Position numbers and translations under genes: made by a program. The notes beneath the pieces are model-generated. The model saw only the letters and a program-made list of their open reading frames with translations, did no database searches and was not told the DNA's origin. Source: Rhodococcus sp. 06-235-1A (GTDB lineage Bacteria > Actinomycetota > Actinomycetes > Mycobacteriales > Mycobacteriaceae). Taken from it: DNA of 64,000 nt. Numbering within the stretch: position 1 is the stretch's first letter; each line of letters starts with the position of its first letter. Positions 1 through 64,000 of the stretch are shown here, piece by piece. The stretch lies in contig NZ_NOYI01000021.1 of NCBI RefSeq assembly GCF_002258785.1, positions 496,001 to 560,000 on the forward strand. The letters run 5' to 3'.

Positions 1-378
1 CCTGAAGAATTCGATATACGGATCGAGCAACTGGCGGACAATATTGATGCGGCCCATCAGGATTCCCACCGGCGCGCCCACGATCACGCCAAGAACCCAC
101 CCGATGAGGATGCGTTGCCCGGACGCCTGAATCGATGTCCACAGGACCCCGGTGTCGGACAGTTCTTTCGCAGCCGAGACGACGGCCGCAGGCGATGCCA
201 TCGTCGTCGGTCCGTACCACCACGCCAGGAACGACCAGAGTGCCAGACCGATTGCTGCCGAGACGATGAACAGAGCAGCGGTACGCAGCGCAGACTTTCC
301 CGCACCCCATGCTCGGTTGCCCCGACCAGGCTTGGTCGGCGACGCAGCCTCGGTGCGTCCAGCGATCACGGCGGTCAT
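1..378 (-). CDS. ABC transporter permease, NitT/TauT type (3' end outside window)
   Basis: The ATG at 378 opens a frame that runs off the left edge, giving 126 visible residues. A hydrophilic N-terminus is followed by a membrane segment (about residues 34-54) rich in Ala, Leu and Trp, then a region ending in a second hydrophobic stretch with the pattern typical of BPD_transp_1 permeases of nitrate/taurine/sulfonate importers. The start overlaps the stop of the ATPase gene by four bases (ATGA), so the two are translationally coupled. It would form the membrane channel of the importer encoded up to 2161. The substrate cannot be read from this fragment. Confidence 0.85.
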   Translation of the reverse strand, partial: MTAVIAGRTEAASPTKPGRGNRAWGAGKSALRTAALFIVSAAIGLALWSFLAWWYGPTTMASPAAVVSAAKELSDTGVLWTSIQASGQRILIGWVLGVIVGAPVGILMGRINIVRQLLDPYIEFFR

Positions 379-1181
379 AGCGTTTCCTCCTCGATACCTT
401 GATTGCGAAGCGAGGCGACCACTTCGGCTCGAATGTCGTCTCGTAGTCGTTCGTAGAGTTCTACGACGGCGGGATGATTGCGGTCACGTGGACGTGGGGC
501 ATCGACCTCGTACACGCTCTTGATGCGAGCGCTCGGACCGGCCGTCATGACGACGACACGGTCGGCCAGGGTGATCGCTTCGTCGATGTCATGGGTGACG
601 AACACGACGGTGCATCCGGTGCGCCGCCAGATTCGATCCAGTTCGGTTTGGAGAACTTGACGCGTCTGGGCGTCGAGGGCACCGAACGGCTCGTCCATCA
701 GCACCAGGCGAGGTTGGTTGGCGAGCACGCGCGCGATCTGGACACGTTGTTTCATACCACCGGACAATTGCGTCGGGTACTTGCTGCCCGCGTGCTTCAG
801 GCCGACCATGGCCAGGTACTCGGCTGCGATACGAGCCTGTTCGGACTTGTTCGATCCGTGCATTCGGGGGCCGTAAGCAACGTTCTGGCTGACGGTCATC
901 CACTCGAACAATGCTTCGGAACTCTGGAACACCATGCCGGCGTGGGTGTTGTTTCCTTTCACCGACTCGCCGTCGCGACTGATGTCGCCGGCTGCCACCG
1001 ACACGAACCCGGCCAGGGCCGACAGAAGCGTCGACTTACCGCACCCACTCGGCCCGAGCAGACAGACGAACTCGCCCGGTCGAATGTCGAGGTCGATGCC
1101 GCTGACCACCTCCAATTCGCCGAATCTGATGGCTACGTCGCGTGCCTCGATCGGAACGCCCTCCACTGTGTCCACACTCAT
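375..1181 (-). CDS. ABC transporter ATP-binding protein, NitT/TauT type
   Basis: This 268-residue cytoplasmic ATPase energises the importer. Walker A (GPSGCGKST) lies near residue 44, the signature LSGGMKQR and Walker B LVLMDEPFGALD follow, and the H-loop is in VFVTHDIDEA. This arrangement is typical of SsuB/TauB/NrtD proteins. The frame is open further upstream, but the ATG at 1181 is preferred because it overlaps the stop of the receptor gene by four bases and matches the family N-terminus. The order receptor, ATPase, permease is a normal NitT/TauT operon. Substrate unknown; sulfonates, nitrate or pyrimidine precursors are all possible. Confidence 0.93.
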   Translation of the reverse strand: MSVDTVEGVPIEARDVAIRFGELEVVSGIDLDIRPGEFVCLLGPSGCGKSTLLSALAGFVSVAAGDISRDGESVKGNNTHAGMVFQSSEALFEWMTVSQNVAYGPRMHGSNKSEQARIAAEYLAMVGLKHAGSKYPTQLSGGMKQRVQIARVLANQPRLVLMDEPFGALDAQTRQVLQTELDRIWRRTGCTVVFVTHDIDEAITLADRVVVMTAGPSARIKSVYEVDAPRPRDRNHPAVVELYERLRDDIRAEVVASLRNQGIEEETL

Positions 1182-2161
1182 CGCGATCCCTCCGTCGACC
1201 AACCGACGAGGAGCGCCGTGTTCAGGTCGGGTTGGTTGTTCATGGCGCCGATCTCGGTGTAGAAATCGACCACGCTCTGTGCATCGGCAACACTGGTCGG
1301 CGTCAAATCCTCGACTGCATAATCGATTTCGTCGATCGACTTCACCGTCTGGGCTTCGTCGACATTCACTGCGGTCTTCGTCGCCGCCGCCGCGGCCTGC
1401 GGGTCGGCTTCGACCTCTGCCGTTGCCTCGGACAACACGTCTCGAACTGCCCGTGCGGTGTCCTCGTTGCCATCGAGCCACGACTGGGTCGTGATCGCCC
1501 AATGGTGGTAGTACCAATCGAAGTCACCGGTGGTCGCGACGACCCTGCCGGTTCCCTGGTCGATCGCAGCGCTCGGCCAGGGCTCCCACATCACGTATCC
1601 GTCGATGTCACCGCGGCTGAGCAGTGCGGGCATGTCGGTCGGGGTTGCCGAGATCATCTCGACGGAGTCGGGGGAAACACCGTTCGCTTCCAGGTACTTG
1701 ACGGTCGAGATCTGGCTGAGTCCGGCAACGATGCCGAGCTTGCGTATCGATTGCGGACCGTCGACGCCGTTGCGGAGTACGACTTTGATGTATTTGCCCG
1801 ACGACTCGTACGAGTACATGGCACGAAGCGCGGGGTTCTGTTGGAGCTGAGCGATCGTGGTCGTATCCGAACTACCTGCCATCTGTACCTGGCCGGTGGA
1901 CAGTGCATCGACTGCTTCGCCACCTCGGCCGAACTGAACCAATTCGACATCCAGACCGGCCTTTTCGAAGAGGCCTTGTTCGTCGGCCAAGAAGAACGGC
2001 GCATACGACGCGTCGATGCCGACAGCAATGCGAATGCTGCCGGTGGAACTGGCCGCAGCCGCGGACTCGGTCGCTGGGCGGCTGCACGCACCTGCGAACA
2101 AAGCGGTGATTGCGGCGATTGCAACAAGACTCGATCTGCCGATTGTCGATCGTGGGGCCAT
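1178..2161 (-). CDS. ABC transporter substrate-binding lipoprotein (NMT1/SsuA-like)
   Basis: This 327-residue protein has a lipoprotein signal peptide with an AGAC lipobox (Cys26), so it should be anchored on the outer face of the membrane. The mature part starts with a beta strand (IRIAVGIDASYAPFFLA) followed by EQGLFEKAGLDVELV, the standard opening of NMT1/THI5-like and SsuA-type receptors. It is the first gene of the importer operon and overlaps the ATPase start by four bases. A second, clearly similar receptor is transcribed divergently from 2453. The ligand cannot be deduced; the conserved WEPWPSAA segment is typical of this family's hinge region. Confidence 0.9.
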   Translation of the reverse strand: MAPRSTIGRSSLVAIAAITALFAGACSRPATESAAAASSTGSIRIAVGIDASYAPFFLADEQGLFEKAGLDVELVQFGRGGEAVDALSTGQVQMAGSSDTTTIAQLQQNPALRAMYSYESSGKYIKVVLRNGVDGPQSIRKLGIVAGLSQISTVKYLEANGVSPDSVEMISATPTDMPALLSRGDIDGYVMWEPWPSAAIDQGTGRVVATTGDFDWYYHHWAITTQSWLDGNEDTARAVRDVLSEATAEVEADPQAAAAATKTAVNVDEAQTVKSIDEIDYAVEDLTPTSVADAQSVVDFYTEIGAMNNQPDLNTALLVGWSTEGSR

Positions 2162-2452
2162 GGGCGCACGCTTTCCTTACTGTGATCTGGACCGCATTCG
2201 CGGTGGTGTGAAGCAAAGCTAGTGGCGGTCCGAGACCACGCCCACCAACGCGGTCCACCGTGCGGACCCGACCGATGTCTTTAACGTGGCCGAAACCCAG
2301 CGCTTGACGATGTCGGATGAATTCGTAGTGGGGTCTGGTGGCCGGACCGTCGGACGTACACGTCAGCGCGAATGCCGACATCATCATGTTTTCCGATACA
2401 AGGGACTCCTGCCGCATCCGTTTCGACCGCACTCAACATCGAAAGGTGAAAT
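2162..2452. promoter_or_regulatory. Divergent promoter region between two receptor genes
   Basis: These 291 bases separate two divergently transcribed receptor genes and must hold both promoters. No credible coding frame is present. A GTCC/GGAC dyad lies in the central part around 2258-2274. The plus-strand gene has an AAGGTGA ribosome-binding site just before its ATG at 2453. I did not recognise a riboswitch; in particular the conserved TPP-box segments are not visible. Confidence 0.5.
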
Positions 2453-3427
2453 ATGCTCTTCACACGCACTTTCCCGACCGTAGGTCGGGCGCTGGCCGTC
2501 GTCGTGGCCTCGGTGGTCGTGCTCACAGCAGGCTGCTCGCGACCGGCCACCGAAGCAGCGGCGACCGCTGATCTGGTACGAATCTCGGTCGGTGTCGACC
2601 CGTCGTACGCGCCGATCTTCCTCGCCGACAGTGAGGGAATGTTCGAGGCCGCAGGCCTCGATGTCGAGGTCATCCAGACGGAGGGCGGTGCGGCCGGTGC
2701 GCAGAACGTGGTGGCAGGAACGTCGGAGCTGTCCGGCAATGCCGATTCCACCGCACTGACCGTCATGGCCGCGAACCCGAGTCTTCGTGCCCTCGGGGTG
2801 TTTCAGGATTCGGACCGCTACTTCCAGGTCGTCCTTCGGGACGGGGTCGCACCGGCGGACATCGAGACGATGGGGGTTTTCCCCGGTATCGGCCTGTACT
2901 TCACCGATCTGTACCTCCGGAGCCTGGGGAAGGATCCCGCTTCGGTGACTCTGGTGACCACGAGCCCGCCGGAGCAGCCGGCGCTGTTGGCGCGCGGTGA
3001 CATCGACGGACTCATCTCGTTCGACCCGTGGGTAGCGCAAGCGGAGGATGCCGGGTCGACAGTCGTCGCGACGACCGGTGACTTCGGTGCGAAGTACTCG
3101 CAGTGGATCATCGCGTCCGAGGGTTGGCTCGCGGCGAACGAGGAACTGGCCGGAAAGGTGTTCTCGGTAATTGCCGAGGCGTCTGCCATCGTGAACACCG
3201 ATCCGGCTCGTGCAGCGAGGGCGGTGTCCTCGGAAATCCAGATGGATGCCGCCGAAGCGCAGGATCGGGTGTCGCAGATCGATTTCGATGGTCGAGACTT
3301 CACCGAAGCGGACGTCCAGCAAGCTCAGAACCTGGTCGACTTCTTCACTGAACAGGGCAAAATGGCGGGGCCGGTCGATCCGTCGACGGTGCTGCTCAGC
3401 GGCTGGGTGGCTCAGCACGCAGGCTGA
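2453..3427 (+). CDS. Second substrate-binding lipoprotein (NMT1/SsuA-like paralogue)
   Basis: This 324-residue lipoprotein has a TAGC lipobox (Cys28). Its mature start (VRISVGVDPSYAPIFLA, then SEGMFEAAGLDVEVI) closely follows that of the receptor at 1178-2161, so the two are paralogues. The middle and C-terminal regions also match motif by motif: ARGDIDG, VVATTGDF, and a terminal helix ending near LLSGWV. No ATPase or permease follows on this strand, so it probably feeds the same importer or acts as an alternative-specificity receptor. The start is supported by a good ribosome-binding site and by the signal peptide. Confidence 0.88.
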   Translation: MLFTRTFPTVGRALAVVVASVVVLTAGCSRPATEAAATADLVRISVGVDPSYAPIFLADSEGMFEAAGLDVEVIQTEGGAAGAQNVVAGTSELSGNADSTALTVMAANPSLRALGVFQDSDRYFQVVLRDGVAPADIETMGVFPGIGLYFTDLYLRSLGKDPASVTLVTTSPPEQPALLARGDIDGLISFDPWVAQAEDAGSTVVATTGDFGAKYSQWIIASEGWLAANEELAGKVFSVIAEASAIVNTDPARAARAVSSEIQMDAAEAQDRVSQIDFDGRDFTEADVQQAQNLVDFFTEQGKMAGPVDPSTVLLSGWVAQHAG

Positions 3428-3475
3428 CCGCGATACCGAGACATCGTTGCGCACGCCACCCACCTACGCTCGTAC

Positions 3476-4918
3476 GTGATCATCGGTCGTCGATGTGCAA
3501 ATGCTGGGGGGAACGTGCCACATGAGATCGGCGGTGGGCATCGCACGGGAGCAACGGTGGCCTCCCTCGCAGCCACCGGTTCCGTAGGTGTCGTGCTGGC
3601 ATGGCTGGACATCGTCCTGATCCGTCACCGGTTCGCGCTGGGATTGTGGATCATCGCGGTGGCGCTTCTTGCCGTCTTTCTCGTCCGATCGCGCGTCGGC
3701 GGAAAGCTCGCAGTGGTGGGGACAACGCTCGGTGTATCCGTCGTGATCACGCAGGTCGCCTGGTTGGGAACGGGCATCCACCCGCTGGGGGTGATCTGTT
3801 CGATCGTGGCGATCGCGTCGGGATTCGCATCGCTCGTTGCGGCGTGGTCGATGCGAACCACCGACAGATGGCGTCGGGCTCGTCGCGCGGTGAAGGTCGC
3901 AATTGCGATTCCGATCGGCTGTGCCGCCGGGGGCGCAGTTCTGATATCGGCGTTGATGATCACCCTGGCGGCGAGTCCAGCACCGGTGGTTCGAGCGCTG
4001 CAAGATTTCGCCGACAGCAATTCCTTCGAGTCCCGCACGCCGATGAGCACGACAATCTTCGCTGGAGCGGGATTGACCAGTGACATCGAGTACGGGTCGA
4101 CGCTTCCCAACTCGTATCTCGACGTATATATCGCCGACAACGATCGCTCCGTAAGTCGGCCCACATACGTCATGGTTCACGGTGGAGGATGGGTTGCCGG
4201 CGACAAGGCAGACGGTGATCCTGGATCGTCGACGGGAAGTCCGTACTTCGCTGCGGGAGCGGGTCCAGTGCTCGGTGCCGGTTACAACCTGGTGTCCGTG
4301 AACTACGCGTTCGCACCGGAGTACCGTTTTCCCACGCAGACAAGGCAACTGGGCGAGGCGCTCCAGTTCTTGAACGCGAACTCAGACCGATACGGTCTGG
4401 ACATGAGCCGTATCGTGCTCGCCGGAAGCAGCGCGGGCGGCCAGATCGTGGGCAGTTACGCCAACGTTCAGACCAACCCCGAGTATGCCCGCGCTGTGGG
4501 GATAGAACCCACGATCGATCGAAGCGCGTTGAAGGCCATGGTGTTCGACAGCGCACTCCTCGATGTCGGTAGAGCCGGTACGCCGCAATCCCCGAGTCCG
4601 TCGAACGGGTTCGGATACGAACTCGGTGCACGCAGCTACCTGGACACCACCGATGCAGAGTCGTTGGCGCTGGCCAATGTCGTCGACCACGCCACATCCG
4701 ACTTCCCGCCCAGCTTCATCGCCGACGGCAACACCGGGACTTTCCCAGACCAGGCAGCCGAGTTGAGTGCCACGCTGGACCGAGTGGGTGTCGAGAATCG
4801 CCTGAACTTGTACAGCAGGAACGAGGCGACACTAGACCACGCATTCATGGTGACGGGATCACGATGGACCGAAGAGTACAACCGGTCGAAAATCGAGTTC
4901 CTTCGCGACGTCGTCTGA
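3476..4918 (+). CDS. Membrane-anchored alpha/beta hydrolase (HSL/carboxylesterase type)
   Basis: About the first 170 residues contain five predicted membrane helices. A hydrolase domain follows, with the oxyanion-hole motif HGGGW (about residue 234) and the nucleophile motif GSSAGG (about residue 320). A late Asp (FIADGN) and His (LDHAF) complete a plausible triad. An odd number of helices would put the catalytic domain outside the cell if the N-terminus is inside. It resembles actinobacterial lipase/esterases; the substrate is unknown. The GTG at 3476 is used, but GTG at 3515, just after a G-rich run, is an equally good start and leaves the domains intact. Confidence 0.82.
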   Translation: MIIGRRCANAGGNVPHEIGGGHRTGATVASLAATGSVGVVLAWLDIVLIRHRFALGLWIIAVALLAVFLVRSRVGGKLAVVGTTLGVSVVITQVAWLGTGIHPLGVICSIVAIASGFASLVAAWSMRTTDRWRRARRAVKVAIAIPIGCAAGGAVLISALMITLAASPAPVVRALQDFADSNSFESRTPMSTTIFAGAGLTSDIEYGSTLPNSYLDVYIADNDRSVSRPTYVMVHGGGWVAGDKADGDPGSSTGSPYFAAGAGPVLGAGYNLVSVNYAFAPEYRFPTQTRQLGEALQFLNANSDRYGLDMSRIVLAGSSAGGQIVGSYANVQTNPEYARAVGIEPTIDRSALKAMVFDSALLDVGRAGTPQSPSPSNGFGYELGARSYLDTTDAESLALANVVDHATSDFPPSFIADGNTGTFPDQAAELSATLDRVGVENRLNLYSRNEATLDHAFMVTGSRWTEEYNRSKIEFLRDVV

Positions 4919-4928
4919 TCCATCCCGA

Positions 4929-4944
4929 ATCCCCGAAGGGGGAT
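4929..4944. terminator. Short hairpin between convergent genes
   Basis: ATCCCC and GGGGAT flank a GAAG loop in the 25-base gap between the esterase and SDR genes, which converge here. Its position suits a bidirectional terminator. The stem is only six pairs and no T-run follows. Confidence 0.5.
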
Positions 4945-5609
4945 CAAGCGTCGTACGCGACGTAGTGCAACTCGGCATCCCGGCGCTCGTCGTACAACTT
5001 CGTGTACGCCTTCGCGATGATGTCCGGTTCTGCCTCGGGGTGACCTCCCCCGATGAGGGCGGTGATGCCGACATGGGCGACGTAGACGCCCTTGGGTTCG
5101 AGGGCGTTGTGCAGATTCAGTGTCCAGTTGCGAAGACCCGCGGCGGCGATGTTGATGTTCCCCAGGAACGGCATCGGACTGATCGAGCCGCCGCCGGTGG
5201 TCACGAGGATGGTTCCGGTGCCGGCGACGACCATGGCGGGAATCACGTCGCCGATGGCGCGGAGCGCTCCGCCGAGATAGAAGTCGATCTGCGGCTGCAG
5301 GTTCTCGAGGGTCACGTCGAGTACATCTACGGGAACGAGAGTTGGGTCCGCCGGGGAGAACTCGAGCACATCGATCGGTCCGAGGTCGGCCTTGATCCGG
5401 CCGAGTGCGGCGGTGATCGTGTCGGGCCGACTCACATCGGCGGCGAAACCTCGAGCTCGGAATCCTTCCTCGGTCAAAGTGTCGGACAAGGCATCGAGCT
5501 TGGCCTGGTTGCGGGCGACGAGTGCGATGTCGAAGCCTTTGCGGCCGAAGGCACGAGCGATGTCCAGACCGAGGCCGGGGCCGGCACCGATGATGGTGAT
5601 GAGAGGCAT
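4944..5609 (-). CDS. SDR-fold protein lacking the usual Tyr-Lys catalytic pair
   Basis: This 221-residue protein has a Rossmann N-terminus with the nucleotide-binding motif GAGPGLG (residues 8-14), then LVARN and AADVSRPD segments typical of NADP-dependent short-chain dehydrogenases. Where a classical SDR has Ser and then Tyr-x3-Lys, it reads TTGGGSIS and later GNINIAAAGLRNW, with neither Tyr nor Lys. It is therefore a divergent subfamily whose chemistry is uncertain; it may bind nucleotide without acting as a standard reductase. The ATG at 5609 has a GAAAGGAT site. It is divergent from a TetR gene with twin operators between them, so it is probably that regulator's target. Confidence 0.85.
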   Translation of the reverse strand: MPLITIIGAGPGLGLDIARAFGRKGFDIALVARNQAKLDALSDTLTEEGFRARGFAADVSRPDTITAALGRIKADLGPIDVLEFSPADPTLVPVDVLDVTLENLQPQIDFYLGGALRAIGDVIPAMVVAGTGTILVTTGGGSISPMPFLGNINIAAAGLRNWTLNLHNALEPKGVYVAHVGITALIGGGHPEAEPDIIAKAYTKLYDERRDAELHYVAYDA

Positions 5610-5663
5610 GTGGATCCTTTCGCGAACCGCCGAATAGGCGGCGCAGGTACGTGATGGGCTAAG

Positions 5664-5712
5664 TTGAGGTCGGCCTCATCTAATTCATGCCTTAACTTGA
5701 GGCCGTACTCAA
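5664..5712. promoter_or_regulatory. Twin TetR-type operators
   Basis: Two 16-base inverted repeats, TTGAGGTCGGCCTCAT (5664-5679) and TTGAGGCCGTACTCAA (5697-5712), share the pattern TTGAGGyCGkmCTCAw. They are 33 bases apart start to start, about three helical turns. They sit between the divergent SDR and TetR genes and overlap the expected promoter region of the TetR gene (start 5728). The likely ligand is the adjacent TetR protein, controlling both genes. Confidence 0.75.
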
Positions 5713-5727
5713 CATCTAGGAGTTGGC

Positions 5728-6300
5728 ATGGTCCCCGACAAAGGCCTTCGTCGAGACGCGCAGGCGAACCTGAGCAAGCTCCACTCGGCGGCTCTTCGAG
5801 TGTTCGCCGAGCGTGGGTTGGGAGCTCCCTTGGAGGACATTGCTCGGGAAGCAGGCGTGAGCATCGGCACGCTCTACAACCGTGTCGGATCGCGCGAAGC
5901 ACTCATCGACGCGGTCGTTCCCGCTGTCGCGGGCGAGAAGCTCAAGGCACTGACCGCGCACACGCTGTCCCAGGGATCGCCCCGCGCGAGGTTGCAGACG
6001 TTCGTCTCCGGCATGATCGATCTTCAGCTGAGCGACCCGGCGCTGAACGACGCCATGCTCCGACGGTTTCCGAACGCGACCACGTTGATCGACGCCTGCG
6101 AGCGTTCTACGGCTCTGGGCGGTCGACTCGTGGAAGAGGCACATGCCGCCGGGGTGCTCTCGACGTCGTTCACCGCGGATGACCTCATGGCGATGTTGTG
6201 GATGGCAGGCACGTCGAGCCGCGACGAGGCGGCACCGCCCGGCTGGCGTCGCGTGGTCGACCGCGGTCTCACCGCAGCGTGGACGACTTCGATCGATTAG
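5728..6300 (+). CDS. TetR-family transcriptional regulator
   Basis: This 190-residue protein has a TetR N-terminal HTH: AALRVFAERGLGAPLEDIAREAGVSIGTLYNRVGSREAL spans roughly residues 21-59. The C-terminal helical domain is of the kind seen in regulators of small oxidoreductase genes. The ATG at 5728 follows an AGGAG site. Two matching palindromes lie immediately upstream, between this gene and the divergent SDR gene, which suggests autoregulation plus control of the SDR gene. The effector is unknown. Confidence 0.92.
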   Translation: MVPDKGLRRDAQANLSKLHSAALRVFAERGLGAPLEDIAREAGVSIGTLYNRVGSREALIDAVVPAVAGEKLKALTAHTLSQGSPRARLQTFVSGMIDLQLSDPALNDAMLRRFPNATTLIDACERSTALGGRLVEEAHAAGVLSTSFTADDLMAMLWMAGTSSRDEAAPPGWRRVVDRGLTAAWTTSID

Positions 6301-6313
6301 CTGGGGGCCTCCG

Positions 6314-7066
6314 TCAGCTCGGTCCGAAACGCTCGGTTCGGATGTTCGCTGCCGAGTGACCTCGCTCCACCAGCATGTCGGCCACTGTGTCGACGAAGCT
6401 CGTTGGGCCGCAGATGTAGCATCGCGGCTCGAACTCCGCCGGCCATCCATGGGCGTCGAGGTCTGCGACCGTGATGCGGCCGAGAGGCCGCCGGGCACCG
6501 GCGGGAGCGCGCCGCGTGTGGATCATGGTGACGTCCACGCCGGCCGGAGGGTGAGCCCACTCGTCGGCGAAGTAGACCTCCGCGGGTTCGCGCACCGAGT
6601 ACAGCACCCGGAAGGGCACCCGACCGCCCGTCGCCGAAGCCTGCGCGCGAACCATCGCCCGGAGCGGGACGATGCCGGAACCGCCACCCACCAACAGGAT
6701 CGGCGGGGAAGCGGTCTCGGAGGGCTGGGACGGTCTCCAGACGAACCATCGACCCACCGGCCCGCGGATCTCGATGCGATCTCCGACCTCGACGGACTCG
6801 ACCAGGTAGGGCGACACCTCGCCGTCTGCGACATTCTGGACCGCGATCTCGATGCGCGACGTGCCGTCGGGAGCCGACGCCACGGAGTAACTTCGCTGCG
6901 CGCTGTAGCCGTCCTCTGCAGTGAGCTTGACGTCCACATGCTGCCCGGCAAGATGGCCGGGCCATCCTTCGACGTCGAGAACGAGGGTGGACGCGGTGGG
7001 TGTCTCACGCCGCACGGCCGCCACCGTGGCAACGAGCCAGGGTTTTGCGCCGGCTACCTGTGTCAC
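6314..7066 (-). CDS. FAD/NAD(P)-binding oxidoreductase (ferredoxin reductase-like)
   Basis: This 250-residue flavoprotein reductase has an N-terminal FAD barrel with the RSYS motif (residues 58-61). The NAD(P) domain carries GGGSGIVPLRAM, and the C-terminal CGPTSFVDTV is the usual nucleotide-contact motif. There is no 2Fe-2S domain. The GTG at 7066 is chosen because it starts one base after the stop of the upstream molybdoenzyme gene; the frame is open further upstream, but only inside that gene. Pairing with a sulfite-oxidase-like protein suggests it passes electrons to or from the molybdenum centre. Confidence 0.88.
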   Translation of the reverse strand: MTQVAGAKPWLVATVAAVRRETPTASTLVLDVEGWPGHLAGQHVDVKLTAEDGYSAQRSYSVASAPDGTSRIEIAVQNVADGEVSPYLVESVEVGDRIEIRGPVGRWFVWRPSQPSETASPPILLVGGGSGIVPLRAMVRAQASATGGRVPFRVLYSVREPAEVYFADEWAHPPAGVDVTMIHTRRAPAGARRPLGRITVADLDAHGWPAEFEPRCYICGPTSFVDTVADMLVERGHSAANIRTERFGPS

Positions 7067-7067
7067 G

Positions 7068-7667
7068 TCAGTCGCCCTGGTAGCGCTGCTCGCGCCACGG
7101 ATCTCCGTAGTCGTGGTATCCACCGCGCTCCCAGAAGCCTTGTTCGTTCTCGACGGTGAGCTCGATGCGTGAGATCCACTTCGCCGATTTCCAGAAGTAC
7201 AGATGCGGGACGAGAAGCCGTGCGGGACCACCGTGTTCGCGAGCCAGGGGAGCGCCGTCGAACTCGGTGACCAGCCAGGCCTTCCCATCCCTCAGGTCCT
7301 CGAGGGGGAGGTTGGTGGTGTAGCCGTCGAAGCCGTGCACAACGACGTACCCGGCATCGGTGTCGAGTCCGTCCAACAGAACGTCCAGGCTGACGCCCTT
7401 CCACGTGGTGTCGAGCTTCGACCACTTGGTGACGCAGTGGATGTCGACGGTCGGAGTGTCGTGCGGAAGTGCGGCAAATTCGTCCCAGGTCCAGCTGCGA
7501 GTCTCGCCCCGTTCGGTGGTGATCGAGAACGACCACGTGTCGGTCGCGACCACGGGCGCAGGCCCGATCGCGAGGACGGGAAAATCCTTGGTCAGATACT
7601 GACCGGGGGGAGTGCGCCCGTCGTCGCCGCGTCGTCGGCCCACGAAGCCTTTCGAGATCAATGCCAT
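7068..7667 (-). CDS. Sulfite oxidase-like molybdopterin oxidoreductase
   Basis: This 199-residue protein matches the oxidoreductase molybdopterin-binding domain (YedY/sulfite oxidase family). The Mo-ligating cysteine is Cys78 in VDIHCVTKWS, followed by the GVSLDVLL and GGPARLLVPHLYFWKSAKWI segments typical of the fold. There is no signal peptide, heme or dimerisation domain, so it is a minimal cytoplasmic form. It is immediately followed by a flavin reductase gene (one-base gap), a pairing common in actinobacteria. The substrate is not known; a sulfoxide or similar oxidised metabolite is a reasonable guess. Confidence 0.88.
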   Translation of the reverse strand: MALISKGFVGRRRGDDGRTPPGQYLTKDFPVLAIGPAPVVATDTWSFSITTERGETRSWTWDEFAALPHDTPTVDIHCVTKWSKLDTTWKGVSLDVLLDGLDTDAGYVVVHGFDGYTTNLPLEDLRDGKAWLVTEFDGAPLAREHGGPARLLVPHLYFWKSAKWISRIELTVENEQGFWERGGYHDYGDPWREQRYQGD

Positions 7668-7737
7668 GGTGGGAAATTGTGCTCTCGTGGTCGGGAGCCT
7701 GACAAGTCGGGACTTGCCGGCAATGGCACCGGCTCGA

Positions 7738-8067
7738 TCAGGGGCCTCCCTGCAACGTGTACTGGTGGTACGAACCGTCTCGCCACTCGAGCTCCATCTC
7801 GGTGGGTGTCGGGTATCCGCGTGCTCCGTAGATGTCGTATCCCAGCGGCCACATGTGGCCTTTCACTTCCCACTCGATGCCCTCCCTGTCGGGGAGGTGC
7901 GTGGAAGGCGGGAAATTGCTCGGCTTGTAGTTGCGGCCCGCCACCGAAATGTTCGGAGGCGGATCCAGGAACCACGACACAGTGTCGTAAGTCTGCGCAA
8001 ACCAGGCGAACAGGACAGCAGCAAACATGTACGATACCCCAACGACGGCAATCAATTTGAGCTTCAT
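7738..8067 (-). CDS. Small membrane-anchored protein of unknown function
   Basis: I do not recognise this 109-residue protein. It begins with one hydrophobic helix (about residues 4-24) acting as signal anchor. A Pro-, Trp- and Tyr-rich exported part follows with no cysteines. The ATG at 8067 is chosen because it starts directly at the membrane helix; the frame is open further upstream but that part is non-hydrophobic and Arg-rich, unlike a real N-terminus. It lies upstream of the molybdoenzyme pair on the same strand, about 70 bases away, and may be cotranscribed. Confidence 0.65.
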   Translation of the reverse strand: MKLKLIAVVGVSYMFAAVLFAWFAQTYDTVSWFLDPPPNISVAGRNYKPSNFPPSTHLPDREGIEWEVKGHMWPLGYDIYGARGYPTPTEMELEWRDGSYHQYTLQGGP

Positions 8068-8237
8068 AGGGTGCCTGGGATTCGGTCGGATCGGGCATCG
8101 GTGGCTTTGTGTTTTCGGACGTAACGGATTTCGCGGACAATCTGTGTACTTGTGAAGTCGATTGTCGTGGTCCACAACGTTTGTACATGACAGACCGTAT
8201 TGTCCGTGGATTCCTGCTGAGGGTGATGGATCTGTGG
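8068..8237. other. Intergenic region, AT-richer, likely promoter
   Basis: This gap between two minus-strand genes is less GC-rich than its surroundings, with tracts such as TTTGTGTTTTC and TTTGTACATGAC, as expected for a promoter serving the small membrane protein. An 8-base inverted repeat (CGGACAAT at 8134, ATTGTCCG at 8199) spans 57 bases, too far apart to call an operator. Confidence 0.35.
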
Positions 8238-8711
8238 TCAGTCGGTCAGTAGCCCTATCTCGGCGATGATCAGGTCGGTGCGCGGATCCCGCCACACCGC
8301 CGTGCCGTCGCGGACCACAGGCAAGAGCAGTCGCTTTTCCTGAATCGGCCACTGGATGTACGGGTAGTAGCCCGCAAGTTCGCCCTGCACCGCGTCGGCG
8401 ATGACAACGGTGGCGTCGGCGATTGATTGATCGATGTGCACTGCGCCGAAAGTGAATCCTCGGAACTGTTCGAGGCCGACAGGCGCGTGCCACGGGCCGG
8501 GCTCGAGTCCGACATGGCAGTCTCCAGACTCCAGGAGTGCGATCGTCCACTGCGACCGCTCGATGTGTTCGTCGGTGCCGTGCTTGCGGCAGTACAGATC
8601 ACGGCCTACGGCACCGCACGCGTCGACAATCTGTGTAGGTGCTCCGTCACCGGAATCCGGGACGAACGGTAGCCGCCACTCCTCGACGTACTCGTGAATC
8701 GGCCAAAACAT
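8238..8711 (-). CDS. Hypothetical protein, 157 residues
   Basis: I do not recognise this protein. It is soluble and rich in acidic residues and Trp, with two or more Cys in the first half (VDACGAVGRDLYCRKHG) that could bind metal or form a disulfide. There is no signal peptide or membrane helix. The ATG at 8711 is preferred: the residues before it in the open frame look like non-coding translation. It stands alone between promoter-like gaps. Confidence 0.5.
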   Translation of the reverse strand: MFWPIHEYVEEWRLPFVPDSGDGAPTQIVDACGAVGRDLYCRKHGTDEHIERSQWTIALLESGDCHVGLEPGPWHAPVGLEQFRGFTFGAVHIDQSIADATVVIADAVQGELAGYYPYIQWPIQEKRLLLPVVRDGTAVWRDPRTDLIIAEIGLLTD

Positions 8712-8888
8712 GACTCGAGGCTGGCACGTATCGGCTCGCAGGCGGTACCGAATTATTGCCGGATCAGCATTCTCCGGCGGGGAGTTGCGGTGAGTTCTGC
8801 CATCGGCTCGGGTCGTCGGTGAGGACGATGGCACCGAAGATCGACGTCGCCATGCGACTCGACCGACCGGTAGCCATCGGGCACCAGC
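8712..8888. other. Intergenic, nothing recognised
   Basis: These 177 bases lie between the hypothetical gene and the small acidic protein gene. I see no credible gene, repeat or RNA. It probably carries the promoter of the gene ending at 8238. Confidence 0.3.
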
Positions 8889-9044
8889 TCAGTGCTGTGG
8901 ATTGCCGTCCTCCGGAGGGTGCGGCACGTTCTCTTCGTCCACGTGCGCGCCTTCGACCGCATCGGTCTCGGGCGTGTGGTCCCGCGGGCCGTCGTTGCTG
9001 CCGTGGGAGGGGACTGCTTCGCTTGCATCGCTCGGCATCGTCAT
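8889..9044 (-). CDS. Small acidic protein, 51 residues
   Basis: An ATG at 9044 with a clear AGGAG ribosome-binding site opens a 51-codon frame ending in TGA at 8889. The protein (starting MTMPSDASEAVPSHGSNDG, ending EDGNPQH) is strongly acidic and hydrophilic, rich in Pro, His, Asp and Glu, with no hydrophobic segment, so it is probably disordered. It lies 103 bases downstream of cinA on the same strand, with a perfect 14-base palindrome (GGCGACCGGTCGCC, 9064-9077) just upstream that may be part of its regulation. I do not know a family for it. Confidence 0.6.
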   Translation of the reverse strand: MTMPSDASEAVPSHGSNDGPRDHTPETDAVEGAHVDEENVPHPPEDGNPQH

Positions 9045-9147
9045 GGAATCTCCTAGTGGTCGAGGCGACCGGTCGCCGGTATCAGGACCTTTCGGGAGTG
9101 CCCCGCCGAGCGAAGAACTACACCCCGCCGGTCACTCGGCGAGTTCG

Positions 9148-10434
9148 TCACCATTCCGACTGCAACGCGTCGGCGATCATGTGCATTGCCGCTGTGGTGG
9201 ACAGCGCACGCACGCTTGCTCGGTCGCCGGGGAGGTGGAGCGTGCGGGTGACGGTCGGTCGGTCGGCAGCGGCAATTGCGAAGCAGACGGTGCCGACCGG
9301 TTTGAGTTCGGTGCCGCCGCCCGGTCCGGCGATTCCGCTGGTGGATACCGCGATGTCGACGCCCAATCGGTGCCGAGCGCCCTCGGCCATCGATGCAGCC
9401 ACCGGCTCGCTGACGGCTCCGTGCTGCTCGATGGACTCGGCGGGAACGTCGAGTAGACCCGTCTTCGCCTCGTTCGCGTACGACACAACAGCGCCGATCA
9501 CATACGCCGACGAGCCTGCGCGGTCGGTGAGTCGTGCCGCGATCATGCCGCCGGTGCACGATTCCGCTGTGGCGATTCTTCGGCCGGTCAATCGGCCGGC
9601 CACGATGTCGTCGATGGTGGATCCGTCGGTCGAAAAGACTTGTGCACCATGATGTTTGTCGATGAGTGCGACGAGATCGGAGTATGCGGTTGCTGCCGAC
9701 TCCGCATAGCGGGTCACCATCTCCAACTCTCCGAGACTCAGGCACGTGGTGATCTCGAGAGCGTCGAATCCTTCGATCTCGATCTCTGCCGTCCGCAACG
9801 TTGCGGCGAGGTCGGCCTCGGACAACCGGTAAGCGCGAATCGTGTCTTGACGGATCCGACAGCGTCGCGTCAATACCTGGGCGACGGGCGCACTGTCGAG
9901 TGCCTCCGGCCACATCGCCTGCAGTTCGCGAGGCGGTCCGGGCAGTATCAGCACCACGGGAAGTGTCCCGGAATCGTTGGCGGGTATCGCCACGCCGGGG
10001 GCAGTTCCGGTCGGTGAAATCGATTGCGCGCCTTCGGGAACCATAGCTTGCTTGCGAATTCCCGCCTTCAGCGGCTCGGAGTCGACAGCCGAGCTGAGCC
10101 GGCTGCGCCAACGCGCAACGATCTCCGAGATCCGCTTCTCGAGTCGAACATCGAGGTGCATCTCTCGGCCGTACAGCGCAGCGACAGTCGCCACCGTGAG
10201 ATCGTCGGCGGTCGGACCGAGTCCTCCGGTGGTGACGATCAGATCGACGCGCTGATCCGCGAGAAATCGCACCTGTGCCGTCAGGTCATCGGGTCGGTCG
10301 CCGCAGATCGTGATGTGTGCGACGTCGACGCCCAGCTCGAGGAGTTGCTGGGCCACCCACGGGCCGTTTCTGTCGGCGACCCGACCGGCCAGCACCTCGG
10401 TCCCCGTGACCACTACACCCGCTCGCACACTCAT
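9148..10434 (-). CDS. cinA: CinA family protein (nicotinamide-nucleotide amidohydrolase)
   Basis: This 428-residue protein has the two CinA domains. The N-terminal molybdopterin-binding-like (COG1058) domain covers about residues 1-170 and shows [10 protein letters not shown] and [12 protein letters not shown]. The C-terminal amidohydrolase domain shows [26 protein letters not shown] and [12 protein letters not shown]. Full-length CinA of other bacteria combines ADP-ribose pyrophosphatase and NMN deamidase activities in pyridine-nucleotide recycling; that is family knowledge. It starts 24 bases from a divergent gene and stands alone apart from the small acidic gene downstream. Confidence 0.93.
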
Positions 10435-10457
10435 TCTTCGACCTTACTGACTGGGGC

Positions 10458-10868
10458 GTGCCGGTGCCTTCGGCGGTTTGCCAGGGTGGAAGAAGTGACA
10501 TCGACCGCTACCCAGTAGACAGCCTTGACCGCCACCGAGACGCCGCGCCGGGGAAGATTGCCCCCCGCATCGGCCTCGTATTGCAGATCCTCGTCATGGG
10601 CTGCCTCCTGTTCGATGCGGTCAGCCACAATCTGAACCTGCAGGTGGTGAACAATGCATCGGTCGACCTCGTGCTGCGCGACGAGATGGCTCCGAGCACC
10701 GCCATCGTCATCCTGGTCGTCTCGGTTCTCTACGTAATTTCCGCAACGTCGACCATGGGTGCCATCGTGCTCACCGGCTGTCTCGGCGGTGCGGTGCTGA
10801 CCAATTGGCGCGTCGAGAAGCCGCTGCTGAGCGTCGGTCGTTCGCTGGAGCAGACACTTGTCCCGTGA
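10458..10868 (+). CDS. DoxX-like integral membrane protein
   Basis: About three hydrophobic helices occupy the last 100 residues. The segment TSTMGAIVLTGCLGGAVLTN followed by WRVEKPL matches the conserved core of DoxX-like (DUF6-membrane-type) proteins, which usually read GAILLTGYLGGAI. The first 35 residues are hydrophilic and not family-like. The start is uncertain: ATG at 10458 is only 24 bases from the divergent cinA start, which leaves little room for promoters, so a later GTG or ATG (for example 10597) may be correct. The function of the family is poorly defined. Confidence 0.6.
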   Translation: MPVPSAVCQGGRSDIDRYPVDSLDRHRDAAPGKIAPRIGLVLQILVMGCLLFDAVSHNLNLQVVNNASVDLVLRDEMAPSTAIVILVVSVLYVISATSTMGAIVLTGCLGGAVLTNWRVEKPLLSVGRSLEQTLVP

Positions 10869-10876
10869 TCACGGGA
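10861..10876. terminator. Perfect 16-base palindrome at end of DoxX-like gene
   Basis: TCCCGTGATCACGGGA overlaps the stop codon of the DoxX-like gene, in the gap before a convergent gene. A second weaker GCCCC/GGGGC pair follows (10923-10948). Together they could terminate both genes; the palindrome could equally be a protein-binding site. Confidence 0.35.
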
Positions 10877-10952
10877 TCAAGAGGAGCTATGGTCTTCGAG
10901 TTCGATTTTACCGAAACAACCTGCCCCAGAACGAATTGGGTCCGGGGCGTCC

Positions 10953-11468
10953 TCAGGCCACGGTGAACCTCACTGTGTTTCCGGCCGGGTCGAGCAGAGT
11001 GGTGTTCAGGGGTGAGTCCGTTGTCACCGTCAGCCCGGCGTTGCCGGATCCGATGTCGATGGCGAGTTGCTTGCTCCACTCGCTACCTTCGGGCGGAACC
11101 GCCCCGACAGATGCGGAGTTCAGGTGGACCAGCCACGTGCCGCCGGTCGGCTTGTCACCGCTGTACGGATCGACCCACGGTGCGTCGAAGTTGTTCATGT
11201 TCACGTACACGGTGAGTGGGCAGTTGCTGACGAAAAACGTCTGCCAGGTCAATGTCACTACTGCGATGCCCGGACGGTCATGCGGGGTGTACACGTTGCC
11301 ACCGACCTCGCCGGCGCACGGCAAAGACAGCTCTTGTCCCAGTGAGATGTTGTAGGGGAGGGGAGTGAACTCTTGGTGGTGTGCTGATGCCACCGAGGGT
11401 GCGCCGAGAAGAACTGCCGCGAGTGCGGCTCCGACGACGGATACTTTCACGGTCCACGATCGAATCAC
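10953..11468 (-). CDS. Secreted protein of unknown function
   Basis: This 171-residue protein has a clear Sec signal peptide: basic start, hydrophobic core VSVVGAALAAVLLGA, and an ASA cleavage site before HHQEF near residue 30. The mature part is beta-rich with two Cys (LPCAGEVGG and VSNCPLTV) that could form a disulfide. I do not recognise the family; it resembles small secreted actinobacterial proteins. The gene lies 10 bases downstream of another unknown gene on the same strand, so they are likely cotranscribed. Confidence 0.75.
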   Translation of the reverse strand: MIRSWTVKVSVVGAALAAVLLGAPSVASAHHQEFTPLPYNISLGQELSLPCAGEVGGNVYTPHDRPGIAVVTLTWQTFFVSNCPLTVYVNMNNFDAPWVDPYSGDKPTGGTWLVHLNSASVGAVPPEGSEWSKQLAIDIGSGNAGLTVTTDSPLNTTLLDPAGNTVRFTVA

Positions 11469-11478
11469 GAACAGGACA

Positions 11479-12165
11479 CTACGGGAACGATGTGGGTCGA
11501 TCGTCGACGTGCGCGAAGTTGATTCGCCTCGGTGCGTCGGGGTCGCGTGGGGGTGGCTTCTGCCGTTCGGCAGCAGCGGCGAACCAACCGCCTTCGGGAA
11601 TGTCGATTTCGGGAATCTCGCGATTGCTCATGTCGATCTGCGTCGCGGTTTCGGGATCGGGATCGTCCCACAGAGTCGTCACATCTCGCGCTGCAGCGGC
11701 GAATTCGGTGGCATCGATGATGTACCGCGTTTCGTCTATTCCGAAGTACGGCCACGCGAAGTGAATGCTCATCGGGCCGGGGGCAGGTACAGCCGTGAGC
11801 ACGAGTCCGATCCGCCCGTGAATGCCGCTTCCGTTGCCACCGTTCGCCTGTAGGCTTCCGGGTCGGCCGGGAAGGTTGTTGGAGACATTGCCCTGTGCAT
11901 CCTCGAAGCCGATCAACATGGGTGGGGTATGGCCGGATTCGGGCTTTCCGAAGCCGTACATACCGAGGAAGCGATCCGTCATCGGGACCGCGGCTTCGAC
12001 CGACAACGTCACGCAACGGCTGTAAATGTGTGCGCCGGTGAGCCATACCGCAATGGTGTCGGTGTGCGCGAGTACGAGCCGCAAGGGCACCACGACCGGA
12101 ATCTCGTTGACCGGTACGCCCTCCAAGCGGACTGGCACTGGGGTCGAGCCGGGTTCATTGCTCAC
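11479..12165 (-). CDS. Hypothetical protein, 228 residues
   Basis: I do not recognise this soluble protein. It has a beta-rich N-terminal half (VPVRLEGVPVNEIPVVVPLRLV) and a Gly/Asn-rich middle. A conserved-looking helical segment follows, YIIDATEFAAAARDVTTLWD. The Pro/Arg-rich tail looks disordered. There is no signal peptide. The GTG at 12165 follows an AAGGTGG site; a GTG three codons earlier (12174) is also possible. It is followed after 10 bases by the secreted unknown at 10953-11468, so the two may act together. Confidence 0.6.
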   Translation of the reverse strand: MSNEPGSTPVPVRLEGVPVNEIPVVVPLRLVLAHTDTIAVWLTGAHIYSRCVTLSVEAAVPMTDRFLGMYGFGKPESGHTPPMLIGFEDAQGNVSNNLPGRPGSLQANGGNGSGIHGRIGLVLTAVPAPGPMSIHFAWPYFGIDETRYIIDATEFAAAARDVTTLWDDPDPETATQIDMSNREIPEIDIPEGGWFAAAAERQKPPPRDPDAPRRINFAHVDDRPTSFP

Positions 12166-12474
12166 GCCAGCCACCTTGCATCAACGCGTGCGGGTGCGCA
12201 AGCAAGGGGGTTGCAATCGATATCGCGCTGATACCCGGCTTTCGCGCAAGCGCGCCCGCCTGACCAACTGGGTGCTCGCGCGGGCCGCGGGTGTCGAGCG
12301 ACGCTGATCATCTTCGTCGATCCATGCCGAACCTGAGCGTTCATTACCGTTGCCCAACGGCAGGATCCCGCGCATTCCACCCGATCGTGAACACTCACGT
12401 GCGGGCGCGTGCCCCGCCCCGTAGCCAGCAGCTCACGCCGCACCGGCAGCGTCCCGTGGCCTATCTTGATCTCG
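12166..12474. promoter_or_regulatory. Divergent intergenic region before the two-component operon
   Basis: This region of about 310 bases lies between the hypothetical gene (minus) and the response regulator (plus) and must hold promoters for both. A short CCGTT/AACGG dyad is present near 12350-12363. No coding frame here has a convincing start or composition, and no tRNA fold was seen. Confidence 0.4.
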
Positions 12475-13134
12475 ATGCGCATTGCTGTGGTGGAAGACGA
12501 CGACGGAGTCGGTGACGCGTTGGTCGACGCGCTGACCGAGGTGGGGCACGCACCTGTTCGAATGCGTCGTGGTGCCGACCTGTTGCTCGGATATCACGAG
12601 ATGGATGTCGTTCTGCTCGATCTCGGGCTGCCCGACATGGACGGCCTCGAGGTTCTGCGCAAACTACGGACTCTGAGTTCGGTCCCGGTGGTGGTGTTGA
12701 CTGCACGGGACGACGAACGCTCGGTGGTTCGGGCACTGCGGGGTGGTGCGGACGACTACGTCGTGAAACCCGCTCGGTTGGGTGAACTGCACGCCAGACT
12801 GGAAGTGGCCGCGCGTCGTCGGAGAGCGACGAACGACACCGCCGCAGACAGGCTGGTTCTCGGCGACATCGCCGTCGACCTCGTCGGTCGAGGTGTCGAA
12901 ATCGGCGGGCGCGATATAGCGCTGACGACCAAGGAGTTCGACCTTCTGGCTCACCTCGTGACGCGACGGGGCGAAGCGGTCAGCAGGGAGCAATTGATGG
13001 ATGCCATCTGGGGCGACGCGTACGTGGCGATTTCGCGGACGCTGGATGTGCACATGACGGCATTGCGTTCCAAACTCGACCGACCCGGCACCATCGTCAC
13101 CATTCGCGGCTTCGGCTACCGCTGGGACACCTGA
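12475..13134 (+). CDS. OmpR/PhoB-type response regulator
   Basis: This 219-residue protein has a receiver domain with acidic pocket EDD (residues 7-9), phosphoacceptor Asp49 in VVLLDLGLPDMDG, Thr76 and Lys98. A winged-helix DNA-binding domain follows, with TTKEFDLLAHLVTRRGEAVSR and the C-terminal GTIVTIRGFGYRW signature. ATG at 12475 is the natural start because residue 2 onward matches the receiver's first strand. The kinase gene follows after one base. The pair probably regulates the downstream permease and TAXI receptor genes, as in TctD/TctE-like systems. Confidence 0.95.
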   Translation: MRIAVVEDDDGVGDALVDALTEVGHAPVRMRRGADLLLGYHEMDVVLLDLGLPDMDGLEVLRKLRTLSSVPVVVLTARDDERSVVRALRGGADDYVVKPARLGELHARLEVAARRRRATNDTAADRLVLGDIAVDLVGRGVEIGGRDIALTTKEFDLLAHLVTRRGEAVSREQLMDAIWGDAYVAISRTLDVHMTALRSKLDRPGTIVTIRGFGYRWDT

Positions 13135-13135
13135 C

Positions 13136-14536
13136 GTGCGCGGCCGCATTCTGCTGGTGTTGATGATCTACTCCACCGTCGTTGTGCTCGCACTGTCGGT
13201 GCCGTTGGCACTGCTGGTCGGTCGGGAGCGGGCGCAACGATTCGGTGAGAACAGGGCCTCCGCGGCAACGTTCTTTGCCGATCTCAGTTTGCGCGAGGAC
13301 GAATCGGGTGAGCCTCGTCTGCTGGAGTCGGTGCGGCGCTACAACGATCTGTACGGCGAGGGGATCGCCGTCGTGGATCGGACCGGAGCGGCTCGGGCTC
13401 TGTCGGGCCTGGACCTGACGCGTGCGGACGTGCAACAGACCGTCGCAGGTGCGTTGCGAAATCAGCGCGGTGACCTCCCGTCGAGTCTGACGCCGTGGTC
13501 GCAATCAACGGTGTTGATCGCTGCACCGGTCGGCGGGGGAACGCAGGTCGACGGCGCGGTGGTCCTCGCGGCATCCACCGACTCGGCGCGTCGTGACGTC
13601 GCGTTCGCGTGGATGGTCATCGCCGCTGGTGCCCTGCTCATTCTCGCTACCGTGGCGGCGATCGCGGTTGCGTTGTCTCGCTGGGTAGTTCGACCATTGA
13701 CCGCCCTGTCTTCGCGCGTTCACTCGTTCGGCGGCAAGTTCCACGATCAGCTACCGATCGACGAGGTCCCGACGACCGAACCGGCCGCCTACGACGGGCC
13801 GCCGGAAGTTCGAGAACTGTCCCGCGCGTTCGACGCCATGGCCGACGATGTCGAGGCGGCCACCGCGGCGCAGCGTCGACTGGTGGCCGACACTGCTCAT
13901 GCACTGCGCAATCCACTGGCAGCGTTGAGGATTCGAATGGACGTGCTGGGAATGCGGATTCCCGATTCGGCACACGAGGTGCACCTTCGGACCACCGTCG
14001 AAGTCGACCGCTTGAGTTCGGTGGTCGAAGATCTGCTCGTACTGGCCGCCGCCGAGACACCGGCGAGCAGCCGAACGATCGGATGCGAGCTGGGAGCAGT
14101 GACCACCGATCGAGTCGAATTCTGGTCGAGCACAATGACTGCGGCCGGCATCGATGTTCGCCTCGACGAGCCGGATTTCGAGGTGGGGCTCCGTGTTGCG
14201 ATACCGGAGGACGATCTGATCCGAATTCTCGACGCCCTGCTCAGCAATGCCACCAAGTACGCCGGCGAGGGTGCCCATGTCGAGATCGGTTACCGCACAC
14301 TCGGCACCGACGCAATGGTCTGGGTTGCCGACACCGGACCGGGTGTACCCGCGGACGAGCTGCCGATGATCGTCGATAGATTCTTCCGGGCGTCGACTGC
14401 GCACGGCGCGGGCACGGGTCTCGGCCTCTCCATCGTGCGGGCATTGACCGAGCGGACGGGTGGTCGTCTCGAGGTGAGTGCGCGTCGGCCATCGGGACTG
14501 CGGATCGAGCTGCGTCTACCGACCACCGATTCCTAA
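13136..14536 (+). CDS. Membrane sensor histidine kinase
   Basis: This 466-residue kinase has a membrane helix at about residues 5-27, an extracellular sensor region to about 157, a second helix at about 158-182, then a HAMP linker. The phosphoacceptor is His255 in VADTAHALRNPLAAL. The ATPase domain has the N-box LLSNATKYA (about 368-376), G1 VADTGPGV (about 396) and G2 GTGLGLSIV (about 426). It starts with GTG one base after the response regulator stop. The small extracellular domain and the TAXI receptor gene nearby suggest it may sense a carboxylic acid through that receptor; this is inference. Confidence 0.95.
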   Translation: MRGRILLVLMIYSTVVVLALSVPLALLVGRERAQRFGENRASAATFFADLSLREDESGEPRLLESVRRYNDLYGEGIAVVDRTGAARALSGLDLTRADVQQTVAGALRNQRGDLPSSLTPWSQSTVLIAAPVGGGTQVDGAVVLAASTDSARRDVAFAWMVIAAGALLILATVAAIAVALSRWVVRPLTALSSRVHSFGGKFHDQLPIDEVPTTEPAAYDGPPEVRELSRAFDAMADDVEAATAAQRRLVADTAHALRNPLAALRIRMDVLGMRIPDSAHEVHLRTTVEVDRLSSVVEDLLVLAAAETPASSRTIGCELGAVTTDRVEFWSSTMTAAGIDVRLDEPDFEVGLRVAIPEDDLIRILDALLSNATKYAGEGAHVEIGYRTLGTDAMVWVADTGPGVPADELPMIVDRFFRASTAHGAGTGLGLSIVRALTERTGGRLEVSARRPSGLRIELRLPTTDS

Positions 14537-14603
14537 GGGAGTGTTAGGAAATCCGAATCGGCTTGGTTCCAGGCTGTGCTTGCCGTCACAGTAGGGGGAC
14601 TTC

Positions 14604-14627
14604 GGTTGTCGAGTTCTCTCGGCAACC
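14604..14627 (+). promoter_or_regulatory. Hairpin in the leader of the MHS permease gene
   Basis: GGTTGTCGAG and CTCGGCAACC form a ten-pair stem (one G-U pair) with a TTCT loop, 28 bases before the permease ATG. It could be an intercistronic terminator/attenuator between kinase and permease or an mRNA stability element. No T-run follows. Confidence 0.45.
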
Positions 14628-14655
14628 CGACCCGCTCATCGTGGAAGGACCAACC

Positions 14656-16035
14656 ATGGCCAACGAGGCCACCTCGACTGCCGGATCGGCTCGCCCGACA
14701 CCGCCTGTCTCGTCTCCCGCGGCCACTCGTCGTGCCGTGTACAACACGTTGCGGGGGTCGTCGGGCAACCTCGTCGAGTGGTACGACGTGTACGTCTACA
14801 CCGTCTTCGCGACCTATTTCGAGAATCAGTTCTTCGACTCGGCCGACAAGAACTCCACCATCTACGTCTACGGCATCTTCGCGGTCACGTTCTTGATGCG
14901 TCCGGTCGGTTCGTGGTTCTTCGGACGCTATGCAGACCGACGAGGCCGTCGTGCCGCGTTGACGTTCAGTGTCTCGATGATGGCGGCCTGCTCGATGGTC
15001 ATCGCGTTCACCCCCGGGCGCGAGAGCATCGGCGTGTGGGCCGCCGTCATCCTCATCATGTGCCGTCTGGTGCAGGGCTTCGCCACCGGCGGTGAGTATG
15101 GAGCGTCGGCCACCTACATGTCCGAGGCCGCCACCCGTGAGCGTCGCGGTTTCTTCTCCTCGTTCCAGTACGTCACGCTGATCGGCGGACACGTTCTGGC
15201 GCAGGTGACGCTGTTGGTGATGCAGGTCTTCTTCGAGCGGGAACAGATCGAGGACTTCGGTTGGCGGATCGCGTTCTTCATCGGTGGCGTCGCCGCAGTG
15301 GTCGTCTTCTGGCTGCGCCGCAGCATGGACGAGTCGCTGACCAAGGATCAGCTCGAGGCCGTGCGCAGCGGAGCCGATCAATCTTCGGGATCCATGAAAG
15401 AACTGGTCACCAAGCACTGGCGCGCCCTGCTGATCTGCTTCATGGTGACGGCCGGTGGCACCATCGCGTTCTACACCTACAGCGTCAACGCTCCCTCGAT
15501 GATCAAGGCTGCGTACGAGGACCGCGGAATGACCGGAACGTGGATCAACCTGTTCGGGCTGGTTTTCCTCATGCTGCTGCAGCCCATCGGCGGGTTGATC
15601 AGCGACAAGGTCGGTCGCAAGCCCCTGCTCGTCTTCTTCGGAGTCGGTGGGGTGCTGTACACCTACGTGCTCATCACGTATCTGCCGTCGGCGACGTCGG
15701 TGGTGCAGTCCTTGGTGCTGGTCTGCGTGGGTTACGTCATTCTCACCGGGTACACCTCGATCAATGCGATCGTCAAGGCCGAACTGTTTCCCTCGCACAT
15801 TCGTGCACTCGGCGTCGGTTTGGGATACGCGCTCGCGAACTCTGCCTTCGGCGGGACCGCTCCGTTGATCTACCAGGCCGCGAAGAACGGCGGGCACGTC
15901 GGCTGGTTCATCCTCTACGTCACGATCGTCATCGCCATCTCGCTGCTGGTGTACGTCTTCGTTCTGCGGAACAAGACCGAGACCGTCCTGGACCGCGAGC
16001 AGGGTCGAGCGTTCGAGCAGTCCACCACGCCATAG
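14656..16035 (+). CDS. MFS permease, metabolite:H+ symporter (MHS) family
   Basis: This 459-residue protein should have twelve membrane helices. It shows MHS-family features: an N-terminal GNLVEWYDVYVYTVFA segment, the loop motif GRYADRRGRRAAL after helix 2, and a CRLVQGFATGGEYG segment in helix 4. Relatives carry alpha-ketoglutarate, citrate, shikimate or similar carboxylates. The ATG at 14656 follows a GAAGGA site; an upstream extension of the frame lacks family similarity. Position between a two-component system and a TAXI receptor suggests regulated uptake of an organic acid. Confidence 0.92.
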   Translation: MANEATSTAGSARPTPPVSSPAATRRAVYNTLRGSSGNLVEWYDVYVYTVFATYFENQFFDSADKNSTIYVYGIFAVTFLMRPVGSWFFGRYADRRGRRAALTFSVSMMAACSMVIAFTPGRESIGVWAAVILIMCRLVQGFATGGEYGASATYMSEAATRERRGFFSSFQYVTLIGGHVLAQVTLLVMQVFFEREQIEDFGWRIAFFIGGVAAVVVFWLRRSMDESLTKDQLEAVRSGADQSSGSMKELVTKHWRALLICFMVTAGGTIAFYTYSVNAPSMIKAAYEDRGMTGTWINLFGLVFLMLLQPIGGLISDKVGRKPLLVFFGVGGVLYTYVLITYLPSATSVVQSLVLVCVGYVILTGYTSINAIVKAELFPSHIRALGVGLGYALANSAFGGTAPLIYQAAKNGGHVGWFILYVTIVIAISLLVYVFVLRNKTETVLDREQGRAFEQSTTP

Positions 16036-16036
16036 G

Positions 16037-16984
16037 GTGACTGATATGACTCCGCCCGCAGCGTCGTTCTCGCGTAGAACGGCGCTGCAGGCCGGTGTGC
16101 TGGCTGTGCTCGGCGCTGCGACAGTGGGGTGTTCGCCGGATTCACCGACGCAGTTGCGTCTCGCGGCGGGTGAGGTCGGCGGCTTCTTCTGGGAGTTCGC
16201 CGGGCTGTTGTCCGACGCTTCCTCGAAAACCGATGTCGCGGAGATCGTTCCCCTCACGACGGCCGGCTCGGTCGACAACCTCGAGGCGCTGGGATCTGGC
16301 CGGGCCGAGCTGGCCCTGACGCTCATAGACGCCGCCTACAGTCATCCGAGCGGAGACTTGGCGGCGGTCGGGTGCGTCTACGAGAACTACTTCCAAGTTG
16401 CCGTGCTAGCGGACTCGACCATCGAGACCATGAACGATCTGCGCGGCCGGAACGTGAGCATCGGTGCCCCGGGATCTGGCGCGACCGAAGTGTCGCAGCG
16501 AGTCCTCCGCGCGGCGGGGGTGGCGGAACCCGGTGCAGTAGAGCAGGTTCAGCTGTCGATGAGCTCGGCGGCAGATGCCCTGTCGAGCAGCGAGGTCGAC
16601 GCCGTGATGTGGGCGGGCGGGTTGCCGACTCCGGCATTTGCTCAGCCTCCAGCTGCGATTCGTCTACTCGATCTCGGCACCGTCGTCGCCGATCTGAGAC
16701 GCGAATTCGGTACCGCATACGAGGCGGTGCGGGTTCCGGCGAACGTGTACGGCGAACACCCGGAGGTCACCACCGTCGGCATTCCGAATCTTCTGTTGGC
16801 ACATCCGGAGGTGCCGGACCGTGTGGTCGCCGCACTGGTGAGTGTGCTTCTCGATCAGTCGTCCGAACTGGTTCCCGGTCAGGCGATCGGTAGCCAGTTT
16901 CTCGACGCGCGGTCGCTCGTCATGACCGGCAGCATCCCCCTCCATCCCGGAGCCGAACAGGAATACCGTCGACGACATGGGTGA
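16037..16984 (+). CDS. TAXI-family solute-binding lipoprotein (Tat-type signal)
   Basis: This 315-residue protein has a twin-arginine motif (FSRRTALQ, Arg13-Arg14) and a lipobox ending in Cys32, so it should be exported folded and lipid-anchored. The mature part follows the TAXI pattern: LRLAAGEVGGFFWEFAGLL, SVDNLEALGSGRAELALTL, and NDLRGRNVSIGAPGSGATEV. Canonical TAXI proteins serve TRAP transporters, but no TRAP membrane gene is present. Instead the gene starts one base after the MHS permease and downstream of a two-component system. It may act as a sensory co-receptor for the kinase rather than as a transport protein. Confidence 0.85.
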   Translation: MTDMTPPAASFSRRTALQAGVLAVLGAATVGCSPDSPTQLRLAAGEVGGFFWEFAGLLSDASSKTDVAEIVPLTTAGSVDNLEALGSGRAELALTLIDAAYSHPSGDLAAVGCVYENYFQVAVLADSTIETMNDLRGRNVSIGAPGSGATEVSQRVLRAAGVAEPGAVEQVQLSMSSAADALSSSEVDAVMWAGGLPTPAFAQPPAAIRLLDLGTVVADLRREFGTAYEAVRVPANVYGEHPEVTTVGIPNLLLAHPEVPDRVVAALVSVLLDQSSELVPGQAIGSQFLDARSLVMTGSIPLHPGAEQEYRRRHG

Positions 16985-17000
16985 TCGGAACGCCAGGAGC

Positions 17001-18485
17001 TCACAATTTCGCAGCGAGCCGGTGGTACGCCGCGTTCCATCGCAATGTCTGTTGAAATCCGCGCGTCGTGGTGTCGGAGTCGATGGCCAAGAGCTCGACA
17101 CCGATCATGTCCGAGAATGCCTCCAGCACAGGCAAACCGATCGCGGTGCTGAGTACGGTGTGGTGTGGTGCACCGGCCGTGAGCCAGGATTCCGCCGAGA
17201 CCGAGAGCGACGGCTGCGGTTCCCATACAGCGCACGCCACGGGTAGTTTCGGCAGTGCCTCGTCGGGTTCGACGACATCGATCACGTTGGCAGTCAGGCG
17301 GAATCGTTCTCCCACGTCCGAGAGTCCGACCACAACGCCGTGGCCGGGGTCAGCGGTGAAGCGCAGCCGCACCGGGTCCTCGCGGCCGCCGATGGACAGC
17401 GGATGGATCTCGAGCGTGGGCCGCGAGGTGGTGATCGACGGGCACACTTCGAGCATGTGTGCGCCGAGGATCTTCTCCGCGCCGGGAACGAGGTTGTAGG
17501 TGTAGTCCTCCATGAAGGAGGTTCCGCCGGAAAGGCCATCGGCCATCACCTTCATGGCACGCAACAACATCGAGGTCTTCCAGTCGCCTTCGCCGCCGAA
17601 GCCGTACCCGTCGGCCATCAGCCGTTGCACTGCGAGTCCCGGCAACTGACGAAGCCCACCGAGATCCTCGAAGTTGGTGGTGAAGGCCTTGAAGCCACCG
17701 TCGGTCAGGAACTGTCGCAGCCCGGCCTCGACGCGGGCCCCGTAGCGGAGAGATTCATGGCGGTCACCGCCCATGTCGAGACTCGGTGCGATGTCGTACG
17801 ACGACCGGTATTCGTCGATCAGGTCCGATATCGCGGAATCGCTCACGCTGTCCACGACCTCGACGAGATCGTTGACCCCGTAGGTGTTGACGGACACTCC
17901 GAATCGCAACTGCGCTTCGACCTTGTCGCCCTCGGTCACCGCGACGTCACGCATGTTGTCGCCGAAACGTGCCAGGCACAGTGACCTCAGCTCCGCGCGG
18001 CCGAGAGCTGCTCGCACCCACTGCTCCGCACGCTCGAGAACCGCAGGATTGTCGACGTGGCCCGCCACGATCGTGCGCAGAACACCCACCCGGGATTCGA
18101 CGTGCCCGAACTCGCGGTCGCCGTGGGCGGCCTGATTGAGGTTCATGAATTCCATGTCGATCGTGGACCAGGGCAACGACATTCCGGCCTGCGTATGCAG
18201 GTGCAGCAGCGGAACGTCCAACGCGTCGAGGCCGGCGATCCACATCTTGGCGGGGGAGAAGGTGTGCATCCACGTCACCACACCCACGCACTCGTCGGCG
18301 GCGTTGGCCTCGCGCATGGCGCGCAGGATGGACGACGCGTCGAGCAGTACCGGCTTCCAGACCACCGAGACCGGAAGTGCTGCATCGAGTTTGTCGGCGA
18401 TCTCGCGGGACTGGACTGCTACCTGCTCGAGGGTGTCCGGACCGTAGAGGCTTTGGCTGCCGGTGAGAAACCATACTTCGGACAT
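17001..18485 (-). CDS. araA: L-arabinose isomerase
   Basis: This 494-residue enzyme converts L-arabinose to L-ribulose. Length and sequence match the AraA family from the start ([20 protein letters not shown]) onward. Metal and catalytic segments are present: [29 protein letters not shown] and [11 protein letters not shown], and the late His pair in GAPHHTVLS. It is the last gene of araB-araD-araA, 36 bases after araD with a GGAAGG site. Expression is probably governed by the operator upstream of araB. Confidence 0.97.
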
Positions 18486-18521
18486 GGAGAATGTACCTTC
18501 CGTGGAAAATGGGTGCGCCGG

Positions 18522-19199
18522 TCAGCGCTGGCCGTAGACGTTCTGGTATCGGTCGTAGAGTGCGTCGACCGAGGAGCTCGGGATGCGAAGTGGTTGTCCC
18601 AGTTGGTAGGACAGATGTACCGATCGCGCGACGTCCTCGCACATGACCGCTGCCTTCACCGCCGATCGAGCGGTGGGTCCCACTGCGAACACGCCGTGGT
18701 TCTGCATCAGCACAGCGGGAGATCGACTGTCCGCGAGGGTGTCGACGATGCCGCGGCCGATCGAATCGTCGCCGATCGTCGCGAAGGGGCCGACGGGAAT
18801 GTCGCCGCCGAACTCGTCTGCGCACATCGTGGTGACCACGGGAATGGGTTCCCCTCGGGCCGCCCACGCAACGGCGTACGGCGAATGTGTGTGCACCACA
18901 CCGCCGATGTGATGGAGGTGCCGGTAGACGTAGGCCTGCGCCTCGGTGTCGGAGGAGGGTGCATGGTCACCGTCGACCACCTTGCCGTACAGATCGCACA
19001 CCACCATGTTGCCGGGCGTGAGATCGTCGTACGAGACGCCACTGGGCTTGATGACCATCAGATCCCGCCCGGGAACCCGCGCCGAGACGTTGCCGGCCGT
19101 CCACACCACCAGGCCGTACCGCACGAGCTCGGCGTGCAGCGTGCACACGTCGCGGCGGACTTCCTCGATGACCTCGCGCACGTCGTCGACAACCGTCAT
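18522..19199 (-). CDS. araD: L-ribulose-5-phosphate 4-epimerase
   Basis: This 225-residue class II aldolase-fold enzyme converts L-ribulose 5-phosphate to D-xylulose 5-phosphate, which enters the pentose phosphate pathway. The phosphate-binding TAGNVSAR, the zinc ligands in GGVVHTHSPYAVAWA and the later MQNHGVFAVG are all present. Length is close to E. coli AraD. The ATG at 19199 overlaps the araB stop (TGATG), so translation is coupled; residues upstream of it in the same open frame lie inside araB and are not part of the protein. Confidence 0.96.
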   Translation of the reverse strand: MTVVDDVREVIEEVRRDVCTLHAELVRYGLVVWTAGNVSARVPGRDLMVIKPSGVSYDDLTPGNMVVCDLYGKVVDGDHAPSSDTEAQAYVYRHLHHIGGVVHTHSPYAVAWAARGEPIPVVTTMCADEFGGDIPVGPFATIGDDSIGRGIVDTLADSRSPAVLMQNHGVFAVGPTARSAVKAAVMCEDVARSVHLSYQLGQPLRIPSSSVDALYDRYQNVYGQR

Positions 19200-20869
19200 C
19201 ACACATCCACCTTTCGAGCCAATGCGGTGCGTCGTAGTGCGCGCAGACGGCGCATCGTCGACACGTCCCGTCCGAATCGGTCGTGCAGTTCCACATAGAT
19301 CTCGAACAGGGAGTCGTAGGCGTGCGATCGCGATTCGTCGGGTACGAAAGCGGCCCGGCGCACCTTGCCCATCGACTTCGAGGCAACGGGCACGTCGGGG
19401 TAGCACCCGGCTGCCACTGCAGCGTGGATGGCAGATCCCAGTGCCGGTCCCTGCGCGGATGCAATGACGGACAACGGCATTCGTAGTACATCCGCATAGA
19501 TCTGCATGAGCAGCGGATTGCGTGCCAACCCGCCGGCAACGACGAACTCCTCGACCGGGACACCACTGTTGCGGAAGGTCTCCACGATGACGCGGGTTCC
19601 GAATGCCGTGGCCTCCAGCAATGCGCGGTAGGTGTCCTCGGGCCGCGTCGCGAGCGTCGATCCGATGACCAGACCGGACAGCTCGTGATCGACGAGGATC
19701 GACCTGTTGCCGCTGTGCCAGTCGAGCGCGACGAGGCCGTGCTCGCCCACTTGTTGCTTTTCCGCCAGTCGCGTCAGGTATTCGTGTACCGACTCGCCTG
19801 CGGCGGTTGCCGCCTCGCTGTAGGACGCCGGAACTCCGGTTCGCGTGAACCATCCGAATATGTCGCCGACGCCGCTCTGACCCGCTTCGTAGCCGAAGGA
19901 TCCGGCCACGATGCCGCCGTCGACGACTCCGCACATGCCAGGAACTTCCTTCAGCACAGTCGAACTCATGACGTGGCACGTCGACGTTCCCATGATCGCG
20001 ACCATCCGGCCCGGCTCCACCGCGCCGGCGGCGGGTGCCGTCACGTGCGCATCGACGTTTCCGACTGCGACGGCAATACCTTCCGGAAGACCTGTCCACC
20101 CGGCAGCCTCGGCGGTCAAGGACCCTGCGCGCGAACCCAAGTCGCCCAGCGGCTGGTCCAGCTTGTCGGCGACGAAGGATCCGAATCCCGGTGCGAGTTC
20201 GGTGAGGAAGTCCACGGACGGATACTGCCCGTCCTGATAGATGCCCTTGTATCCGGCAGTACAGGCGTTGCGCACATACGTACCGCAGAGCTGCCAGACG
20301 ATCCAGTCGGCCGCCTCCACCCACCGGTCCATCGCGTCGTAGATTTCGGGGTCTTCCTCGTGGATCTGCAGCGCCTTGGCGAACTCCCACTCGGAGGAGA
20401 TCAGTCCGCCGTAGCGAGGGAGCCAGCTCTCACCGCGCCGTTCGGCCAGATCGTTGATGCGGTCTGCTTGGCCCTGCGCCGCGTGGTGTTTCCACAGCTT
20501 CACGTAGGAGTGCGGTCGATCGGCGAAGCGCGGGTCCTCGCACAGTGGGGTGCCATCGGCATCGGTCGGCACCATGGTGCACGCGGTGAAGTCGGTGCCG
20601 ATGCCGACGACCTGTTCGGGTTCGATGCCTGCGGCGGCCAGAGCAGCGGGGACTGCAGTCCGCAGGACGTCCCGATAGTCGTCGGGTACCTGCAGGGCCC
20701 AGGCGTCGGGCAGTCGGACCGTGCCGCTCGGGAGCGTCTCCTCGAGCACCGCGTGACGGTAATCGTGTACGGCCGAGGCGATTTCGGTCCCGTCCGAGAC
20801 GCGGACGACGACGGCCCGGCCGGAGAGGGTGCCGAAATCGACTCCCACCGTGTAGCGGTCAACCGGCAT
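19199..20869 (-). CDS. araB: L-ribulokinase
   Basis: This 556-residue FGGY kinase phosphorylates L-ribulose. Its N-terminus (YTVGVDFGTLSGRAVVV) and GIGTDFTACTMVPTD carry the ATP/sugar motifs, followed by AIMGTSTCHVM and, near the C-terminus, VVAGGLARNPLLMQIYADVL. The length fits AraB (about 560) rather than xylulokinase. The ATG at 20869 with an AAGGAG site is preferred over an upstream GTG/ATG extension at 20896. It is the first gene of the ara operon. Confidence 0.96.
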   Translation of the reverse strand: MPVDRYTVGVDFGTLSGRAVVVRVSDGTEIASAVHDYRHAVLEETLPSGTVRLPDAWALQVPDDYRDVLRTAVPAALAAAGIEPEQVVGIGTDFTACTMVPTDADGTPLCEDPRFADRPHSYVKLWKHHAAQGQADRINDLAERRGESWLPRYGGLISSEWEFAKALQIHEEDPEIYDAMDRWVEAADWIVWQLCGTYVRNACTAGYKGIYQDGQYPSVDFLTELAPGFGSFVADKLDQPLGDLGSRAGSLTAEAAGWTGLPEGIAVAVGNVDAHVTAPAAGAVEPGRMVAIMGTSTCHVMSSTVLKEVPGMCGVVDGGIVAGSFGYEAGQSGVGDIFGWFTRTGVPASYSEAATAAGESVHEYLTRLAEKQQVGEHGLVALDWHSGNRSILVDHELSGLVIGSTLATRPEDTYRALLEATAFGTRVIVETFRNSGVPVEEFVVAGGLARNPLLMQIYADVLRMPLSVIASAQGPALGSAIHAAVAAGCYPDVPVASKSMGKVRRAAFVPDESRSHAYDSLFEIYVELHDRFGRDVSTMRRLRALRRTALARKVDV

Positions 20870-20893
20870 GCAGATCTCCTTCACGTTGCCACC

Positions 20894-20929
20894 CACTGTG
20901 ACGTGTGCAACACAGTGTGAGCGCTAACA
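20894..20929. promoter_or_regulatory. LacI-type operator and overlapping dyad upstream of araB
   Basis: TGTGAGCGCTAACA (20916-20929) is a near-perfect palindrome of the LacI/GalR type (central AGCGCT). It overlaps a second perfect dyad, CACTGTG (20894-20900) and CACAGTG (20911-20917), with a ten-base spacer. Both lie 25-60 bases upstream of the araB ATG, where they could block or modulate transcription of araBDA. No LacI, GntR or AraR gene is in the window, so the regulator must be encoded elsewhere. Confidence 0.7.
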
Positions 20930-21045
20930 TCGGGCTGAGTCAAGTGCTCGGGGCGGGATGGTCCATCCGATAGCGAGTCGCAGCGTCGGTGTCGGCTCGC
21001 TCGCTCGCCTCGGGTTCGGCGCGCACGTCCACATTCGAATCTGTG

Positions 21046-21051
21046 CATACT
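21046..21051 (+). promoter_or_regulatory. Candidate -10 element for fdhA
   Basis: CATACT, preceded by TG two bases before it, lies about 85 bases upstream of the fdhA ATG in the gap between divergent araB and fdhA. A start near 21058 would give a leader of about 78 bases. No good -35 element was seen. Confidence 0.3.
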
Positions 21052-21135
21052 GGTGTGATGCGGGCCACAGGCGCAGATCGGGTCGATGACCCCGGCCCGC
21101 TGGTCACCCAGCTCACTCGACGAAGAGGAGAACTC

Positions 21136-22353
21136 ATGGCAGACAACCGCGCAGTGACGTACGCAGGCCCGGGCAAGGTGGAGGTTCAGGACATCGCCTA
21201 TCCCGGGCTGGAACTGACCGACGGTCCCGGAGTGAACCCGGCGAACGTCGGTCGTAAGTGCGAGCACGGAGTGATCCTCAAGGTCGTCTCGACCAACATC
21301 TGCGGCAGTGATCAGCACATGGTCCGTGGGCGAACCACTGCACCCGAAGGGCTGGTCCTCGGTCACGAGATCACCGGCGAAATCGTCGAGGTCGGACGAG
21401 ACGTCGAGTTTCTGAAGGTCGGAGACATCTGCTCGGTTCCGTTCAACATCGCGTGCGGACGGTGTCGAAACTGCAAGGAACGCAAGACCGGAATCTGTCT
21501 CAACGTCAACCCTGATCGACCGGGCTCGGCGTTCGGCTACGTGGACATGGGCGGTTGGGTCGGAGGCCAGGCCGAGTACGTCATGGCCCCCTACGCGGAC
21601 TTCAATCTGCTGAAATTTCCCGACCGCGATCAGGCACTGGAAAAGATTCTGGACCTGACGATGCTGTCCGACATCTTTCCCACCGGGTTCCACGGAGCGG
21701 TGACCGCCGGGGTGAAACCCGGTGCGACTGTGTATATCGCGGGTGCAGGTCCGGTGGGCCTCGCCGCCGCGGTCGGCGCGCAACTTCTGGGCGCATCGGT
21801 GGTCATAGTCGGTGACATGAATGCCGATCGGTTGGCCCAGGCGCGCACGTTCGGCTGCGAGACCGTCGATGTCGGCAAGGGTGCGCCGCAGGACCAGATC
21901 GAACAGATTCTCGGCATCCCGGAGGTCGACGCCGCCGTGGATGCCGTGGGCTTCGAAGCCCGCGGTCACGGTGGGGACTCGTCCCGCGAAGCACCGGCCA
22001 CGGTATTGAATTCGTTGATGGACATCACGACTGCGGGCGGCGGCATCGGGATTCCAGGACTGTACGTGACCGGGGACCCCGGCGGCGTGGACGAGGCTGC
22101 GCAGCGTGGTGCCCTCTCGCTCAGTCTCGGCACCGGATGGGCGAAGTCGCTGTCGTTCGCCACGGGGCAGTGCCCGGTGATGAGCTACCACCGCGAACTG
22201 ATGAATGCGATTCTCTCGGACCGAGTCTCGATTGCGAAGGCCGTCAATGCGACAGTAATCACGCTCGACGACGCTCCGCGTGGCTACCGCGAATTCGACA
22301 GTGGTGTCGCGCAGAAATTCGTCATCGACCCGCACGGCATGATCGCCGCCTGA
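21136..22353 (+). CDS. fdhA: Formaldehyde dehydrogenase, glutathione-independent
   Basis: This 405-residue zinc-containing medium-chain dehydrogenase oxidises formaldehyde with NAD without glutathione or mycothiol. It follows the Pseudomonas putida FdhA pattern: NICGSDQHMVRGRT (catalytic zinc), GLVLGHEITGE, the four-Cys structural zinc loop ACGRCRNCKERKTGIC, GAGPVGLAAA (NAD), and AVDAVGFEARGHG, a family-specific loop. The ATG at 21136 follows a GAGGAG site and matches the family N-terminus. It stands alone, ends in a strong hairpin, and likely detoxifies formaldehyde from demethylation or C1 metabolism. Confidence 0.94.
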   Translation: MADNRAVTYAGPGKVEVQDIAYPGLELTDGPGVNPANVGRKCEHGVILKVVSTNICGSDQHMVRGRTTAPEGLVLGHEITGEIVEVGRDVEFLKVGDICSVPFNIACGRCRNCKERKTGICLNVNPDRPGSAFGYVDMGGWVGGQAEYVMAPYADFNLLKFPDRDQALEKILDLTMLSDIFPTGFHGAVTAGVKPGATVYIAGAGPVGLAAAVGAQLLGASVVIVGDMNADRLAQARTFGCETVDVGKGAPQDQIEQILGIPEVDAAVDAVGFEARGHGGDSSREAPATVLNSLMDITTAGGGIGIPGLYVTGDPGGVDEAAQRGALSLSLGTGWAKSLSFATGQCPVMSYHRELMNAILSDRVSIAKAVNATVITLDDAPRGYREFDSGVAQKFVIDPHGMIAA

Positions 22354-22365
22354 CAGCGTCCGACC

Positions 22366-22407
22366 CGGCACGGCCACCATCGCGAGTACGCGATGGTGGC
22401 CGTGCCG
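22366..22407 (+). terminator. Very strong hairpin after fdhA
   Basis: A perfect 19-base-pair stem (22366-22384 with 22389-22407) closes an AGTA loop, 12 bases after the fdhA stop. It is GC-rich with no T-run, as is common for actinobacterial terminators. Confidence 0.85.
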
Positions 22408-22448
22408 CACAGGATTCTGCAGTCGCTGGGGCCACCTATGCTGGGGTG

Positions 22449-22652
22449 ATGTTCCTACTCTTCGGTTTCGGCAGCAAGCGCAAACACGTCGGCCCGGGCT
22501 CGACGCGAAGCTGCCCGCGGTGCCACAACACGACCCAATGGTCGAGAATGAAGCAGTACCAGCAATTCACACTGTTCTTCGTTCCTGTTGCACGTTGGAA
22601 GCGCGTCGAATTCGAGGAATGCGGAATCTGCGGTGCTGCCACCGAGGTGTGA
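22449..22652 (+). CDS. Zinc-ribbon protein, 67 residues
   Basis: This short protein has a hydrophobic start (MFLLFGFGSKRKHV) and a zinc ribbon with two Cys pairs: SCPRCHN near residue 22 and ECGICGA near the C-terminus. A central FTLFFVPVARWKRVE segment lies between them. Small actinobacterial zinc-ribbon proteins with this layout are common and uncharacterised. It converges with the SWIM gene ending at 22662. It may be involved in nucleic-acid or protein binding, but nothing here shows which. Confidence 0.75.
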   Translation: MFLLFGFGSKRKHVGPGSTRSCPRCHNTTQWSRMKQYQQFTLFFVPVARWKRVEFEECGICGAATEV

Positions 22653-22661
22653 GGTCTCGGT

Positions 22662-24587
22662 TCAGTAGGACTCCTCGGCAACCATGATGCGAAGCATCGC
22701 GCGCACCCAGGCGTCCGCTGCTGCGTCCGATTCGCCGCCGGCAAGGTAATCGGCGATCAGCGAGAGCGATCGGCCCGTTGTGCGCATTCCGGCGTCGCTC
22801 ACGGTGCCTGCGCACACGCGTAGCGAGGCGATGTCGGACTCGGCGGCGTGGCGAACACCCCGGTGTGAGATGTCGGCGAGAGTACCGAGCGCAGCGGCGA
22901 TCGCGTTGTCGACAGCATCGACACGGTCCGAAAGGGGGGTCCGGGTCAATTGGGTTGCGCTGTCGGCGGGTTGGAGATCGGGAACGACGACACCGAGTTC
23001 GCAGGCCACGGCAGTGGGGGCGATGCGTAGCACACCGGCGCGGGCATCGATCGGCCCCGCGACGGTTCGCGGTCCCGCTGACATCGCGTTCAGTACTGCG
23101 TCGATCGCGCCAGGCGCTTCACTGCGGTGCTCGACGACAACATGTGCTCGGTTTCCCAGTTCATCCGATATCACCACAGTCGACAGCTGTTCCGAAGGGG
23201 AGTAGTCGATGTCGATCACCGAATGGACTCCGATCAACCCGATGTTGTCGGTGGTCACCCTGTCCCGTGCGAAGGACGGCCTGCGTTCGGTGAATCGGCG
23301 TCGTGCCTCGGAGTAGTCGTGTATCACGTTCGGCGAACCGTTCCAGGCTTCCGTGCTCAACGGAAGAATGGACGTTCGGCCGATTCCTCGGCGTCCCAAT
23401 CTGATTCTGCGATTCGCGCGCCGGACGGCGGATTCGGTCACGATCGTCGACGTCGAGAGGTTGCCGACAGTGGTGCCCCCGGTCCGGCGCGCTACAACGC
23501 TGTGGCCGGTCAGGTTTTCACCGGACCAATGGCGGCGCAGGACATACACCGCATCCGAATCGAGCTCGGAGAAATAGACGTCGACGTCGATGCCATCGAC
23601 GACGCGGGTTGCCCGTGCTCCGAGCCCCGCCAGAACCGTACGCCTGAGCGGTGTTTCGCCGGAGCTCTCGGCACCGAGCGCATGGGCGGCGAGGGCCGCG
23701 TCCGCGGACGCACCCAACTCGACTCGAGCGTGAATCTCGCCGATGACTCGGGCGACCCTGGTGCGATTGTGCCGTGCGCTGCGGCTTGTGTACGCGTCGA
23801 GTTGATCGGTCAGCTCGACGCACGCGTCTGCCAGCCACACGGTCCGTCCGGCCTGAATGTGGTGAGTCGTTCGGGCAGCGGCCGCCCGTTGCACCGACGA
23901 CGTGCCCGCTACCCCGTCGAGGAGGATCGTTCGCGCCAGGGTCCGGCCCGCCGCCGGTGCTTGCGCAACCTCGACAGTTGCTGCAGTACTGACGAATACA
24001 TCCTCTCGGCCCAGTTCGTCCGATGCGCGCACAGCCCACACTGCCAGGACGATCGAGTCCGGAGCGACCTCGGGCGATGCCGAGGAATGGGCATGGCCGA
24101 GCTCGTGTGGTGTGAGAAACCGAACCGTACAGTGCGGGAGTTCGACGCGAACGGCGGATGCAGGATCACTCGGCCGTACGACTCTGGCCTGATAGCCATC
24201 GCTTCGAGTTCTTCTGGCTCGCCGAACCGCCGCAGCCCCGAGGTGACGCTCCAGATCGGCATCCTCGAACTGCCCCGGCGTCCAGGATTCGGCGGGGGAA
24301 GGAGTCTCGTGTCGTGCTCGATACGCGAGTACCAGACCTATCCGGTGTCGGCACACTGCGGCGGCACCGCAGGTGCACGACGCCTCATCGAAGGGAGTCG
24401 AGGATGGCAGTTCCGTGACTGCACCGTCGGCGAATCGCGCGGTTATGCACTCGTCCGACACCGAGAGCGCCGGAGGCTGTTCGTCCACCATGCGAAGGGC
24501 CCTCTTGAGAAGTCCTCGATTGGCCACGATCGCCAACGCCTCGTCGGTGAGTGCAGCAACGTCCGGTCTCGTCGTCATCGATGCCAC
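22662..24587 (-). CDS. SWIM zinc-finger protein (YehQ-like)
   Basis: This 641-residue protein has a SWIM zinc finger near its N-terminus: Cys71, Cys73, Cys79 and His81 in CTCGAAAVCRHRIGLV. SWIM domains usually bind DNA or proteins. The remaining 550 residues are mixed alpha/beta with no recognisable catalytic motif. It is the last gene of the five-gene DUF4132/MoxR/DUF5682/VWA/SWIM operon and starts within five bases of the VWA stop. GTG at 24587 is used; ATG at 24578, three codons later, is an equally good start. By family and position it corresponds to E. coli YehQ. Confidence 0.85.
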   Translation of the reverse strand: MASMTTRPDVAALTDEALAIVANRGLLKRALRMVDEQPPALSVSDECITARFADGAVTELPSSTPFDEASCTCGAAAVCRHRIGLVLAYRARHETPSPAESWTPGQFEDADLERHLGAAAVRRARRTRSDGYQARVVRPSDPASAVRVELPHCTVRFLTPHELGHAHSSASPEVAPDSIVLAVWAVRASDELGREDVFVSTAATVEVAQAPAAGRTLARTILLDGVAGTSSVQRAAAARTTHHIQAGRTVWLADACVELTDQLDAYTSRSARHNRTRVARVIGEIHARVELGASADAALAAHALGAESSGETPLRRTVLAGLGARATRVVDGIDVDVYFSELDSDAVYVLRRHWSGENLTGHSVVARRTGGTTVGNLSTSTIVTESAVRRANRRIRLGRRGIGRTSILPLSTEAWNGSPNVIHDYSEARRRFTERRPSFARDRVTTDNIGLIGVHSVIDIDYSPSEQLSTVVISDELGNRAHVVVEHRSEAPGAIDAVLNAMSAGPRTVAGPIDARAGVLRIAPTAVACELGVVVPDLQPADSATQLTRTPLSDRVDAVDNAIAAALGTLADISHRGVRHAAESDIASLRVCAGTVSDAGMRTTGRSLSLIADYLAGGESDAAADAWVRAMLRIMVAEESY

Positions 24588-24591
24588 CCGC

Positions 24592-25797
24592 TCATCGGAT
24601 GCAGCCGGCCACGAATTCGGCCAAACCGCCCGGCGTCATCGCACCGACGTGCACTCCGAGGCGTGCGAGGCGGCGAGCAATCTCGCGGTCGTAATCAGGT
24701 TCCCCACCCTCGTCCAGTGCCGCAAGGGCGAGCACCTTCACGCCCTCGTCCGTGAGTCGAGATATGCTGCGTACGAACGTATCCGGCGCACTCTCGTACA
24801 GATCGGAGATGATCACCACGATGGTTCGGCGAGGTGTGTCGACGAGTTGTCCCGCGTAGTCGACGGCCTTGGCTCCGTCGTTGCCACCGCCGAGTTGAAC
24901 CCCCATCAGTAGTTCGACCGGGTCGAGCACCTCGGAGGTGAGGTCCACGACGTTGGTGTCGTACGCGATCAGATGGGTTCTCAAACCGGGGACGTTCCAG
25001 AAACACGCCGCGGTCACCGCGGAGTGCACGACCGAATCCACCATCGATCCCGACTGATCCACCAGCAGGATCAGGGTCCACGTGTCGGTGTGCCTACGGG
25101 TCCGAGACGAGAACAGCGGTCGCTCGATGGCGATCGATCGGGTTTCCGGTGACCAATGCTTCAGATTCGCGAGAACCGTTGCAGGAAAGTCGAAGTTCCG
25201 TGAGTTGCGAAACGACGTGCGCTGTCGACTGCGGGTGCCGTGAAATGTCTTTCGCACGTCGACGGACAGCTTCTCGATCAGCTCACGGACCACCTCGTCC
25301 ACTGCCTTCTTGGCCATCGCCAGCACCCGCGGATCCATGAGGTGCTTCGTGCGCAGCAGAGCGCGCAGCAGCGTCACACTCGGCTCGATACGTTCCAGGG
25401 CCTCCGGGTCGGTCACCACCTCGGTGATCTCGTACTTCTCGACGGCATCTCGCTCGAGGCGATGGATCGTTTCGCGAGGGAAGAGCCGGTGGATGTCGTC
25501 GAGCCAGTCCACCGCTGTCACCACGGTGGTCCCGATTCCGTTCGGCCGCGCACGGCTTCCGCGGCGGCGTTCGGCGCCTGCATCCGTGGATGTGTCGGTT
25601 CCGTCGCCACCGTCCGACGCGGAACTCGCTGACGCCGAGCGTGATCCGCCCGCCCGCACTCCCTGCGCCGCGCGCGCAGGGTCTCGACCGTACAACCATT
25701 CCAGAGCGCCATCGCGCTCGGCAGCCTCACCGGTGACGTCACCGAGGACACTCGCCGACGCATCACCCAGGATCAGCCGCCATCGCTCCGCACTCAT
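24592..25797 (-). CDS. VWA-domain protein (YehP-like)
   Basis: This 401-residue cytoplasmic protein has a Ser/Gly/Asp-rich linker (about residues 45-90) and a helical middle. The C-terminal von Willebrand A domain has the MIDAS motif DQSGSM (247-252), the loop GGGNDGAKA and VVIISDLYE. VWA proteins of this type act as partners for MoxR-type ATPases, binding substrates or clients through a metal ion. Its ATG overlaps the stop of the DUF5682 gene by four bases. It corresponds to E. coli YehP by domain type and gene order. Confidence 0.9.
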   Translation of the reverse strand: MSAERWRLILGDASASVLGDVTGEAAERDGALEWLYGRDPARAAQGVRAGGSRSASASSASDGGDGTDTSTDAGAERRRGSRARPNGIGTTVVTAVDWLDDIHRLFPRETIHRLERDAVEKYEITEVVTDPEALERIEPSVTLLRALLRTKHLMDPRVLAMAKKAVDEVVRELIEKLSVDVRKTFHGTRSRQRTSFRNSRNFDFPATVLANLKHWSPETRSIAIERPLFSSRTRRHTDTWTLILLVDQSGSMVDSVVHSAVTAACFWNVPGLRTHLIAYDTNVVDLTSEVLDPVELLMGVQLGGGNDGAKAVDYAGQLVDTPRRTIVVIISDLYESAPDTFVRSISRLTDEGVKVLALAALDEGGEPDYDREIARRLARLGVHVGAMTPGGLAEFVAGCIR

Positions 25798-27986
25798 CGC
25801 AATCCGATCTCGTCGAGCTGCGCGTCGATCCGCCCGTCGAGCAGCACGCCGGGCTCGACCGATTCGGGAACCGGCGACGCGGTGGATGCGGCGACGAACC
25901 GCGCAGCAACCGCGCTGCGTTCACGGGGAGGGAAGAACTCGAAGGACTGCCGCAGGGCAGGGAGCGCAACCAGGAAGTCGTGCTCGGTCAGGCCGCTCAC
26001 GACGTCGTCGACTGCTGTCAGAACCGCGTTGCCGGAGCCGTTGTGGAGGAAACTCTCGCGTGCGACACCGAACAGACCGCACAGCCAGTCGCCGAGCCGA
26101 TCCGGCGCGATCGATCGAACTGCTGCCGCGGCCGAAGCCGGCGTCGAACGACTCCACGACGTGCCCAGTGCTGCCCCTCTCATATCGACCGCTGCGCCAT
26201 GGTCGGCTGCCAGCAAGGCCAGCTCGGTTGTGGGATCGTCGGTGAGAAGCCGTGCAGCGTGGCGCATCACGTCGGCGACAACCGCCATTGCTTCGATTCG
26301 GCCGATGTCTGCGCCGCCCGGTGTCGCCCGGCTCCGTCGGGCGAGCGTGATCACCCGGGAGCACGCCGCGGTGACGACAGCCCCCAACACTGTCGAGCCC
26401 CGACTGCCGAAAAGGAAATCGTGCCGCCAGAGGTCGAGAGATGTTCGTGCGAGTAGTCCGACGTCCGCGAGGTCGGCGGCCGCGTGGAGAGATTCGACCG
26501 CCACGAGGGCGGTAGCGTCGGACATCGAGTCGAGCCCGCACAGGACTGCGTCGAAGAGCAGCTCGGCAACTGTCGCGACGTCTGATCCGCCGCGTCGCAG
26601 TGCGGATTCCAACTGTGCGGACGACGCTTCGACCAGGGTGTGGCCGTGGGCTGCTGCTTCGGTCAATGCCGGATCCCGCTCGTCCGTCTGCGTGATCACC
26701 CACTGCTCGGCCGAGAGCATGTCCGATCCACCGGTGGGGCCGAATGTTCGTCCGAATCCCGGTATCCCCAACAGCCGCAACTGGTGCAGCACGCGGCTGC
26801 GGGTACGGCCTCGGTGGTCGGTGAGGTCCAGTGAGACCGTGCCGGGAACAAGATCGAGTTCTTCGAGAAGCATGTCGACGTGATGGACGAGGCCAGGTGC
26901 GGGGGAGTCGGGATGCAGTGCGCCGCGCCGGTCTCCGCGCATGGTGCGGACACAAGCGGTGATCACCGGGTCCGGATCGACGCCGTCCGGCTCGCCCGCA
27001 CGTGTCCACGGTAGCGGCGAGGTCAGGGCCTGGTCGATCAGGGAACCGGCCGCTGCGTCCAGGACGTCGCGGCGCGTCGGGGTCGAATGGCCGCGCATCG
27101 CGGCCAGTGCAAGGGCTTGCGTGCGGAACCCGATGACGTCGGTGGTCGAGACGTGGTGGCCCTGCGATCGCAGAGAGCGCACGAGTGCCTCGATCGCGAT
27201 CTGGGGTGCCGAAATGCCGTTTCGCCACAGCATTTCGTACCACCACGGTGCTTCGAGCCGCAGCCGACGATAGGAGTACGGAATCAGGTAGGTGCCGACA
27301 TCGAGACTCGGTTCCGCCACAGGCACGGGAGGCCATGCGTCGCTCGGCGGTGGACCGGCGGTCAACTCTGCCATGATTGCGGGCCGATGGTACCCGCCGC
27401 AGACGACCACGACCGGTCCGCCTCGGAGCTGGGCGGACCGGGCCCATGACGCCATGTACTTCTCTCGTGCGGACGCTGCCGGGCCACCGGCACGGACCAT
27501 GTCGAAATAGGTGTTCAGGATGTCGATCATCTGCGATGTCGTGGTCGCCTGTGCGCGACATTCCACGACGTGATCCCACATCGCGTCGACGGTGTCGAGA
27601 CCCATGCGCTTCATCGCTGTCATCGCCGCAGCGCTGTATCGCTCTGTTTCCGAATCGAAATCGGGATGCCACGCTGGAAGGTCGATGAATCGGGACTCCG
27701 CACCGACTCTGGCTGCCTGCTCGAGCGCCACCCACTCGGGCGAGAAATCGGTGAATGCGGTCCACGTGACCCGCGTGGACCGTCCATTCCTGGCATGGGA
27801 GAAGAGGGCGATCGGGAGCTGGTGCCCTCTGGTCAGATCCGTCAGACGGCCGGTGTAATCCGCAGGCCCTTCGATCAGCACGTGGGCCGGCCGCACTCGT
27901 TCGATCGTGTCCGACACCACCCGAGCACAGGCGGGACTGTGGTGCCGGACTCCGATGACGATTACCGAGCTGTCGAGGTCGGTCAC
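25794..27986 (-). CDS. DUF5682-family protein (YehM-like)
   Basis: This 730-residue protein begins with GVRHHSPAC (residues 12-20) and then VLIEGPADY (about 36-44). The spacing resembles the GxxH and acidic Glu motifs of TraB/Tiki/EreA-fold hydrolases, suggesting a metal-dependent active site; this comparison is my inference. The rest is largely helical, with CGGYHRPA near residue 195 giving another conserved-looking His. GTG at 27986 is chosen because it overlaps the ATPase stop (TAGTG) and starts directly before the conserved strand; the frame is open further upstream inside the ATPase gene. It is the third gene of the operon. Confidence 0.85.
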   Translation of the reverse strand: MTDLDSSVIVIGVRHHSPACARVVSDTIERVRPAHVLIEGPADYTGRLTDLTRGHQLPIALFSHARNGRSTRVTWTAFTDFSPEWVALEQAARVGAESRFIDLPAWHPDFDSETERYSAAAMTAMKRMGLDTVDAMWDHVVECRAQATTTSQMIDILNTYFDMVRAGGPAASAREKYMASWARSAQLRGGPVVVVCGGYHRPAIMAELTAGPPPSDAWPPVPVAEPSLDVGTYLIPYSYRRLRLEAPWWYEMLWRNGISAPQIAIEALVRSLRSQGHHVSTTDVIGFRTQALALAAMRGHSTPTRRDVLDAAAGSLIDQALTSPLPWTRAGEPDGVDPDPVITACVRTMRGDRRGALHPDSPAPGLVHHVDMLLEELDLVPGTVSLDLTDHRGRTRSRVLHQLRLLGIPGFGRTFGPTGGSDMLSAEQWVITQTDERDPALTEAAAHGHTLVEASSAQLESALRRGGSDVATVAELLFDAVLCGLDSMSDATALVAVESLHAAADLADVGLLARTSLDLWRHDFLFGSRGSTVLGAVVTAACSRVITLARRSRATPGGADIGRIEAMAVVADVMRHAARLLTDDPTTELALLAADHGAAVDMRGAALGTSWSRSTPASAAAAVRSIAPDRLGDWLCGLFGVARESFLHNGSGNAVLTAVDDVVSGLTEHDFLVALPALRQSFEFFPPRERSAVAARFVAASTASPVPESVEPGVLLDGRIDAQLDEIGLR

Positions 27987-29071
27987 TAGGGAGCCAAGTG
28001 TGCGTGTGCTTCGCGCAACTCTCGCCAGGACTGGCCGGATCGATGAGTGGACCGCTGCTCGATGTACCTGCGTAGGCGAGCGGTGTCCTCGGCGTTGTCC
28101 TTGGTGGCGGTCCCGGCCAGAGATTCGGCCAAATCCCTGACCGAGCCGCAATCGCCGCGCAGATACCATCCGCGGATGCCGGTGGCGTGAGCCAGAGACA
28201 CCGCCTCGGCGGTGCTCAGCACCGAGGACAAACGTTCGACGGCCGTGCCGTCGGCGGCGAATCCCGTTCGGAGATCACGGAACAACGTGACCAAAAGTTC
28301 TGTGACAGCGGGATCTTGAGCTATGTCGACGCCCGAGGCGCGCAACAGCTCGGCCGACTCCGAACGGACCAACTCGATCTCGGTGTCGAAGTCCGAGATC
28401 GGGTGCACGGTCTCGAAATTGAATCGCCGCTTGAGTGCGGCACTCATTTCGTTCACTCCGCGATCACGGGTGTTCGCTGTCGCGATCACGTTGAAACCCT
28501 CACGTGCATAGACCATCGCATCGATGCCGGCCAGTTCCGGCACCGCCATGACGCGCTCCGACAGCAAGGACAGCAGAGTGTCCTGCACTTCGAGCGGGCA
28601 GCGGGTGATTTCCTCGAACCGCACGACGCGGCCCTCTGACATGCCGCGCATCATCGGTGCCGGGATCAACGACCGAGTCGACGGCCCTTCGGCCACGAGG
28701 AGCGCGTAATTCCACGAGTACCGGATTTGGTCCTCGGTGGTTGCAGCGCCGCCCTGGATCGTGAGAGTCGAGTCTCCGCTGACAGCCGCAGCGATCAACT
28801 CCGAGAGCATCGACTTCGCGGTGCCGGGCTCGCCGACCAGCATCAGCCCTCGTGTCGTGGCGAGGGTGACGAGCGCACGTTCGACCAAAGACGGATTGCC
28901 GATGTACTTCTCCACGATCCCACGGTCGGCGTCGCCCATGACGAACGAACGCGCCGCCGTCAAACTCAGCTTCCATCCGGGTGGTCGAGGCCCGCGGTCC
29001 TCTTCTGTCAACTGCTCGAGTTCGGCTGCGTAGCGCTTCTCCGCAGGCGGTCTCTGAACCTGCGCTGTCAT
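27986..29071 (-). CDS. MoxR-type AAA+ ATPase (YehL-like)
   Basis: This 361-residue AAA+ ATPase has Walker A GEPGTAKS (80-87), a Walker B in VVRFEEI (about 149-155) with Glu-Glu in place of Asp-Glu, and sensor 1 in IATANTRD (about 196-203). Arginines at 216-217 (LKRRF) are candidates for the arginine finger. MoxR-type ATPases remodel or activate client proteins with a VWA partner, here encoded two genes downstream. The ATG at 29071 overlaps the DUF4132 stop by four bases and starts a hydrophilic N-terminal extension. It is the motor of the proposed system. Confidence 0.92.
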   Translation of the reverse strand: MTAQVQRPPAEKRYAAELEQLTEEDRGPRPPGWKLSLTAARSFVMGDADRGIVEKYIGNPSLVERALVTLATTRGLMLVGEPGTAKSMLSELIAAAVSGDSTLTIQGGAATTEDQIRYSWNYALLVAEGPSTRSLIPAPMMRGMSEGRVVRFEEITRCPLEVQDTLLSLLSERVMAVPELAGIDAMVYAREGFNVIATANTRDRGVNEMSAALKRRFNFETVHPISDFDTEIELVRSESAELLRASGVDIAQDPAVTELLVTLFRDLRTGFAADGTAVERLSSVLSTAEAVSLAHATGIRGWYLRGDCGSVRDLAESLAGTATKDNAEDTARLRRYIEQRSTHRSGQSWRELREAHAHLAP

Positions 29072-32000
29072 GATGCGAATCCGTCCAGGTCGGCAATCAG
29101 TTCGGACACTGTTGCACGATCTACGTCGTCCAGCGTTCCGCCCCGCAGGTCCACCGAAACGAGTTTCTGATCCGGGTAGCCGTTGTAGGGATCGCCGGTA
29201 CCCATACCGGGATCGAGTCCGAGCAGCACCGATACGGAGTCGCTCAGCTCGTACAGCAGACCCTGCCCCCACGACCCCGGGTTCTCCCAGACCGGTTCCC
29301 AGCCCCGGTGAGTGAGCCGAAGTGCTTGGCTCGGCGTCGCGGTCACTCCGGTGAATCGTGCGAGACCGGTTCCATCGACGTCACCGGGCAGAGGGTCGTG
29401 CACCGGCCTGCCGAGTTGAGCGAACGGCTGCAGGATCTCGTAGTCGGCGAACACCTCGGACCAGGTACCCACGGTGTCCGGAATGTGCGCTGGGTGGACG
29501 AGTCCGACGCGTCCGACCGGCAGGTCGATCGAATTGTCGTCGATGTCGGCGAGGGTGCTGTCCTCGGCCACTCGAAACACCACGACGGGCCGATTGCTTG
29601 CGTCGAACGACGCCCACAGAAGGCGTCGAGCGAGATGTATCAGCAGAGGGTGCCCGAGTACGTACTCCGAGAATTCGTCTCCAGTCCAACGTCTTCCCGT
29701 GACCATGGATCGGTTGAGGCGCTTGATCTGCTCGGCTGCAACGGATTTCGCTTCGCGTTTGAGGTCGGCGAAGCGCTTCTTGGCGTTCTCGGCAAGTACC
29801 GCGTCGTCGGCAGTGGACGGCTTGGGTAGTCCGGACGTCTTCTTGCCGTTCTCATCGAGCACGTACGGCACGAGCGCTTCGGTGAACCCGATGGTGAACG
29901 TTCGTCGCCCGTAGTCGAATGTCATGGTTCCGTCGGGTGTCAGGTCCAGCGTGGGAACGATTCGATCCGCCAGTTGTTCGCGGTCGAGCCCAAGGCTGTC
30001 GGCCAATTCTGCGACTCGCTGCTTGGCACCGTTCCTCAGCGACTTGAATTTCATCTTCCGTGAGATGTAATCGAGTTCGGTCAGTGCCCTGGCCGATCCG
30101 TGTGCCGCGAGCGCGTCGAGGCCCAATTGCGCTCGAGCAGTGCCGTTCTCGCCCGGCCATTGCCTGATGAGGGGAGCCAGTCTCAGGACGGTCGAATCGT
30201 CCCCCAACCAGCCGAGGGCCAAGATCGCCCAGTTTTCCTTGGACGGGGCGCCGGCACCCCACCACCGTTGGAACAGCTCCCATGCAGTAGCGGCAAGAGT
30301 GCCGCTGTCGCAGTACTCGATCACGTGCTCCAGCCCGGCATAGGGAGCCTCGACTGCCCCGATGGCACACATCGTGACGATGTTGGCCACCGCCGAATCC
30401 GGCAGTGCTGCAGATCGGTCTGCGGTCAGGGTGGGCGGCAGCGATGCGATATCCGCCCACGGCGGTGTTCTGGGAATACGTTTGGGAAGTTTGTCGAGGG
30501 GATCGAGATCGACGATCGACGCAATCGCCGCCACTGCATCCGTGCCGTACCGACCCGCTCCACCGAGCACGAGATCACGCGACGTACTGCGGACGAGACC
30601 CCGGAGGGCCTCTGCCGCATGATCTCGTCGAGGGCCGGCCGGTCCCACCGCATCGGGTGTCAACAACGTCACGGCATCGTCGGCATGCCGAACGAGCCAC
30701 GCCAGCGCCGGCTTTCGGAGGTTCTTTCTCGTGGCGTACGTCGTGGCGTGCAATCGAGCCACCTCGAGGTTCACGTACGGCATCAGGTACGGCGCAGCAG
30801 CACCCGGGTGAGCGCGAGCGTGCCGAAGCACGAGAGGGAGAGCGTCGAGTTCGTAGCGAGCAACGACGCGAAGTGGCTCCTTGAGTTTCACCCCGTCCCA
30901 CGTCGACAGGAGCGGTCGAGCGACGTCGTCGGGGGCCATCAGAAACATCTGCCAGACGGACCACTCGTTCAGGCCGTATTTCTCGGTGAAGTCCTCGATG
31001 TACTTCCGTTGTTGTTCCCACGACGAATAGCTGTAGCTGTGGGGAGTGTTGGCAATCGCTTCCAATTCGCCTGGAAGCCAATCGATCCGGTGAATCTCGG
31101 GAGCGTCGAGTCCGGTGATCGGGGCGACGTCCGGTGACTTCGTTCGCGTCGCCCACGGCGGATCGACAAGAATGGTCGGGAGATCGGTCGCCTCGGGAAA
31201 CGAGCTGGAGAGCTCCGATATTCGGCGTCGAGCCCGCTCCGACAGCGTCGGCGCAACGTCCCTCGCCAAGGCGGGATGCAGCCGAACATGTCGATCGAAC
31301 AGCGCGTGATCGGCCCCGTCCAGGACGGTGAAGGCCCGACGCGGATAGCTGCGCATCGCGTGCACGATCGCGGGCAATCCGCTCTTCATGCCCCCGCGTT
31401 CCACGAGAGCAGAGAACGCCTCGTCGGTGGGAATCGCGGACAATGCGTGAAGAATCCGCAGAAGCCTGGTCTCGTCCCGTGCACCGGTGTATGGGTTCGG
31501 AGTATCGAAGGCGTCGAGCAGCATGGGCAGGATGGACGCACCTATGCCCTCGACGACCGCCGCAAGCGTCTCGTCGTCGTCGAGCCATCGCTGCGGGCCG
31601 TATACGTTGGCCGTCCGTTGCAGTTGATCGAGAGTGTTGGAAGAGACCATCTGCTGGGTGTTCCAGTGGTAGGTCTCCACTCGCGTCCCCATGATCGCGT
31701 CTTCCGCCCACTGCTGTTCGGTCGGAAACACGTACATCGAGGTCAGTTTGCGTACGGTGTTGGTCCGTAGAGACTCGACGGCAGCGCGAGCTGCCTCGTA
31801 CTCTTCCGCGGACGCGACAGCGATCAAGCCGCGCATTCTGTCGAGCATGTACTCGAGAGGCGTGTACGTTACCTGTTCTTCAGGGTTGTCCACCTGTGAG
31901 AGTTGTTCTCGGTAGACGTATTTCGGAATCGGTATACTCTCGCCGGGTTCCGTGGTTCCGATGGTCGAGGTGATGAACACGGCATCGTCCGGAAGATCGG

Positions 32001-32418
32001 CTACCGCAATGCTTACGGTGCTGAAGCGCATGTCGGACATTTCCATGAGGGCTTCGGAGGCGAATGCCAGCCCATGCCTGGCGACCCAGCCATCGATGAT
32101 GAGGTCTGCGTGCTGGCGGTCCCGGCCGCTCCAGCGGTTCAGCAGGTAGTGGAGAGCCGCGGCACCGACGGCCGATGCCTCTCCCGCTCGGTACTTTCGT
32201 GCCGCCAGAGTCAGATCGCCCGGGTCGTCGTCGTCGACCAGATACCACGAGGTATCGGCCAAGGTCTGCTCGTCGTTCTCGATCTTCTCGGCCAGCTCTA
32301 CGCCGGCATCGGGATGGACCGGTCGGACGACGGTGGGATAGCCCCCGCGTCGGGGGTACTTCATCGGCAACCACGCCGCGGGCGGTACGGACACGGATTC
32401 GGTCACCTTGTTGCTCAC
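29068..32418 (-). CDS. DUF4132 protein (MolR/YehI-like), 1116 residues
   Basis: This very large cytoplasmic protein is built mostly of helical repeats that look HEAT-like in the middle. Toward the C-terminus it carries the DUF4132 signature: GTMTFDYGRRTFTIGFTEAL, GLPKPSTADD, then RSMVTGRRWTGDEF and GHPLLIHLARRLLWASFD. E. coli homologues (MolR/YehI) often add a WGR domain, which I do not see here. GTG at 32418 follows a GAGGAG site four bases earlier; the frame is open to 32568 but that part is Pro/Arg-rich and unlikely to be coding. First gene of the five-gene operon. Confidence 0.88.
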   Translation of the reverse strand: MSNKVTESVSVPPAAWLPMKYPRRGGYPTVVRPVHPDAGVELAEKIENDEQTLADTSWYLVDDDDPGDLTLAARKYRAGEASAVGAAALHYLLNRWSGRDRQHADLIIDGWVARHGLAFASEALMEMSDMRFSTVSIAVADLPDDAVFITSTIGTTEPGESIPIPKYVYREQLSQVDNPEEQVTYTPLEYMLDRMRGLIAVASAEEYEAARAAVESLRTNTVRKLTSMYVFPTEQQWAEDAIMGTRVETYHWNTQQMVSSNTLDQLQRTANVYGPQRWLDDDETLAAVVEGIGASILPMLLDAFDTPNPYTGARDETRLLRILHALSAIPTDEAFSALVERGGMKSGLPAIVHAMRSYPRRAFTVLDGADHALFDRHVRLHPALARDVAPTLSERARRRISELSSSFPEATDLPTILVDPPWATRTKSPDVAPITGLDAPEIHRIDWLPGELEAIANTPHSYSYSSWEQQRKYIEDFTEKYGLNEWSVWQMFLMAPDDVARPLLSTWDGVKLKEPLRVVARYELDALPLVLRHARAHPGAAAPYLMPYVNLEVARLHATTYATRKNLRKPALAWLVRHADDAVTLLTPDAVGPAGPRRDHAAEALRGLVRSTSRDLVLGGAGRYGTDAVAAIASIVDLDPLDKLPKRIPRTPPWADIASLPPTLTADRSAALPDSAVANIVTMCAIGAVEAPYAGLEHVIEYCDSGTLAATAWELFQRWWGAGAPSKENWAILALGWLGDDSTVLRLAPLIRQWPGENGTARAQLGLDALAAHGSARALTELDYISRKMKFKSLRNGAKQRVAELADSLGLDREQLADRIVPTLDLTPDGTMTFDYGRRTFTIGFTEALVPYVLDENGKKTSGLPKPSTADDAVLAENAKKRFADLKREAKSVAAEQIKRLNRSMVTGRRWTGDEFSEYVLGHPLLIHLARRLLWASFDASNRPVVVFRVAEDSTLADIDDNSIDLPVGRVGLVHPAHIPDTVGTWSEVFADYEILQPFAQLGRPVHDPLPGDVDGTGLARFTGVTATPSQALRLTHRGWEPVWENPGSWGQGLLYELSDSVSVLLGLDPGMGTGDPYNGYPDQKLVSVDLRGGTLDDVDRATVSELIADLDGFAS

Positions 32419-32460
32419 GCAGCTCCTCGACGGCATCGACCTCGGTGTGGGTGTGGGGGA

Positions 32461-32466
32461 ATGATA
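32461..32466 (-). promoter_or_regulatory. Candidate -10 element of the five-gene operon
   Basis: Read on the minus strand the sequence is TATCAT, about 42 bases before the GTG of the DUF4132 gene and downstream of the ketoacyl synthase terminator. The -35 region is weak. This placement implies the operon has its own promoter. Confidence 0.35.
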
Positions 32467-32524
32467 GCGGGCCGAACAATCCGGCGTCGGGAGTTCCCGA
32501 CCGGCAAGTCCGTTTGTCGGCAGC

Positions 32525-32554
32525 CCGACCGCCCGTCTCGGCACGGGCGGTCGG
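32525..32554 (-). terminator. Terminator of the ketoacyl synthase gene
   Basis: CCGACCGCCCGT and ACGGGCGGTCGG form a perfect 12-pair stem with a six-base loop, 16 bases after the ketoacyl synthase stop and before the promoter of the five-gene operon. It separates the two transcription units. Confidence 0.8.
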
Positions 32555-32569
32555 AGCGCGGGAATCACG

Positions 32570-33727
32570 TCACGCGGGAGCCAACACCACCACCGAGTTG
32601 TGTCCGCCCATTCCCAATGACGACTTCACCGTCAATCCTGGTTCCGCGGTGGTGAATCCGTCGAGCAGCAGGGGGTGAGCATCCGAGACCTGCGGGGCCG
32701 CGGGAACGAGTCCGCGCTCGAATCCCATGACCGCCGACATCGTTTCGATTGCCGATGCAGCACCCTGGCAATGGCCCGTCAACGGCTTCACCGAGTACAC
32801 CTGCGCGCGCGATTCGAGCACGGTCTCCAACATCGCGGTCTCCGCCGCATCACACTGTGCGGTGCCGGGGCCATGAGCGTTGAGATAGCGCACCTGCTGG
32901 GCGGTGACGGCTGCGTCGGCCAGCGCTTCCTCGAAACATGCCCGTACCTGGGTGAGCGCGGGGTCGATGGAGGTGGCGTGGAAGGCGTCGTGCGTCATGG
33001 AGCCACCCAACACCCGGCCATACGAGGCCTTGCTTCGTGTCGACAGTACGAATGCTGTTGCAGCTTCACCCATTCCGAATCCGCGACTGCCTTCCTGGAA
33101 CGGCCGGCAACCGTCCTGCGGCTCCACGTCGACGATGCCGACGCCGAGCTTGACGAAATGGTCGATGTTCTCCGGCGTCAGCGACAGATCGGTGGCGACG
33201 AACACGACGTCCTCGACGAATCCGGTATCGAGCCACATCTTGGCCGTGAGAAGGCCTGCATTGCCCGATGCGCACATGGCAGAGACGTTCATCGCAGGTC
33301 CGTGAAAGCCGTATTCCTGCATCAACAGTGACACCGGCGTCGACGGCATGAGCGTCAGATAATCACGGACACGGCGTTCGCCGCCGTCTTCGAGGTAGAA
33401 ATTGCGCCACTCGTCCACTTCTCCCAGGACGACGGCATGGATCAGACCGACACGTCGACCGGGCCGCCAACCCCGCGTCATCGCGTCGTCGATGGCCTCG
33501 CGCGCGGCACCGCGAAGGGCCCGCCCGAATCGGCTGGTGCCGTCGTGCTGATCCCCACCGTCGGGGACTGTCGCGAGCCAGACCGGGTTTCCGCCGGGGC
33601 GGGAAAGGTCGTGGTGGAGCGTGGCTGCGGCCTTGCCCGTCGCAAGGCCGTTCCACAGGGTGTCCGTGCCCCAGCCGTAGCCGGACACTGCGCCGATCCC
33701 ACTGATGTCGATGCCATGAGGGCTCAT
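32570..33727 (-). CDS. Beta-ketoacyl synthase (KAS II-like), stand-alone
   Basis: This 385-residue thiolase-fold enzyme would perform decarboxylative Claisen condensation on acyl-ACP. The Cys-His-His triad is intact: Cys152 in VSAMCASGNAG, His285 in LNAHGPGT, His319 in KPLTGHCQGAAS, with a C-terminal GMGGHN loop. The second motif is unusual: most KAS II proteins read NAHGTST or NAHGTGT, here Thr is Pro. No ACP, ketoreductase or other polyketide genes are nearby, so its pathway is unclear. It is divergent from the PAS-GGDEF gene. Confidence 0.88.
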   Translation of the reverse strand: MSPHGIDISGIGAVSGYGWGTDTLWNGLATGKAAATLHHDLSRPGGNPVWLATVPDGGDQHDGTSRFGRALRGAAREAIDDAMTRGWRPGRRVGLIHAVVLGEVDEWRNFYLEDGGERRVRDYLTLMPSTPVSLLMQEYGFHGPAMNVSAMCASGNAGLLTAKMWLDTGFVEDVVFVATDLSLTPENIDHFVKLGVGIVDVEPQDGCRPFQEGSRGFGMGEAATAFVLSTRSKASYGRVLGGSMTHDAFHATSIDPALTQVRACFEEALADAAVTAQQVRYLNAHGPGTAQCDAAETAMLETVLESRAQVYSVKPLTGHCQGAASAIETMSAVMGFERGLVPAAPQVSDAHPLLLDGFTTAEPGLTVKSSLGMGGHNSVVVLAPA

Positions 33728-33918
33728 CGTCGATATCCGTTTCTTTTCGAGGTACGCGAACCGGAATCGGCTCGCGCCTCGATTTAGCCCGCGAAACCGG
33801 CCCGAGGTCCAGTCGAAAAATGGACATACAGTGTGAATCGGGCGGGAAACTGCACCGACCTCTCCCCGGGTGGTTCAATCGGGTGTTGACCGTCTGTCTA
33901 CGAACGCGAGGACCGAGC
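33728..33918. promoter_or_regulatory. Divergent intergenic region (ketoacyl synthase / GGDEF)
   Basis: This 191-base gap carries both divergent promoters. A TTGACC hexamer at about 33893 is a possible -35 for the GGDEF gene but has no matching -10. The open frame from 33820 into the GGDEF gene is judged leader, not coding. Confidence 0.35.
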
Positions 33919-35502
33919 ATGGGCCCAGGGGAGCGCGAAAGCGTCGGCGACCCTGAATCGCGTTCCGCGTCGCCTGGATTGGCAGATCGCTACCGGGTTC
34001 TCGTCGAGCATTCACCGGACGCAATCGGGGTGCACAGACGCGGCACGATGGTCTATCTGAACCCCGCCGGAATGAGGTATCTCCGCGCCGAGACGCCCGA
34101 TGACGTCATCGGGCGTCCGATCACCGAGTTCATCGCGGCGGAATCGGTCGGGCCCATGTTCGAGCGGATCGCCGCTCTCGACACCCACGGCACCGCCAGC
34201 GCAGCGTCCGAAGCGACGGTGCTCGCTCTCGACGGGACGACGCTGACGATGGAAGCGGTGTCGGTGCGCACCGTGTGGAACGGTGAGCCGGCGTTCCAGG
34301 TCATTCTGCGAGACCTCACCGAGCACAAGGCTGCGCAGAGGGCACTGCAGTACCAGGCCGCTCTGGTCCAGCACGTCAGTGATGCCATCGTCGGAGTTTC
34401 GTCCGACGGTCTGGTGTCGAGCTGGAACCCCGGTGCCGAATCGGTGTACGGCAGATGCGCGTCGGACGTGCTCGGGCGCAGCGTGTCCCACGCGGTGGGG
34501 GTGCCCTGCGATCCGGCCTCGATACTGCTGGCCGGTGGCCGACTGTGCGAGTCGCATCGCCGCGCCGACGGGACGGCACTGGCGGTGGTGGTGTCCGCGG
34601 CACAGATGCCCGACGGCTGGGTGTTGGTGTGCGCCGACCGAAGCGCAGTGCGACGGGCCGAGGAGCACTACACCGCGGTGGTGGAATCGCTCGAGGCCGG
34701 AGTCGTCGTACTCGACCACACCGGACGCATCGAATCGGCGAACCTCGCGGCGAAGACGATTCTCGATCTCGAGGTCGGATCGGAGACGACCGGTCAGGCG
34801 TCGACCCTTCCGTTCCGGGTGTACGGCACCGACGAAGGTCCGATTCACCCGTACGAGCACCCGGTCGCCGTCACCAGGAAGACCGGTAGGCCGAGCCAGG
34901 CGGTGATCGGTGTCGAGCGTCGACGGGACGGACGCAACTTCTGGCTGTCGTTGACATCGACGATGCTCGACGCCGGCAACCCCGCGCCGTCGATCGTCGC
35001 GACGTTCGTCGACATCACCGACTCCTACCGGATGAGTATGAAACTCGAGTATGCGGCGACACACGACGACCTGACGGGCCTGCCGAACAGGCCGCTGATC
35101 ATGGCGCGCCTCGACGAAGAGCTGGCGCGGCCGGCCCGCGACGACGCCATGGCGGTCCTGTTCATCGACCTCGACAACTTCAAGACGATCAACGACCTGC
35201 ACGGTCATACCGTCGGCGATGCAGTATTGGGCGTGGTCGCTGCGCGTCTGACGCGGGCACTGCCGGCCGATGCCTTCGTCGGACGGATCGGTGGAGACGA
35301 GTTCGTGGCTGTTGTGCCCCGTTGTGCGGGGACCGAGGCCGACGATGTGCGTGCCGAGCTCGCCACACCCATCACGACCGCCGGCCGCGCCTTGACGGTG
35401 ACGGCGAGCATCGGCGGAGTCACCGTCGATCGCTACGACACCCGAAGTGCGCTGGCCATCCTCGACGACGCCGACCACGAGATGTACCAATCCAAACCCT
35501 GA
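33919..35502 (+). CDS. PAS-PAS-PAS-GGDEF diguanylate cyclase
   Basis: This 527-residue soluble protein has three PAS-like domains (roughly 22-130, 142-240 and 248-360). A GGDEF domain follows, starting at YAATHDDLTGLPNR, with an intact GGDEF motif near residue 458. It should make cyclic di-GMP from GTP in response to a signal sensed by the PAS domains. The residues before GGDEF lack the RxxD inhibitory site, so product inhibition is probably absent. No EAL domain is attached. ATG at 33919 follows a GAGGA site and is preferred over an ATG at 33820. Confidence 0.88.
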   Translation: MGPGERESVGDPESRSASPGLADRYRVLVEHSPDAIGVHRRGTMVYLNPAGMRYLRAETPDDVIGRPITEFIAAESVGPMFERIAALDTHGTASAASEATVLALDGTTLTMEAVSVRTVWNGEPAFQVILRDLTEHKAAQRALQYQAALVQHVSDAIVGVSSDGLVSSWNPGAESVYGRCASDVLGRSVSHAVGVPCDPASILLAGGRLCESHRRADGTALAVVVSAAQMPDGWVLVCADRSAVRRAEEHYTAVVESLEAGVVVLDHTGRIESANLAAKTILDLEVGSETTGQASTLPFRVYGTDEGPIHPYEHPVAVTRKTGRPSQAVIGVERRRDGRNFWLSLTSTMLDAGNPAPSIVATFVDITDSYRMSMKLEYAATHDDLTGLPNRPLIMARLDEELARPARDDAMAVLFIDLDNFKTINDLHGHTVGDAVLGVVAARLTRALPADAFVGRIGGDEFVAVVPRCAGTEADDVRAELATPITTAGRALTVTASIGGVTVDRYDTRSALAILDDADHEMYQSKP

Positions 35503-35530
35503 CGGAGTCGATTTCGGATCCGTGACAAGG

Positions 35531-35560
35531 TTGGTAACGATTCGTAGTGGCTGTTACCAA
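35531..35560. promoter_or_regulatory. Inverted repeat upstream of the GH43-like gene
   Basis: TTGGTAAC (35531-35538) and GTTACCAA (35553-35560) form a perfect 8-base dyad with a 14-base spacer in the 100-base gap between the GGDEF gene and the secreted glycosidase. It could be an operator for the glycosidase or a weak terminator of the GGDEF gene. Confidence 0.5.
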
Positions 35561-35602
35561 AGTTACGCATGGTGTGTTCGGGCCGGAGATACTGCTCGGG
35601 TG

Positions 35603-36568
35603 ATGCCCACAGTTCGAAAATGCGTGCTCGCCGTGCCGATGGTGATTCTCGCTGTCGCGGGGCTGCTGTTCTCCGCCACGGGGAACAGTGCGGCTGCGCC
35701 GTCCGCGTGGCGTTACACAATGGTGGCGTTCAGCAACGACAGTGACCGCGACATGGATGTCTACCAATCCAGCGACGGCACGGACTTCACCGCCGTGCAG
35801 ACGTCGGCGTACCGACCGCCGTCCGGTGTGGTGCGTGACTCGAGCATCTTCCGGCATTCCGACGGTATGTACTACGTGACCTACACGACGGGTGGCGGGG
35901 CGAACATCGGCTTCGCTCGCAGCAGCGACCGCGTGAACTGGACGTTCCTGCAGAACTTCCCGATCCCGTTCTGCTGCGCTTTCCTTCCGGGCACCGGAGC
36001 CGGTACCGGATCGGCCAGTCCGCCCGGATTCAGCGGGTCGGCCGGCTTCTCGGACGGGCCGTCACTGTCGCCGTTCACCACCAAGGCATGGGCACCGGAG
36101 TGGTTCGTCGAAGGCGACCGCGTCAGCATCATCGTGTCGTTGTCGACCGGAGGCGGGTTCGTTCCGTATCTGATGACAGCGATGGATCCGGGCCTGAGAA
36201 TGTGGAGCTTCCCGGTTCCGTTCGTCGGGATCGACGCAGACCACATCGATACGACCGTGGTCAAGCAGGGATCGACCTACCACGCGTTCACCAAGAACGA
36301 GACTCACAAAGTGATCGAGCACTGGACTGCGCCGTCGTTGATCGGGCCGTACACCCCCGCCCCATTCCGAGACTTCGGCCCATTGAAGGAAGGTCCGGCC
36401 GTCGTCGAGTTGCCCGACGGCACGTGGCGGCTGTACTACGACGACTACACGAATCGGAAGTACTTCTACTCCGACAGCAACGACTTGATCGGCTGGTCCG
36501 AACCGAAGGAGCTCCCGGGCCTGTCCGGAACCGTGCGCCACATCGGCGTGATGAGAGAGCCGGTCTGA
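35603..36568 (+). CDS. Secreted glycoside hydrolase, GH43-like
   Basis: This 321-residue protein has a Sec signal peptide (hydrophobic core VPMVILAVAGLLFSA, cut after about residue 32). The mature part reads as a five-bladed beta-propeller typical of GH43. Candidate catalytic residues follow the family order: Asp in VVRDSSIFRHSDGMYYVTY (family pattern RDPSI), a middle Asp in DADHIDTTVV, and Glu in LKEGPAVVEL (family EGP). TKAWAPEWF is the WAPE motif. GH43 enzymes cut arabinan or xylan side chains, which would fit the arabinose operon in this window, but substrate is inferred. Confidence 0.78.
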   Translation: MPTVRKCVLAVPMVILAVAGLLFSATGNSAAAPSAWRYTMVAFSNDSDRDMDVYQSSDGTDFTAVQTSAYRPPSGVVRDSSIFRHSDGMYYVTYTTGGGANIGFARSSDRVNWTFLQNFPIPFCCAFLPGTGAGTGSASPPGFSGSAGFSDGPSLSPFTTKAWAPEWFVEGDRVSIIVSLSTGGGFVPYLMTAMDPGLRMWSFPVPFVGIDADHIDTTVVKQGSTYHAFTKNETHKVIEHWTAPSLIGPYTPAPFRDFGPLKEGPAVVELPDGTWRLYYDDYTNRKYFYSDSNDLIGWSEPKELPGLSGTVRHIGVMREPV

Positions 36569-36582
36569 CCGCAGCTTTCGGC

Positions 36583-37608
36583 TCAGTCGGTGGTGCCCGA
36601 CAGCGCCCTGAGTCCGGCGGCGATGAACTCCCCGGTGGCCTCCGCGGCGTTGCGGGCACCGGCCCCGGTAACCGAACCCGACAGCGCCCGGTGGGTGATT
36701 CCCTCTCCGATCACACCGAGTTTGAAATTGGCCAGGGCTAGGTAGAAACCCCAGTTCTCCAGTCGGCGACCCGATTCCACTGCGTACTGCTGTGCGAGAT
36801 CGTCGGCCGAGGGGTATCGGTCGCTCGTCCATGCCGCGTCCGCACCCAGGACCGCGTCGAACACCGGTTGACGATAGATGCACATCAGCGCAACGTCGGT
36901 GAGCGGATCTCCGAGCGTCGACATCTCCCAGTCGACCACTGCAGCAACGGAACCGACGTTCTCGGCGTCGAGAATGGTGTTGTCGACGCGATAGTCACCG
37001 TGCACGATGGACGCCGCCGAGCGTGCCGGTACCGCTGCCTCCAGCGCGCGGTGGAGTCGGTCGACATCGGGTAGATCGCGAGTCTTGACGCGCTGCCACT
37101 GTCGAGCCCACGTCGCGACCTGACGCGAGACGAACCCCTCGGGCCGTCCGAAGCTGCCGAGGCCGACCGCATCGGGGTCGACGGCATGCAGAGCGGCGAG
37201 CACCCGGACCAATTCGGAGGCATTCTGGGTGATCTGTCCGTCCGTCAGATCATCGAGGTCCGCACGAGTGCGAACGACTCGGCCGGGGACGAAGTCGACG
37301 ACGGTCATGGGTGCACCGAGCGTCGAACCGTCCCGATCGAAGGCGACGGTCGGAGCGACCGGAACATCGGTGGATGCAAGGGCTTCGGTGACGGCCCACT
37401 CGCGGGCCATGTCGTGCGCCGAGGGGGTGAGACCACTGGTTGGGGGTCGACGAACGACCCATGTCGAGGAGTCGTCGTACGCCTTGTACGTGAGGTTGGA
37501 CCGACCACCACTGATCATCTCGACCGTCAGTGCACCGTCGATCTCGATGCCGTTCCCGCGCAGAAACTGTTCGAGCGCATCGCGATTCATGCCCGGCAGT
37601 TCGCTCAC
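36583..37608 (-). CDS. Phosphotransferase-family protein (APH-like), ACAD-linked
   Basis: This 341-residue protein has the aminoglycoside-phosphotransferase fold: catalytic loop VHGDYRVDNTIL (HGDxxxxN) and AVVDWEMSTLGDPLTD as the metal-binding motif. In actinobacteria such proteins often sit next to acyl-CoA dehydrogenases and resemble the N-terminal domain of human ACAD10/11, which phosphorylates 4-hydroxyacyl-CoAs. A role in 4-hydroxy acid degradation is therefore likely, from family knowledge. The GTG at 37608 overlaps the dehydrogenase stop by four bases (GTGA); ATG at 37590 is an alternative start. Confidence 0.87.
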   Translation of the reverse strand: MSELPGMNRDALEQFLRGNGIEIDGALTVEMISGGRSNLTYKAYDDSSTWVVRRPPTSGLTPSAHDMAREWAVTEALASTDVPVAPTVAFDRDGSTLGAPMTVVDFVPGRVVRTRADLDDLTDGQITQNASELVRVLAALHAVDPDAVGLGSFGRPEGFVSRQVATWARQWQRVKTRDLPDVDRLHRALEAAVPARSAASIVHGDYRVDNTILDAENVGSVAAVVDWEMSTLGDPLTDVALMCIYRQPVFDAVLGADAAWTSDRYPSADDLAQQYAVESGRRLENWGFYLALANFKLGVIGEGITHRALSGSVTGAGARNAAEATGEFIAAGLRALSGTTD

Positions 37609-38816
37609 GACTGTGCTCCCTGCGCGGCGCGCTTGGCGGCACCGATCGTCCGTTTGGCGATGGCCCAGCGGTGCACCTCGGACGGGCCGTCGTAGACGCG
37701 GAACGGACGGACCTCGCGCGACAGTCTCGCCAACGGGAGATCGTCCGATACACCGAGCCCCCCGCACATCTGGATGCTCCGGTCGACGATGCGGAAGATC
37801 GCCTCGGCGGCGTAGGTCTTGGCGATGGACGTCTCGTTGCTTGCGTGCCCACCGCGATCCAACTCGAAGCAGGCCTTGATCAGCAGTGCGCGGGTGGCCG
37901 CGATGTCGATCTCGTTGTCCGCGACCATCTTCTGCACCATGCCGAGATCGCCGAGCTTTCCGCCGAATCCTTCGCGCCGGGCAACCTGCGCGACGGCGAT
38001 GTCGTGGGCCCGCCTCGAGGCACCGAGCCAGCGCATCACGTGGGTCATGCGGGCAGGCCCCAGACGAACCTGGGCGTAGGCAAATCCTTCGTCGACTGCC
38101 CCGAGCACGTTCTCGTCGGGTACGAACACGTTCTCGAAGAACACTTCGCAGTGCCCGCCGATCATCGCTTTGTCCAGGGTGCCGATGTGACGGCCGACCG
38201 TGATGCCCGCAGTATCCGCGGGTGCCAGGAACATCGTTGCCCCGCCTCGATCTCCTGGCTTGCCTGCGGTTCGAGCCATGACGATGAAGAAGCCCGCTCC
38301 ATCGGCACCGGTGATGAACCACTTGTGCCCGTTGATCTTCCAACCACCGGCGACTCGTTCTGCTGCGGTGGTGAGGGCCGACGGATCGGAGCCGGCACCC
38401 GGGGCGGGTTCGGTCATGGCGAACGCCGAGCGCATGTCGCCACGCGCGAGGGGAGCGAGAAACTGCTCCTTCTGCGCCGCCGATGCGATGTGGGCGAGCA
38501 TGTGGACGTTGCCCTCGTCGGGCGCACCGAGGTTCAGTGCGATGGGGCCGAACAGTGAATAGCCGGCTTCCTCGAACACCGGAGCACGGTCGTTCATCGA
38601 CAGACCGTGGCCACCGTATTCGACGGGCGCATGAGGTGCGAACACGCCTGCGTCCTTGGCAGCTGCCTGCATCTCGACGCGGAGCCGATCACCTCCGGCG
38701 TCGGTGACGTTTCCCAGAAAGCGGTCCTCGATGGGAAGCACGTGCTCACGAGTGAACGTGCGCGTTCTCTCGATCAACTTCTCGATGTCGGGGTCGAACG
38801 TCAGATCGATGGCCAC
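37605..38816 (-). CDS. Acyl-CoA dehydrogenase
   Basis: This 403-residue flavoenzyme matches the ACAD10/11-type branch. It shows SAFAMTEPAPGAGSDPSAL (FAD contacts), GHKWFITGADGAGFFIVMART, and the C-terminal QMCGGLGVSDDLPLARLSRE and FRVYDGPSEVHRWAIAKR segments. It starts at GTG 38816 after a GGGAG site; an ATG further upstream adds non-family residues. It is coupled to the APH-like gene, so the two probably handle phosphorylated or hydroxylated acyl-CoAs together. A TetR gene lies upstream on the same strand. Confidence 0.92.
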   Translation of the reverse strand: MAIDLTFDPDIEKLIERTRTFTREHVLPIEDRFLGNVTDAGGDRLRVEMQAAAKDAGVFAPHAPVEYGGHGLSMNDRAPVFEEAGYSLFGPIALNLGAPDEGNVHMLAHIASAAQKEQFLAPLARGDMRSAFAMTEPAPGAGSDPSALTTAAERVAGGWKINGHKWFITGADGAGFFIVMARTAGKPGDRGGATMFLAPADTAGITVGRHIGTLDKAMIGGHCEVFFENVFVPDENVLGAVDEGFAYAQVRLGPARMTHVMRWLGASRRAHDIAVAQVARREGFGGKLGDLGMVQKMVADNEIDIAATRALLIKACFELDRGGHASNETSIAKTYAAEAIFRIVDRSIQMCGGLGVSDDLPLARLSREVRPFRVYDGPSEVHRWAIAKRTIGAAKRAAQGAQS

Positions 38817-38901
38817 GGTGCACTCCCTGTCTACCGACCGAGCACTCGCTCGGCCCATCGAAGATTGACACAATCACCCGGCCGGGTCAAGGAACCCGGT
38901 G

Positions 38902-39519
38902 CTACTCGCGAATGCCGTTCACGGCACCGACCGTTCGCCGGGCGATATCGAGATACACGGCGACCAGCTCGCCCGGTGCCATCGGGCCGTCGGGGCGGTA
39001 CCAGGTGGCAAGTCCGACGCACATGGTGGTGACGGCTCGGCTGGCATCGGCCGGATGTGGGGTGTCGAAGACGCCGGACTCGACACCGTCGAGGACGATT
39101 GCGTCGAGCAGGCGTTGTTCCTCGTCCCGCTTGGCGATGTACGCGGCGCGATTCGCAGAGTCGAGACTACGAATTTCCGTAGAACACACGAAGGCGGCGT
39201 CGCGCCGGTGAATGTGGAACAGCAACAGTGACTCCACGACTGCGTCGAACCGATCGATGGGCGACGAACCCGCCTCGTTCTCGGCCGATCGAGTCCGCTC
39301 GAGCAGTTCGTCCATCGACGCATCCATGATGCCGACCAGCAAGGCTTGCTTCGATGGAAAGTGGTGGTAGAGGCCGGGGACGGACAGGCCGGCACCTGCC
39401 GCGATCTGCCGTACCGACGTGCCGTGGTACCCCTGCTCGACGAAGGTGTTCAGCGCCGACGCCAATGCTGGGGAGAGGTTCGAGCCCTCGTACGTGCGCC
39501 AGGTGTGGGTCGCTGTCAT
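38902..39519 (-). CDS. TetR-family regulator of acyl-CoA metabolism genes
   Basis: This 205-residue protein has an N-terminal HTH in which FVEQGYHGTSVRQIAAGAGLS and GLYHHFPSKQALL are textbook TetR. The C-terminal domain is of the type common in regulators of acyl-CoA operons. ATG at 39519 is used; the open frame extends upstream without similarity. A TetR-style palindrome sits at 39611-39628, between this gene and the divergent acyl-CoA ligase, beside the ligase promoter. The likely effector is an acyl-CoA, by analogy with the family. Confidence 0.9.
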   Translation of the reverse strand: MTATHTWRTYEGSNLSPALASALNTFVEQGYHGTSVRQIAAGAGLSVPGLYHHFPSKQALLVGIMDASMDELLERTRSAENEAGSSPIDRFDAVVESLLLFHIHRRDAAFVCSTEIRSLDSANRAAYIAKRDEEQRLLDAIVLDGVESGVFDTPHPADASRAVTTMCVGLATWYRPDGPMAPGELVAVYLDIARRTVGAVNGIRE

Positions 39520-39569
39520 GCGCTTACCGTAGAGGGCGACTCGGGAATGGTCGGCCGCCACGCAGTGGG

Positions 39570-39628
39570 TTGACACCCAAGTTGTGATCCGCAACACTGT
39601 GGACACGCAGACCGAGCGAGTGTTCGGT
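39570..39628 (+). promoter_or_regulatory. Promoter and TetR operator of the acyl-CoA ligase operon
   Basis: TTGACA (39570-39575), a 17-base spacer and AACACT (39593-39598) form a plausible promoter. Directly downstream the palindrome ACCGAGCGAGTGTTCGGT (39611-39628) is of the TetR type and would overlap the transcription start. The neighbouring TetR protein is the obvious candidate to bind it and could control both directions. Confidence 0.65.
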
Positions 39629-39672
39629 CGGTCCGTTCGGGCCGAGATCCTGTTCAACCGAAAGGGCCGTCC

Positions 39673-41310
39673 ATGACCCTCGACAGTGCGACCGAGCCCG
39701 CAACCATCCTCGACGCCTGGCGCAACCGCGTGTTCGACGCCCCGGACCGGCCGGCCCTGGCGTATTTCGACACCGTGCTCACGGTCCGCGAGGTGGACGA
39801 GGCGTCGGATGCTCTTGCCGCAGCCATGATCGATCGAGGAGTGTCACAGGGCGATCGTGTCGGCATCTATCTGCAGAACATTCCGCAGTACCCCCTGATG
39901 TTCCTCGCTCTGTGGAAGATCGGGGCGGTTGCCTTGATCCTCAACCCGATGTATCGCAACCGAGAACTGCGTACCTTGATCGACGACGCGGAACCGATCG
40001 CGCTCGTCTGCGACGAACACGATCTCGATGCGGTGGGCACGACGGTGGGGGGCAGCACGGTTCGACTGCTCATGAGTACCAGTGGACTGGACCTGCAGAC
40101 GCGCAACGACCCACGAGTCTTCTCGTCGACGTCACGCGTGGCACCACGGCCCGACGACGATCTGATGGGTCTGATCGACCGCTACCGCGGCCGATCCATT
40201 CCCCGATTCGCCCTGCGCTCGGATGATCTCGCGCTTCTGGCCTACACGTCCGGAACCACGGGTCCGCCGAAAGGCGCGCAGATCTCGCATGCGAACGCAT
40301 TCGCCACTGCCCTCGATTTCGGCGAACGGGCCGGTCTCGTCGACGGCGACGTCGTGTTCGCCGTCGCACCGTTGTTCCACATCACCGGCGCGATGCTCGA
40401 TGCAGCGGTGGCCCTGATGCGCGACTGCGTGCTCGTCTTCGCCCATCGTTTTCACGCAGCAGTGACTCTCGATGCCTTCGTCGAGCATCGCATCACGTAC
40501 ACCATCGGTTCGATCACGGTGTTCAACGCGATCTCCGAGACTGCGGGTGCGACTCGTGCCCATTTCGAGTCGGTGAAGGCGTTGTATTCCGGAGGCGCAC
40601 CGATTCCACCCGCCACGGTCACCGCGTTCGAGTCCGCATTCGGCTGCTACATCCACAATGCGTACGGCATGACCGAAACCACGGCGGGCGTCATCGCCGT
40701 TCCGCCCGGCGTGCGTGCACCGGTGGATGCCGTGAGTGGATCGCTGTCCATCGGATTGCCGCTGCCGCGCGTGACATTGCGTACGTTGGATCCCTCGGGG
40801 GAGCCGACTGCCCCGGGAATCGCTGGGGAGCTGGAGATCTCGGGTCCACAGGTGGTTGCGGGCTACTGGCGCAATCCCGAGGCGTCCGCGTCGACGATGC
40901 CCGGAGGTCGTCTTCGTACGGGAGATGTGGCGATCATCGACGCCGAAGGATGGGTGTATCTGGTCGACCGACTCAAGGACCAGATCAACGTGTCGGGATA
41001 CAAGGTCTGGCCCAGGGAAGTCGAGGACGCCCTCTACGAACATCCTGCGGTGTTCGAGGCTGCCGTGGTGGGCAGACCCGACGCCTACCAAGGTGAATCG
41101 GTGGTGGCCTACGTGTCTCTTCGGCACGGCACCACCGTGACACCGGACGCCCTGGTGGATTTCGCGCGTGATCGACTCGCCGCCTACAAGCGACCGAAGG
41201 TTGTACACATCATCGACGAACTTCCCAAGACACAGACGGGGAAGATTCGGCGCGCAGCACTCAAACCTGTTTCTGCCGAGCATTATTCGATCGAAAGCGA
41301 CACTCCATGA
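39673..41310 (+). CDS. Acyl-CoA synthetase (AMP-forming ligase)
   Basis: This 545-residue ANL-superfamily enzyme activates a carboxylic acid to its CoA thioester through an acyl-AMP. Motifs: AYTSGTTGPPKGAQISH (P-loop), NAYGMTETTAG (adenylate binding), LRTGDVAIID, DRLKDQINVSGYKVWPREVE, and the catalytic Lys in KTQTGKIRR near the C-terminus. The stop overlaps the start of the MHS permease gene by four bases, so uptake and activation of one acid are probably coupled. The substrate is unknown; medium-chain, branched or aromatic acids fit the subfamily. Confidence 0.92.
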   Translation: MTLDSATEPATILDAWRNRVFDAPDRPALAYFDTVLTVREVDEASDALAAAMIDRGVSQGDRVGIYLQNIPQYPLMFLALWKIGAVALILNPMYRNRELRTLIDDAEPIALVCDEHDLDAVGTTVGGSTVRLLMSTSGLDLQTRNDPRVFSSTSRVAPRPDDDLMGLIDRYRGRSIPRFALRSDDLALLAYTSGTTGPPKGAQISHANAFATALDFGERAGLVDGDVVFAVAPLFHITGAMLDAAVALMRDCVLVFAHRFHAAVTLDAFVEHRITYTIGSITVFNAISETAGATRAHFESVKALYSGGAPIPPATVTAFESAFGCYIHNAYGMTETTAGVIAVPPGVRAPVDAVSGSLSIGLPLPRVTLRTLDPSGEPTAPGIAGELEISGPQVVAGYWRNPEASASTMPGGRLRTGDVAIIDAEGWVYLVDRLKDQINVSGYKVWPREVEDALYEHPAVFEAAVVGRPDAYQGESVVAYVSLRHGTTVTPDALVDFARDRLAAYKRPKVVHIIDELPKTQTGKIRRAALKPVSAEHYSIESDTP

Positions 41311-42599
41311 CCGTCGGATCATCACCGGACACCCGCTCGACGCCCGATATCTCCTCGCGAAAGAAATCGCTGTTCGCCAGCACCATCGGCAACGTGCTCG
41401 AGTGGTACGAGTGGAGCGCCTACGCAGTGTTTGCACCGTTCATCGCGGCAGCGATGTTCAGCCGGACCGATCCGGTCTCGGCATTGCTGTCCACGCTGGC
41501 GGTGTTCGCCGTCGGATTCCTGATGCGGCCTCTCGGCGGCATCGTGTTCGGACGGATCGCGGACAAGAAGGGCCGTAAGTTCGTCCTCGTCACCACGATG
41601 CTCATGATGGCAACGGGCAGCCTGCTGATCGGCATCATGCCCACCTACGGCGCGATCGGGGCCTGGGCGTCCGTGCTGCTGCTGCTCGCGCGCGTCATGC
41701 AGGGTTTTGCGCACGGCGGCGAGTCGGCGACGGCGTACTCCTACGTCGGCGAGATCGCACCGCCGAATCGACGTGGCATGTGGGGCAGCGTAGCGTTCGT
41801 CGCGATCTTCGGCGGATCCGCCTTGGCGTACACGGTCGGCGGCGTCATCACTTCGACTCTGTCGGATTCTGCTGTGGGTCAATGGGGTTGGCGCATACCG
41901 TTCCTGCTGGGGGCACTTCTGGCGCTGTTCGCTCTCTATCTGCGCAAGAACATGGACGAGAGCGAGGTCTTCGATTCGGAGCAGAACAAGGTCGAACAGG
42001 CTCCGATCGCACGCAAGACCGTCGTGAAGGCGATCGTGCTGATGATCGGAATGACGTCGGGAATCACTGCGGCGCACTACACCTGGACCTCGTACGTATC
42101 GACGTTCGCCATCACACAGCGTGGGATGAATCCGGACACCGCGTATTGGATGCTCGTTGTCGCTCAGTTGATAGCGCTGGTGTCTCTACCGTTCTTCGGT
42201 CGTCTCTCGGATTCGATCGGTCGACGACCGATGCTGGCCGCCTTCGCCGTGCTGATGTTCGTGCTGCAGATCCCGCTGACGATGCTGATCTCGACACAGT
42301 GGTGGACGCTGCTGCTCCCGTCGACCGTGGCGCTGCTCGTCATCGCCGTCCCGGCCTCGATTCTGTCGTCGACACTGTCGGAGAGCTTTCCCACCCGACT
42401 CCGCACGCAGGCAATCGGATTCGCCTATTCGTTCTCGGTGGCGGTGTTCGGCGGAACTGCGCCGTATCTCAACCAGCTGTTCCTCGGACTCGATCTGGGC
42501 TGGGTCTTCGGCGTGTACATCATGTTCCTGGCCGCCATGACCGGCGTCGCCTGCTTCTACATGAAGGAAACCAAGGGAATTCGACTCGAGGACGTGTGA
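41307..42599 (+). CDS. MFS permease, MHS family (organic acid uptake)
   Basis: This 430-residue permease should have twelve membrane helices. The MHS markers are present: GNVLEWYEWSAYAVFAPFI at helix 1, FGRIADKKGRKFVL after helix 2, and LARVMQGFAHGGESATA in helix 4. It starts four bases inside the acyl-CoA ligase gene, so the two are translated together. It probably imports the acid activated by the ligase. It is a different branch from the MHS permease at 14656-16035. Confidence 0.9.
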   Translation: MTVGSSPDTRSTPDISSRKKSLFASTIGNVLEWYEWSAYAVFAPFIAAAMFSRTDPVSALLSTLAVFAVGFLMRPLGGIVFGRIADKKGRKFVLVTTMLMMATGSLLIGIMPTYGAIGAWASVLLLLARVMQGFAHGGESATAYSYVGEIAPPNRRGMWGSVAFVAIFGGSALAYTVGGVITSTLSDSAVGQWGWRIPFLLGALLALFALYLRKNMDESEVFDSEQNKVEQAPIARKTVVKAIVLMIGMTSGITAAHYTWTSYVSTFAITQRGMNPDTAYWMLVVAQLIALVSLPFFGRLSDSIGRRPMLAAFAVLMFVLQIPLTMLISTQWWTLLLPSTVALLVIAVPASILSSTLSESFPTRLRTQAIGFAYSFSVAVFGGTAPYLNQLFLGLDLGWVFGVYIMFLAAMTGVACFYMKETKGIRLEDV

Positions 42600-42653
42600 T
42601 CCGGATCGGCGGAGTTTGCTCCTGACGTGGCGTGAGGTTCTACCGTTGCCCGT

Positions 42654-43448
42654 ATGAACAGCAGCGATTCCACCACGTGGGGCATCGGTGACGTTGCCCG
42701 CCGAACCGGCCTCACCGAGCGCACGTTGCGCTATTACGAAGAGTTGGGTTTGCTCGCTCCGGACCGCGACGGAGGGGGTAGGCGTCGATACGACGGGGGA
42801 GATCTCGATCGGCTGTACCGAATTCGGCTGCTCCGCGAATTGGGTACTCCGCTTGCCGATGTCGATCCGGAAGTGATGGATCTCCAGCACCTGACTCGGC
42901 AGCATCTGGCCGACCTGGACCACCGGATGGCAGAGCTCGCTCGGGTGCGCGAACGGGTTCGGGCAGTCGAGGACAGGCTCCTGCAGGGCTCTCGTCCGAA
43001 CGACGACGCGCTGTTGGACCTGCTGTCGGGCCTGTCGACCGACGAGCCCGCGGTGACCAGGCGCACCACGTTGCTGGTCTACCGCGACATCGCGGCAGCC
43101 CACTCCTTCCTCGTCGACGTTCTCGGACTGGCACCGGGACCGATCGAGTACGACGGCGAGAGGGCGGTGCACGGAGAGGTTCATGCGGGAGACGGTGTGG
43201 TCTGGCTACATCGCGAGGCCCCCGAGCACCGGATGGTGTCGCCGTTGACAACCGGTGCAGTGACCGCATCGCTTGCGATCCTCGTCGACGACGTCGATGC
43301 CCATCACTCTCGTGTGGCGGCGAGCGGGGCAGCGATCGATTACGCGCCCACCGATATGCCCTACGGCGTCCGCGAGTACAGCGTTCGCGATCCCGAGGGA
43401 CATCTGTGGTCGTTCCAGACTGCACTCGCCGACACGGTGCGATCGTGA
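42654..43448 (+). CDS. MerR regulator fused to a VOC (glyoxalase-fold) domain
   Basis: This 264-residue protein has an N-terminal MerR HTH (GIGDVARRTGLTERTLRYYE, then a wing) and a coiled-coil (about residues 80-105). The C-terminal domain of about 125 residues has VOC character: VYRDIAAAHSFLVDVLGLAPG, LAILVDDVDAHHSRVAASG and YSVRDPEGHLWSFQT. The VOC domain replaces the usual effector-binding part and probably senses a small molecule. It ends in a four-base overlap (GTGA) with the decayed VOC gene behind it. Targets are unknown. Confidence 0.88.
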   Translation: MNSSDSTTWGIGDVARRTGLTERTLRYYEELGLLAPDRDGGGRRRYDGGDLDRLYRIRLLRELGTPLADVDPEVMDLQHLTRQHLADLDHRMAELARVRERVRAVEDRLLQGSRPNDDALLDLLSGLSTDEPAVTRRTTLLVYRDIAAAHSFLVDVLGLAPGPIEYDGERAVHGEVHAGDGVVWLHREAPEHRMVSPLTTGAVTASLAILVDDVDAHHSRVAASGAAIDYAPTDMPYGVREYSVRDPEGHLWSFQTALADTVRS

Positions 43449-43632
43449 ACGCGCTCACTCCTTACCTCGGCACCTCGCTGGCGACGACGTAGATGAACCG
43501 GCCGAGCGCGTGACGGCTGCGGGAACTGCGATGGTGCGTGGTCCCGAGGACAGCCCGCCCGCAGGCCGGGTCGCCGTGTTCGTCGACCCGTTCGGGCACC
43601 GATGGCTTCCGAATCAGCCGATCGACGAGTGA
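43445..43632 (+). pseudogene. Remnant of a VOC/PhnB-like gene
   Basis: A GTG at 43445 overlaps the preceding stop and begins VNALTPYLG, the typical first strand of PhnB-like VOC proteins, but meets a stop at 43490. In another frame the C-terminal part of the same family continues: GDDVDEPAERVTAAGTAMV, then VAVFVDPFGHRWLPNQPIDE, ending at 43632. The middle of the gene (about 60-70 codons) is missing and the frames disagree, so this is an internally deleted gene, not a functional one. A sequencing error cannot explain the missing domain core. Confidence 0.75.
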
Positions 43633-43634
43633 GT

Positions 43635-44489
43635 TCAGGCCGTCAGGGCCTCGGTCACTGCTGCCGCAATCGCGGCTTCGCCGAGAGCGTTGGGGTGCAG
43701 CGGTACGAACTGGTCTGCGAACAGGAGTGGTTCCACCCACCGCACGCCGACGGGTTGGCAGGCGTCGTGGCCCTCCGACACCACGGACATGTCGACGAAC
43801 GTCGTGTCGGTGTCCGCGGCCGCCTGGCGAATGGCATCGTTCAGCGTGGACTGGAGGTTGCGCAGATACGGAACATCACCGAGCGCAACGGGGACCTGCG
43901 GTGCGCACGTGCTCGCGGCCGGGATGAGCCACGGGTAGCCGACGATGATCACTTTTGCCTCGGGAGCGCGAGTATGTATGTCTCGCAATGCTTGTCGAAC
44001 GGACGGCAGCGTGCTGTCGACGATCTTGTCGTCGAAGCTGTTTCCGTTCTGTTGCGCGCAGGGATCGAATGCGCCGGCGTGGGTCACCAACGCATTCACG
44101 CATGCTGCGATCGCACCCGAGAACACGCTGTTGTCGTTTCCGCCGATCATCAGTGTCACCACATCCGCGGACGGTGACAACGCATCGAATTGCGCCCGAG
44201 TGCCCTCGAACTGAGGTGCGTAGAAGTCATCGGTGGCCGCACCGCCGCAGCTGACATCGGTGAGGCTGTAGCCCTGCTCGCGCGCAACGATGTGCGCAAA
44301 ATTCTGCTCCGACTGCAGACACCGCAGTTGGGTGCCCGGTGCCAGTGGCAGCACGCCGTTGCCCGCGCTGAAGCTGTCACCGAGGTTGACATGCTCGGTC
44401 GTCGCCGCGGCAGCATTCGTAGGAATCGCCAGCGCGACAACGACGGCCATGACAACTCCGAGGCCGAACCGATACGGTGTGCTGCGCAC
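43635..44489 (-). CDS. Secreted SGNH/GDSL-family esterase
   Basis: This 284-residue enzyme has a signal peptide (hydrophobic core VVMAVVVALAIPTNAAAA). The SGNH blocks are present: catalytic Ser in NLGDSFSAGNG, the oxyanion Asn in MIGGNDNSV, and the C-terminal His in VPLHPNALGE. Six or so Cys in the mature protein suggest disulfides, as in actinobacterial SGNH lipases. It starts with GTG at 44489 after an AAGGAG site. It should hydrolyse extracellular esters or lipids; the precise substrate is unknown. Confidence 0.9.
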   Translation of the reverse strand: MRSTPYRFGLGVVMAVVVALAIPTNAAAATTEHVNLGDSFSAGNGVLPLAPGTQLRCLQSEQNFAHIVAREQGYSLTDVSCGGAATDDFYAPQFEGTRAQFDALSPSADVVTLMIGGNDNSVFSGAIAACVNALVTHAGAFDPCAQQNGNSFDDKIVDSTLPSVRQALRDIHTRAPEAKVIIVGYPWLIPAASTCAPQVPVALGDVPYLRNLQSTLNDAIRQAAADTDTTFVDMSVVSEGHDACQPVGVRWVEPLLFADQFVPLHPNALGEAAIAAAVTEALTA

Positions 44490-44613
44490 TACGGACTCCT
44501 TCGCCGGGGGATTCTGCCCGAGATCGTACCGCCGGCCGGGGCCGTGCCGGCCGATGATCGTCAGGTTCCGCGCGACACGCCGTGACCATCGTGACGTGGC
44601 CTAGGTTGAGTGC

Positions 44614-44949
44614 ATGAGAACTGCAGATGTCACTCGTCGACGCCTACTGCTCCTTCTGACCGTCATCGGTTTCGTCGTCCCCAACACCTTCGTCGTCACG
44701 TACTTCAAAGAGCACGGCGTCAGTCGAGACAGTGCAGGTGCCTTTTTCGCCGAGTGGGTCGCTTCGACGCCGAATCGTGCATTGACGGCCGATCTCGGTA
44801 TCACCAGCGTCGCGTTCGGGCTCTGGTCACGATGGGACTCGAAGGACAACGGTGTCAGGCACTGGTGGTTGGTGCCCGTCGGTACCGGTTCGGTGGGAAT
44901 CTGTTTCGCCGCACCGCTCTACCTCCTGCTGCGCGAGTACTCGCGGTAG
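44614..44949 (+). CDS. DUF2834 membrane protein
   Basis: This 111-residue protein has three hydrophobic segments: LLLLLTVIGFVVPNTFVV, a middle ALTADLGITSVAFGLW and a C-terminal VGTGSVGICFAAPLYLLL. The pattern of a conserved Asp before the middle helix and a terminal PLYLLLRE matches DUF2834, a family of small integral membrane proteins of unknown function. It is divergent from the SGNH esterase and lies 35 bases before the dienelactone hydrolase gene, so it may be cotranscribed with it. Confidence 0.75.
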   Translation: MRTADVTRRRLLLLLTVIGFVVPNTFVVTYFKEHGVSRDSAGAFFAEWVASTPNRALTADLGITSVAFGLWSRWDSKDNGVRHWWLVPVGTGSVGICFAAPLYLLLREYSR

Positions 44950-44984
44950 ACCGACTTCGCCTCTCCCGAGAAGGACGTACTTTT

Positions 44985-45809
44985 ATGACCGATGACACGT
45001 TGGCCGACTTCGAGCGAACCGACTTCACCGCAGACGGGCGCACAGCCCCCGTGTATCGCATCGGTACCGGACCGGCGGTGATCGTCATGTCCGAAATGCC
45101 GGGTATCACTCCGAAGGTCGCGGGCTTCGCGCGCACCGTCGCCGGGATCGGGTGCACTGCGGTTGTTCCGCACCTGTTCGGCGTCGATGGCAAAGATCCT
45201 CTGGCCGCGCCTCTGGGAGTGCTCGGAACCGTTGCCACCCTCTCTCGTGCCATGGTGCCTGCGTGCATCAGTCGCGAATTCACCATCCTGGCCACCGGCA
45301 AGTCGTCGCGCATCGTGGTGTGGTTGCGAGCTCTGGCAGCGCAGGAGCACGAGCGGTGCGGCGGCCCGGGCGTCGGTGCGATCGGAATGTGCTTCACCGG
45401 CGGATTCGCTCTCGCCATGGCGGCCGACGATCGATTGATCGCACCGGTGCTTTCGCAACCGTCACTTCCGTTCGCGGCATCGAAGTCGCGCAGTCGTTCC
45501 ATCGACATCGGTGCCGGCGACCTGTCCAAGGTGAAAAGTCGTTGCGCTGCAGGGGAGCTCACCGTTCTGGGTATGCGGTTCGAGGGTGACAGGATGTGTC
45601 CACCCGCACGGTTCGAGTTCCTACGCGAGCAACTCGGTGAGGCATTCGTCTCGGTGGAACTGCCCGACTCCTCGTTCAACCCGGAAGCCTTCGGACCGCC
45701 GCATTCCGTTGTCACGGAAGGACTTGTCGACGAGCCCGGGCAACCGACACGAGAGGCCCTGGATCAGGTGCTGGAGTTGTTCCGCAGTCGGTTGCTCACG
45801 GCAGGATGA
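44985..45809 (+). CDS. Dienelactone hydrolase family protein
   Basis: This 274-residue alpha/beta hydrolase has the Cys nucleophile characteristic of dienelactone hydrolases in GAIGMCFTGGFALAMA. An Asp in RFEGDRMCPP and a His in FGPPHSVVTEG complete a plausible Cys-Asp-His triad. The N-terminus shows VIVMSEMPGITPKV, the family's oxyanion region. Typical family members open lactone intermediates of chloroaromatic degradation, but many actinobacterial ones have unknown roles. ATG at 44985; the frame is open upstream inside the DUF2834 gene. Confidence 0.85.
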   Translation: MTDDTLADFERTDFTADGRTAPVYRIGTGPAVIVMSEMPGITPKVAGFARTVAGIGCTAVVPHLFGVDGKDPLAAPLGVLGTVATLSRAMVPACISREFTILATGKSSRIVVWLRALAAQEHERCGGPGVGAIGMCFTGGFALAMAADDRLIAPVLSQPSLPFAASKSRSRSIDIGAGDLSKVKSRCAAGELTVLGMRFEGDRMCPPARFEFLREQLGEAFVSVELPDSSFNPEAFGPPHSVVTEGLVDEPGQPTREALDQVLELFRSRLLTAG

Positions 45810-45821
45810 GTGGCGGCCGAC

Positions 45822-47024
45822 TCAGCCGAGTTGGCGTAGTTGTATCGCGGTATCCAGCACCAGTCGATGCCACGCCGAACGCGGATCTCGGCCGGTCAGT
45901 TCCTGAGCCCGGCGCAATCGGTAGCGCAAAGTCTGCGGGTGCACCTGTAGTCGGGTGGCGGCAGCCGTTGCCGTGCCGGTGGAGATGAAGGCCGAAAGGC
46001 CTTGCAGAATATGTTCGTTCGTCGCCTCGGTCAGCGGACCGAGCACGCTACGTACCACCTCGCTCGTGTCCGCGGCGGGGCGCGCGGTCAGCAGTGCCAG
46101 CAGCTGACCGTCACCCTGATCGAGCAGCGCCCGGTTGTCGAACGCGTGATCCGGTGCGGTGTCCAGTGCTTCCGAGGCGAGTCGCCACGAACTGCTGATC
46201 CCGGCAATGGTCGATCTCTCCACTATGCATCCGCGCAGCAGCAGATCTCGACACGCGAGGTCCGCCTGGGCGCGGTGGATCGATGGTGGCAGCAACGCGA
46301 TCGCGCGTTGCTCGCGCCGTGTGCACAAGTGGCTCCGCTGACCCGTTGTAGCGGTGCGGTCCGGCGGAACGAGTCCCAATGCGAGAACGAGCGATTCGAC
46401 GGTGTCGTCGGACATGGGTCGGCCCGGATCTGTCGATTGCACGACAAGCAGACTCGGGTGCGTGGGCAGTTTCAGGTCGAGTTCGCGGGAACGATCCGAC
46501 ACCGTCCCTGGTGAGTTGTGTCTGGCAGCCAGTAGGTCGTCGAGCAGCGCGGCATGCGCCTGCGCGCGGTTGGACGTGAGCTGTTCGCGCGCAACGACGT
46601 ACGCGCCGATGATTTCCTCGGAGATTGCGTCGATGGCGTCGAGCACGCCGAGGCCGAGTTCGGCAATGTCCGGTGGGTCGAGTACATCGAGATACTCGGT
46701 TGTCACGTGTCGAACGAATACGCTCGACGCGACTCGATATGCACGCAGCACATCGGCGAGCGGGCGCCCGTCTGCTGCGCGCGCGGCACCTATCGCGCGG
46801 AATCGGCTGTGGTCACGGTCGTCGATCGTCCGATCGCCATGCGCCCACAGGGCCATCAACCGCCTCAGTGACCAATAGGCGATGGCCTCGACATCGGCCA
46901 ACTGTGCACCCTGCAGTGACCGGTAGACCGGGATTGCGTCGCGAATCGCGTGTACTGCCGATGCGACGACGGGGCCCAGCTCCGATTCGATCTTCGCGAC
47001 GACGGCGACCCGAGCTGGGTACAT
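45822..47024 (-). CDS. PucR/CdaR-type transcriptional regulator
   Basis: This 400-residue protein has an N-terminal helical region and a GGDEF-like middle. The C-terminal HTH of the PucR family reads ATAAATRLQVHPQTLRYRLRRAQELTG. Such regulators control purine, sugar-acid or aromatic catabolism. ATG at 47024 after a GGAGGT site is preferred over GTG at 47039. It is divergent from a flavin dehydrogenase gene (start 47153), which is the most likely target. Confidence 0.88.
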   Translation of the reverse strand: MYPARVAVVAKIESELGPVVASAVHAIRDAIPVYRSLQGAQLADVEAIAYWSLRRLMALWAHGDRTIDDRDHSRFRAIGAARAADGRPLADVLRAYRVASSVFVRHVTTEYLDVLDPPDIAELGLGVLDAIDAISEEIIGAYVVAREQLTSNRAQAHAALLDDLLAARHNSPGTVSDRSRELDLKLPTHPSLLVVQSTDPGRPMSDDTVESLVLALGLVPPDRTATTGQRSHLCTRREQRAIALLPPSIHRAQADLACRDLLLRGCIVERSTIAGISSSWRLASEALDTAPDHAFDNRALLDQGDGQLLALLTARPAADTSEVVRSVLGPLTEATNEHILQGLSAFISTGTATAAATRLQVHPQTLRYRLRRAQELTGRDPRSAWHRLVLDTAIQLRQLG

Positions 47025-47152
47025 CGATCCACCTCCCACGCTTTGTCAGTACCTGATAAATCCTATAGTCATTCGAGTCGGTTTCCTTGAGTTCCGGTGC
47101 CGACGACAGCACAGTCGAGGGAGACATCCGGGTCGAGCAGAAGAGTGGGGCG
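47025..47152. promoter_or_regulatory. Divergent region PucR regulator / flavin dehydrogenase
   Basis: TATAGT at 47064-47069 is a good -10 hexamer for the plus strand; TTGTCA at 47043 lies 15 bases before it, shorter than ideal spacing. No clear operator palindrome for the PucR protein was found. Confidence 0.4.
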
Positions 47153-48817
47153 ATGGACGCAGACGTGATCGTGGTGGGCGCAGGCTTGGCCGGACTGGTG
47201 GCAACCGCCGAGTTGGCCGACGCGGGAAAGCGCGTGCTCCTCCTCGACCAGGAGCCCGAGCAGAACCTGGGCGGACAGGCGTTCTGGTCACTCGGCGGGC
47301 TGTTCATGGTCGACACCCCGGAGCAGCGACGCATGGGTATCAAGGATTCCGCTGAACTGGCCTGGCAGGACTGGCTCGGCACCGCGACATTCGATCGCGG
47401 TATCGACGATCCCGCCGGCGAGGACTATTGGGGTCACCAGTGGGCACGGGCATACCTCGACTTCGCGGCAGGGGAGAAGCGGACCTGGTTACACGCACAG
47501 GGGGTTCGGTGGGTTCCCATCGTCGGCTGGGCCGAACGGGGCGGCTATCTTGCCGACGGCCACGGCAACTCGGTTCCGCGCTTCCACCTGACCTGGGGTA
47601 CCGGGCCCGGCGTCGTCGCACCGTTCGAGCGCCGCGTCCGCGAGGCCGCCGACAAGGGACTGGTGCGCTTCGGTTTTCGCCATCGAGTCGACGAGTTCGT
47701 CGTCAGATCGGGTGCGGTCGAGGGAGTGCGCGGCGCGATTCTCGAACTCAGCCGAGCGGAACGCGGTGCGGGCAGCAGTCGCGTCGAGGTGGGCGAGTTC
47801 GAGTTGTACGCCGGTGCCGTGCTCGTCACCGCGGGTGGCATCGGTGCGAACCATGATCTGGTGCGGGAGAACTGGCCGGCTCGTCTGGGAACACCTCCGA
47901 AATCGTTGATCTCGGGAGTTCCCGAACACGTCGACGGCCGCATGCTGGGTATCACCGAGAAGGTCGGCGGTCGTCTGGTCAACAAGGACCGGATGTGGCA
48001 CTACACCGAGGGCATCAAGAACTGGAACCCGATCTGGAAGAACCACGGAATCAGAATCATTCCAGGACCGTCGTCCATGTGGTTCGACGCGCGTGGTCGA
48101 CGCTTCCCGGTTCCCAACTTCCCGGGCTTCGACACCCTCGGAACATTGAAAGCCATCCAGGACAGCGGGTTCGAGTACTCCTGGTTCGTCCTCACCCAGA
48201 AGATCATCGAGAAGGAATTCGCGCTGTCGGGATCGGAACAGAACCCGGACATCACCGGCAAGAACCTCAAGCTCGTACTCGGCCGAGTCTTGCCCGGTGC
48301 AAGTGAACCGGTCGAGGCGTTCAAGAAGAACGGCGAGGATTTTGTCGTCGCCGACACGCTCGATGAACTCGTACAGGGAATGAACAGGGTCGCCGGCGAG
48401 GACCTGATCGACCTGGACGGCGTGAGGCGGCAGATCGAGGCTCGCGACCGTGAGGTCGACAACCCGTTCACCAAGGACCTGCAGATCTCCGCGATTCACA
48501 ATTCCCGTCGTTCGCGCGGGGAGCGCATCGCGCGTACCGCGTCTCTGCACAAAATTCTCGATCCCAAATCGGGGCCGTTGATTGCGGTGCGGTTGAACAT
48601 CATCACCCGAAAGACGCTGGGCGGCATACAAACGGACCTTCAGGGCCGCGTTCTCGACAGTACGGGGAATGCGATCGAGGGGCTGTGGGCGGCCGGCGAG
48701 ATTGCCGGATTCGGCGGCGGAGGAGTACACGGATACCGCTCGCTGGAGGGAACGTTCCTGGGCGGGTGCATCTTCGGGGGCCGCCAGGCCGGACGCGCGC
48801 TCGCAGCGCAAGCGTGA
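47153..48817 (+). CDS. FAD-binding dehydrogenase (3-ketosteroid dehydrogenase-like)
   Basis: This 554-residue flavoprotein belongs to the FAD_binding_2 family. The dinucleotide fold is VIVVGAGLAGLVATAEL with Asp/Glu at the end of strand 2, and NLGGQAFWSLGGLF follows. The C-terminal FAD closure is GLWAAGEIAGFGGGGVHGYR. It resembles actinobacterial proteins annotated as FAD-binding dehydrogenase, related to ketosteroid dehydrogenases and fumarate reductase flavoproteins. The substrate is not known. ATG at 47153 is used; an upstream TTG (47087) would add 22 residues with no similarity. Confidence 0.88.
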   Translation: MDADVIVVGAGLAGLVATAELADAGKRVLLLDQEPEQNLGGQAFWSLGGLFMVDTPEQRRMGIKDSAELAWQDWLGTATFDRGIDDPAGEDYWGHQWARAYLDFAAGEKRTWLHAQGVRWVPIVGWAERGGYLADGHGNSVPRFHLTWGTGPGVVAPFERRVREAADKGLVRFGFRHRVDEFVVRSGAVEGVRGAILELSRAERGAGSSRVEVGEFELYAGAVLVTAGGIGANHDLVRENWPARLGTPPKSLISGVPEHVDGRMLGITEKVGGRLVNKDRMWHYTEGIKNWNPIWKNHGIRIIPGPSSMWFDARGRRFPVPNFPGFDTLGTLKAIQDSGFEYSWFVLTQKIIEKEFALSGSEQNPDITGKNLKLVLGRVLPGASEPVEAFKKNGEDFVVADTLDELVQGMNRVAGEDLIDLDGVRRQIEARDREVDNPFTKDLQISAIHNSRRSRGERIARTASLHKILDPKSGPLIAVRLNIITRKTLGGIQTDLQGRVLDSTGNAIEGLWAAGEIAGFGGGGVHGYRSLEGTFLGGCIFGGRQAGRALAAQA

Positions 48818-48829
48818 CGAGCTCTCGCG

Positions 48830-49594
48830 TCAGCCCGCCTGATCCTCGATCGAATCGACAATCGTTCGGGCACACAGAACCGGGTCGTCGATCATCGGAA
48901 CGTGGCCGACGCCGGGCAAGGTGACGAACCGGGCCCGAGGTAGCCGCTGCTGGGCAACGGGAACGAATTCCGCCGGGGGAAAGATTCGATCGTGAGCGGC
49001 CCACGCGACGGTGACCGGGCACGGAAGGTCGACGAGTGGATCCATGCTCTCGCGGGTGTTCAGCAACTCGTACGCCGCCTCGCACCCGACGAGATCCTGG
49101 AACGATCGACGGGCCTGCTGCGGCGTCATGCGGTATCCGTGGACCGCGATGTCGCGCATGGCAATTCGGCGAACGAGGCCGAACGTCATCAACGGCGGGA
49201 CGAGACGCCGAGTCGCGTCGGCCAACTTCTTGGTGCGGATCAAGGTGGCTCGGCTGGCCCCGGGCTTCTCGTCCTTCACCCACAGTCCTGCAGGTGAGAA
49301 AGCGCAGACCGATCGTGCGCGTCCCCGCCTCGCCAGTTCGACGGCCATCCATCCGCCCATCGAGTTTCCAGCGAGGTGAACTGCACCCAGGCCACGCTCG
49401 TCGAGTTGGCGTTCGGCAGCGTCGGTGACGGCGGCAATCGTCGCTTCGGTGCCGAGCGCCGGACCTCCGCGGTGACCGGCCGCAGTGGGAACGATGACGT
49501 CGAACCTATCGGTGAGCAGCGGCACGACGTCGTCCCACGCTGCTCCCGACATGGTGACGCCGTGCAGCAACATCAGTGCAGGTTTGTCGATCAT
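48830..49594 (-). CDS. Alpha/beta hydrolase, cytoplasmic
   Basis: This 254-residue hydrolase has the fold's opening MLLHGVTMSGAAWDDV, nucleophile motif LAGNSMGGWMAVELA, an Asp in VTVAWAAHDRIFP and catalytic His in LPGVGHVPMIDDP. There is no signal peptide. It resembles HPP-lyase/esterase-type enzymes of catabolic pathways. Its ATG overlaps the stop of the secreted hydrolase gene by four bases, so the two are translated together. Substrate unknown. Confidence 0.9.
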   Translation of the reverse strand: MIDKPALMLLHGVTMSGAAWDDVVPLLTDRFDVIVPTAAGHRGGPALGTEATIAAVTDAAERQLDERGLGAVHLAGNSMGGWMAVELARRGRARSVCAFSPAGLWVKDEKPGASRATLIRTKKLADATRRLVPPLMTFGLVRRIAMRDIAVHGYRMTPQQARRSFQDLVGCEAAYELLNTRESMDPLVDLPCPVTVAWAAHDRIFPPAEFVPVAQQRLPRARFVTLPGVGHVPMIDDPVLCARTIVDSIEDQAG

Positions 49595-51306
49595 CGGCTG
49601 AATTCTGCCAAGCGCGTCGAAACCTGCTCCGGCAAACCGTTGTTCTGTTGCTGGGCTGCCGTCAGTACATCCAGGTGGTTGTAGCCGTACAGCATGATGG
49701 GAACGTCGTTCGGGCTGTCGGATGCACCCAGATCGAGACCGCCGTCGCCTTGCAGGGTCAGCACGGGGTTGCGGCTCACGCCGTCACGGTAGATGTAGTG
49801 AGCGGCGATCGACGGCGCGGTCGGTTGGCCGAGATCGGTGGTGATGGCCGTCGGGAAGTACCACTCGGTGAAGTCCAGCGGCGGTTCGCTCAGGCTCCGT
49901 GCGATCTGAGAGATAGAGGTGACTTCCTTCGAGGGATCGGTGTACTCGTTCGGGGTCATCTCGTCGTAATCTTGCCAGGTGTACACGACGGACGGATCTC
50001 CGTAACTCGTCGGCGCCGCTTTGCGGTCGCTACCGAAGACCTGCCCCAGGAACGGAATCGTTGCGATCACGTCGTTCGGCATCGGGAAGTACTTGTCCTG
50101 AACCGGTCCGCTGCCGATGAAGCCGACGCTGGTCTGTAGAAAGCCGAGTGGCTGCGAGTTGTCGTCGAGCAGAGCACCGACGACGGCTTCGTTGGTTGCG
50201 TACAGCGTCCTGATGTCGGGCACCCCTGTCGCGGCCATCAGCGGATCCTTCGACAGCAACGTCCGCAGTGTCGCATCGAAGTTGAGGCTGCGCGGAAGTC
50301 TGTCCACGACGTCGTTGACTCCCGTCGGGTTCAATCGAGCGGCAAGCCCTGCGATCGCCAGTAGATTCGTCGTTTCCGGGTTGATGACGGCGGGCAATCG
50401 CGTGACCGGGTACACGTCGGTCAACGCGCCCGACGCGGCTGCGATGGGACCGGCCAGCGCGGACGGGATCTCCGGAAGGTCGACAGTCCTGATGGGATTC
50501 GGTGGGCCGGCCTTGATGACGGTGTCCAACGCGAAATACCCGGAGCACTGGTTGTAGCCGATGTCTTCGGTCGTGGCCGGGTTGCCATCGAAATCCCAGT
50601 TCGCGAAGTAGCCGGTCAGGAATCCGCCGAGTGAATGCCCGCCGCACAGCACCTTTTGTCGACGAACGGCCTGATCCGGAAATTCGAGACGCAGAACGAC
50701 GTATTGGTCTCGCATGGTCTGTACCAAACCTTGGTCTTTCAACCAGGCGGTGTCGGCACCGTCTGAATACCCAGCGAAGGTGCGGCCGTCTGCGCTTCCC
50801 CCGCCGAAGTAGTAATCCGTGGCGATGTCGAGGTCTTCGGCGGCGAGCGCAGCCTGAGTCCCGGTGTGATCCTCGAGGCAGTTGGAACGTCGGTCGAGGG
50901 CCCAGAACTCGATATGTCTGCCCTCCGCGTCTGCTGCGGCGACCGTGTTGCGGGCCACGGACTCGAATGCGCCCGCACCCTCGAAAATTCCTGGTTGAGC
51001 CACCAGCACTCGATCGGCGTCCGCCGAATTCTCGGGACCGTCCGCCGCGCGGTAGCGCAGATAGGAAAGTCGGTCGCACTCTGCCGGGTGCGCCCCGGAG
51101 TCGCCGGGGAGCGGTGCGTCGAGACCGACGACCGTGGCCACCACGCCGGTGACGGGTGATGACGACCCGATCTCGCGTTCGGTGCGGCCCGACATGGGCT
51201 CGGCGGATGCTGTTGCTGGAACGGCCGCAGAGACCGAGGCTGCGAGCGCGAGCGCTACGGCCCCACGGACGAACGAGCGCAGCGCGGATCCTCCGAGAAT
51301 TGTCAT
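49591..51306 (-). CDS. Secreted alpha/beta hydrolase, 571 residues
   Basis: A Sec signal peptide (hydrophobic core GAVALALAASVSAAV, cleavage after ATASA near residue 36) is followed by a large hydrolase domain. It carries the nucleophile GGHSLGGFLTGYFANW, an Asp/Asn-rich metal-like loop, and a late His in YGYNHLDVLTA. The size is well above a typical esterase, with a large insert between the nucleophile and the C-terminal strands. ATG at 51306 is used; ATGs at 51324 and 51354 are alternatives. It is coupled to the cytoplasmic hydrolase that follows, suggesting a joint extracellular-intracellular degradation route. Confidence 0.82.
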   Translation of the reverse strand: MTILGGSALRSFVRGAVALALAASVSAAVPATASAEPMSGRTEREIGSSSPVTGVVATVVGLDAPLPGDSGAHPAECDRLSYLRYRAADGPENSADADRVLVAQPGIFEGAGAFESVARNTVAAADAEGRHIEFWALDRRSNCLEDHTGTQAALAAEDLDIATDYYFGGGSADGRTFAGYSDGADTAWLKDQGLVQTMRDQYVVLRLEFPDQAVRRQKVLCGGHSLGGFLTGYFANWDFDGNPATTEDIGYNQCSGYFALDTVIKAGPPNPIRTVDLPEIPSALAGPIAAASGALTDVYPVTRLPAVINPETTNLLAIAGLAARLNPTGVNDVVDRLPRSLNFDATLRTLLSKDPLMAATGVPDIRTLYATNEAVVGALLDDNSQPLGFLQTSVGFIGSGPVQDKYFPMPNDVIATIPFLGQVFGSDRKAAPTSYGDPSVVYTWQDYDEMTPNEYTDPSKEVTSISQIARSLSEPPLDFTEWYFPTAITTDLGQPTAPSIAAHYIYRDGVSRNPVLTLQGDGGLDLGASDSPNDVPIMLYGYNHLDVLTAAQQQNNGLPEQVSTRLAEFSR

Positions 51307-51413
51307 GGCCCCCACCATCGGCATGAGTACATCGTGCGCGTGGAAACCTAACATTCAACACGGCCGTGGAGAGCCCTAATCGGCTACAGAACTGCCGGTA
51401 ACGGCACCGGTTG

Positions 51414-51806
51414 TTACAGGTCGTCCAGGGCGACCAGGCCGTCCTGCAGTGCTCTCGCGACGAGCGACGCCTTGGTCGGTGCGGCCCGGCCGACCCCGGC
51501 ATATTTCACACGAATGCGAGACAAGTGGGTGTTGACGGTGCCCAGTGCGATGTGCAGAACCGCACACACTTCTTGTTTCGAGTCGCAGCGCAACCAGGCA
51601 CCCAGAACCGCGATTTCACGCGCGGTCAGGCCGGGATCGGCGAACGTGGTGACGGACGGCGTCGGCCGAGGCCTTTCGGCGACCAGTTTCGCGGCCGTCC
51701 GGGACCGCATGGCCGACGCACTGCGTCGAGGCGCGAATCCCGGTGCGGGGTGGATCACCGAACCGGGCACTGTTCCGGTCGATACATCCGTGTTCGTTGC
51801 TCGCAT
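51414..51806 (-). CDS. LuxR-type HTH regulator
   Basis: This protein of about 130 residues has a C-terminal LuxR HTH: DPGLTAREIAVLGAWLRCDSK, then VNTHLSRIRVKYAG. The N-terminal 60 residues have no recognisable receiver or sensor. ATG at 51806 after a G-rich site is preferred; the frame is open upstream to a GTG at 51899, but that stretch lies in an AT-rich intergenic region. It is divergent from the tandem TetR gene, and an AT-rich operator lies between them. It may control the hydrolase pair downstream on its strand. Confidence 0.75.
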   Translation of the reverse strand: MRATNTDVSTGTVPGSVIHPAPGFAPRRSASAMRSRTAAKLVAERPRPTPSVTTFADPGLTAREIAVLGAWLRCDSKQEVCAVLHIALGTVNTHLSRIRVKYAGVGRAAPTKASLVARALQDGLVALDDL

Positions 51807-52011
51807 GGCATCCGACCCCCGTTGTCCGTCTTGGGTGTTTCGAACATCCGACCACGTCGTGAAATATGAAACAACACCATTGGATTCGAGGAAATTCACT
51901 CAAGTTTAGGTAGTTCTACAATGCGTTTTACAAATGCATAAAACGAGTGAGGGACGTGCTGATTGATAGAGTCCATTGTCCATCGGATCGAACAGCAGTA
52001 GGCGGTTGTAG
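51807..52011. promoter_or_regulatory. AT-rich divergent region with a TetR-type operator
   Basis: This 205-base gap is markedly AT-richer than its surroundings. Its centre holds the dyad CGTTTTA (51924-51930) and TAAAACG (51939-51945) with an eight-base spacer, a shape and length suited to a TetR operator. It lies between the divergent LuxR and tandem-TetR genes and could be bound by the latter. Confidence 0.6.
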
Positions 52012-53256
52012 TTGAGCCCGAAATCCACACCACGAGAACAATTGTTGCGGGCGGGTTCACGCATGCTGACCGATCTCGATATGGCGGTGGTGGCGAGATC
52101 GTTGTCCATCGCCGCGGTCGTGAACGAGGCAGGACTGTCGCATCAGACTTTTCACAACGTGTATCCCGGGTCTTCCCGCACCGGGGAGCGCGGCGGCAAG
52201 GAAGCGTTCGTGGAAGATCTGCTCGCCCACGTGACGTTGCAGTACTCACCCCCTGGCTGCGGCCCCGATGACCCGTCCCCGGACCTCATGGCCTACTTCG
52301 AGCAACTGAGCTCGGGATTGCTGCGCAGGAAGATGATCGGTGCCATGATCGCCTCCGATCACGGCGGAGCCCGTTCCTCGTTGGCACCCGAATTCGATGC
52401 CATGGGCAGCGCCGTCGAGGGAGCCGTCCTGGACAGGCTTCGCGCGCTCGGTGGTTCGGTGCGAACACCACTGACGGTCGCCGAACTGTCCACCGTCCTC
52501 GTGGCTCTGCTCGACGGGCTTGCCCTTCAGGAGAGCCTCGACCCGGGAACGATGTCCTCGGCGCGAGTGTCCGCGGCCGTCGAGTCGTTACTGGACTGGG
52601 CGGTGGACCCGGTGCACTCGGATCGACGGGATCGGACCACAGTGCAGGCAGATGTCCAGCCCTTGCTCGAAGGCCTCGATCATTCACGGGTCGACGTCGA
52701 ATCAGATGTCATCGCGGCGACCGAGACGCTCTTCGCGAAGCACGGATACTTCTCGGTCACCCTCGCCGATATCGCCGCTGCCTCCGCGGTCACGGTCACC
52801 GACCTCAAGCGACTCTTTCCGAGCAAGGTGGACATCATCGTCTCCGCGCTCATCCCCGAGTTCGAGCGGGTTCTCCGGCTCGGTCGTGCGGACGCGCGAC
52901 TGGAGGTGAAGCCCGTTGTCGCGCTCACTCGTTCGGTGACTCGATTGGCGGAGTTCGTGGCACGCAACCGCGCCATGAGCTCGGGAATGCTCCTTGCACT
53001 GAGCTTCGAGCAGTTTCACGAGCCCGGCACCGTGACCACCATCAGGGAACACCTTCCGGTGCCGTCCGCACTCACCCCGATCATCGAGAGCGGTCAGCGC
53101 AGCGGCGACTTCGCCACCGACGCATCGGCGAGCGAATTGGCGACGATGCTCGCCAACAACGTCGTGATCAGAGCTGTCACGCGGTCCGCGGAATCACCGG
53201 AGGAAGTCACCGACAACGTCTTGAAGGTGTTCCTGTCCGGAATATTGCCTCGTTGA
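52012..53256 (+). CDS. Tandem TetR-TetR fusion regulator
   Basis: This 414-residue protein contains two complete TetR units in one chain. The first HTH (about residues 8-52) includes LSIAAVVNEAGLSHQTFHNVYP, the second (about 232-275) includes AATETLFAKHGYFSVTLADI and SAVTVTDLKRLFPSKVD; each is followed by a helical ligand domain. A single chain can thus mimic a TetR dimer with two different halves. Start at TTG 52012 after an AGGCGG site; a later start would trim the first HTH. Targets may include the AT-rich operator upstream and the divergent LuxR gene. Confidence 0.82.
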   Translation: MSPKSTPREQLLRAGSRMLTDLDMAVVARSLSIAAVVNEAGLSHQTFHNVYPGSSRTGERGGKEAFVEDLLAHVTLQYSPPGCGPDDPSPDLMAYFEQLSSGLLRRKMIGAMIASDHGGARSSLAPEFDAMGSAVEGAVLDRLRALGGSVRTPLTVAELSTVLVALLDGLALQESLDPGTMSSARVSAAVESLLDWAVDPVHSDRRDRTTVQADVQPLLEGLDHSRVDVESDVIAATETLFAKHGYFSVTLADIAAASAVTVTDLKRLFPSKVDIIVSALIPEFERVLRLGRADARLEVKPVVALTRSVTRLAEFVARNRAMSSGMLLALSFEQFHEPGTVTTIREHLPVPSALTPIIESGQRSGDFATDASASELATMLANNVVIRAVTRSAESPEEVTDNVLKVFLSGILPR

Positions 53257-53275
53257 TCGCGTTCGGACGTGAGGG

Positions 53276-54544
53276 CTACTCGTCGACGGATTCGGCGTCG
53301 GTGCCCACCGGGGGGACGTCGAAGGCGAGCAGCGCCACGTCGTCCTGAAGTCCGTCGCCGAAAGACGCCAAGAGCACGGTGAGGTCGTCGACGATCTTCG
53401 CAGCGGAAGTGGGGCCCTTCTCCGCGACGAAGGACTCGAGGCTCCCGTCGTCGTCGAAGCGAGTTCGTCCGGGACCGACGATGGCCTCGGTCAGGCCGTC
53501 GGTGTAGAACGCGATGACGTCACCGGGCTGCAGTGTCACCGACGAAGAGACGAACTGGGGCTCGGACAGGGCACCGACGAGCTGCCCACCGGTGGTGTCG
53601 ACGAAATCGACTGCAGCGTCGCGCGTTACGCGTATCGCAGGCGGGTGCCCGCCGCTGGCGAGGTGTACCGATGCGCCGTTCGATCGCGGAGTGATGGTGC
53701 CGAACACCACCGTGCAGAACCTCGGGTCGTCGCCGTGAAACTCGTGGTGCAGAACGGTGTTGAGGTTTTCCAACACCGAGACCGGGTTGCGGTCGAACAC
53801 TGCCGCGGCCCGCAAGGTGTACCGAGTCAGAGACGTGACGGCGGCGGCACCGGCACCCTTGCCGCTCACGTCACCGAGAAAGAAGCCCCACGTGTCCTTG
53901 TCGAGTGGAAAAACGTCGTAGAAGTCGCCACCGACCTCGTCGATGGACGCGGGGTGATAGTGGGCTGCGACGTTCATGCCGGTGGGAGCGGAGAGGATCG
54001 GCGGTAGCAGAGTCCGCTGAAGCGTCGACGCCAAGATCTGAACCTGAGTCCGTTCGGCCTCGGCCAGCTTTCGTGCTTCCTCCGCTTCTCCCAGCGCGTC
54101 CTGAGACCTGTCGAGAGCTGCCTCCGCGTCGTCCTGCGCCGCCTCTGCATTCCTTCGGGCGTCGACCAAGTCCTTCTCGCGTACGCGGCGTTCGGTTTCG
54201 TTGTGCAGTGTCACGGTGACGGTCATGGCACCCGACTTCGCGCGAAGACTGTTCGCCAGCACCGATACTGCAGTCGCGGACGCACTGCCCGGTCCACCCG
54301 TCAGTTGCGCCGTTGCCCCGATCGGCAATTCGGAGTCGGATGCCGCGACGAGCAGGTCCGCCAACACCGGCGCGAACTCGGAGCTGAACAGGTCGCTCAC
54401 TCGGGTTCCCACAAGAGCGTCGCGGCTGCGAGTGGTGATACGAGCTGCGGCAGCGTTCGCGTACAGGATTCTGCCGCTGCCGACATCGACGGAGAACACT
54501 CCGCAGGGCGCGGAGGCGAGTAGTTCGGCAGCCGAAGCGGTCAT
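53276..54544 (-). CDS. PAS-coiled coil-SpoIIE/PP2C phosphatase
   Basis: This 422-residue protein has an N-terminal PAS domain (about 1-115) and a coiled-coil linker rich in Ala and Glu (about 125-170). The PP2C-type SpoIIE phosphatase domain shows VGGDFYDVFPL, LGDVSGKGAGAAAVTSL and VIAFYTDGLTEA with metal-binding aspartates. RsbU/RsbP-type phosphatases dephosphorylate STAS antagonists to release a sigma factor. It is the last gene of a four-gene cluster with an RsbW-like kinase and two STAS proteins, 16 bases downstream of the kinase gene. Confidence 0.92.
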   Translation of the reverse strand: MTASAAELLASAPCGVFSVDVGSGRILYANAAAARITTRSRDALVGTRVSDLFSSEFAPVLADLLVAASDSELPIGATAQLTGGPGSASATAVSVLANSLRAKSGAMTVTVTLHNETERRVREKDLVDARRNAEAAQDDAEAALDRSQDALGEAEEARKLAEAERTQVQILASTLQRTLLPPILSAPTGMNVAAHYHPASIDEVGGDFYDVFPLDKDTWGFFLGDVSGKGAGAAAVTSLTRYTLRAAAVFDRNPVSVLENLNTVLHHEFHGDDPRFCTVVFGTITPRSNGASVHLASGGHPPAIRVTRDAAVDFVDTTGGQLVGALSEPQFVSSSVTLQPGDVIAFYTDGLTEAIVGPGRTRFDDDGSLESFVAEKGPTSAAKIVDDLTVLLASFGDGLQDDVALLAFDVPPVGTDAESVDE

Positions 54545-54560
54545 GTGCAGTCCTTCCGAG

Positions 54561-55034
54561 TCAGTACGGGCGGTCGGTCGCTTCGGTGTGAACAGCCGCA
54601 GCGAGTGGCTTGCTCCACACCGCGGTCACCACCGTGCCGAGACCGGGTCGATGATCGACCGACAGATCGTCGGATACGGCAGCGGCGAGTTGCAGACCGT
54701 GACTGCGATTGGTGGTCGGAGTCGGTGGACGCCATGTTCCGGTGTCGGAGATGGTCACGGTCAACGTCTCGTGTTCGTAGGCAGCTGTGATCGTCATCGT
54801 TCCGGTCTCGGGTGCCGAGTGATAGGCGTGTTCGACGACGTTGGCGAGAGCTTCGTAGACCCCGAGCACGATGTCGTCCACCAGCGCGCTGTTCACACCG
54901 AGTTCGAGAACCCACCTGTGCAGCCGCCGGCGAATGGTGCTCGCCACTGTCGACTCGGCCTGCGCCGTGTGGCTCCAGCGCAACGGTGAGGACCCGGGTA
55001 CGTCGGCGGTCACGATCGACGACCCGACCGGCAT
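54561..55034 (-). CDS. RsbW-like anti-sigma factor / serine kinase
   Basis: This 157-residue GHKL ATPase has the N-box EALANVVEHAY, G1-like ISDTGTWRPP and G2 SHGLQLAAAVSDDL. It lacks a His-kinase dimerisation domain, as expected for RsbW/SpoIIAB. Such proteins bind a sigma factor or phosphorylate a STAS antagonist. No sigma gene lies in the window, so its target is elsewhere. It sits between the SpoIIE phosphatase and STAS genes, seven bases after the first STAS gene. Confidence 0.9.
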   Translation of the reverse strand: MPVGSSIVTADVPGSSPLRWSHTAQAESTVASTIRRRLHRWVLELGVNSALVDDIVLGVYEALANVVEHAYHSAPETGTMTITAAYEHETLTVTISDTGTWRPPTPTTNRSHGLQLAAAVSDDLSVDHRPGLGTVVTAVWSKPLAAAVHTEATDRPY

Positions 55035-55041
55035 CTGCGGG

Positions 55042-55431
55042 TCATCGAGCGGTCCCGTCGTCGGACGCCGACGACCGCACGTGGGCCACAGCGTCAGGAA
55101 CTGTGGTGAACGTGGCCATCACGCGGTCGATACCGCTGAGCTGTACGGGCCGGACCACTACACCGTTCACCGCTACCAATGCCATCCGGGAGGGGTCGGG
55201 TAGACGATCGCAGACCCGCACCAGCACGGTGATTGCGCTCGACGACAGGAAGCTCACGTCGGTCAGGTCCACCACGAGACCTCCTGCTGCAGAGTCGGCC
55301 GCTGGAAACGCGGTGGCGGACAGTTCGGGAATGGTATCGAGATCCAATTCGCCTCGAACGGTGAGCACGGTCGCCGAGTCGTGCTCGGCCGCCACGATCT
55401 CGAACGGTCCTCCGGTCGGGTCCTCTGACAT
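55042..55431 (-). CDS. STAS-domain anti-anti-sigma factor (phosphorylatable type)
   Basis: This 129-residue STAS protein has the strand-turn VVDLTDVSFLSSSAITVLV. The Ser-Ser matches the phospho-serine position of SpoIIAA/RsbV. It probably binds the RsbW-like kinase encoded seven bases downstream when unphosphorylated. There is no extra domain. It is the second of two STAS genes in the cluster. Confidence 0.88.
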   Translation of the reverse strand: MSEDPTGGPFEIVAAEHDSATVLTVRGELDLDTIPELSATAFPAADSAAGGLVVDLTDVSFLSSSAITVLVRVCDRLPDPSRMALVAVNGVVVRPVQLSGIDRVMATFTTVPDAVAHVRSSASDDGTAR

Positions 55432-55462
55432 GTCCTCGACGTTACCTGTTATCGAGTCCGAT

Positions 55463-55819
55463 TCACGACCGGAAGTCGTCTACCACCAGCGCGCCTGCGC
55501 CGAGCACGTCCAGAACCATGCGCACCGATCGTGCGGGCGCGAGGACAGCGATCTTGCCCGGATGCACGTACGTGGCGTCGATGATCGCGTTGGCTACTCC
55601 GGAGTACATGAACGACACCTCCGACAGGTCGACCGTCACATGGTCGGAGGTGAACGCAAGGCGATCGAGGCCGTGGACGAATTCGGCCCGGGTGGACATG
55701 TCCAGCTCGCCGAAGGCGCGCAGAGTATTCCTGCCGTCCGGACTCGACACGGTCTCCAGTCGGAAGACGCCCTCGCCGTCGAGAATGGAGCGTTCCATGG
55801 TTGCGGTGCTCGTCAGCAT
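55463..55819 (-). CDS. STAS-domain protein with altered phosphosite
   Basis: This 118-residue STAS protein has the core VTVDLSEVSFMYSGVANAII. Where SpoIIAA-type proteins read D-S-S-G it reads Y-S-G-V, so the usual phosphorylated Ser is Gly. It may be a constitutive partner or use the remaining Ser. ATG at 55819 follows a GTAAGGAC site. It is the first gene of the cluster, 31 bases before the second STAS gene; both are likely on one mRNA with the kinase and phosphatase. Confidence 0.85.
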   Translation of the reverse strand: MLTSTATMERSILDGEGVFRLETVSSPDGRNTLRAFGELDMSTRAEFVHGLDRLAFTSDHVTVDLSEVSFMYSGVANAIIDATYVHPGKIAVLAPARSVRMVLDVLGAGALVVDDFRS

Positions 55820-55976
55820 GTCCTTACCTCTTCCCCGAAGCGCTCGTTCCGGTCGGTGTACCCGAGGGATGCGAGACGCTGAGTCGTTGTGCTTTCAACA
55901 ATGTCAGCGCCTCATTGCGGAAGGCTCTGTCGAAGATCTCGAACCGGTAACGAAAAGTCTCGATTCGGTAACGCCG

Positions 55977-57569
55977 TCATCTGGCGAGGAGTTCTATCAG
56001 CGAACTGTTGATCTTCTTCTTCATCCAGCCGCGTACTCCGCGCTGCCCCAGCGCTGCCCGAGCAGCGTTGAGGCCCGGTGCCCCGTGCACCCCGCCGCCG
56101 GGGTGCGCCGACGCAGAACCCAGAAACAGTCCTTCGACGGGGGTTTCCGACCGCCCCAGCCCTGGTGTCGGCCGAAATATCAACTGTTGCTGGAGCTGTG
56201 CGGTCCCGCCGTTCACCGCTCCGCCGTACAGGTTGTCGTCGGCACCGTGCAGATCGCTCGGCCGTTGCACGACCCGCCCGACGATCGAGTCCAGAAATCC
56301 CGGTGCATGAGCATCGAGAACTCTGTCCACGCGGTCGGCCACGGTGTCGGCCGCTTCGTCGTCGACGACGCCTCGCGGCAGATGTGTGTAGGCCCAGGCG
56401 CTTTCGGTGCCCTCCGGAGATCTGCTCCGATCGGCCGTGGTCATCTGGCCGAAGAGCATGAACGGGCTCTGCGGGAGAACTCCGGTGGTGAGGTCTGCTG
56501 CCCAGTGCACGAGACCGTTGTCGTCCGCTCCCAGGTGAACCGTGCCCGCGTCGGCCAAAGATGGTGAATTCCAGGGAATTCGGCGATCGAGGGCATAATT
56601 CACCTTGACCACGGGGGTATCCCACTCGAAGGTGCGCAGGTCGTCGTGGACGCGACGCGGAACGGAGTCGAACGGAAGCAGAGAGCCGTACAGCGCCGGT
56701 GCCGACACGTCGGCCACGATGGCTCGGCGTGCACGGAACGTGTCTCCGGCCGCGGTGTGCACCGCGCGAGCGCGGCCGCCGCGTACGTCGATGGACTCGA
56801 CCGACTGCCCGCACTCGACCCGAGCGCCGGACGCAGCCCCCCGGCGAATCAGAGCAGCGGTCAATGCAGACGAGCCCCCGACCGGGGCTGGATAGCCGAC
56901 GTCCTGGGCGAGCATCGTGAGCAGGTACCCCATCATTCCGCTCACGGGGGCGTCGGTGGGCACGTCACCGTGCATGGCATTGCCCAGCAGCAGGCAACGC
57001 GCTGCCTCGCTGTGGAACAGCTCGTGTGCCATCACCCGGGCGGGGAGGGCCGCGAATCGCGCGAAACGCAGTGTCTCGGCCACCCCGAGGACGCGCACCA
57101 GCCGGGCCGCGGGTGACACGGGCGGAAACGGCCCGAACAGCGAATCGAGGAGCGGCTTGCGAATGCGTTCCCACTGCTCGAACAGTCGCAGCCAGGTCTC
57201 GCCGTCTCGCGCGTCGTGTTGGGACAACAGCGCGGCGGTGGCGTCGACGTCGTGATGTACGACCGGGGCGTCGGTGTCCTGCGCCGATCGCGCGTGGCCG
57301 TACACCGCGGGGGAGTGCGACCACTGCAGGCCGTGTCGCTCGAGCTCCAGCGCCGTCATGGCGGGCGACGCCAGCGCCATCGGATAGAAGGCGCTGAAGA
57401 GGTCGCTGGTGAAACCGGGAACCAACTCTGTACTGCGCACAGCGCCGCCGGGGTGTTCGGCGGCTTCGAGAACCACGACGTCCCAGCCGGCGTCTGCCAT
57501 TGCTGCGGCCGCCACCAATCCGTTGTGGCCGCTGCCGATCACGACCGCATCGACCTCGGTGGTCGTCAT
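55977..57569 (-). CDS. Phytoene desaturase-like FAD oxidoreductase
   Basis: This 530-residue flavoprotein (NAD_binding_8/CrtI-like, PYROXD2-type) has the FAD fold AVVIGSGHNGLVAAAAMADAG and the ERHG-like follow-up EAAEHPGGAVRS. The C-terminal FAD-closing motif is FLGSASAHPGGGVHGAPG. True carotenoid desaturases share this layout, but no carotenoid genes are here, so the substrate may be another lipid or polyene. The ATG at 57569 overlaps the permease stop by four bases. It is the last gene of a three-gene coupled operon. Confidence 0.85.
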   Translation of the reverse strand: MTTTEVDAVVIGSGHNGLVAAAAMADAGWDVVVLEAAEHPGGAVRSTELVPGFTSDLFSAFYPMALASPAMTALELERHGLQWSHSPAVYGHARSAQDTDAPVVHHDVDATAALLSQHDARDGETWLRLFEQWERIRKPLLDSLFGPFPPVSPAARLVRVLGVAETLRFARFAALPARVMAHELFHSEAARCLLLGNAMHGDVPTDAPVSGMMGYLLTMLAQDVGYPAPVGGSSALTAALIRRGAASGARVECGQSVESIDVRGGRARAVHTAAGDTFRARRAIVADVSAPALYGSLLPFDSVPRRVHDDLRTFEWDTPVVKVNYALDRRIPWNSPSLADAGTVHLGADDNGLVHWAADLTTGVLPQSPFMLFGQMTTADRSRSPEGTESAWAYTHLPRGVVDDEAADTVADRVDRVLDAHAPGFLDSIVGRVVQRPSDLHGADDNLYGGAVNGGTAQLQQQLIFRPTPGLGRSETPVEGLFLGSASAHPGGGVHGAPGLNAARAALGQRGVRGWMKKKINSSLIELLAR

Positions 57570-58885
57570 CGTGAGGTACTCCTTTGCTCGATCGTAGTCT
57601 TCCTGGTCAGCACAGTACCGACGAAGTACAGCGCGACTCCGACAGCGAGGAGCAGCCCGGCACGAAGCCACGTCGCTCCCGACTGCTGGGTGAGCAGAAC
57701 CGCGCAGGTGATCAGCGCCAAGATGGGAAGTGCTGTGGGCGTTCGGAAGTGGTCGGTGTCTGCGTTGTCGTGGCGAAGTACCAGTACGGCGACATTGGTG
57801 CTGATGAAGACGAACAGCAGGAGCAGTACGACTGTCTCCGCAAGCGCAGAGACAGAACCGGTGCTGCACAACACCATCGCGACCACCGTGGTGGCGACGA
57901 TCGCCGCCCACGGAGTCCTGCGGCCCGGCAGAACCTTGGCCAGCGCTCCGGGGAGCAGACCGTCGCGCGCCATCCCGAAGGTCAGTCGTGACGCCATGAT
58001 CATCGTCAGCAGTGCGCCGTTGGCGACCGCTACCAGTGCGACGAGGCTGAAGACCCACGGCGGAATGCCTGCATCGGCAGCGGCGACGACCTCGAGCAGC
58101 GGACCGGTCGATTGCGACAGGGTGTCGGCGGGCACGACGGTGGACACTGCGAGACCGACGAGCACGTAGACCACCCCGGCCACGGTGACGGCACCGAGAA
58201 GCGCTCGCGGATAGACCCGGCGCACGTCCTCGACTTCTTCGGCGATGTTGGCCGACGTCTCGAATCCCACGAACGAATAGAACGCGAGCAGAGCCGCGCC
58301 GAGCACTGCGAGCGTCGGAGTTGTCCGGTCGGTGAATTCGAGGACCCGAGACGGCACACCGTCACCGCGGCCCAGGACGAGGCCCGCGAGCGCAATGATG
58401 ACGACGAGCCCGGACACCTCGACGACCGTCATGACGAGGTTGGCCCGGAGAGACTCGGTGATTCCGCGTGCGTTGAGCAACCCGACCAGCAGTAGGAAGA
58501 CCACCGCGGCTGGCACGGCGGGCACGTCGAGGAACACACCCAGGTAGTCGCCCGAGAACGCGAGCGCCAATCCGGCTGCGCTGGTGACGCCGGCGGCGAG
58601 CATGGAGAAGCCCACCAGAAAAGACACGAGCGGTCTTCCGTAGGCCCGTTGCGCGAACACGGCCGCGCCGCCTGCCCGTGGGTACTTGGTGACGAGCTCT
58701 GCGTACGACGCAGCGGTCAGCAGTGCCATCAGCAGGGCGACGAGCATGGGAAGCCAGATGGCTCCGCCGACCTCGCCCGCGATCTCGCCGACGAGAGCGT
58801 AGATTCCGGCACCGAGCACATCGCCGAGAATGAACACGAACAGCATTTTTCCCGAGACTGCTTGTCGCAGTGGGGACTTGCTCAC
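57566..58885 (-). CDS. APC-superfamily amino acid/amine permease
   Basis: This 439-residue protein should have about twelve membrane helices. APC features include FILGDVLGAGIYALVGEIAG in helix 1, the conserved FYSFVGFETSANIAEEVEDVRR in helix 6 and an extended C-terminal set of helices. Relatives carry amino acids, amines or organic acids. GTG at 58885 overlaps the SRPBCC stop by four bases, and its own stop overlaps the flavoprotein start, so all three genes are coupled. Its linkage to a desaturase-like enzyme and an SRPBCC protein is unusual and suggests a shared small-molecule substrate. Confidence 0.88.
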   Translation of the reverse strand: MSKSPLRQAVSGKMLFVFILGDVLGAGIYALVGEIAGEVGGAIWLPMLVALLMALLTAASYAELVTKYPRAGGAAVFAQRAYGRPLVSFLVGFSMLAAGVTSAAGLALAFSGDYLGVFLDVPAVPAAVVFLLLVGLLNARGITESLRANLVMTVVEVSGLVVIIALAGLVLGRGDGVPSRVLEFTDRTTPTLAVLGAALLAFYSFVGFETSANIAEEVEDVRRVYPRALLGAVTVAGVVYVLVGLAVSTVVPADTLSQSTGPLLEVVAAADAGIPPWVFSLVALVAVANGALLTMIMASRLTFGMARDGLLPGALAKVLPGRRTPWAAIVATTVVAMVLCSTGSVSALAETVVLLLLFVFISTNVAVLVLRHDNADTDHFRTPTALPILALITCAVLLTQQSGATWLRAGLLLAVGVALYFVGTVLTRKTTIEQRSTSR

Positions 58886-59361
58886 GGAGTCGTGGAGCGC
58901 TCTGCGAGCAGGGCGAGCCGACGGAGCGCCTCGGCGTTGCGCGGATGCGCCAACAGATGCTGAATCCGGTTCGGCACCAGGTCGAATGGCGGCGTGATCG
59001 CATGCTCGATGATCTCGATGCGGCAACCGGTGGCAATCGGGTGCAGCCGCACCGTGATCGACGCCTTGCCGAAGGGCAACGCTCGGGCCTCGAGCCGGAT
59101 TTCGCGGTCGACGTGAGTTCCCACCGAACGTGTGACGTCGCTCAGGACGGCGGGCCAGGCACCCACAGAGTGGTGGATGGCGGATCCTGCGGCGGGCCAG
59201 GTGTTGTCGACTGCGCGAATTCGGGACGCACCGACCACCCAGGTGGCGTACGTCCATCCGTTCGCGAGAACGTTCCACACTTCCTCACAGCTGGCTGTGG
59301 TGTCTCTGCTCGTGGGCACGATTCGGCCTCCGGAATCTCTAGTGATGTTGCGTGAGCGCAT
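58882..59361 (-). CDS. SRPBCC-family protein (lipid/small molecule-binding)
   Basis: This 159-residue protein has the helix-grip shape of polyketide cyclase/START-like SRPBCC proteins. TASCEEVWNVLANGWTYATW opens the fold, SVGAWPAVLSD and the central strands follow, and the long C-terminal helix contains NRIQHLLAHPRNAEAL. Such proteins bind hydrophobic ligands. It heads the coupled operon with the permease and flavoprotein. ATG at 59361; the open frame continues upstream without similarity. It faces the GAF-ANTAR gene across a 187-base gap. Confidence 0.78.
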   Translation of the reverse strand: MRSRNITRDSGGRIVPTSRDTTASCEEVWNVLANGWTYATWVVGASRIRAVDNTWPAAGSAIHHSVGAWPAVLSDVTRSVGTHVDREIRLEARALPFGKASITVRLHPIATGCRIEIIEHAITPPFDLVPNRIQHLLAHPRNAEALRRLALLAERSTTP

Positions 59362-59548
59362 GATCGGTGCTCGCCGATACTCCGGGGCTGGAAGTGGGGC
59401 ACTCGCGGTGTGGCGATCGCACGGAAAACGATCCGAGACAGTCGTATGCCCCGAAACGGCCCACCTCAATCGCCGAGGCGGATCGTCGGGGCGGATCGTC
59501 GGGACAGCCGCGCCATCGCGTCGATGTGAGAAGGTACGAACAGGACAC
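59362..59548. promoter_or_regulatory. Divergent intergenic region with a 13-base tandem repeat
   Basis: This gap separates the SRPBCC operon (minus) and GAF-ANTAR gene (plus). It contains GGCGGATCGTCGG twice in direct tandem (59477-59489 and 59490-59502), 47 bases before the GAF-ANTAR start. The repeat could be a regulatory site or a simple duplication. Confidence 0.45.
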
Positions 59549-60304
59549 ATGCGGGCGAAAGGGGCAGACGTGGAACAGGTCGACATCTACGAACGAATTT
59601 CGCAGATGGCTCTCACTGCGCACGGCACCGTTGCGCTGGGTTCGTTGACGCAGCAGCAGGTGCTCGAGGAGGTCACGGCAGCCGCCGTGCGATTGCTCGA
59701 CGGGGTGGACCATGCGGGGGTCACCTTGGTCCGACGAACAAGCAAGGGGCGACGCCCGGAGTACCTGGAATCGACGGCTTCCACCGGAGATGCTCCTCCC
59801 ACGTTCGACGCATTGCAGCACGAGCATGGTCAGGGCCCGTGTTTCGAGGCCATCTGGACTCATCAGACGGTTCGGATCGAGGATGTCGAAACAGAGGACC
59901 GGTGGCCCCGTCTGACTCGTGCGGTTGTCGAGCAGACACCGGTTCGCTCGGTTCTGTCCATCCAGCTCTACACCGACGGACAAGAACTCGGTGCGCTCAA
60001 TCTGCTCGCCGAGGGTGCCGGGCGGTTCGATCCCGACACCGAGGACTCGGCCCTGAACCTGGCCACCCACGCGGCTATCGCGCTGTCGAGCGCTCGTCGT
60101 GGTGAGCAGTTTCGCAGCGCCCTGGCCTCGCGAGATCGAATCGGTCAGGCCAAGGGAATCATCATGGAGCGCTTCGACGTCGATGCCATCCGCGCCTTCG
60201 ACATGCTCGGTGCGCTGTCGCAGGAAATGAACGTGCCGGTATCGACATTGGCGGCGCAGCTGATCAGCCGTGATCACCCGACCAAGCCCGATCTGCCGAG
60301 CTGA
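59549..60304 (+). CDS. GAF-ANTAR RNA-binding regulator
   Basis: This 251-residue protein has an N-terminal GAF domain (about 25-170) with EHGQGPCFEAIW and PVRSVLSIQLYTDG. A C-terminal ANTAR domain follows, SRDRIGQAKGIIMERFDVDAI and the helix ending AAQLIS. ANTAR proteins bind paired RNA hairpins to prevent transcription termination; GAF gives the signal input. ATG at 59549 is used; GTG at 59570 (VEQVDIYERI) is an alternative. Its RNA target was not found here. Confidence 0.88.
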   Translation: MRAKGADVEQVDIYERISQMALTAHGTVALGSLTQQQVLEEVTAAAVRLLDGVDHAGVTLVRRTSKGRRPEYLESTASTGDAPPTFDALQHEHGQGPCFEAIWTHQTVRIEDVETEDRWPRLTRAVVEQTPVRSVLSIQLYTDGQELGALNLLAEGAGRFDPDTEDSALNLATHAAIALSSARRGEQFRSALASRDRIGQAKGIIMERFDVDAIRAFDMLGALSQEMNVPVSTLAAQLISRDHPTKPDLPS

Positions 60305-60370
60305 CCCTCCGCCCCGCCGGCTGCGCGACCACCTGATTTCAGGCCGACCGGTACTTGTCATACTGAGGTC

Positions 60371-61162
60371 ATGTCGACAATCGCGTACGTGATCGCAGGA
60401 TCGGAAGCCACCGGTGGAGCCGGTCTGCAGGCAGACCTCAAGACATTCGAGCGCTTGGGGGTCTACGGGGTCGGCACCATCACGTGCATCGTCTCGTTCG
60501 ATCCGAAGTCCGACTGGGGTCACCGTTTCGTTCCCGTCGACAGCTCGGTCATCGCCGATCAGATCGAAGTTGCCACTGCCGCACACGATCTCGATGTCGT
60601 CAAGATCGGTATGCTCGGCACACCCACCACCGTCGAAACGGTGGCGAATTCGCTCCGTCTGCAGCCGTGGCGGCATGTGGTGGTCGATCCGGTGTTGATC
60701 TGCAAAGGTCAGGAGCCGGGCTCGGCGCTCGACACCGACAATGCCCTTCGTCGCGAGATTCTGCCGTTGGCCACCGTACTGACCCCCAATCTGTTCGAGG
60801 CGCAGACGCTGTCCGGAATGGACGCCATCGACACTGTCGACGACCTCGGTGAGGCCGCGAAGAGAATTGCCGAACTCGGACCTCGCTTCGTCGTGGTCAA
60901 GGGTGGTGCCGGGTTGCCCGGCGACGACGCCGTCGACGTCGTCTACGACGGGTCCGAACTGACCGTGTTGCGCGCCCCCAAAATCGGCGACGAGCGGGTC
61001 TCGGGAGCGGGATGCGTCTTCGCGGCGGCCATCACCGCCGAGCTTGCCAAGGGTGCGGACGTGCTCGATGCGGTGGCAACCGCCAAGGACTTCGCGCACG
61101 CAGGCATTGTCGGCCGACTGACGAGCCACGCTCCGTTCGCTGCTGTGAGTTGGCACGACTGA
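60371..61162 (+). CDS. pdxK: Pyridoxine/pyridoxal kinase, ThiD-like
   Basis: This 263-residue ribokinase-fold enzyme follows the Firmicute PdxK pattern: YVIAGSEATGGAGLQADLKT at the start, IVSFDPKSDWGHRF, PVLICKGQEPG, TPNLFEAQTLSGMDAI, and the anion-hole GAGC motif in RVSGAGCVFAAAI. These markers fit a pyridoxine/pyridoxal kinase derived from ThiD better than thiamine HMP kinase, but the substrates of such enzymes overlap. It makes PLP or HMP-P for vitamin B6 or B1 supply. It stands alone on the plus strand. Confidence 0.82.
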   Translation: MSTIAYVIAGSEATGGAGLQADLKTFERLGVYGVGTITCIVSFDPKSDWGHRFVPVDSSVIADQIEVATAAHDLDVVKIGMLGTPTTVETVANSLRLQPWRHVVVDPVLICKGQEPGSALDTDNALRREILPLATVLTPNLFEAQTLSGMDAIDTVDDLGEAAKRIAELGPRFVVVKGGAGLPGDDAVDVVYDGSELTVLRAPKIGDERVSGAGCVFAAAITAELAKGADVLDAVATAKDFAHAGIVGRLTSHAPFAAVSWHD

Positions 61163-61280
61163 GCCGACGGCCGCATGTTTGTGGACGGCGGGTTCCGGGA
61201 AGTGCGAAGTGCAGGCGGCGAACGCTCCCCAGGACCGGCTTGCGGTCAGTGGCCGTCGCACATCACCTCGAGAGGTCTGC

Positions 61281-61586
61281 ATGGCGCACGAGAACACGAG
61301 CGATTCCGACGCCGGTGCACGTGACGACGATCGGACGACCCGCGGCCACGCGGGTGAAGCGATCGTCGACACGCGAAACTGGCCCGGATACATCTGCATC
61401 GGAGTGGCATTGGTGAGTCTCGGGCTCACCCTCACCGCGGCTGGCTATGGCTTCACCGGATGGGTGTGGATCGGGGCGATTGCCGCGCCGGTTCTTCTCG
61501 TGGCCGGAATTGCCCTTGTCCTACTGGAACGCAAACGCGTCAAGGCTCAGGAAGGTAAGTCGCTGACCGACCCGGCGGGGCATTGA
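61281..61586 (+). CDS. Small two-helix membrane protein
   Basis: This 101-residue protein has a charged N-terminus (Asp, Arg and His rich) and then two membrane helices, YICIGVALVSLGLTLTAA and WIGAIAAPVLLVAGIALVLL. A short basic tail follows. Small actinobacterial membrane proteins of this shape are common and uncharacterised. ATG at 61281 follows an AGAGG site. I do not recognise a family. Confidence 0.65.
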   Translation: MAHENTSDSDAGARDDDRTTRGHAGEAIVDTRNWPGYICIGVALVSLGLTLTAAGYGFTGWVWIGAIAAPVLLVAGIALVLLERKRVKAQEGKSLTDPAGH

Positions 61587-61610
61587 TGGCCGCCGGGTAG
61601 GCCGTTACCA

Positions 61611-61634
61611 CCGGTCGACGTACTCGTCGACCGG
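61611..61634. terminator. Bidirectional hairpin between convergent genes
   Basis: CCGGTCGACG and CGTCGACCGG form a perfect ten-pair stem around TACT, in the 49-base gap between the convergent membrane-protein genes. It is well placed to terminate both. Confidence 0.8.
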
Positions 61635-61635
61635 C

Positions 61636-61863
61636 CTAGCGGACTGCCTGCCGGGACCTGCGGTCCTTCTTGCCCTGGGACTTGTCGGCTCGCCGTTGCG
61701 CGAATCGGCCGGCCGACTTCAAGCCCTTCGACACGACATTGTCTTTCCCCGTTCGCTGTTCGAGGCTTTGACCGGCGAAGGCCAACAACCGCGCGAGGAC
61801 GGGAAGTCCGATCGCGACGATGAGGTAGCGGTACAGGTACTTGCGCGCGAGCAAGGGGATCAT
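61636..61863 (-). CDS. Small membrane protein with basic tail, 75 residues
   Basis: One hydrophobic helix (about residues 8-28, YLYRYLIVAIGLPVLARLLA) is followed by a basic C-terminus rich in Lys and Arg (KSQGKKDRRSRQ). ATG at 61863 overlaps the stop of the LapA-like gene by four bases, so the two are translationally coupled. I do not recognise the family; a role at the membrane with the LapA-like protein is a guess. Confidence 0.6.
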   Translation of the reverse strand: MIPLLARKYLYRYLIVAIGLPVLARLLAFAGQSLEQRTGKDNVVSKGLKSAGRFAQRRADKSQGKKDRRSRQAVR

Positions 61864-62120
61864 CGGACTGCGCGTCGAACCTTGAGCGCAGCGGTCGCGG
61901 TCAGCGTGATGACGGCTCCGACGACTGCTGCGCCGAGCAGGGAGACGCCCTGGCCGAGATCGAAGTTCCAGCCCAGGAAGTTGATGGTGGTGTGCACGGT
62001 GTTCTGCAGCACGAAGATCACCAGTGCTGCCACGAGGACCAGCGTGATGAGTAGGGCAAACTTCGAGGCGAATCCGCCGCGACGCTTGGTGGTCTTGGTC
62101 GTGTCGGTCGATGTGGTCAT
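61860..62120 (-). CDS. LapA/DUF1049-family membrane protein
   Basis: This 86-residue protein has a basic N-terminus (TKTTKRRGGFASK) and two membrane helices separated by a short loop, FALLITLVLVAALVIFVLQNT and GVSLLGAAVVGAVITLTA. The Asn in VLQNTVHTTINFLGW and the layout match LapA (DUF1049). In Gram-negatives LapA helps LPS assembly; in actinobacteria its role is unclear. It is coupled to the next gene by a four-base overlap. Confidence 0.78.
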   Translation of the reverse strand: MTTSTDTTKTTKRRGGFASKFALLITLVLVAALVIFVLQNTVHTTINFLGWNFDLGQGVSLLGAAVVGAVITLTATAALKVRRAVR

Positions 62121-62164
62121 GAGGGGAATCCGTTCTCCGAGTGTGAATTGGGTGGAGTGAAAGG

Positions 62165-62199
62165 CGAGTGCCGCCGATCATCGAGATCGGCGGCACTCG
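62165..62199 (-). terminator. Strong hairpin after the CsbD gene
   Basis: A perfect 15-pair stem (62165-62179 with 62185-62199) closes a five-base loop, 13 bases past the csbD stop. On the minus strand it is followed by CTTTC. It should terminate the csbD transcript before the LapA-like gene. Confidence 0.85.
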
Positions 62200-62212
62200 A
62201 TGAACTGGTGGG

Positions 62213-62383
62213 TTACTTGAAGGTGTCCTTGATGTTCTCGCCGACCTTCTTCACGCCTGCCGAACCCTGATCCTTCTTGCCTTCGGCCTCGAGGTCCTTG
62301 TTGTTCGTGGCGTCGCCGACAACTTCCTTCGCCTTGCCGATGGCGTCTTCTGCTGCGTTCTTGGCCTTGTCGATGAAGCTCAT
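62213..62383 (-). CDS. CsbD-family stress protein
   Basis: This 56-residue protein (starting MSFIDKAKNAAEDAIGKAKE, ending NIKDTFK) matches the CsbD family: short, strongly charged, with repeated Lys-Ala and Gly-Asp segments. CsbD proteins are general-stress products under sigma-B-type control in Bacillus and are often abundant in actinobacteria; the biochemical role is unknown. The ATG at 62383 has a GAAAGGGC site. A predicted CRP/GlxR site lies about 85 bases upstream. Confidence 0.85.
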   Translation of the reverse strand: MSFIDKAKNAAEDAIGKAKEVVGDATNNKDLEAEGKKDQGSAGVKKVGENIKDTFK

Positions 62384-62452
62384 GATGTTGCCCTTTCAGG
62401 TGGCTGTGATTGTTGGTAACGGATACTTAGTCGGTTTCCGCGACCGAAAACA

Positions 62453-62489
62453 AACGCCGCTGTGATGTAGATCACATGACCGCGGCGTT
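62453..62489. promoter_or_regulatory. CRP/GlxR site inside an inverted repeat
   Basis: TGTGATGTAGATCACA (62461-62476) fits the actinobacterial CRP/GlxR consensus TGTGA-n6-TCACA with both half-sites intact. It sits inside a larger dyad, AACGCCGC (62453-62460) and GCGGCGTT (62482-62489), in the gap between the transglutaminase stop and the csbD start. The outer dyad could terminate the transglutaminase gene while the inner site controls csbD. Confidence 0.75.
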
Positions 62490-62500
62490 CGGTCGGAGGA

Positions 62501-63307
62501 TCAGGTGAGGGAGACCAGCTCGGTGATGTCGTCATGGGGAAGCTCGCCGTCGACCACGGCTGTGACCACGGAACTGTTCAGTGTGATGGCACCCTTGTGG
62601 TTGTCCAGGAATGCGGTGTCGGCGGCGTCGCGGCCTACCGAGATCCGGACCAGCGTCGAGCGAGGTGCGAGGCACGTGGCATCGACGACGCGCCACTGAC
62701 CGCCCACGAATGCTTCGGCGACAGCGTGGAAGTCCATCGGATCGCAGCCGGGTGCGTAGACCGCGACGAGCCGGGCCGGAACGTTGACTGCGCGCAGCAT
62801 GGCGACAACCAAGTGCGAGTAGTCCCGGCAGACGCCCTGGCCGGCGAGCAGCGTGTCGACGGCTCCGTCGATCGGATCACTGCTTCCTGGAACGTAACTC
62901 AGGCGAGCACCGACCCACGCGGAAATCTTGGCCAGCAGTTCCTCGGAGTCTGCGTAGTCGCCGAATTCGGTTGCAGCGAAACCGTAGAACTTGTCGGCCT
63001 CGGCGTAGCGGCTCGGCCGAAGGTAGAGCGACATGTCGTAGTCGGTGACCGGTGCCGGGGTGGTGTTGCCGAGAATGGTGGCGTCGTACGAGACCTGCAG
63101 ATTGCCTACATCGGCGGGCATGACGTGAATGCGGTTGCCGTGCGGTCCGCTCACTTCCTTGGCCTCGATGGGGTTACCGTCGAGGACGAAGGACAGGGAC
63201 TCGGTGACGGTCGTGCCCGGGTGTGGCGCGATCGCGATCTGGAATTCGAGCGTGGTGGCGGCGGTGATGTCTACATCGAGGCGCGCGGATACGTCGCGTT
63301 TGAGCAC
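62501..63307 (-). CDS. Transglutaminase-like protein
   Basis: This 268-residue protein has the transglutaminase-like catalytic triad: Cys160 in LAGQGVCRDYSHLVV, His194 in DPMDFHAVAEAF, Asp209 in WRVVDATCLAP. The N-terminal half is a beta-sandwich typical of the two-domain family found across actinobacteria. Such enzymes act as proteases or amide transferases on unknown targets. GTG at 63307 follows AGGAG; the open frame upstream is not family-like. No signal peptide. Confidence 0.87.
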   Translation of the reverse strand: MLKRDVSARLDVDITAATTLEFQIAIAPHPGTTVTESLSFVLDGNPIEAKEVSGPHGNRIHVMPADVGNLQVSYDATILGNTTPAPVTDYDMSLYLRPSRYAEADKFYGFAATEFGDYADSEELLAKISAWVGARLSYVPGSSDPIDGAVDTLLAGQGVCRDYSHLVVAMLRAVNVPARLVAVYAPGCDPMDFHAVAEAFVGGQWRVVDATCLAPRSTLVRISVGRDAADTAFLDNHKGAITLNSSVVTAVVDGELPHDDITELVSLT

Positions 63308-63391
63308 GGAAACTCCTGGCAGGTGGTGGTGGGTGAACGTGCAGCCAGTACCCACGTTCACCGAACCCAAACGCCACCGCTCACCAGGTGA

Positions 63392-64000
63392 TCAACGCCA
63401 CCCCAGCGCGGGAGCGACGTCGCGCAACAGAGTCTCCAGTACGTGCGCGCAGTAGTCGACGCCCAGCTGATTGGGGACGGTGAGCAGCAGGGTGTCCGCT
63501 GCCGCAATAGCCTCGTCCGCAGCGAGTTCTTCGATCAGCCGATCGGGCTCACCCGCGTATGTCTTGCCGAATCGAGCTTTGCCGCCGTCGAGGTAGCCGA
63601 CTTGATCGTCGCCGGTGCCCTCCCGGCCGAAATAGGCACGATCGAGATCACTCACGATGGGAAAGATGCTGCGGCTCACCGACGTTCGCGGCGCAAAGTC
63701 GTGACCGGCATCGCTCCACGTCTTGTGGAACCGTTCGATCTGCTCGGCCTGCAACTGATGGAACGGCACTCCGGTGTCTTCGCTCAGCAGCGTCGAGCTC
63801 ATGAGGTTCATGCCCTGGCGCGCGGTCCACTCGGCGGTCTCGCGCGTGCCGGCACCCCACCAGATGCGCTGACGCAGACCGGCGGAGTGCGGTTCGAGGC
63901 GCAGCAAACCGGGTGGGTTGGGGAACATGGGCCTTGGATTCGGCTGTGCGAAGCCTTTGCCTTCGAGAAGGTCGAGGTAGATACGGGTGTGTTCACGGGC
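63392..64000 (-). CDS. LLM-class flavin-dependent oxidoreductase (5' end outside window)
   Basis: The frame enters from the right edge and ends at 63392, so 202 residues of the C-terminal part are seen. It reads as the TIM-barrel luciferase-like family: RIWWGAGTRETAEWTARQG is the FMN/phosphate-binding region, and the rest shows the family's C-terminal helices up to VAPALGWR. These enzymes use FMNH2 or F420. The substrate and the missing N-terminus are unknown; an internal ATG at 63928 is not the start because the reading frame continues before it. Confidence 0.85.
   Translation of the reverse strand, partial: AREHTRIYLDLLEGKGFAQPNPRPMFPNPPGLLRLEPHSAGLRQRIWWGAGTRETAEWTARQGMNLMSSTLLSEDTGVPFHQLQAEQIERFHKTWSDAGHDFAPRTSVSRSIFPIVSDLDRAYFGREGTGDDQVGYLDGGKARFGKTYAGEPDRLIEELAADEAIAAADTLLLTVPNQLGVDYCAHVLETLLRDVAPALGWR

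Follow-up and report, generated by a model that had tools for sequence, protein, structure and literature searches.

E. coli K-12 encodes a pair of MoxR ATPases, and one of them, YehL, stands for one of the seven named subfamilies (PMC3893208); we found no role for the yehL operon in the literature. In K-12 the genes run yehI (DUF4132), yehL (MoxR), yehM, yehP (VWA) and yehQ (SWIM), with the small yehK between yehI and yehL, and yehM is annotated as DUF5682 by RefSeq in other E. coli. A MoxR ATPase with a VWA partner is also found in CoxD-CoxE and NorQ-NorD, of which NorQD aids metal insertion via remodelling of its VWA partner (PMC13036017). In the ternary conflict systems described by Kaur et al. 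(2020), a large third component joins the MoxR and VWA proteins; the main text of that paper contains no DUF4132, YehL, SWIM, WGR or DUF5682 (PMC7159879).

A five-gene block related to yehI, L, M, P and Q

The window, a 64,000-nucleotide stretch of Rhodococcus DNA, contains five minus-strand ORFs spanning 22662-32418, at the positions claimed in the earlier note:

29068..32418, minus strand: DUF4132 protein, 1116 aa, GTG start at 32418
29299..29847, minus strand: DUF4132 domain (PF13569), from Pfam
27986..29071, minus strand: MoxR AAA+ ATPase of YehL type, 361 aa; Pfam AAA_5
28811..28834, minus strand: Walker A of MoxR (GEPGTAKS), from alignment and conservation
25794..27986, minus strand: DUF5682 protein, 730 aa, GTG start
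27348..27983, minus strand: putative TraB/TIKI-like domain of DUF5682, residues 2-213
25848..26732, minus strand: predicted C-terminal helical solenoid of DUF5682, residues 419-713
24592..25797, minus strand: CoxE-type VWA protein, 401 aa; PF05762, E 1.2e-45
25042..25059, minus strand: start of the MIDAS of the VWA protein (DQSGSM)
22662..24587, minus strand: SWIM-type protein, 641 aa, GTG start
24345..24377, minus strand: SWIM zinc motif, C71xC73x5C79xH81

The family assignments of that note were confirmed by Pfam for four proteins (DUF4132, E 5e-45; AAA_5, 1.7e-36; DUF5682, 1.2e-78; VWA_CoxE, 1.2e-45); for the SWIM-type protein the assignment draws on its zinc motif. Its tight junctions also read as stated: the MoxR ATG overlaps the DUF4132 stop in ATGA (29068-29071), MoxR and DUF5682 meet in TAGTG (27984-27988), DUF5682 and VWA in a further ATGA (25794-25797), and a 4-base gap precedes the GTG of the SWIM gene. 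GAGGAG lies immediately 5' of the DUF4132 GTG. The operon is flanked by metabolic genes.

The block holds the same five families in the same order as the E. coli genes, a likeness that the note had proposed and that was borne out by K-12 gene order and BLASTP. Against K-12, the window proteins matched at 61% (MoxR), 47% (VWA, to YehP), 34% (DUF5682), 31% (DUF4132) and 24% (SWIM, to YehQ, E 6e-34), with E-values from 3e-153 to 6e-34 over the five pairs. E. coli differs in its additional yehK and its WGR or WGR-DUF4132 genes (yehF, and yehH, which is broken in K-12); the window DUF4132 protein had no match to a WGR domain. Of 5426 E. coli genomes, 5162 carry yehL-Q at a query coverage of 80% or more. 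As yehH is broken in K-12 and both yehL and yehM in strain EC31, the set is dispensable in those strains, which weighs against the reading favoured below.

Conservation as a block extends well beyond these species. Among 80 loci, the best of at least 568 relatives and leaning to actinobacteria, 73 contained all five families (26 genera); four of the other seven lie on short contigs and three lacked DUF4132 in the available stretch. The window-type block occurs in Actinomycetota, Pseudomonadota and Myxococcota and other layouts in Deinococcota, Bacteroidota and Fusobacteriota, giving six phyla over all layouts and agreeing with the proposal that the set spans distant phyla. Three further layouts consist of MoxR, DUF5682 and VWA with a SWIM or SWIM-like gene. 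DUF5682 and VWA are fused into a single protein in all five type B loci, and MoxR adjoins DUF5682 in 64 of 67 places (counted by hand from listings). The number of DUF4132-matching frames varies from one to five per locus in 77 of the 80 loci.

The DUF5682 protein and its probable partners

The subfamily of the window MoxR was assigned by comparison with E. coli YehL and RavA. Its match to YehL extends over 357 aa at 61%, that to RavA over 110 aa at only 25% (E 0.003), and by sequence it belongs to the YehL subfamily. The alignment shows that the ATPase motifs are retained (GEPGTAKS, FEE and ATAN stretches). The VWA protein scored 156 bits to PF05762 (cut-off 26.4), and all 104 aligned VWA frames (104 of 104) contain DQSGSM. 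In the window its MIDAS keeps DxSxS and the later Asp, with Asn in place of the Thr found in about 90% of these frames. Though the SWIM protein scored under the Pfam cut-off (14.0 versus 19.6 bits), C-x-C-x5-C-x-H was invariant in 35 of 35 aligned relatives.

The DUF4132 protein is the only match to its profile in the window genome. A structural model predicts an ARM/HEAT-like solenoid in its N-terminal part (residues about 34-821) and an alpha/beta DUF4132 domain at its C-terminus, in keeping with the large scaffold suggested before. We also considered kinship between DUF4132 and DUF5691; profile comparison showed no relation.

DUF5682 had been named as a possible hydrolase, and models and motifs now support this in the form of a putative, previously unrecognised TraB/TIKI-like domain ahead of the helical solenoid. 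We base this reading on motifs that are in register and on a best fold match within a TraB-containing assembly. The motifs are G12xxH15, E39, R174 and G197xxH200, and the conserved H15, E39 and H200 have counterparts in H22, E48 and H248 of TraB. Shared with TraB/TIKI, in order, are GxxH, a Glu on the next strand and an Arg 26 residues before the second GxxH.

In the model of DUF5682 (mean pLDDT 88.9), the top two VIA fold rows for residues 2-213 were Tetrahymena complex IV chains with Z of 9.3 and 8.8, where a Z of 9 is only slightly above the level reached by unrelated models. Tetrahymena complex IV includes a TraB-family subunit (PMC10060162), to which the matched chains probably correspond; neither a TraB protein nor the TraB profile retrieved the complex IV chain among solved sequences. 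Comparison with the TraB profile gave a weak link (hhalign probability 30%, P 5.5e-4), set against a P of only 0.08 for the comparison pair of TraB and erythromycin esterase. Foldseek returned no match to the DUF5682 model at E ≤0.001, and its rows for the DUF5682 and DUF4132 models were weak and mostly solenoid-like. Pfam found no TraB family member in 79 genomes of the class. DUF5682 differs from TraB/TIKI in its long added solenoid and in adjoining a MoxR-VWA pair, and would act as a hydrolase. The key His and Glu are lost in a Williamsia copy.

RecA-NDp sites upstream of relatives

Using the published RecA-NDp consensus (PMC5656591), we found that 22 of 34 systems from 16 genomes, covering all four layouts, have a perfect TTGTCRGTG-N8-TANNNT ahead of their first gene, against a chance expectation of 0.02 (500-base windows) to 0.3 (7 kb). 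These counts were read by hand from listings, and the 22 sites were then verified by script: in every case the frame starting 7 to 80 bases downstream was the first gene of the system. In type C systems this gene is SWIM and lies 7 bases from the site (10 of 10), equal to the spacing at recA. Perfect sites numbered 309 overall, versus one for a reversed control. The 16 genomes were drawn from 45 bearing MoxR, mostly picked for carrying several systems. RecA-NDp had emerged from a scan of eight patterns in which ten of these genomes had a locus; leaving out the three hits known from that scan (G133 A, G057 A and G101 C), 19 of 31 systems carried the site.

In an earlier set of 98 stretches from upstream regions, 18 held a site within 1 mismatch of 12, compared with 1 for antisense, 0.6 for random and 10 for the best of 150 permuted cores. 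Those stretches begin at profile-labelled genes, so that for loci of types B and D the measurement fell inside the operon and counts as a miss. Actinobacterial-type LexA boxes were rejected as a candidate, with 1 in 98 stretches versus 0.35 expected, and patterns for E. coli-type LexA, HAIR, CIRCE, Zur and DtxR gave no match in the 98.

The same promoter pattern precedes recA, uvrA and uvrB. From one scan we inspected 30 of 78 sites and sent ten genes, most of them chosen as repair-like, to Pfam. Six carry domains of repair or replication (SbcD, UvrB, RNase H, UvrA, DNA pol III gamma/tau and O6-methylguanine methyltransferase), and the other four comprise one DEAD helicase domain, one WGR and two DUF222. 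The remaining 20 inspected sites include one recA by motif; among the others are frames that resemble transporters, a transposase and a further UvrB, and some of unclear nature.

Before many relatives, consensus and spacing are those of the PafBC/RecA-NDp regulon. For the window copy, a scan of positions 15001-40000 gave no site with 1 mismatch or fewer; its best site has 3 mismatches, which is the background level. Elsewhere the window genome has 12 RecA-NDp sites. No site was found at the Rhodococcoides trifolii operon (best 4 mismatches) or at the systems of G161, G016, G031 or G095, nor was there one within 2 mismatches upstream of the Lentzea, Micromonospora and Salinispora loci examined. 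A 2022 paper states that, when first searched for in S. venezuelae, the M. smegmatis motif did not prove to be conserved (PMC9380542). Judged from sequence, the promoter link to the DNA-damage regulon is well supported in relatives. Their operons would then be induced by DNA damage, to which the window copy may answer as well.

A proposed damage-response machine and its alternatives

We favour, with moderate confidence, a reading of the operon as an ATP-driven DNA-damage-response machine that drives a TraB-like hydrolase, with mechanism and substrate proposed as follows. MoxR of the YehL type would form a motor ring, with the CoxE-type VWA protein as its adaptor. DUF5682 would be the dedicated partner, whose TraB/TIKI-like hydrolase domain the motor may open, activate or feed. 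SWIM and DUF4132, a predicted solenoid that bears WGR in some relatives, may act as recognition parts, their target probably being damaged DNA or proteins bound to it. In many actinobacteria the operon stands behind the PafBC-type (RecA-NDp) promoter common to recA and uvrAB. New here are the putative TraB/TIKI-like domain in DUF5682 and the damage promoter before relatives. A link to the damage response, with a likely hydrolase partnering the motor, makes this orphan set testable, which over all layouts is known from six phyla. If the reading is right, MoxR-VWA pairs gain a further job, having so far been tied to the insertion of metals, the assembly of respiratory complexes and proposed conflict systems. 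In a more speculative and, in our estimate, unlikely version, the set represents an unrecognised ancient class of damage response, in which a MoxR-VWA motor and a TraB/TIKI-fold peptidase are aimed by SWIM, WGR and solenoid parts at proteins trapped on or bound to broken DNA. Functionally, though not by ancestry, it would then correspond to the proteases that remove DNA-protein crosslinks in eukaryotes.

If MoxR-VWA served as the threshold switch for a hydrolase effector in an anti-phage or conflict system, the set would resemble the ternary systems with their third component (PMC7159879), and the varying number of DUF4132 frames would fit. One plasmid copy adjoins restriction-modification genes, one phage record holds a partial relative of DUF5682 (27% over 65%, E 1e-22), and a suicide response would also suit damage induction. 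Against this, PADLOC gave no useful match (best E 0.038), a scan of viral contigs with MoxR found no relative, yehL-Q is near-universal in E. coli and the window copy sits among metabolic genes. Pfam, which may lack models for some of these components, names no VMAP, iSTAND, FtsH or beta-propeller in the five proteins, and bpMoxR scored 20.8 bits, under the cut-off of 27. The defence or conflict role that had been thought possible is not supported by these results, and we consider it improbable.

Distinctly improbable, in our view, is a chaperone that inserts a cofactor or metal in the manner of CoxD-CoxE or NorQ-NorD, perhaps into a molybdoenzyme. The CoxE-type VWA protein with its nearly intact metal site would fit such a role, as would the precedent of NorQD, and a neighbouring E. 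coli gene, formerly molR, has been described as molybdate-related (PMC4245954; PMC8533742). Yet neither the annotated loci examined nor the commonest flank clusters revealed a metalloenzyme client as a constant neighbour. The constant partners are instead DUF5682, SWIM and the solenoid, which CoxD-CoxE and NorQ-NorD lack. In D. radiodurans, moeA and moeB are not co-regulated (PMC8533742), and the DNA-damage promoters of relatives fit a chaperone poorly.

Very doubtful is a damage-induced cell-fate device whose TraB-like hydrolase is self-directed and halts growth at excessive damage: the promoter in relatives, a likely hydrolase beside the motor in each layout and gene decay in some strains would suit it, but we noticed no antitoxin-like partner, and the fact that the set is conserved in E. 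coli as well as between phyla favours a housekeeping benefit.

For the damage-response machine, weaker hints of damage control came from E. coli and Deinococcus. In E. coli, where no strict LexA consensus was found within 3 mismatches, a LexA-like box lies 7 bases before yehF (WGR); it has 7 mismatches in 20 and ties with L001:23902 for best of 18 CTG-N10-CAG in 28 kb in a loose scan. In one Deinococcus locus (L083), a DdrO-like box lies 19 bases 5' of the first gene; chance alone would yield 0.76 matches of this grade (≤3 mismatches) in the stretch concerned. In D. radiodurans, DRA0166 (DUF4132) and DR2173 (WGR) rise with mitomycin C in an IrrE-dependent manner (PMC8533742).

The five-gene set, its spread and its layouts

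Open reading frames, Pfam matches and the junctions bear out the earlier note's description of the minus-strand set at 22662-32418, in which genes for DUF4132, a YehL-type MoxR, DUF5682, a CoxE-type VWA protein and a SWIM protein are tightly joined. The parallel it drew with E. coli yehI-L-M-P-Q agrees with the K-12 gene order and BLASTP. YehL is a known MoxR subfamily (PMC3893208), and the closest named relative of the window's MoxR among the matches listed is from Rhodococcoides trifolii (82%). The 6.1 Mb genome holds one match each to DUF4132, DUF5682 and YehL-type MoxR, and three to CoxE-type VWA. Features flanking the set are:

12409-16984: response-regulator-like frame (by eye) and histidine kinase, then a sugar transporter-like gene and an NMT1-like binding protein
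17001-20896, minus strand: sugar catabolic cluster with L-arabinose isomerase, a class II aldolase-like domain and FGGY kinase
33820-35502, strand opposite to the operon and upstream of it: protein with several PAS domains and GGDEF

Scanning genomes with an alignment of MoxR gave at least 568 relatives, and all five families were present in 73 of the best 80 loci (26 genera). Of the other seven, four run into a contig border, and in three the stretch examined is without DUF4132. One to five frames per locus match DUF4132 in 77 of the 80. Among non-actinobacteria, Hyalangium has a complete five-family set, while two Archangium loci are without DUF4132 in the stretch examined; DUF5682 occurs in 45 of 146 genomes of Archangium's phylum. 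Within the window's class, YehL-type MoxR was found in 45 and DUF5682 in 44 of 197 genomes, with a DUF5682 match within about 600 bases of MoxR in 64 of 67 places (counted by hand). In two of the remaining three (L076 and L079), a custom profile found DUF5682. E. coli EC31 carries three DUF4132 genes in tandem, one annotated with WGR; beside them (L240:9001-12368), the annotation marks yehL and yehM as broken, and yehP and yehQ are intact. Plasmid-borne sets were found in Agrobacterium vitis, where WGR-DUF4132 is placed after DUF5682, and in Iodobacter. The latter, on a mobilizable plasmid (L082:4161-23425), lies amid transposases and adjoins type I restriction-modification genes, and its SWIM gene is split in two frames.

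We distinguished four layouts around MoxR-DUF5682. Type A is that of the window and E. coli. Type B consists of a DUF4132 domain protein, a 1640-aa protein, MoxR, a DUF5682-VWA fusion and a protein whose SWIM-like CxC/CxH motif, examined in locus L089, is below the Pfam cut-off. Type C, SWIM-DUF5691-MoxR-DUF5682-VWA, occurs in Rhizobium, Methylosinus, Hymenobacter and Deinococcus; in genus g22 (e.g., L071), which we take to be Streptomyces, SWIM-DUF5691 is divergent. Type D comprises a small protein, a 471-aa protein, VWA, MoxR and DUF5682; the small protein has no Pfam match and is called SWIM-like for its C...C...CxH stretch. DUF5682 and the CoxE-type VWA form a single protein in all five type B loci, which are actinobacterial (L089, at 13119-16892, and L067, L068, L069 and L070). 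The fusion gives direct evidence of a partnership between DUF5682 and the VWA adaptor. In two Salinispora loci (L105, L154), a type D-like VWA-MoxR-DUF5682 lies upstream of a type A set on one stretch.

A predicted DNA-damage promoter ahead of many systems

Of eight regulatory patterns scanned upstream of 98 clusters, only the RecA-NDp promoter was in clear excess. Its published consensus, tTGTCRgtg-8 nt-TannnT (PMC5656591), is the PafBC site (PMC6789036). With at most one mismatch in 12 positions, it was found on the sense strand upstream of 18 of the 98 clusters, always with a spacing of 8. The antisense strand gave one, 0.6 would be expected from random windows, and none of 150 permuted cores exceeded 10, the best count among them. 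Sixteen whole genomes contained 309 perfect sites versus one with the reversed pattern. Here, 22 of 34 systems had a perfect site ahead of, and directed at, the first gene (chance expectation 0.02 to 0.3), and a script confirmed the downstream gene as the system's first in all 22. By layout, these were two of five type A, five of nine type B, 10 of 14 type C and five of six type D systems. The first gene encodes DUF4132 in type A (two cases), a DUF4132-domain protein in type B (five) and the small SWIM-like protein in type D (five). Type C sites point to the divergent SWIM gene, which in the 10 cases starts 7 bases after the site, as does recA in one genome (G057). In annotated records, the distance to the first gene is 85 (L089) or 44 bases (L088). 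Genus g22 had perfect sites at 21 of 24 systems.

The window's own genome also has RecA-NDp sites ahead of genes with UvrB, SbcD or RNase H domains, and another genome (G133) has them ahead of genes with UvrA, O6-methylguanine methyltransferase or gamma/tau domains. As the pattern precedes both the systems and repair-domain genes, the predicted promoter is common to MoxR-DUF5682 systems and DNA-repair genes in these genomes. DUF222 and unclear genes stand behind such sites too. DUF222 proteins lie directly behind perfect sites twice in the window's genome (L241 and L256, at G000:C1 and G000:C31), which suggests damage induction of some DUF222 genes.

Predicted domains of DUF5682 and DUF4132

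Near-invariant in DUF5682 of all layouts are the N-terminal residues H15, E39, D102, E142, R174, E175 and H200 (counted from the GTG at 27986). TraB proteins have a GxxH, a Glu 26 residues further on and an Arg 26 residues ahead of a second GxxH; the equivalent DUF5682 spacings are 24 and 26. Type D DUF5682 has LELCE at the Glu position, resembling the TraB motif. The TIKI superfamily site is 2His/2Glu (PMC6254334). Profile comparisons were weakly positive with TraB (P 5.5e-4, probability 30%) and erythromycin esterases (P 4.2e-3). Five unrelated families, in comparison, gave P 0.22-0.69 and reversed profiles 0.06-0.29; with type D DUF5682 alone, P was 0.008. For residues 2-213 of the predicted model (mean pLDDT 88.9), whose remainder is solenoid-like, the two best VIA rows were 8bqs_DQ and 7w5z_E (Z 9.3 and 8.8), chains of Tetrahymena complex IV entries. 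Complex IV subunits in the 8BQS paper include a TraB-family protein (PMC10060162), and we infer that both chains are this subunit. Together, these comparisons point to, without proving, a TraB/TIKI-like N-terminal domain. In a Williamsia MAG (L092:7124-9289), the key His and Glu are replaced, and this DUF5682 copy is possibly an inactive enzyme.

In the DUF4132 model (mean pLDDT 87.5, pTM 0.75), a long ARM/HEAT-like solenoid is followed by an alpha/beta domain at the C-terminus. Its structural matches, CAND1, importins and ATR, are of the kind that any solenoid gives and would indicate a scaffold only.

A possible damage-response machine

In known MoxR-VWA pairs such as NorQD, the ring acts on its VWA partner (PMC13036017). 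By analogy, MoxR would reach DUF5682 by way of the VWA protein, whose domain is fused to DUF5682 in type B. Target recognition would fall to the SWIM and WGR parts. Both domains act in DNA repair elsewhere: eukaryotic PARPs carry WGR, and the recombination factor SWS1 carries SWIM. We slightly favour the view that the five-gene set is a DNA-damage-response machine of this design; the bolder reading, that its target is a protein stuck to DNA, seems unlikely. Against a damage-response machine stand the window's own operon, where RecA-NDp sites are absent even when one mismatch is allowed (none of its genome's 12 perfect sites is there), and loci of several other genera likewise without one. The altered Williamsia site also argues against it, as do the damage to the set in some E. 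coli and a resistance transposon in the DUF4132 region of an ST131 sublineage (PMC9334617). In the open-licence literature, we found no paper that addresses what this gene set does, names DUF5682 or links the set to PafBC, although this does not prove absence.

Hints of damage regulation come from further organisms, each weak alone. In M. smegmatis without pafBC, MoxR1, MoxR2 and a VWA protein are lowered about 1.6-1.7 fold (PMC5656591), a comparison by name alone that does not imply the YehL type. In D. radiodurans, mitomycin C raises a DUF4132 protein and a WGR protein IrrE-dependently (PMC8533742). In Deinococcus taeanensis, a DdrO-like box that agrees with the consensus at 13 of 15 positions ends 19 bases before the first gene of the type C operon; with up to three mismatches, the 17-base pattern matched three times in this stretch, where 0.76 were expected and one of 100 shuffles reached three. 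Among 18 candidates in 28 kb of E. coli, a LexA-like box that ties for the best match ends 7 bases ahead of yehF; the D. radiodurans paper (PMC8533742) brings up the LexA regulon in this context. Strain GPEC1186 has the box too, with one change.
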